DNA of 24,684 nucleotides from a virus, in the IMG/VR virus record IMGVR_UViG_3300009593_000115, positions 1-24,684 of that record; one strand, 5' to 3'. The position numbers and the translations under genes were made by a program. Of this stretch, positions 1-24,684 are shown in pieces. The notes under the pieces are model-generated. The model saw nothing but the letters and a program-made list of their open reading frames with translations, was not told the DNA's origin and made no database searches. Position 1 is the stretch's first letter. The number at the start of each line of letters is the position of its first letter.

Positions 1-3000
1 CATACTAAGGGTGATGCATTCTGGAAGGATGACTGGAGAAACTTCCACGTTCGTGCATCTGAAGACGCATTCATTCAGTGTGTTAGTATCTTCGCTGTTG
101 GTTTCGCTGATCACTTCCTGATGGAAAGTGGTGGTGACATGAGTATCACCAACTCTAACAGTAACTTCGGTAATACATCACTCCATGCTATTGGTCATAA
201 AGGTTATGCCTTTAACCAAGATAAGGGTGGATATATTACAGACATTGTTCCACCTCAAGAGGTAGTAGATAGTGTAGGTAATACAACTAAACAATCTTAT
301 TATACTCTTGATGTATATGCATCAAATGATATTTCCAACCACACTAAAGTATTCCTTGGAGATGATGAAGCATATAACCCATCAAGTCGTCCTGCTGCAA
401 CTATTGGTGGTTATCGTGTAGGTGCTAAGACAGATGATAAATTGTTTGTTAAATTACAACCAAGATCTGCTGGTGCAAATACTGAATACCACGCTACTAT
501 AAGTCCTAGTGGATTTAAGAAGTTTACTGCTGCTGCTGATATTCTTAATCCATCTGGAGTAACTATTAACAATCAGACTCTTGATGCTGCTGATAGAATT
601 GAAGCAAATAAAGATTTTATTGCTCATGAAGCTTATGATTATATTCTTGCTAAGTATCCCACACTTAAGATTAAAGAAGGTATAACAATTGAGAAATGTC
701 GTAGGGACGTTGGATATTTAATTGATGCTACTGTACAAGATTTAAGATTGGGTGGTAATGTTAATACAATACAGGCTGCTGAATCATATTTTGTTGCTAG
801 TCAGTTATCATATATTACTGGAGAACTGAATGAGACTTTAGAGGGATATAATTATGCTAGAGATGTTGCTCTTGCAGCAATGCGTAACTTTACGTATTTA
901 CGTAATGGTGTAAGCACATCTAATGGATCTGCAATAGTTAATATTGGTGATACTAGTGGTGTTGTTGAGGGTATGACAGTTGCTGATTATGATCCTAGTC
1001 AGTTTACTAGTGGTAAATTAAATTCTAATGCTCAACGTCCTTCAACTCCTGTAATTCCTGATAATACATTTGTTAAGAAGGTTATTGACTCAACTTCTAT
1101 TGAGTTGGGTGATAATACACAAAATGAGGAGAAGAGAGTTGCATCTGATCGTCATGGTAATGCAAGAGAATTAATTCTTGCTAATAAAGATTTTATTGCA
1201 AATGAAGCATATGAAAGAATGCTTCTTGATTTCCCTAATTATACTCCTTCTACAGGATATACGCTTGCTACAAGTAAAGTAAAATGCCTTAATGATTTAG
1301 GTAAAGTAGTTGAAGCAGTTGCTGAGAATACAGGTTATGGTGGTAATGCAGAAACATGGGATGCTGCATATCACTATGAAAGTGGTGCTGTTGTTGATCT
1401 AGAAGATAAGAAAGAAGAAACTCTTGCTGGATTTAATTATGCTAAGGACATGGCTATACAGGTCATGCGTAAGGAGAATATATTTGTATTTGGTTCTCAT
1501 GGGTTAACACAATCTAGTTCTACTGCTAGTGATCCTATTACTGATGATCCATCTCCAGAGTTAGTATCTGATAGAAATGGAGATGCACGTAATCTTATTC
1601 TTTCTAATAAGAATTTAATCGCTCATGAAGCAGTTGAGAGAATGGTTCTCAATTCTTCAACTCAGCAATATACACCAACTAATGCTACTTATGATCCTGC
1701 AACTGGTGATCTAACATTAACTTCTACTGCACATGGACTTTCTGCTGCTACTTCACATACAGTAACAGGTGCTGTTTATACTCCTACTGATGGTGATTTA
1801 GTATTAACTGTTCCTTCTCATGGATTTACTAATGGTCAGAAAGTCTTAATTAAAGATAATTCTATAGTACTCAATTGTGCTATGGATAGTGGTTCAACCG
1901 AGCATTCTTATCCTCGTTCTTCTGATCCTGTTAGTGGTAAATGGTTAACGATTTCAAATAAGAGTACTGATCAGTTTACAGTTAATGTAGGAACTAGTCC
2001 TTTAATAAAGTACACTCCTACAACTGGTACAACATATAATCCTGATACAGGTATATTAACTCTTAAGATTGGTAATCATAATCTTCGTGGATCTACTAGC
2101 CATAAACCTTCAGACGCTGATTATAATCCTACAACTGGTGTTATGGTTTTAACCATTGCTAATCATGGATTATCTATTGGAGATAAAGTTAAGATTAATG
2201 ATAATTCTTTAACATTCTCATGCCTAGAAGACAACAATGGTACTAATCATTCATATCCACGTCCAGGAGATCCTGTTAGTGGTGAGTGGTTAGAAATATC
2301 CAACATAACAAAAGATACTTTTGCTGTTACTGTATTAACAACTACACCTTCAACTAATGTTACTGATCATAGATTTGAAGGTGCATTAGATAATGCTGTT
2401 ATTGTAGCTGGTGAGTCTGTAAAGATTGCTGAAAACGGACTTAAATTTACTTGTGCTAAGGATAACGATGCTACAGAACATTCATATCCTCGTGCTGCTG
2501 GACCTAATGGACCTGATCCATTTTATAATACAGCAATTCCAATTGAATCTGCTACTGTAGATACAATTACATTAATTGTTGGTAAGGCAAATGATGCAAC
2601 AGCTGGTGCTCACACATTTGTAGAAGCAACTAATGGTGCTTTAGAGACTGGTGGAAGTTATACTCATAATTACGTTTCTGCTGTTGGTAGTGGTCTTCTT
2701 GCACAAAATGATTCTGTTAGAATTGATTATGATGCATTAAAATTTACATGTGGTATGGATAATAATGCAACTCAGCATTCATATCCTCGTATTAGTGACC
2801 CTGCTGCTAGTAACATACTACCAGTTATTGCATCAACACCAGCTAATTTTACTGTTAATGTTGGTAAGACTCTTGATGTATCACATAATGTTACCGATGC
2901 AATTTATACACCTGGTACAGGTGATTTAACTTTAACACTTAATGATCATAATCTTATTAAGGGTCAAACAATTAGAATTGCTGATGAATCATTAACATTT

Positions 3001-6000
3001 ACTTGTTCTAAGGACAGTAACCAAACTCCTCACTCATATCCTAGAAATGAGACAATTGATCTTACACCAAGTGATGCTGGATATGACCCAGTATCAGGTG
3101 TATTAACATTTACTCTTGCTAATCATGGTCTTGAGAAGGATGACATGATACAAGTTGTTCAAGGTTCATTAACATTTACTTGTAAAGAAGATGATCATCA
3201 ATCTCCACACCAATATCCAAGACCAGGTGATCCACTTGGAAGTCGTTATACTCCAGTATTTAATGTAACTACAGATACATTTGATATACAAGTTTTAGAT
3301 AATGCACCTTCTACTAATACTTCTCTTCATATATGTACTGCTATTGCACCAAATGCTATTAATAGATTTAAAGATAGAGGATGGCGTAATGCATTAGAGA
3401 TTACTAAAGTTGGTAGTTCTTTCCATACAATTACTGATGCAAGTTATACACCTAAAGATGGTATATTAGAAATTACAGTTCCTAATCATGGATTAAATTC
3501 GGATTCAAGAGTTAAACTTACTAGAGATTCTCTAACCTTTAAATGTGCAATGGATAATTATGCTTCTGAGCATAGCTATCCTAGAGAATCTGATCCTGCT
3601 GATGGCAAATGGTTAGATATTTCTGATGTTACCTCAGATACATTTAAAGTTAATGTTGGACTTGCTGGATCTGATCAAAAATTAACTCCAACTGATGCAA
3701 CATATGATCCTTCTTCTGGTGAGTTGGTATTAACTGTTGGATCTCATAACCTCTCTGAAGGTGATGGCATTGTAATTGATAATGAATCTTTATCATTCAC
3801 ATGTGCAATGGATGGAAATCAAGTTCCTCAATCATATCCTCGTGCTGGTGTTGATAAAGCATCTTCAAGATCTTTACATATTACTTCTACAACAGATACA
3901 ACTATTTCTGTTAATGTTGGTAATGCAGGAACAAATAAGACATTCTCACCTTCTGCTGTTTCTTATAATGAACAGACAGGTGAAATGGTTCTTACTATAG
4001 GTCAGCATGGAATTTCTGTTGGTTCTGATATTACTCTTAAGAATGATAGTTTAGCATTTACTTGTGATAAAGATAATAATATAACAACACATAAGTATCC
4101 TCGTCCTGGTACTGATCCTTATGCTACTAAGTCTATAAGAGTGGATGCAGTTGGATCAACTAAGCATACAGTAACAGATGCTCTTTATACTCCTGTTGAT
4201 GGTAAGATGATTGTTACTGTTGCTGGACATGGATTTAGTAATAATGATTATGTTAAGTTTGCAGATGATTCTATAAGATTTAGTTGCACACTTGATGGTA
4301 ATGCAACCAATAAAGCATATCCACGTAATGATTTTGATCAAAACAGTGGAAGGTGGTTGCAAGTTTCTAATGTACAGACAGATACATTTGAAGTTAATGT
4401 TGGAGTTTCTAGTGATACTTCACTTCATAAATTTGAAGATGCTGTTGATGATGGTCTTGAAAAACAAGATGGAACAGTAACTATTAATGTTGGTTCTGCT
4501 GAAGCTACTGCATTTGAACCAACTTCTGCTGACTATGATCCTACAACTGGCGATATGGTTCTTACTATGGCTGGTCATGGACTTTCTAATGGTCAGCATA
4601 TTAGAGTTGCTAAAGAATCTTTAATCTTTACATGTGAAGAAGATAATAATGCGACAGAGCATTCTTATCCTCGTGCTACTGATAAGTTAATGTTAGATGG
4701 ATCAGCAATAGTTAAGGATGTAACTATTGATACTGTTACTATAGGTGTTCTTCAATCTTGGCCTTCAACTAACACAACTGATCATGTATTTGTTGGTCTT
4801 AATAAGTTTTTAACAGCAGGTGATGCTTCATATAATGCAGCAACTGGTTACTTAACTATTACTTCTGCTGGTCATGGTTTACTTGTTGGTGAAAGAGTTA
4901 AACTTAATAATGATTCTATTAGAATGACATGTGCGATGGATGGTAATGTTTCTGAGAAAACATATCCTCGTGCTACTGATCCTATTAGTGGTAAGTTTGT
5001 TCCTATTTTTAATGTTACTACTGATACATTTGATATTCAAGTTGGAAAATCACTTCTAGTACATCATACACCTAGTGATGCTTCTTATAATCCTACTACT
5101 GGTCTTATGGAATTGACCATTGGTGCTCATAATTATACTGCTGGTGATAATATAAAGATTGCTAAGGAATCTCTAATCTTTACATGTGGTCAGGATGCTA
5201 ATGCTACAGAACATGCATATCCACGTTCATCTGATCCATTCTATGATAAGGCTTTCGTTGTTCAGGGTGTTACTGCAACTACTATTACTGTTCAAGTTCT
5301 AGATACTATTCCTTCTTCTAACACAACTACACATGCATTTGTAACTGCACTTCCTAATGCTATCACTGCTGGTGGTAATTACAGTCATTCATTTGTAGAT
5401 GCTACTCCTAATGGTATTACAAGAGCAGTTGTGTTATCAGGAGATCAGTATACACATACTTTTGTTCCTCTATCAAGTACTGCTGACGCAGTTGAATACT
5501 CACCACAGTCTGTGCATGAATTTGTATCTGCTAAGACAGATTGTGTTAAGCATTATCCAGATCAAGCTCACCAGTTTGTAAGAGGAGCAACAAATGGATT
5601 GCAGAAACAGGGTGGAACCATAACAGTTAATGTTGGTGCTTCTCCTGTTGGTGAACAACATACACATTTATTTACAGGTGCTGATACTGGTGCTGTGACC
5701 AGTGGTGGATTGTATGATCATACTTTTGTTAGTGCTGTTAATAATTCAGTTCATAAGATATTCTCTGTTGCTGGAAATAGATCTTATCATAATGTAGATT
5801 GTATTGATGATGTTAGAGATTTACTAGAAGCAATTGCAGATAACGTAGCATATGGTGGTAACGATAAGACATGGGATGCTGCTTATTCATATAAGACTGG
5901 TGCTCACGTTGCTGGTGAAGAGACAGAGACTAATGTGGTATTTGAACATGCTAAGGAGATGGCTGCACAAGTCATCAAGAACCAGAAGATTCTTTCTATT

Positions 6001-9000
6001 GGTTCTCATGGATTAGGACAAACATATAATACTGGGATAACATTTGATGCAAATGCAGATGCACCTGTAGATAAAAATGGCGATGCATATAATCTAATAA
6101 TTGATAATGCAGATTTAATTGCACATGAAGCATATGCAAGGATGATCCTTAATAATGTTGGATTCTTACCACCCACAGGTAATAAGCAAGATTGTATTGA
6201 TGACATTAGAGATTTTGTTGTTGAAATTGCTCATAACGTAGGATTTGGTGGTAATGATAGAGTCTGGGATATGGCAAACTTGTATGTTACAGGTGCTCAT
6301 GTTGCAGGTGAAGAGGATCAAACAATTGAAGCATTTAAGGATGCTACTCAATTGATGATTCAAGCAATGAGAAACGAGAGAATTCTTAAAGTTTCATCTA
6401 ATTCTCTTACTCAAACATTTGATACTAGTATTACTCCTAGTGTAGCATCACCACAAAATAATAAAGTTGCTGATGCAGTTAACTTAATTTCTGCCAACAA
6501 AAATTTCATTGCAGAAGTTGCAATGGGTAGAATGATTGCTCAATACCCTTCATACCAACCTCCTACTGGATACGCACAAAGTGATTGTGTTGATGATTTG
6601 AAGGATATTGTTGATGTAGTTGCACATAATATCAGACAAGGTGGTAATGATCGTACTTGGGACACTGCTAATCTATATGTTGGTGGTGCTGTTCAAGCAA
6701 TTAACACATTTGAGACTGTATATGCTATTGAACAGGCTCGTGATATTATTAAAGAAGTTGCTACTAATGTAACTGTTACTTCTAATAACTATACTTCATT
6801 AACTCAGACAAAGGATACTGATATTACTGATGGTGTTACTAATGGTGATTGCAATACAGTATTAAGTTCTGTTGATACATTGGTGACTATTCTTACCAAT
6901 GCTATTAGTACACCAACATCTCTTGCAAGTGTTACAAGAACTGCTTCAACTTATAAGTGTACAACAGTAGAATCTACTATTAATACTCTTTCTACTATAG
7001 CACAAAATGCTATTACAGATCCTGCAAGTCTTGCTCAAGTAACAAGAACAAGATCTGGTGGTAGATGTAATAATATTAGATCTACCATTGATACACTCTT
7101 TAAGATTGTTACTGATACTATTACTACACCATCATCTCTTGGTAGTGTAACTAGAAATATTTCTAATGGTAAGTGTCAGAATGTTGCTTCAACTATTACA
7201 ACTCTCTTTAGTATACTTACTAATACTATTCAGACAAATAATTATTTGAATAGTATTGAAAGAACTGAATCTCCAAAAGGATTATCTACTGGTAATCCAG
7301 TTAATGCTGATGCAACTACAAATAATACTTACTTATACTTTACATTACCTTCTGGCCGCTATACAACTGCTTATAGTCCAGTAGTTGATGATACTATAAC
7401 TCAGGATAATACATATCCTCAGTGTAATGATGTTGCAAATCAAGTTCGTCAGTATTTTGCTAACATCAATACAATTATTCAGACTGGTTTGGGTGCTGTT
7501 ACTAGAAATCAACCTTCCAACTCTTCTGATTTATCATCTAGAGCAACAGTATTTACTCTTGGTAATTGGACTCCAGGACCACTAACAGGTTCTAATCCTC
7601 ATGAATTAGAAACAGGTACTGTTGTAAGATTGGTTCCAAGACCACGTTACGATAGATCAACAAACAAATATGTTGGAGTTGATAAGCGTAATGTAAGATT
7701 GCCTAATGGATTTGACACTAATACTAAGTATTATGTAATTGCTCCAGGTAGAAATACACAACCAGAAAATTATGCTGGTTCAACAACCTTTAATGGTACT
7801 GATCAAACTAAATTGATGCTTGCAAGCAGTAAGGAAAATGCTGCTGCTGGTATTTACATTCATTCTGCTGAAGTAGATGCAATTCATCCAGATATTGAAA
7901 TTGATATCTATCAGTTTGTTCTTGATGATAAGTATGATCTACATGAGTATAAGTGTAAACTTGATAGTGGTGCTGGTGCTGTACAGGGTGGTATTAAAAC
8001 TGATGTACCACATATTTTTGATGTTCAGAATATTACTGTTGAACCACATAAAGTATTCTTTAGAAAGAATGAGAGTGGTAGTCTACCTATAGTAAATCCT
8101 GCACAGGCTTCTGATCCAGACATTGCAGTAGGTTCTATTATTCGTAGTGATAAGTTCTTCTATGCAAGATACCAGAACTTCAAGGTGTTTACAGTACATA
8201 AGACACATGCTGATGCAATAGCAAATACAAATCCAATTATTTTCCAATCTGGAGCTTATGATTTCACTGTATTCGCAGACAAGCGTGAGTCACCAATGCG
8301 TTATGATCCTACGTTTGCAAATGCAGGAACTACTCCTGTAATTTATGGTAAGTGGTATTTACAGGTTAAGAATGAATCAGAGTCTGGAACTCCAAGTTAT
8401 GATGCTCAGAGTATCTTAGCTAGATTCCATGAATCAACTTATAGTGATACTTCTGGTAATAATAAGACAAATGATTCATGGTATGAAAGACTTAAGGATG
8501 AAAGACCTGCTGATGATCGTATCTATCGTTTACGTTATGTTATTCCTAAGTATCTAAGATCTGTTCGTGATCCTCTTAATGGATTTACCATTAAGATGAG
8601 AAAGGATGATACTAGAAAACTTCTTCCACAGAAATTGATGCTGAAGCCAGTTACTGGTTCTGTTACACAAGCGAAGTTCTATAACACACCTGATAGTGGT
8701 CAAGGAACTGAAATTATTGGATATAATGCTAGTAATTTTGCCGATGTTAATTTAAATCTTGATCTAGAGAAAGCATACGATCCTTATAAGAAGGATACTA
8801 GTGGTACTAGACAATATGCTAAGAGTATTACCACAAAGAATACTTACGTTGATATGACTGTTGAGTCAGCAAAGTTTGTTTCAGGTGGTACTGAGCTAAC
8901 TGTTATTAACCCACGTGTTGAGAATATTGCACTTAAAAATGAGACATTCACAACAGTTGAAATTAATGAACCTCAAGGTGCTGATTTTGTAGAAAATACA

Positions 9001-12000
9001 ACTTCTAATGTAGATGCTGGTTCTAATTCAAATAAAGTAACATGGTCTGGTAATAGTTCTGGGTATGGTTATATTCACGCTGTTATTAATGTACCTAATA
9101 CAACTACATGGCATTTAATTCTTAAGGGTATATCTGGAGATATTAAATATTCTTCAACAGATAACATAAGGTTCTCACAAGGTTCAGCATTTGCTGATCT
9201 AAAAAATTACCCTGACTATGGTAAGTCTCTAGTTCTAAAAGATCTAATTAAAGAAGAATTACCAGAGTATTACTATCGTCAGAATGGTGCTAAGGTTTAT
9301 ACTATTACTCCTGGTGATAGGATTGTTGATGATGCTAACATAGAGTTTTATGTTGAATCAGTACAGGATGTTGGTGAGATTGATGATACATTCTATATCT
9401 TTGATGTAGAAGAAGTTCAGAGACGTATTTTTGACCAACAGGATGGTATTTTCTATATTACTGCTATTCGTGGTAATATGTCACCTTATCCAACAGGTGC
9501 TGGTAATCAGAAGAACTTCCATAAATTTAAGTTCTCTCAACCTGTTAGCAAATTATATCCATTAAATTATAAGAATGATCCTTTATGGTTCAAACAAGTT
9601 GATCCTAATGCTGTTGATCCTCCTGCAACATATTCTGCTGCTGACAACTATGTTCATGGTTTAGTTACTGTTAACGACTTTAAGGGTTCTTCTACTAAGG
9701 AGTCTGTCATTGATATACTTCATTCTGAAGCATTGAAGAATAATACTTATGATGTGACCGTAAACCAATATGATCGTAGCAATAAACTTCAAGCACAAAA
9801 GGGTAATGCTTCTGCTGGATCTGAAGATAGATTGATTCCTATTGCTGGTGATAATACTGTTGTATCTCAACAAAGATTGTATGTTGAATTACGAAGACCG
9901 TCTATAGCAAGAGCTGGTAACCACACATTTGAATACCTTGGTTTTGGTCCAGGTAACTACTCAACTGGTTTCCCTGCTCGTCAGGAAGTATTGCTTAGTG
10001 CAATTCAAGATTTCTATTCACAGTCTAAAAAGCAAGATGGTGGTTTAGTATTCTATACTGGTCTTAACTCTAATGGTGATCTATACATTGGTAATCGTAA
10101 GATTGATGCTATTACTGGTGAGGAAGAATTCCTAGAGAAAGCATCACTACAAGATTCTTCTGATGAAGATGATGCAATCGGTGATCTTGTTACTACATTT
10201 GATACTCCTGTTACGTTTAATGAGTATATTACTGTTAATGGTGGAGAGAATAATGATAAACCAAGTACATTTAATTCTCCAGTTACAATTAATGTAGCCC
10301 CTGAAGTTAGAAATACAACTCTTGGTGATCCTAATAAAGGTTTATTAACTTCACTTAAGATTACATCTAATGTATCAAATACAAAAGATGATATAACTCT
10401 TGATAGAACAGCTCAAACTAAGAATCGTTTAACAAATGGTGACATAATAATTGCTGGTAATAAGGTTGCTTCTTCTATATTTGAATGGAATCCACGTGGT
10501 TCTAATGGTTCTGGACAAGGATATAAGATTCAAACACATTGTGTCGGATCAAGTAATATTGCATCTAACGTAACACCTGATCAAGCTGCTACTTATAGCT
10601 CACTTCAGGCTGTTGGTTATGGTGCTGGTGGAGCTCCTTTAAGTGGTGATATACTACTCAAAGGTTCTGAAGTAGGAAGAAGTGGATCATGGGGTTGGAT
10701 ACTTGCTAGTGCATTTGTAGATGTCACTGGTAATGTTTGGAAACTTACATTTAATAATACTAATACTATTACTGTATCTTATGTAAGTGGTGTTAGCAAT
10801 TCTAATGCGACTCCAGGTGGTGTTGAACCAGGAATGGAAATTAGAATTTCTGGTATAACTGCATTACCAGAGATTAATGGCACATGGATAATCAACACTG
10901 GATTGAGTGCTGGTGGATCTACTATGCAATTCAACATCTCTCCAAATGATGCTATTGCAGCTGGCGATCTATCATTCCCAACTGGAGCAACAATGGAAGT
11001 TGCTGCTTCTGGATGGAAAGAAATTGGTGTTGTTGGTGCTGAGACACTCAGAACAGATACTCAAACAATTGGTCAGTATAAACTTGGTGTTAATACTGTA
11101 GCACGTTCACGTCATACTGCACATGCAAATGCATTTGTTTCTAATGAAACAGATCCACGTGCTAACTTGGATGTTGTTGGTACTACACATATAAGTGGTC
11201 ATTTAATTAATGATTATAATAACACATCTAATGCTAATATTGTTAAGACTGAGACTCCTGTAGATCATGCATTGTTAGTTGGTTTCCAAGGTGCTCAAGG
11301 CAACTTTGATCCAGATGATGCTGCAACATTCAGAGTTTCTACTACTCAGAGTACTCCTGGACAACCTGGCGGTAGGGTTGGTGTTAATGCAACTCTAGTA
11401 GAGATGATCACTAACTTTAATGTTATTGGAACATCTTACTTCTCTAATACTGCCATATTCCAGAACGATATAGCAGTTAATGGTCTTGGTGCTGGTAGTG
11501 CTCGTCATGCTGATATTACAACTACTATTACTGACGGAACATTTAATTTTGTAATGGATACTGGGTTCCTAGGTCTTACAACTGGAACACGTCCTGCACA
11601 AGGTCTTAAGATTGGTGGATCAGTTCAGAATATTGAAATTGGTGACGTAACTCAACTTATACAAGACATTAAGATTGGTAATAAGAGTGTTAATAGTAAC
11701 ATCTATGTTGGTGATACTCCTGATGGTACTGGTAATAATATATCAAGAACTTGGCTTGGTGGTGCATATGAATCTAATGAAGATAATTCATTCATTAATA
11801 TTGGTACTGCCAGCTTTAGAATGGATGGTGATGCATGGTTAGGATTTAGAAGACAGTTTGGTACTGCACGTCTATCTTCTCAAGCATCTAAGATTGAATT
11901 CTTTGCTAATAGTGGTGGTCCATCTATCATTGATTTTGCTACATTTGCATCTGAAATTAATATTGCTGGTTCTGGTGGTAGAACTAAGGTTAACAACCAA

Positions 12001-14778
12001 CTTGAGGTTGTTGCATCTGCTAAGTTCCATGCTGATATTCATCTATGTGGTGGTACATCTGCATTTGAATTTACTGGTACTAGAGGACAATTAGGATCTG
12101 CTATTGCTGCACATACTGCTGGTGGTGGTGCTACACCTCCTAAAGATGTTGACATATTAAATGTTATTACTAAGAGTAGTGGTGAAGATGGATACAATGA
12201 AATTGATGCTTGGGGTGGTAATGAATGGGGTACTTCATATTATCAGAATCCTCAAACAGGTTTAGGTGGTAATCCTATTACTTCACCACAAGATCTTCCT
12301 GCATTGACAGGTGATGAATACTGGTTACCATTACAATCTGCACCAAATAATTATTTCGCAACAAATGACTATATTATCATTAATAGTGCTGTTGAGGCAA
12401 CACCAAGACATCCAGAAATAGTTCAGATTGTTGAATTAACAAGAACTACTGTATTCCCATATGTTCTTAAAGTTAAGCGTCAACCATTTGGTACATTTAC
12501 TGCTGCATTAGATAACCATAAAGATAATACTCCTATCTACAAAGTTGATGTACAGTTTGATGCCACATGGATAACAGATGATCTTGATGATGATAATTCT
12601 GCAACAGATAACATTGACCTAGCAGAATTTGGTGGTGGATTGAATACAGGTGATTATATCATTGTTGATCGTGATCCTGCTACACCAAGTGTAGGTGAAG
12701 TTATTGGAGTTCAACAACTTCTTTCTCTAATAGAACAGAAGTTTAGAGTTTCTAATTGTGATACTCCAGATGTTGACATGTTTGTTGTTAACTCTGTTAC
12801 TGGTGATACTTATATTGGTGGTGACACCATTATGAATGGTGCATTTAGACTTGATGGTGGATGTGATGTTAGACCGAAAGGATCAAGATTTGAAAATGGT
12901 ATTGTAATTACTGGTGATATAGCACCTGATAATGCTACTTCAGGTACAACAACTAAGATTACTGGTATTTCTGATACTTCTAATCTTAGGGTTGGTGATG
13001 TAGTTCATTTAAATACTTACTCAGATAGTCAATCAATCATAGTATATACTGATACTAGGATAACTGAGGTTGATAATGATTCTATTAAACTCAGTAGATT
13101 TATTAATTTACCTGCTGAAGTACTTGATGTCCAGTTTAGGATTAGTAGTAATGAAACTTTTGTTATTAATGATGGTCATGGTGGAAATACATTAGAGTTT
13201 GATACATGTATAGGTTCTTTAGAATTAAATAATCAAAATAGAAGAATTGAAGTAAAGAGAGTTCTTCCTTCTACAGAAACTGTTGCTAATACAGTTGGTA
13301 GATATGAGACATTGACGGATGATATTAGGGTTTATTCTTATTGGTTAGATCCTAAGACAATAAATCCAAGTAATTCTACTACTGATGCTGGTCCAAATAC
13401 TACATTAACAGCATTACCAGTAGCAGGTACTGGATCAATGCTTGGAGAAGTACATCTTATAGTTGAAAGTCTTGGTAGAGAAGATGGTAAGTTTGCTACT
13501 GATGACTTAATTGTTGTTGGAGTAACAGCAGATATTGTTGGTAAAGGTCTAACAGGTCAGAAGTTTGAGATAATGAAGGTAGTTGCTGTTGAGGATACTA
13601 CTAAGAAAATCAGAGCAATTCCTGCACAAGAAGGGACAACAGCACGTCCATTAACTGATTATCCAGCAGTTACTTCTTCTGTAATGAGAATACTCAAACA
13701 CCCTGAGACATCTGGTATTACGGATATTGCTAATAGAACTAGAGTTCTTAGTGGGGTTAATACAGAATATGTTTCATTAATTATTGATAGGGGATATATT
13801 GTACAGCAGAAGCAAGATTATACTGGTTTCTTGAGATTTGTTGATACTAGAAATATTGCTGGTAAACTTGATGATCAATTGTTCTTTGTTGTTGATAGTT
13901 TATTTGGTAATGCTCATCAATTAAACATGAATGAGTTTACTCATGTTGGAACATTAGGTGGATCTGGTGATCTTACAATTGGTAGAAATTTTGAAATGAT
14001 TGGTGGTGGTCTAACCATCTATGATTCAGTTAGAAATACCAAATTATTATCATTTACCAATGATGATGGTCACGCAGATCATTTAGGTTTGCTTTATCTA
14101 CAAGGTGACTTAACTGCCAGAGGTAATATGAGCTGGTACTCTGCTGGTGATCCAGAGTCAATAGGTGCTTATGGTGTATTACCAACATTATCAGTTAATT
14201 CACTTGGTGAAGTAGTTGCTGGAACTAGTGTTACAATTCGTGGTGAAGGATCTACAGCACCAGGTGCTGTTCCGCAACTTTCTTTAACAAATCTTGGTGT
14301 TAATGGTGTATACACATATGACATTAACAAAGATGCATCAATTAATGCATATGGCATTGATAATTTTATAACTAGAACAGGTGGTACTCATACAAGATAC
14401 ATAGCAACTGGTGCAGAAGAATCAGCAACATACTTGATTCCAAATATAACTTATATGGTTAATGTTGAAACAAGTGATGAATTTGTTGTTTATCTACCTG
14501 CTAATCCAATTACAGGTGATACAGTAAATATTATTGATGTTGGTGGTAACCTAACATATAATACTTCACTTATTGTTAGAGCACAAGGTATTGGAACAAG
14601 AGTTCAGGGTGATAGTACAGGAACAATATTGGGTGGATTAACTGTTCAGTATCCATCTGGTGAGTTGGTAGTACAGACTCCTAATGCTGCATTTACTTTA
14701 ATATACCTTGGTGGTGTGGATAGTAATGGTGGAGTTGTTGGAGGTTCTGCTTCAGGTTGGTGGCTCAAGGAGGTGTAA
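1..14778 (+). CDS. Giant virion structural / tail fibre-like protein (5' end outside window)
   Basis: The reading frame is open from base 1, so the gene starts upstream; the ATG at 121 is an internal Met. 4,925 residues are visible (residue 1 = codon at base 1), ending in TAA. Order of parts: residues ~1-90 contain a GGDMSITNSNSNFG segment typical of beta-helix-like phage structural proteins; ~198-2280 hold a helical repeat array interrupted by beta-repeats; ~2283-2503 hold short Cys-starting helical repeats; ~2840-3450 contain RLRYVIPKYL, LLPQKLMLKPV, TFEYLGFGPGNYSTG and NGDLYIGNRKIDAITGEEE, motifs I recognise from virion proteins of marine T4-like phages; the rest is beta-rich and ends GWWLKEV, like many tail fibre C-termini. 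The likely role is an extended tail or fibre component, possibly host-contacting; the virion location is inferred. No catalytic motif was seen. The first 60 codons use far more C-ending codons than the rest. Confidence 0.88.
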   Translation, partial: HTKGDAFWKDDWRNFHVRASEDAFIQCVSIFAVGFADHFLMESGGDMSITNSNSNFGNTSLHAIGHKGYAFNQDKGGYITDIVPPQEVVDSVGNTTKQSYYTLDVYASNDISNHTKVFLGDDEAYNPSSRPAATIGGYRVGAKTDDKLFVKLQPRSAGANTEYHATISPSGFKKFTAAADILNPSGVTINNQTLDAADRIEANKDFIAHEAYDYILAKYPTLKIKEGITIEKCRRDVGYLIDATVQDLRLGGNVNTIQAAESYFVASQLSYITGELNETLEGYNYARDVALAAMRNFTYLRNGVSTSNGSAIVNIGDTSGVVEGMTVADYDPSQFTSGKLNSNAQRPSTPVIPDNTFVKKVIDSTSIELGDNTQNEEKRVASDRHGNARELILANKDFIANEAYERMLLDFPNYTPSTGYTLATSKVKCLNDLGKVVEAVAENTGYGGNAETWDAAYHYESGAVVDLEDKKEETLAGFNYAKDMAIQVMRKENIFVFGSHGLTQSSSTASDPITDDPSPELVSDRNGDARNLILSNKNLIAHEAVERMVLNSSTQQYTPTNATYDPATGDLTLTSTAHGLSAATSHTVTGAVYTPTDGDLVLTVPSHGFTNGQKVLIKDNSIVLNCAMDSGSTEHSYPRSSDPVSGKWLTISNKSTDQFTVNVGTSPLIKYTPTTGTTYNPDTGILTLKIGNHNLRGSTSHKPSDADYNPTTGVMVLTIANHGLSIGDKVKINDNSLTFSCLEDNNGTNHSYPRPGDPVSGEWLEISNITKDTFAVTVLTTTPSTNVTDHRFEGALDNAVIVAGESVKIAENGLKFTCAKDNDATEHSYPRAAGPNGPDPFYNTAIPIESATVDTITLIVGKANDATAGAHTFVEATNGALETGGSYTHNYVSAVGSGLLAQNDSVRIDYDALKFTCGMDNNATQHSYPRISDPAASNILPVIASTPANFTVNVGKTLDVSHNVTDAIYTPGTGDLTLTLNDHNLIKGQTIRIADESLTFTCSKDSNQTPHSYPRNETIDLTPSDAGYDPVSGVLTFTLANHGLEKDDMIQVVQGSLTFTCKEDDHQSPHQYPRPGDPLGSRYTPVFNVTTDTFDIQVLDNAPSTNTSLHICTAIAPNAINRFKDRGWRNALEITKVGSSFHTITDASYTPKDGILEITVPNHGLNSDSRVKLTRDSLTFKCAMDNYASEHSYPRESDPADGKWLDISDVTSDTFKVNVGLAGSDQKLTPTDATYDPSSGELVLTVGSHNLSEGDGIVIDNESLSFTCAMDGNQVPQSYPRAGVDKASSRSLHITSTTDTTISVNVGNAGTNKTFSPSAVSYNEQTGEMVLTIGQHGISVGSDITLKNDSLAFTCDKDNNITTHKYPRPGTDPYATKSIRVDAVGSTKHTVTDALYTPVDGKMIVTVAGHGFSNNDYVKFADDSIRFSCTLDGNATNKAYPRNDFDQNSGRWLQVSNVQTDTFEVNVGVSSDTSLHKFEDAVDDGLEKQDGTVTINVGSAEATAFEPTSADYDPTTGDMVLTMAGHGLSNGQHIRVAKESLIFTCEEDNNATEHSYPRATDKLMLDGSAIVKDVTIDTVTIGVLQSWPSTNTTDHVFVGLNKFLTAGDASYNAATGYLTITSAGHGLLVGERVKLNNDSIRMTCAMDGNVSEKTYPRATDPISGKFVPIFNVTTDTFDIQVGKSLLVHHTPSDASYNPTTGLMELTIGAHNYTAGDNIKIAKESLIFTCGQDANATEHAYPRSSDPFYDKAFVVQGVTATTITVQVLDTIPSSNTTTHAFVTALPNAITAGGNYSHSFVDATPNGITRAVVLSGDQYTHTFVPLSSTADAVEYSPQSVHEFVSAKTDCVKHYPDQAHQFVRGATNGLQKQGGTITVNVGASPVGEQHTHLFTGADTGAVTSGGLYDHTFVSAVNNSVHKIFSVAGNRSYHNVDCIDDVRDLLEAIADNVAYGGNDKTWDAAYSYKTGAHVAGEETETNVVFEHAKEMAAQVIKNQKILSIGSHGLGQTYNTGITFDANADAPVDKNGDAYNLIIDNADLIAHEAYARMILNNVGFLPPTGNKQDCIDDIRDFVVEIAHNVGFGGNDRVWDMANLYVTGAHVAGEEDQTIEAFKDATQLMIQAMRNERILKVSSNSLTQTFDTSITPSVASPQNNKVADAVNLISANKNFIAEVAMGRMIAQYPSYQPPTGYAQSDCVDDLKDIVDVVAHNIRQGGNDRTWDTANLYVGGAVQAINTFETVYAIEQARDIIKEVATNVTVTSNNYTSLTQTKDTDITDGVTNGDCNTVLSSVDTLVTILTNAISTPTSLASVTRTASTYKCTTVESTINTLSTIAQNAITDPASLAQVTRTRSGGRCNNIRSTIDTLFKIVTDTITTPSSLGSVTRNISNGKCQNVASTITTLFSILTNTIQTNNYLNSIERTESPKGLSTGNPVNADATTNNTYLYFTLPSGRYTTAYSPVVDDTITQDNTYPQCNDVANQVRQYFANINTIIQTGLGAVTRNQPSNSSDLSSRATVFTLGNWTPGPLTGSNPHELETGTVVRLVPRPRYDRSTNKYVGVDKRNVRLPNGFDTNTKYYVIAPGRNTQPENYAGSTTFNGTDQTKLMLASSKENAAAGIYIHSAEVDAIHPDIEIDIYQFVLDDKYDLHEYKCKLDSGAGAVQGGIKTDVPHIFDVQNITVEPHKVFFRKNESGSLPIVNPAQASDPDIAVGSIIRSDKFFYARYQNFKVFTVHKTHADAIANTNPIIFQSGAYDFTVFADKRESPMRYDPTFANAGTTPVIYGKWYLQVKNESESGTPSYDAQSILARFHESTYSDTSGNNKTNDSWYERLKDERPADDRIYRLRYVIPKYLRSVRDPLNGFTIKMRKDDTRKLLPQKLMLKPVTGSVTQAKFYNTPDSGQGTEIIGYNASNFADVNLNLDLEKAYDPYKKDTSGTRQYAKSITTKNTYVDMTVESAKFVSGGTELTVINPRVENIALKNETFTTVEINEPQGADFVENTTSNVDAGSNSNKVTWSGNSSGYGYIHAVINVPNTTTWHLILKGISGDIKYSSTDNIRFSQGSAFADLKNYPDYGKSLVLKDLIKEELPEYYYRQNGAKVYTITPGDRIVDDANIEFYVESVQDVGEIDDTFYIFDVEEVQRRIFDQQDGIFYITAIRGNMSPYPTGAGNQKNFHKFKFSQPVSKLYPLNYKNDPLWFKQVDPNAVDPPATYSAADNYVHGLVTVNDFKGSSTKESVIDILHSEALKNNTYDVTVNQYDRSNKLQAQKGNASAGSEDRLIPIAGDNTVVSQQRLYVELRRPSIARAGNHTFEYLGFGPGNYSTGFPARQEVLLSAIQDFYSQSKKQDGGLVFYTGLNSNGDLYIGNRKIDAITGEEEFLEKASLQDSSDEDDAIGDLVTTFDTPVTFNEYITVNGGENNDKPSTFNSPVTINVAPEVRNTTLGDPNKGLLTSLKITSNVSNTKDDITLDRTAQTKNRLTNGDIIIAGNKVASSIFEWNPRGSNGSGQGYKIQTHCVGSSNIASNVTPDQAATYSSLQAVGYGAGGAPLSGDILLKGSEVGRSGSWGWILASAFVDVTGNVWKLTFNNTNTITVSYVSGVSNSNATPGGVEPGMEIRISGITALPEINGTWIINTGLSAGGSTMQFNISPNDAIAAGDLSFPTGATMEVAASGWKEIGVVGAETLRTDTQTIGQYKLGVNTVARSRHTAHANAFVSNETDPRANLDVVGTTHISGHLINDYNNTSNANIVKTETPVDHALLVGFQGAQGNFDPDDAATFRVSTTQSTPGQPGGRVGVNATLVEMITNFNVIGTSYFSNTAIFQNDIAVNGLGAGSARHADITTTITDGTFNFVMDTGFLGLTTGTRPAQGLKIGGSVQNIEIGDVTQLIQDIKIGNKSVNSNIYVGDTPDGTGNNISRTWLGGAYESNEDNSFINIGTASFRMDGDAWLGFRRQFGTARLSSQASKIEFFANSGGPSIIDFATFASEINIAGSGGRTKVNNQLEVVASAKFHADIHLCGGTSAFEFTGTRGQLGSAIAAHTAGGGATPPKDVDILNVITKSSGEDGYNEIDAWGGNEWGTSYYQNPQTGLGGNPITSPQDLPALTGDEYWLPLQSAPNNYFATNDYIIINSAVEATPRHPEIVQIVELTRTTVFPYVLKVKRQPFGTFTAALDNHKDNTPIYKVDVQFDATWITDDLDDDNSATDNIDLAEFGGGLNTGDYIIVDRDPATPSVGEVIGVQQLLSLIEQKFRVSNCDTPDVDMFVVNSVTGDTYIGGDTIMNGAFRLDGGCDVRPKGSRFENGIVITGDIAPDNATSGTTTKITGISDTSNLRVGDVVHLNTYSDSQSIIVYTDTRITEVDNDSIKLSRFINLPAEVLDVQFRISSNETFVINDGHGGNTLEFDTCIGSLELNNQNRRIEVKRVLPSTETVANTVGRYETLTDDIRVYSYWLDPKTINPSNSTTDAGPNTTLTALPVAGTGSMLGEVHLIVESLGREDGKFATDDLIVVGVTADIVGKGLTGQKFEIMKVVAVEDTTKKIRAIPAQEGTTARPLTDYPAVTSSVMRILKHPETSGITDIANRTRVLSGVNTEYVSLIIDRGYIVQQKQDYTGFLRFVDTRNIAGKLDDQLFFVVDSLFGNAHQLNMNEFTHVGTLGGSGDLTIGRNFEMIGGGLTIYDSVRNTKLLSFTNDDGHADHLGLLYLQGDLTARGNMSWYSAGDPESIGAYGVLPTLSVNSLGEVVAGTSVTIRGEGSTAPGAVPQLSLTNLGVNGVYTYDINKDASINAYGIDNFITRTGGTHTRYIATGAEESATYLIPNITYMVNVETSDEFVVYLPANPITGDTVNIIDVGGNLTYNTSLIVRAQGIGTRVQGDSTGTILGGLTVQYPSGELVVQTPNAAFTLIYLGGVDSNGGVVGGSASGWWLKEV
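592..1677 (+). repeat. Helical repeat array, units 1, 2 and first half of unit 3 (within giant gene)
   Basis: Protein-level repeat of about 115-125 residues. Each unit opens with a D.(N/H)G.A..LI..NK.(F/L)IA.EA..RM segment, continues through C..D(L/I)...(V/I).A.A.N, then a GGN..TWDAA motif, and ends with an amphipathic segment near AMQ(V/A)MR. Unit 1 begins about 592, unit 2 about 1147 and unit 3 about 1570. Unit 3 stops after its first helix (AHEAVERMVLNS); its second half is found about 4.1 kb downstream. The pattern suggests alpha-helical bundles separated by short strands; the fold is inferred. Confidence 0.8.
1678..5781 (+). repeat. Beta-repeat block with 13 YPR motifs, inserted in helical unit 3
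   Basis: Thirteen copies of a segment matching FTC..D.N...HSYPR were counted, spaced about 60-120 residues apart. A full unit starts with (Y)(T/N/D)P.(T/D)G.(L/M).LT and (H)G(L/F)..G..(V/I).(I/L), runs through the Cys-Asp-YPR segment, and ends with a DTF.V.V strand. Full unit starts lie near 1774, 2119, 2902, 3079, 3442, 3700, 3961, 4183, 4531, 4828 and 5083. Units around 2428 and 2722 lack the first half; short unit starts at 1687 and 2032 lack the YPR half. Linkers include PSTN.T.H.F and Y.H.FV.A motifs. The first half resembles the HG...GD.V modules of phage tail proteins that are often annotated as E1 FCCH-like; that assignment is from memory. Confidence 0.85.
5782..6834 (+). repeat. Helical repeat array, second half of unit 3 and units 4-5
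   Basis: The segment resumes with DCIDDVRDLLEAIADN and GGNDKTWDAA at about 5797, exactly the part missing from unit 3 at 1570-1677. Units 4 (about 6070-6420) and 5 (about 6457-6834) are continuous: in unit 4 the RM helix is joined to the CIDDIRD helix by only about 16 residues. That continuity shows where the beta block is inserted in unit 3. Confidence 0.8.
6847..7515 (+). repeat. Five short Cys-starting helical repeats (within giant gene)
   Basis: Four consecutive protein repeats of about 35-40 residues follow the pattern C..(V/I).S(T/S)(I/V)(D/T/N)TL..I....I..P.SL..VTR. A fifth, more diverged copy (CNDVANQVRQYF to GAVTRN) lies at about 7423-7515 after a roughly 50-residue spacer. Each unit has one Cys near its start and a VTR or IER end. 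Heptad-like hydrophobic spacing suggests helical hairpins or a trimeric coiled segment; this is inferred from the pattern only. Confidence 0.75.
14767..14774 (+). promoter_or_regulatory. Strong ribosome binding site fixing a TTG start
   Basis: AAGGAGGT lies inside the last codons of the giant gene, 6 bases before TTG at 14781. It is far too close to the in-frame ATG at 14757 (which it follows) to serve that codon, so it supports initiation at TTG, two bases after the upstream TAA. Confidence 0.75.
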
Positions 14779-14780
14779 TA

Positions 14781-16214
14781 TTGGCACATTATAATCGTAT
14801 TAAATCACAAAAGATTGCACCTATTGGTACAATCATGGCATGGGCAGGTAGTTCTTTAAATATTGATTCATTAGAAGGAATACCTTCTGGATGGATTATA
14901 TGTAATGCTACTAATCAAAGTTTACTTGCTGCTGATTATCCTATCCTTGCTAGGATAATTGGAAATACATATGGACCATTTTCTGACAATGCTTCTTTTA
15001 CTCTAGGAGTAAATTATGGTATTGTTAATCCATATCCATATAATAAAGATGTTACGAGAGGTCATGTTGATACCTTTCAAATACCTAATTTAAATCAACG
15101 TCCTTTAGTTGATATTGAATCTACTAGGATAGGTTCTCTTGATTCTGATTCTTATTATGCTACAGGAGATTCTAGATATAATGATCTTGTAGATATTGGT
15201 AAATATATTAGTAAAAATGGTACAGAAGGAACAGAAGCAAAGGTTCTTAATAAGAGTAATGTTAGTATTACTTTCCAAGTTGAAGCTGCTGATAATTTAG
15301 CAGGTAGAATAACTGGAATTGTTATGGATGATCCTATTTACTATACCACAGTTCATACTTTACCTAGAAAATTAGGTATTGATCATACCAAAGATCATGC
15401 TCATAGAGCTGCTAGTGATAATGATGTTGATCAGATTTGGACAACTGTTAGGGATGGAAGTTATGCTTTAGAATTCCAACCACCCCTTGTCCAAAGAGGA
15501 CCAACTGATGCTCAAACAACATCAGCTTCATTGACGGGAAATAGAGGTGGTGATTCTTTTGCTCATAGATTTCTACCAGGAACTTTAGATATTACATGGA
15601 GTAGTGAACAAGATCAAACTTTAGTTAGTGGTTCGTCAAAACAGAATATTGCTAATGTTGCTGCAAAACAATTAGTACCACAACCCATAACTGGTGGTAG
15701 AGCAGTGGATCAGTGTGCTGGTTGTGTTGATAGTTATACTGATGATAACAGTGCTGTTAGTGCTATACAACAGAGTGCTCATGTCGGATCATTTCCACCA
15801 CCTGGATATTATGGTGGTAGAAAGAATTACTATGCATCACCAGATATTCCTGATGCTCATAGAGGATCTGGTATGGGGAATGATTATGTTGACGATATGG
15901 TATATGATCCTAGTACTGAAAGTCAACCAGTAAATACAAATGGACCTTTTGATCCTGATACAAATACTGGTAATACATACAGTACAACATTAAATCATGA
16001 AGCAGAAAGATGGGCTGATTTATCATTACAAGCACACAGACATGAAGCAATGGAGGTAACAATGGGGTCAGGATTAAAAATACCAGGAACAGTATTGGTA
16101 AATAATATTCAAACTGGAACTACAGATCCATTTGATATCGCTAGTGCATTAACAGTTAATGTCAATTCCAATACTCCTTCATTAACAATGATATACATTA
16201 TGAGGGCATTCTAA
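14781..16214 (+). CDS. Phage tail collar domain fibre protein 1 (477 aa, TTG start)
   Basis: The N-terminus reads MAHYNRIKSQKIAPIGTI, matching the MA..YNR start of the next gene, which favours the TTG at 14781 over the ATG at 14757; the resulting 477 residues also match the 479 of its neighbour. A Phage Tail Collar-type motif is visible at residues ~35-65 (SGWIIC with Cys41, then DYPILARIIG.TYG), with the paired FQIPNLNQR motif around Pro102 replacing the usual F.LPDLRGR. Two HxH motifs occur (His206/His208 and His419/His421); such motifs bind metal in T4 gp37 and gp12-type fibres. A CAGC pair lies at about 15717-15728. The C-terminus LTMIYIMRAF is typical of collar fibres ending Y(I/L)I(K/R). 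Likely a trimeric short tail fibre or distal adhesin. The stop overlaps the next ATG (TAATG). Confidence 0.85.
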   Translation: MAHYNRIKSQKIAPIGTIMAWAGSSLNIDSLEGIPSGWIICNATNQSLLAADYPILARIIGNTYGPFSDNASFTLGVNYGIVNPYPYNKDVTRGHVDTFQIPNLNQRPLVDIESTRIGSLDSDSYYATGDSRYNDLVDIGKYISKNGTEGTEAKVLNKSNVSITFQVEAADNLAGRITGIVMDDPIYYTTVHTLPRKLGIDHTKDHAHRAASDNDVDQIWTTVRDGSYALEFQPPLVQRGPTDAQTTSASLTGNRGGDSFAHRFLPGTLDITWSSEQDQTLVSGSSKQNIANVAAKQLVPQPITGGRAVDQCAGCVDSYTDDNSAVSAIQQSAHVGSFPPPGYYGGRKNYYASPDIPDAHRGSGMGNDYVDDMVYDPSTESQPVNTNGPFDPDTNTGNTYSTTLNHEAERWADLSLQAHRHEAMEVTMGSGLKIPGTVLVNNIQTGTTDPFDIASALTVNVNSNTPSLTMIYIMRAF

Positions 16215-17653
16215 TGGCGGTATTTTATAACAGAGAAAAAGGAAAGCATGGTTCATTAACGGGAACTATTATCAATTTTCCAAAACGTATAGTAAGTGAT
16301 GATCCTGCTAGTTCTGTTAATATGGAGTTAATACCACCAGGATATCTTACTTGTGATGGTAGAATTTTATCAGCAACAGATTATCCAATGCTTGCAATGG
16401 TTCTTGGTGTTGGAGATGAATGTAAGTTTAGGAAAGAAGATCAAGCGTTGTCTGATACTCAATTTCAGCTTCCAGATCTTAGGATGAAACATATTAGAGC
16501 AACTTCATCTGCTAATATAGGACAATATGTTGACTTGGTTGTTACTAATAAGAATGTTGATCCTGAACGTGATGTTATTAAATCTGGTGTTGGGTTAGAT
16601 GTTATTCAGAATATTCCTAGTCCTTATGAGTTAACATATGATGGATCATTTTATGTTCCACCACAAGAACTTCCTTTAGTTGGTGAACCTAGGTTTGCTG
16701 TTGATAGTGGTAACTACACATATTATGCTGAAGTAAGTGAGAAGCAATATCAACCACATATGCATAGGTCAAATACTTTTAGAGCAAGACAATTTGATAA
16801 AAATGGAAATCATTTTTCAGGTAGACAAACTAACTCAACTAACACAAAAAGTAGTTTAAGTGTTTGTCTGTGGTGGGCAGTTGCTGAACAGGATGCGTGT
16901 TATTGGTACTGGACTGGTCTTTCCACCCAACATAGTTCAAATAGACCAGGACATAATGGAGCTCCTGCTAACTATTATAATTCTTATGGTGCTTGTTGGA
17001 ATGGTGTTTGTAATTCATTTGTAACACAACAATATTGTTTATGGCCAGATGAAGTAACTTGTCCTAACATGGCATTAGAGAATGAATATGTTCAAGTTAT
17101 TTTAGACGATGGTGGTCAAGGTAGTAGGAAGTGTAACCACACTAATAAAGATCCTGCACAGCCACCTGCTGGAAATTTTACCAATATTTTTGGTGAACAT
17201 ACTTTACCAAGTAATACAAATGTTTATTATGAACCAACATTCACAACTGAGTGTATTTGTAGGAATATTCCTTTGATTGGGTGGTGTTGGGCTGGTACTG
17301 ATGGACCTACTGTTGTTGACCCATTTAGTAAAACTGCCGAAACTGATTTACAACAATACGACAAACCAAAAAATCTTCCATTTGCTCCATATGATGAAAA
17401 TGTTACTATTAGTCCAACGGCTGTTCAAAATATAACATCGGATACTGGACTTACAGGTGATAGTAATAATCACAGACATATTCTTGAAATGGATACCGAT
17501 GAACCTCATACATATATTATGAGAACTAGAGCATCTAGTGCAAGAGCAGATTCTGGATTGCAGTCTAGTATTACTATTTCAAAGAATGATGAACCAAAAG
17601 CTGATAAATATATACAGCCTTACATTGTCCAAGAGTACTTGATAAAGACCTGA
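16214..17653 (+). CDS. Phage tail collar domain fibre protein 2, with Cys/Trp-rich insert (479 aa)
   Basis: Paralogue of the preceding gene. The N-terminus is MAVFYNREKGKHGSLTGTI; the collar motif PPGYLTCDG (Cys47) is followed by DYPMLAMVLG and a clear FQLPDLR (Pro87). HxH motifs lie at His182/His184 and His420/His422, the second almost at the same distance from the C-terminus as in the first paralogue (57 against 56 residues). Between them, residues about 215-375 carry 10 Cys and 8 Trp, including VCLWW, ACYWYW, ECIC and GWCW, with no counterpart in the first paralogue. The C-terminus is YLIKT. GAGGG at 16203-16207 is a plausible ribosome site, and starts and stops overlap on both sides (TAATG, TGATG), suggesting translational coupling. 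Likely a tail fibre or adhesin; receptor unknown. Confidence 0.85.
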   Translation: MAVFYNREKGKHGSLTGTIINFPKRIVSDDPASSVNMELIPPGYLTCDGRILSATDYPMLAMVLGVGDECKFRKEDQALSDTQFQLPDLRMKHIRATSSANIGQYVDLVVTNKNVDPERDVIKSGVGLDVIQNIPSPYELTYDGSFYVPPQELPLVGEPRFAVDSGNYTYYAEVSEKQYQPHMHRSNTFRARQFDKNGNHFSGRQTNSTNTKSSLSVCLWWAVAEQDACYWYWTGLSTQHSSNRPGHNGAPANYYNSYGACWNGVCNSFVTQQYCLWPDEVTCPNMALENEYVQVILDDGGQGSRKCNHTNKDPAQPPAGNFTNIFGEHTLPSNTNVYYEPTFTTECICRNIPLIGWCWAGTDGPTVVDPFSKTAETDLQQYDKPKNLPFAPYDENVTISPTAVQNITSDTGLTGDSNNHRHILEMDTDEPHTYIMRTRASSARADSGLQSSITISKNDEPKADKYIQPYIVQEYLIKT

Positions 17654-20600
17654 TGGCATTTTACAGACCTAACAATACCATAGACAGGAATGGAGTCCAA
17701 TTAACTGAGACTCATACACCTAATTGGTACAGTGATAAATCTGGATCTTATACTCAGATAGGTGCTATTGTACCTACATTAGTTAATGCTTATACTGATA
17801 CCACTGATGTTCCAGATCAATCTTGGACATCTATTGAGTATGATCATCATTATGCTCAAAGAGGTTTCTTGTATTGTGATGGTGCTGAATATAAAATTAA
17901 AGATTATCCATTATTATATGATATTATACGTAATGATTATTTAAGTAATACAGATTTATTAACTGCAAATTCTTATATATGGGAAACTCCTGGTACAGAA
18001 GGAACGATATTTAGAACATTTATTAATCAAGCTGACTTATATGCAGAGATTTATAAAGATACATTTGTACATCCTAATGGTACTACAATAAGGTCACGTT
18101 TCTATCCAAATGAATCTATATTAAGATTTGTTGGTGCTATGAAAGATTATCCAGATGGAAGTACAACACCACCAACATTTGTGCCAGATACAGATTATAA
18201 GTTAGAATATAATGAATCTTATCAGAATTTAGCATCAAGAAATGATACTAATGTTTATAGATTCCTTGTTGGTGATGCTGCTACTAGTGAAACAACAACA
18301 ACAGTTGCATGGTTATTAAATTCTACAGCTTTAATTAGTGTGCCTGGTGAAGATAATCCAATAATAACAGAACAATATTACGGTACAGTTCCTGAATGTG
18401 AGCCATCAAGTTCAACACCTGCCGTTTGTTATCCATCAGGATATGATAGTTATGGTGATGCAGAGAATTGGAGTCCAGATTTAAATTGGGGAAATATCGC
18501 TGGAATACCTGAGAGTGTTGATGTTGTGAGTTGGGAAATATGTTTAGAGAATTTATCAAAAGATACTTCAACTGATAATTATATCCAGTGGCATATAAAG
18601 AATATTCCAGCAAATGTAACAGCTATAGCTGCTAATGGAGCAGTTCCAACAGGTGCTGCGATTCAATCTAATACAGTTGACCAGTCTAGTATTCTTCCAG
18701 GATACGGACAGTTTAAAACATGGGTTAGAGATAATGGATATTCAGGTCCACAACCTGATGACGGAGAGAAACATCTTTATAGATTTCATGTAGTATGTAA
18801 TCTTAGCAATAATCAAACTTTAGTTAATCATTTAGATTTTACAGCAGGTGCAGGGGCTCTTGTAACTCCACCAGCAAATTCTACTCCAGAGTACACTGAT
18901 AATTTTGTTATTGATGGAGTCAGTGGCAATATTACTGAAACTGCTTTTAATGTTGAGATGTCAACTTTGGCTGATCATCCTAAAATTAGAATCAGAAAAG
19001 CATTTAGATGGGAGGATTATCCACATTTTGTTGGTAAATTTAAAGTACCTGATTATAGAGATAGAAAGATTGTAGGGTATGGAGAAGGTGTTGAAGGAGC
19101 AGGAACACCCCTTGTTGGAAATAGACCAACGATTAAAGTTGGTGATGTTGGTGGTGAATGGGAGATTAGTAGAGATAAAATTGATGATCCTCAAGAATTT
19201 TTCACTATCAGTGATGTATTAACAACAGGTTATGATGATGTTAATGCAACAATTTCTCCATATTTGACAGGATCAAAGAAAATTACAATTGGACCTATTG
19301 TTGATTATATTGCAAACAGACCACCAGAGCATAGACATCAGTTATTAACGAGTCAACCAGATGAAACACGTCAGTCTTCAATGGGTGGTATTGATAGTTT
19401 TACTAGTGGTTATCAGAGAATAAAGGGAAATGTTGAGACTTTTGTACCATCCACATCTGATGGATTTCCATTAGGACATTCACATGGTCTTGTGGAAAAT
19501 GCACCACAAAGTTCTTTAACTGCAACATATGGTAACTCTGAGGGTATAGGTGATAAGATTGAAGATACCAATAATCCTGGTTGTTTTCTTTATAAGATTA
19601 CAGAACCACCAACTCAACCTCTTACATCTATTACAAGTGATGGTACTAAATTAACTGTTGTTACAGTAGAGGATCATGGATTTTCTATTGGTGATTGGAT
19701 TGTAATTGCTGGAGCTGGAACAGGATATGATGGTAATTGGCAAGTTGAATCTGGTGGATTTAGTGCTAATGGATTTGAAATAATTCCAACAGATGCTGAT
19801 GGTACTAATATAGCACCAGTAGCAGGTACTGGTACAGCAGGTGCGACAGTTAGACAAGCGGCTGGATATTTTGAAGATGTTACAGGTATACCAGATCCAA
19901 AAGTATGGGTAGTTGATGATAATGCTAAGATTGGTGGTAAACCAATATATTCATATGATCCAGGTGATTATGAAGAAAAATATACTCATGAACAAACATC
20001 TCCTGGAAATTTTACCAAAAGTGCTGAAGAAGCAACAGAAAGAGTAAGAATATATGATGTTACCTTAGTTTCTCCAGGTGGAGGAGGAGCTAGTTATAGT
20101 AATAATGGTAGTAATGGTGGTACTGCTGCTATCACATTTATGTTGGATAATGTACAATATACTGTTAGTTGTAGTGGTGGCAGTGGAGGAACAGCAGGTA
20201 TATCAGGTGGAGATGGTGGAGATGGTGGAACAGTAAGTATTCCTGCTGCATTATTAACAAATAGTAAATTCCAAGTAACATTTAATAATGCTGGTAATGA
20301 TGGAGGAGATGCACCGTCTGGTGGTAGCAGTGCAAATCCTGCTGGTGGAAATGGTTGGACTGGAGCAGGTAATTCTGATTATGAATGTGGTGCTGGAGGA
20401 GATGGTGGATATAGTTCAACTCCTAGTTCTGGATCTTGGAACAAGACTTATACTAGCAATGGTAGTTACACTCCATCTCAAGATTCCCAATTAGATGCTA
20501 ATTCAACTATTGATTCTATTGAATTAGATGTTTCGGGTGGTGCTGGAGGAGATGGAAACCAAACTACTTCATCTGGTTGTGATGTTAACTATAAACCAGA

Positions 20601-22302
20601 GAGTATTGGTGATGGATTAGGTGGTGATGGTGGACGTGGTAGAAGAATAAAAGTAACAACAGGAGATTTGGGAGAATATAATTTTTTAATTGGTACTAAA
20701 GGTGGTGATGGATTTGACAATGCATGGGGACAGAATCAGGTAGAAGTTGCTAATAATAACGTAGGAACTGGTGCTGCTTCTGGTGGAACTGGTGGTGCTG
20801 GTGCATTAGGTGCTGGTGCAACTGCTGGTGCTGGTGGTGGTGCAACAGGTGTTTATGTAACAGGTGCTCTTGGTTACATCGTTGGAGCTGGTGGAGGCGG
20901 CGGTGGTGGTGCTGGTGGAGGTGGTAATAACTGGGGAGGTATTGAAGACCTATGTTGGACAGGAGGTCCAGGTCAGAATCCTGCATCTGCTGCTTACAGT
21001 TTAACTACTGTTGGATTTGATGGTGGTGTTGGTGGAGAAGCAAGAGGATGTACCGCTGGAGGCGGTGGCGGTGGCGGCGGTGGAGCTGGACAAGGTGGTG
21101 ATGGTGGTGCTGGTGGTGATGCTGGTGCTGGTCACAGTGCTACTGGTTCTGGAACAGGAGGTTATGCTGGTCGTTGTGCTTGGAAAAGTGGTGCTGCTAA
21201 CTTTGTATTTGAGGGAGAAGGAGCAACAGGTGATGGGTATGTAATTTTTAAAGTTAATTATTCAGGTAATGTAACTAATCCCTCTGGTGGAGGTGGTGGT
21301 TCTGGTGCTAGTGTTAGTTTTCAAATACAAGGTGAAAATATACAAACTTCTATGAGTGGAGTACTTGGATCACCTGGACAACCTGGTGCTGGTGGTGTTG
21401 GTTCTGATGAATTAGCAACTGCTGGAGAAGAAGGATATATTCAAGTTGTAGCTAATGCTATAATACCTGGTGCAGAAACAGTTCTTGATTATACAACTCC
21501 AGCAGGACGTGTGTATGATGTACCTGGATATCCAGATAGTCCAACATGGCCAACAACTGCTGGTACTGTTGGTGGTGCTGTATGGCATAGTTCTAGTGAC
21601 GATGTAAATATATTTCCAGCAGGTACTGGTGCTGGAAATAGTGGTGGTTTTGTTGCTGCTTCAACTCAAGCAACTAAACATGTTCTCTTTAGAGGTGATG
21701 ATGATAGATGGATACAAATAGGTCCATTAAATATGAAAGCAGCAGAGAAGTTAGTATTTAATGTTATTAAAGGTAATGGTAGCAATGGTGGAGAATCTCC
21801 TGGTGGTGGACAAGATTTACAATTGTTCTATAAAACTAATCCTGCACCTGAAATAACTCCAACACTTATACAACAAATTGCCCCAACAAGTGTTAGTGCT
21901 AGTGGTTGGGATGAGTATGAAATAGATTTAGATGAAAGTCATCCTGCTAGACAAGGTAGTGTATATCTTTATATTATGCAGGATAGGTCAGGTAGTATGG
22001 ATTCTGATGATTGGGGATTAGCAGAATTTGGTATAGTATATGGTGAAGTTAGTAATAGGGTATTCACACCAGCATCTAATGCTACATTACCAGGAAATCA
22101 AGGATCATGTGGTCCTAATAGTGGTATAGATGTTGTGAAAAAGACGATAACAGCATCACAATCTAATATTAGATTTGATCAGGGTACTCTTACTTTATCA
22201 ACATCAACACCAATATCTGTATCTGGTACTGCAACTGTTGAAGATGTTATACCATTAATTACTAGGTATCATAGAGCTAAATACCTTATAAAAGCATTCT
22301 AA
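17653..22302 (+). CDS. Large multidomain tail collar / glycine-rich adhesin protein with PEBP-like domain (1549 aa)
   Basis: Starts within TGATG. The collar domain is split: GFLYCDG (Cys75) and DYPLLYDII at residues ~71-92, then FKVPDYRDRKIVGYGEG around Pro466. The intervening ~390 residues carry a beta-rich stretch and a PEBP/YbhB-like domain at ~257-398. HxH motifs lie at His560/His562 and His609/His611. At ~660-720 is a DHGFSIGDWIVIAG module like those in the giant gene. Residues ~807-1260 are very glycine-rich, with long GGGG runs and the elements VTLVSPGGGGA and DGYVIFKVNY seen in phage glycine-rich domains. Residues ~1335-1470 look like a beta jelly-roll (FYKTN, WDEYEIDLDE, LYIMQDRSG, DDWGLAEFGI), possibly reelin-repeat- or lectin-like. 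The C-terminus YLIKAF matches collar fibres. Likely the distal receptor-binding tail protein; specificity cannot be read from sequence. Confidence 0.85.
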   Translation: MAFYRPNNTIDRNGVQLTETHTPNWYSDKSGSYTQIGAIVPTLVNAYTDTTDVPDQSWTSIEYDHHYAQRGFLYCDGAEYKIKDYPLLYDIIRNDYLSNTDLLTANSYIWETPGTEGTIFRTFINQADLYAEIYKDTFVHPNGTTIRSRFYPNESILRFVGAMKDYPDGSTTPPTFVPDTDYKLEYNESYQNLASRNDTNVYRFLVGDAATSETTTTVAWLLNSTALISVPGEDNPIITEQYYGTVPECEPSSSTPAVCYPSGYDSYGDAENWSPDLNWGNIAGIPESVDVVSWEICLENLSKDTSTDNYIQWHIKNIPANVTAIAANGAVPTGAAIQSNTVDQSSILPGYGQFKTWVRDNGYSGPQPDDGEKHLYRFHVVCNLSNNQTLVNHLDFTAGAGALVTPPANSTPEYTDNFVIDGVSGNITETAFNVEMSTLADHPKIRIRKAFRWEDYPHFVGKFKVPDYRDRKIVGYGEGVEGAGTPLVGNRPTIKVGDVGGEWEISRDKIDDPQEFFTISDVLTTGYDDVNATISPYLTGSKKITIGPIVDYIANRPPEHRHQLLTSQPDETRQSSMGGIDSFTSGYQRIKGNVETFVPSTSDGFPLGHSHGLVENAPQSSLTATYGNSEGIGDKIEDTNNPGCFLYKITEPPTQPLTSITSDGTKLTVVTVEDHGFSIGDWIVIAGAGTGYDGNWQVESGGFSANGFEIIPTDADGTNIAPVAGTGTAGATVRQAAGYFEDVTGIPDPKVWVVDDNAKIGGKPIYSYDPGDYEEKYTHEQTSPGNFTKSAEEATERVRIYDVTLVSPGGGGASYSNNGSNGGTAAITFMLDNVQYTVSCSGGSGGTAGISGGDGGDGGTVSIPAALLTNSKFQVTFNNAGNDGGDAPSGGSSANPAGGNGWTGAGNSDYECGAGGDGGYSSTPSSGSWNKTYTSNGSYTPSQDSQLDANSTIDSIELDVSGGAGGDGNQTTSSGCDVNYKPESIGDGLGGDGGRGRRIKVTTGDLGEYNFLIGTKGGDGFDNAWGQNQVEVANNNVGTGAASGGTGGAGALGAGATAGAGGGATGVYVTGALGYIVGAGGGGGGGAGGGGNNWGGIEDLCWTGGPGQNPASAAYSLTTVGFDGGVGGEARGCTAGGGGGGGGGAGQGGDGGAGGDAGAGHSATGSGTGGYAGRCAWKSGAANFVFEGEGATGDGYVIFKVNYSGNVTNPSGGGGGSGASVSFQIQGENIQTSMSGVLGSPGQPGAGGVGSDELATAGEEGYIQVVANAIIPGAETVLDYTTPAGRVYDVPGYPDSPTWPTTAGTVGGAVWHSSSDDVNIFPAGTGAGNSGGFVAASTQATKHVLFRGDDDRWIQIGPLNMKAAEKLVFNVIKGNGSNGGESPGGGQDLQLFYKTNPAPEITPTLIQQIAPTSVSASGWDEYEIDLDESHPARQGSVYLYIMQDRSGSMDSDDWGLAEFGIVYGEVSNRVFTPASNATLPGNQGSCGPNSGIDVVKKTITASQSNIRFDQGTLTLSTSTPISVSGTATVEDVIPLITRYHRAKYLIKAF
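18421..18846 (+). other. PEBP / YbhB-YbcL-like domain embedded in collar protein 3
   Basis: Ordered family landmarks are visible: SPDLNW (residue 274 on), a hydrophobic strand where D.D.P normally lies, QWHIKNIP at 312-319 in place of HW...NIP, a polar linker, GYSGPQP at 362-368 in place of GYGGP.PP, and G.KHLYRFHV with His374 in place of PH.Y.F. The DPDAP motif and the first HW histidine are absent, so the usual anion/ligand pocket is probably degenerate. The domain is likely structural or carbohydrate/lipid-contacting; its function is unknown. Confidence 0.7.
20071..21430 (+). repeat. Polyglycine-rich region of collar protein 3
   Basis: Long runs of GGT and GGA codons, with local GGC clusters near 20898 and 21060, encode Gly-rich stretches broken by short beta elements and Asp, Ala and Ser. 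Known Gly-rich phage adhesins, such as gp38 of phage S16, form sandwiches of polyglycine II helices with variable loops; that this region does so is inference. Confidence 0.75.
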
Positions 22303-22310
22303 AAACTATT

Positions 22311-23255
22311 ATGGCAACGACTTCGTTTGGAAATGTGGAATTATATTTGAATGCGTTAGATAAAACGATTCAATATAAAAACATTCGTAAAGAAATTAAT
22401 GATGCTTATTGGAATAGTGATATAATTCCATTGCTTTATCCTTTATGGGATGATGCTAAAGATAGGTTAGAAACATTTGTTTATAGAGAAGATGATTCTT
22501 ATAGTGTAGCAAGGTGTAAGTATAAGAAGAACTTCAAGACAAATGAATTTAATTGGGTATCATATGATTTTGATCCTAAAGCTATTGATGAGAATGCTGC
22601 TACTACATTAAAAGATGCTCTTAAGTTAAAGTTTATAGAATATAAAGATATCGTAGAGAGTGATTATCAAAGGGCAGTCTCAGCAGAATATGCTAGAACC
22701 AATGCTATTACATGGAAAAGAGTTAAAATTATTAGACGGTTCTTACTTCAAGATAGTGATTATACACAAATGCCAGATGCACCTGGAAGTGATGAATTAA
22801 AAGCATTGTGGAAACAGTACAGACAATATATTAGAGATCTTCCTGAGTTACAACCACTTGATTCTCCATATAATGTCATCTATCCAATTACACCAGATGA
22901 ATACCTTGAGAGAAAAACAATAGCAGTTGATCCTGATATTAGAGAAAAACTTGGTGATCAAGGAACTGAAACTGAATATCTTAAAAGTTCATATCATTTC
23001 TGGAAGATGCAAGACGCTAATTTAGGAAAGTATACACAGAGAATGGCATTTTATGTTGCATCTAGAATTGCAGTGTCATCAACAGAAGGTGATGATATGG
23101 CACATCGCATTATGGTCAGTCCATTTGTTACAAGATGGAGTTATAGTGTACTTACTATAGAAGAGGAAGCAGCTAAAATTAAGGCAGAGAATGACAAGGA
23201 AGGTGTTGATTATCTTGATGATCTTATTAGTAAGATTGAAACTGGAGAAATATAA
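22311..23255 (+). CDS. Probable tail fibre assembly chaperone-like protein (314 aa)
   Basis: Residues ~139-180 read (I)RRFLLQDSDYTQMPDAP, then WKQYRQYIRDLP, matching the R..LL..(S/T)D(Y/W)TQ..D.P ... W..YRQ.LRD.P core of phage tail fibre assembly and tail-assembly-chaperone families. The N-terminal ~135 residues and the C-terminal ~110 are not recognised; the C-terminus is strongly helical and acidic. Placement directly after three fibre genes fits a folding or attachment helper for them. The start ATG lies 8 bases after the upstream stop with no clear Shine-Dalgarno, so translation may depend on upstream ribosomes. The 3' end overlaps the next start (TAATG). It is longer than the usual fibre assembly proteins, so an additional virion role cannot be excluded. 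Confidence 0.65.
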   Translation: MATTSFGNVELYLNALDKTIQYKNIRKEINDAYWNSDIIPLLYPLWDDAKDRLETFVYREDDSYSVARCKYKKNFKTNEFNWVSYDFDPKAIDENAATTLKDALKLKFIEYKDIVESDYQRAVSAEYARTNAITWKRVKIIRRFLLQDSDYTQMPDAPGSDELKALWKQYRQYIRDLPELQPLDSPYNVIYPITPDEYLERKTIAVDPDIREKLGDQGTETEYLKSSYHFWKMQDANLGKYTQRMAFYVASRIAVSSTEGDDMAHRIMVSPFVTRWSYSVLTIEEEAAKIKAENDKEGVDYLDDLISKIETGEI

Positions 23256-23611
23256 TGTTAGTAGCACTTAATTCATATAATATACAAGAAGTTGTTACTG
23301 AGTATGCTAAGAGCACACAGAAATATGTTATGGTTGTTGATAATTCTAAATGGTTTACTCTTGATGCTAGTAAACAAGCAACAATTAAAACATACTATGA
23401 AGATGTTATTCCTACTGATGAATTAGTAGAAATATATAGAGAAAAGTATATATTTTATACATTTGACACTCAAGTAACAGCAGTTGATAAAGCAAATGAT
23501 TGGTTTCCTCAAAATACTGACTTAACTGATCAAGATTATTTTATTGATGTTTACGTAGTTACTCCTGCTGGTAGTATCCCATACACGAACTACATTCCAT
23601 CCAAGGAGTGA
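23255..23611 (+). CDS. Hypothetical protein, 118 aa, last gene of tail operon
   Basis: I do not recognise this family. The product is rich in Tyr, Asp and Val, has no signal peptide or membrane segment, and alternates hydrophobic and polar residues (YVMVVDNSKWFTL, YIFYTFDTQVTAV, YFIDVYVVTPAG), suggesting a small alpha/beta fold. The ATG overlaps the preceding stop, and GGAG at about 23246-23249 gives a reasonable ribosome site. It ends 19 bases before an intrinsic terminator, so it is probably co-transcribed with the tail genes and may be a tail accessory or a second chaperone. Confidence 0.75.
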   Translation: MLVALNSYNIQEVVTEYAKSTQKYVMVVDNSKWFTLDASKQATIKTYYEDVIPTDELVEIYREKYIFYTFDTQVTAVDKANDWFPQNTDLTDQDYFIDVYVVTPAGSIPYTNYIPSKE

Positions 23612-23630
23612 CCACATTAAGAACTGTCAC

Positions 23631-23655
23631 AAGCCCCCTATACAGGGGGTTTTTT
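23631..23655 (+). terminator. Rho-independent terminator closing the tail operon
   Basis: CCCCCT (23634-23639) pairs with AGGGGG (23644-23649) around an ATAC loop and is followed by TTTTTT. The A-A-G before the stem can pair with the first T residues. Strand assignment is clear because only the plus strand has a T tract. Confidence 0.92.
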
Positions 23656-23665
23656 AATGCTATTA

Positions 23666-23673
23666 TATAAATG
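23666..23673 (+). promoter_or_regulatory. Possible T4-type late promoter
   Basis: TATAAATG differs at one base from the T4-like late consensus TATAAATA. It sits just after the terminator and just before the inverted-repeat region, where a new transcript would be expected to start. A single 8-base match in A+T-rich DNA is weak evidence. Confidence 0.3.
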
Positions 23674-23905
23674 TTGAGGGATCACTAGGTTCCTAACTAC
23701 TAAGACATCAACGCAAGGCACGGGTAGCGGACACCTTCAATTAAGTTTTGTAGAACACGCTTTTAATTTGAACCTCTTGTACTCATTGCGAGTTTTGAAG
23801 TTGTAAATCTTAGACATGACGTTAGGGTAATTGACTGCCCCTAGTCCCTCAACTGCTCTAGTTCCCTTTGATGGTTTCAGAACTAGGGGCGATAGGAAAC
23901 CATCA
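23673..23905 (+). ncRNA. Candidate structured RNA or inverted-repeat element upstream of small-gene cluster
   Basis: Within this gene-free stretch (23612-23925) I see several perfect complementary pairs. GTTGAGGGA (23673-23681) pairs with TCCCTCAAC (23845-23853), extended by CTAGG (23685-23689) with CCTAG (23840-23844). An imperfect hairpin lies at 23736-23772. GCCCCTAGT (23837-23845) can pair with ACTAGGGGC (23882-23890). CTAGTTC (23858-23864) can pair with GAACTAG (23880-23886). TGATGGTTTC (23869-23878) pairs with GAAACCATCA (23896-23905). Several of these exclude each other, and ACTAGGGGC lies in the loop of the last hairpin, so an H-type pseudoknot is possible. No match to tmRNA, RNase P, tRNA or glutamine riboswitch landmarks was seen. 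It could be a cis-regulatory leader, an independent RNA, or a protein-binding DNA site. Confidence 0.45.
23700..23817 (-). pseudogene. Possible decayed mini-gene on the minus strand
   Basis: ATG at 23817-23815 opens a 26-residue frame starting MSKIYNFKTRNEYKRF and ending at 23737. Removing one A from the AAAA run near 23761-23764 would join it to a frame ending in LIEGVRYPCLALMS with a stop at 23702-23700, giving about 38 residues. Codons look protein-like, but no ribosome site is apparent and the length is small, so chance is a serious alternative, particularly since the same bases form the inverted repeats. Confidence 0.2.
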
Positions 23906-23906
23906 C

Positions 23907-23917
23907 TATACTATACT
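23907..23917 (+). promoter_or_regulatory. Overlapping TATACT -10-like hexamers
   Basis: TATACTATACT contains two overlapping -10-like hexamers ending 8 bases before the ATG at 23926. No convincing -35 hexamer is at the expected distance. If used, the transcript would be almost leaderless. Confidence 0.3.
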
Positions 23918-23925
23918 AAACAGTC

Positions 23926-24165
23926 ATGCTCTCACAATTAAGTAAGGACATTGAATACTGCATCCAACAACTAGGATGCACTAATGAGCAGACTGATGAA
24001 CTAATCGGTGCTGCTACTACTCTCGGTGTAAATGCTGAGTATTTTTGCGAAGAATTCATTGTAGCACCTGAAGGTGAAAATGCAATGAAGTACCAACGTG
24101 AAGATTTCATGGATTTAGATGTGTTCAACACATATCATGGTATCTATTTTGAGGAGGAAGTTTAA
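23926..24165 (+). CDS. Hypothetical small acidic protein, 79 aa
   Basis: I do not recognise this family. The sequence is acidic, with a helical N-terminal part (LSKDIEYCIQQLG) and a second helix around TDELIGAATTLGVNAEYFCEEF, then a tyrosine/acid-rich tail. The four-residue-period spacing resembles small helical-bundle phage proteins. No Shine-Dalgarno is present within 15 bases of the ATG; the nearest purine-rich stretch, AGGAAA, lies inside the hairpin arm at about 23894. The next gene starts on its stop codon, so the two are probably co-translated. Its position after a terminator and structured element suggests an accessory operon separate from the tail genes. Confidence 0.75.
   Translation: MLSQLSKDIEYCIQQLGCTNEQTDELIGAATTLGVNAEYFCEEFIVAPEGENAMKYQREDFMDLDVFNTYHGIYFEEEV
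24151..24158 (+). promoter_or_regulatory. Strong ribosome binding site for the 75-aa gene
   Basis: GAGGAGGA lies 6 bases before ATG 24165 and contains a good Shine-Dalgarno match. It contrasts with the lack of one before the 79-aa gene. Confidence 0.7.
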
Positions 24166-24392
24166 TGTATTCATCTGAATTCTTTGGCAGACTCTTCTGG
24201 GTTGATGATGATCTTGAATTTAGATCATGCCCACAATATATTGATGGCACAGGAGATTTTGATAACTCTGATTATGTGTCAGAATGGTGTGACTGGGAAG
24301 GAGTAAACTTTGAGTTACTCTTTGACATTCACAAGACATGCTTAAACACTAAGCAAAACTATCACAATTCATTATCATTACAAGGTGCGTAA
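24165..24392 (+). CDS. Hypothetical small acidic protein, 75 aa
   Basis: Unrecognised. The sequence is Asp-, Trp- and Phe-rich (RLFWVDDDLEF, YVSEWCDWEGVNFELLF) with three Cys and a basic/polar tail; no membrane segment or signal peptide was found. Its start overlaps the previous stop and it has a strong ribosome site. The small, acidic character resembles many host-takeover proteins of T4-like phages in general terms, but no specific function can be assigned. Confidence 0.78.
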   Translation: MYSSEFFGRLFWVDDDLEFRSCPQYIDGTGDFDNSDYVSEWCDWEGVNFELLFDIHKTCLNTKQNYHNSLSLQGA

Positions 24393-24394
24393 CA

Positions 24395-24499
24395 ATGGCA
24401 ACTCTACAAGAATGGGATACATCTTATGCACCTAAAGGTGTAGAACTAGAAGATGTGACTGATGACTGGTATGATGAGGATGGTAACTTAATTCCATAA
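24395..24499 (+). CDS. Hypothetical very small acidic protein, 34 aa
   Basis: This short frame starts MATLQEWDTSYAPKG and ends DEDGNLIP. Ten of 34 residues are Asp or Glu and only one is Lys. AAGGTG at 24382-24387 is a plausible ribosome site 7 bases before the ATG, and the gene starts 2 bases after the preceding stop. The spacing and ribosome site favour a real gene despite its length. Function is unknown. Confidence 0.55.
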   Translation: MATLQEWDTSYAPKGVELEDVTDDWYDEDGNLIP

Positions 24500-24503
24500 T
24501 AAT

Positions 24504-24684
24504 ATGTTCTCAACTAAGTTATTAAAACTTGCTGTTGATCGTTCGTTGGGTAAACCAACTAAGAATCAAGGTGAACTGTTTGAAGAACTGTACAATGAGT
24601 ACATGTCTGATCCAAACAGTTCATCTTTGCGTGAGCAGATAACTGCTGCTGTTGCTGGTTGTAAAACAATACCAGGCAAATTAG
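24504..24684 (+). CDS. Hypothetical protein, 3' end outside window
   Basis: ATG 24504 follows the previous stop by 4 bases. The frame stays open to the right edge (60 codons seen), starting MFSTKLLKLAVDRSLGKP and continuing with a helical, mixed-charge segment (GELFEELYNEYMSD). No clear ribosome site was found. I do not recognise it; co-directional packing with the previous three genes suggests the same operon. Confidence 0.65.
   Translation, partial: MFSTKLLKLAVDRSLGKPTKNQGELFEELYNEYMSDPNSSSLREQITAAVAGCKTIPGKL

Follow-up and report, generated by a model that had tools for sequence, protein, structure and literature searches.

PEBP family members (PF01161; YbhB 1fjj/1vi3, YbcL 1fux, Rv2140c 4beg) are free-standing and in cells are usually small soluble binding proteins, with reported ligands including phosphorylated headgroups, lipids and nucleotides. 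Domain insertion in tail proteins is a known way to change phage host contact, and decoration domains such as the Ig-like ones are exchangeable beta-rich domains grafted onto tail proteins of the virion. The locus described here is comparable in these respects and differs in that the grafted domain has a PEBP fold. A PEBP is not known as a virion module, and a search of full-text literature, in which subscription papers are sparsely covered, returned no report of one in a virion. The closest described tail proteins are the T4 gp12-type short tail fibre, carrying the PF07484 collar, and a virion structural protein of the Kyanoviridae (SRSM4_211 of Synechococcus phage S-RSM4 and gp221 of S-WAM2; phrog_30655).

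The analyzed stretch of DNA (the window) is a 24,684-base IMG/VR virus fragment, IMGVR_UViG_3300009593_000115, recovered as a single metagenomic contig. Its tail genes, and the features within the fourth, are:

1-14778: giant fibre ORF (ORF1)
14757-16214: collar protein of 485 aa
16214-17653: collar protein of 479 aa
17653..22302, + strand: tail protein of 1549 aa bearing the PEBP insert
17848..17940, + strand: N-terminal collar half, residues 66-96, profile positions 9-39 of PF07484
17947..18276, + strand: first insert segment (X1), residues 99-208; beta-rich, and akin to the insert found in two relatives that lack the PEBP (L012 and L013)
18304..18852, + strand: PEBP-fold domain, residues 218-400, with the Pfam core at 18457-18819 (residues 269-389)
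18868..19026, + strand: segment X2 or linker, residues 406-458, returning to the collar according to the alignment
19027..19107, + strand: C-terminal collar half (FKVPDYRDRKIVGYGEGVEG)
19324..19488, + strand: two HxH motifs (PEHRH and GHSHG), their histidines invariant in four homologues
after ORF 17653-22302: tail assembly chaperone, then a 118-aa protein

This order of fibre genes and tail assembly chaperone was also found in S-RSM4 and S-WAM2, with one additional gene in between in S-RSM4, and cyanophages gave the best matches for the window tail proteins. An 83-kb contig carrying the same domain encoded a CpeT-like antenna gene (phrog_488) and a baseplate gp6 with 71% identity to that of S-RSM4, and family matches to psbA/psbD were absent from the 21 carrier fragments searched. 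Portal and major capsid families likewise gave no match on the contigs, but the controls gave none either. Because of the neighboring genes and the CpeT gene on one carrier contig, the best reading is that the window and the other carriers derive from Kyanoviridae-like marine cyanophages, with a putative cyanobacterial host.

The 1549-aa protein is arranged as an N-terminal region, a split collar with its insert, the two HxH motifs, and a Gly-rich C-terminal part. It matched phrog_30655 at E 5e-75 and phrog_4924 (short tail fiber) at 5e-18, and its homologues SRSM4_211 and gp221, both annotated as “virion structural protein,” share its gene position, collar, HxH motifs, and Gly-rich C-terminal part. 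The collar of the S-RSM4 homologue is uninterrupted, unlike that of the window protein, and the S-WAM2 homologue has a different collar insert; no match to the Pfam PBP family was obtained in either genome. In common with T4 gp12-type fibres are both collar halves, the downstream HxH motifs, and the tail gene neighborhood, while the window protein differs by approximately 345 residues in the collar loop. By analogy with gp12 and gp37, the HxH stretch is presumably comparable to gp12-like receptor-binding regions. The C-terminal part is very Gly-rich between 20000 and 21700, as in S-RSM4 and S-WAM2, and contains one short tandem repeat at 21094-21132.

The original prediction placed a PEBP/YbhB-like domain within a collar split by about 390 residues, and the comparison with intact collars bears out the split. 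The motif GFLYCDG..DYPLLYDII occupies residues 71-92 and ends at about 17940, and its partner FKVPDYRDRKIVGYG occupies residues 463-477 from 19039, such that the distance from YCDG to VPD is 391 residues compared to 46 in the S-RSM4-type homologue. The same motifs are separated by approximately 60 residues in ORF 14757-16214 and 40 in ORF 16214-17653, in agreement with the 40-60 given for these two paralogues in that prediction. Against PF07484 the score was 26.6 bits for the N-terminal half and 35.0 bits, over profile positions 9-55, once the halves were joined; the C-terminal half scored alone gave no match. Uninterrupted collars were also present in further homologues (L021-L023 and L042), supporting the view that the collar of the window protein is, at the sequence level, truly split by an insert.

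Within the insert, assignment of residues 218-400 to the PEBP (YbhB/YbcL) fold is firm. PF01161 matched the full ORF by hmmscan at E 1.1e-6 (29.5 bits, residues 269-389) and the insert alone at E 5.5e-8, and the window scores of 29.5-33.7 bits exceeded the curated cut-off of 24 bits. A PDB search with the single sequence gave a weak YbhB match (E 1.4), while a profile of 18 phage relatives retrieved Escherichia coli YbcL at E 1e-5, followed by HP0218, YbhB, and Rv2140c at E 0.03-0.1. The domain modeled alone from six sequences (pLDDT 69.7, pTM 0.71) gave two Foldseek matches below 0.001, both YbhB, and in a second fold comparison the top six structures were PEBPs with Z from 13.1 to 10.7 (13.1 for YbcL and CT736, 12.7 for YbhB) compared to 7.7 for the best non-PEBP fold. 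PEBPs also ranked first for a longer model (Z 8.5), and the viral structure library BFVD gave no match at E < 0.001. The profile search and YbhB comparison proposed with the original prediction thus upheld the domain call, as they did the nested arrangement along with the comparative evidence, but the prediction was incomplete: the PEBP covers only approximately 190 of the ~345 inserted residues, a second inserted segment was missed, and so was the recurrence of the domain elsewhere in tail proteins, in four or more other contexts.

The second segment, X, flanks the PEBP on both sides. Strands are predicted in X1, with pLDDT 71-85 over most of its length. The PEBP-less relatives L012 and L013 carry an insert of approximately 140 residues at the same point of the collar; an X1 HMM built from PEBP-bearing sequences detected both at E 5e-4, a better score than any of 3000 shuffles gave, and the X2 flank HPxxRIRKAF..DYP is present in both. 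The same HMM gave no match in L014. Since the X1 match and the C-terminal flank are both common to L012 and L013, the most likely origin, moderately supported, is a double nesting in which an X insert was in the collar loop first and the PEBP was added inside it. Two points weigh against the overall explanation proposed below: the homology of X1 to the PEBP-less relatives is modest (E 5e-4), and the nested model, a 469-residue prediction of collar plus insert that bears on whether the collar halves fold together, is weak (pTM 0.43) and does not resolve the collar contacts.

Among relatives, this loop holds no insert, a GxGY segment of approximately 90 aa, X alone, or approximately 730 aa of other sequence, and it is an insertion hot spot. 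Inserts of the GxGY type (~90 aa), of ~180 aa, and of ~730 aa were observed in L015, L029, L032, L062-L072, and L073-L085, and the ~730-aa inserts of L029 and L032 had no Pfam match. An additional 150-230 residues or so separate the PEBP from the C-terminal collar half in L008 (5371-6000), L091-L094, and L096. The additional segment of L008 had no Pfam match, and an F5/8C-like identity suggested by eye for the additional modules of L008 and L029 was likewise unsupported by Pfam.

A survey of marine phages for the same insertion was also proposed at the outset. One pattern-limited scan of IMG/VR identified 59 contigs besides the window with a tail-borne PEBP relative, 48 of them in the collar loop of the same gene type and 11 in other tail-protein positions. 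Both collar halves were on the contig in 46 of the 48 (the N-terminal half of L143 being read by eye). The other positions comprised the loop of another collar type, GxGY (L161), the region just after the collar of proteins of the 485-aa type (L165 and L167), giant fibre proteins like ORF1 (L163, L164, and L169-L171), and other fibre-like proteins (L162, L166, and L168). The PBP profile scored above its cut-off in most relatives, including all seven scanned copies from other contexts (40-51 bits). In the domain tree the collar-X copies formed one group (85/88), and L161 was placed with L162 and L166, copies from unrelated proteins; its cassette shares 66% identity with that of L162. Because the tree sets L161 with these copies and apart from the collar-X group, the domain is likely to have entered collar loops separately at least twice, with several contexts overall. 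No match to the insert was found by tblastn against sequenced phages, no plasmid match was found, and bacterial genomes searched with the 18-sequence profile under one search pattern yielded no relative. The gut “phage” MT835538 was rejected as a tail relative, as it encodes a free-standing ordinary PEBP with DPD intact beside bacterial-looking genes.

The phage domains share with the PEBP family the fold, NxSPxLxW, the Trp of the HW strand, the GYxGPxP loop, and often the His of HxYxF, but differ in the pocket. In 50 distinct phage sequences scored against YbhB, the first Asp of DPD was replaced throughout by Leu (43), Ile (5), or Met (2), while the second position was Asp in 34 and Asn in 16. 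The His of the HW strand was retained in 22, with Leu (12), Gln (9, including the window), Asn (5), or Cys (2) in the remainder; its Trp was kept in 50/50 and followed by His in 31/50. GY.G of the GYxGPxP loop was present in all 50 and its P in 49, the second pocket His of HRYxF in 39, and its Tyr in 48, and the Asn of NxS was invariant. The claim that the DPD and HW residues were lost consequently held for the first Asp (50/50) and for the window His, replaced by Gln, but not for the Trp. Since the Trp never varies and the GYxGPxP loop hardly does, the pocket appears remodeled rather than erased, and the domain is filed as a PEBP-fold homologue set apart from the canonical ligand-binding PEBPs because the first Asp of DPDxP is replaced in 50/50.

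In the proposed mechanism, a marine cyanophage resembling the Kyanoviridae would use ORF 17653-22302 to make a gp12-like protein, either a short tail fibre or an adhesin, whose collar loop took up insert X and then probably a PEBP-fold domain within X. Were the two termini of each insert adjacent, the collar could still fold, and the PEBP, presumably displayed on the virion, would project sideways from the fibre tip in three copies per trimer. With its remodeled pocket it would most likely make contact with the host surface, as a module that tail fibre genes exchange in the manner of other decoration domains. As the domain sits on a gp12-like fibre and recurs in unrelated tail proteins, a role as an exchangeable side domain contacting the host surface is fairly probable, and reuse of the fold for receptor contact, as originally suggested, is plausible; none of the 50 phage sequences retains the first Asp, which weakens the phosphate-binding part of that suggestion. 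The broader proposal, that in marine cyanophages the PEBP fold is a portable receptor-contact cassette, with a phage-specific remodeled pocket, that is transferred from one tail-fibre gene to another and also enters collar loops, is offered tentatively and, if true, would give a widespread fold an undescribed role. The family represents a cellular binding fold repurposed with its pocket rebuilt, and it offers a defined, expressible domain of approximately 190 residues for probing the little-known receptors of marine cyanophages. Segment dN/dS in four pairs gave no consistent signal of host-driven selection, because the pairs disagree: the PEBP exceeded the collar halves in non-synonymous divergence for the window versus L006 and for L091 versus L092, and did not for L007/L090 and L009/L010.

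A passive spacer or stabilizer without ligand, in a loop that tolerates any compact domain with adjacent ends, would account for the very different inserts held by the same loop in relatives and for the absence of the ligand Asp in 50/50; it is nevertheless unlikely, since the invariance of GYxG, Trp, and the Asn of NxS over deep divergence and the recurrence of the domain in other tail proteins suggest a shared function. Binding of a small ligand in the virion (a phosphorylated headgroup, lipid, or nucleotide, by analogy with cellular PEBPs) would fit the conserved GYxGxP loop and Trp and the second pocket His kept in 39/50, but is rather improbable given the Leu, Ile, or Met at the first Asp in every sequence and a first pocket His in just 22/50. 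A generic FN3/Ig-like beta-sandwich with PEBP motifs by chance has in its favor that FN3-type folds come next in the structural list (Z 7-7.7) and is refuted, at very low probability, by the independent sequence profile matches and the clear Z gap. Fusion of an unrelated gene to the tail ORF by an assembly or frameshift artefact, conceivable for one metagenomic contig, is refuted as well, with a negligible probability, as many independent contigs from different samples have the same architecture and the frame of ORF 17653-22302 is open without stops.

Besides the PEBP receptor-contact module proposed above, a separate observation concerns the giant fibre ORF. Residues 150-200 of ORF1 (window 568-720) matched the Pfam Phycobilisome family PF00502 at E 2.1e-8 (34.7 bits, cut-off 22.2), and ORF1 also matched phycoerythrin alpha chains at E 0.0015, with the Cys of its KCxxDV motif kept in alignment with KCLRDV of phycoerythrin alpha. 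Similar segments recur along ORF1, starting near window positions 1150, 1573, 6073, and 6463, and the Phycobilisome-like segment appears to be another cellular fold, the second one carried by this tail.
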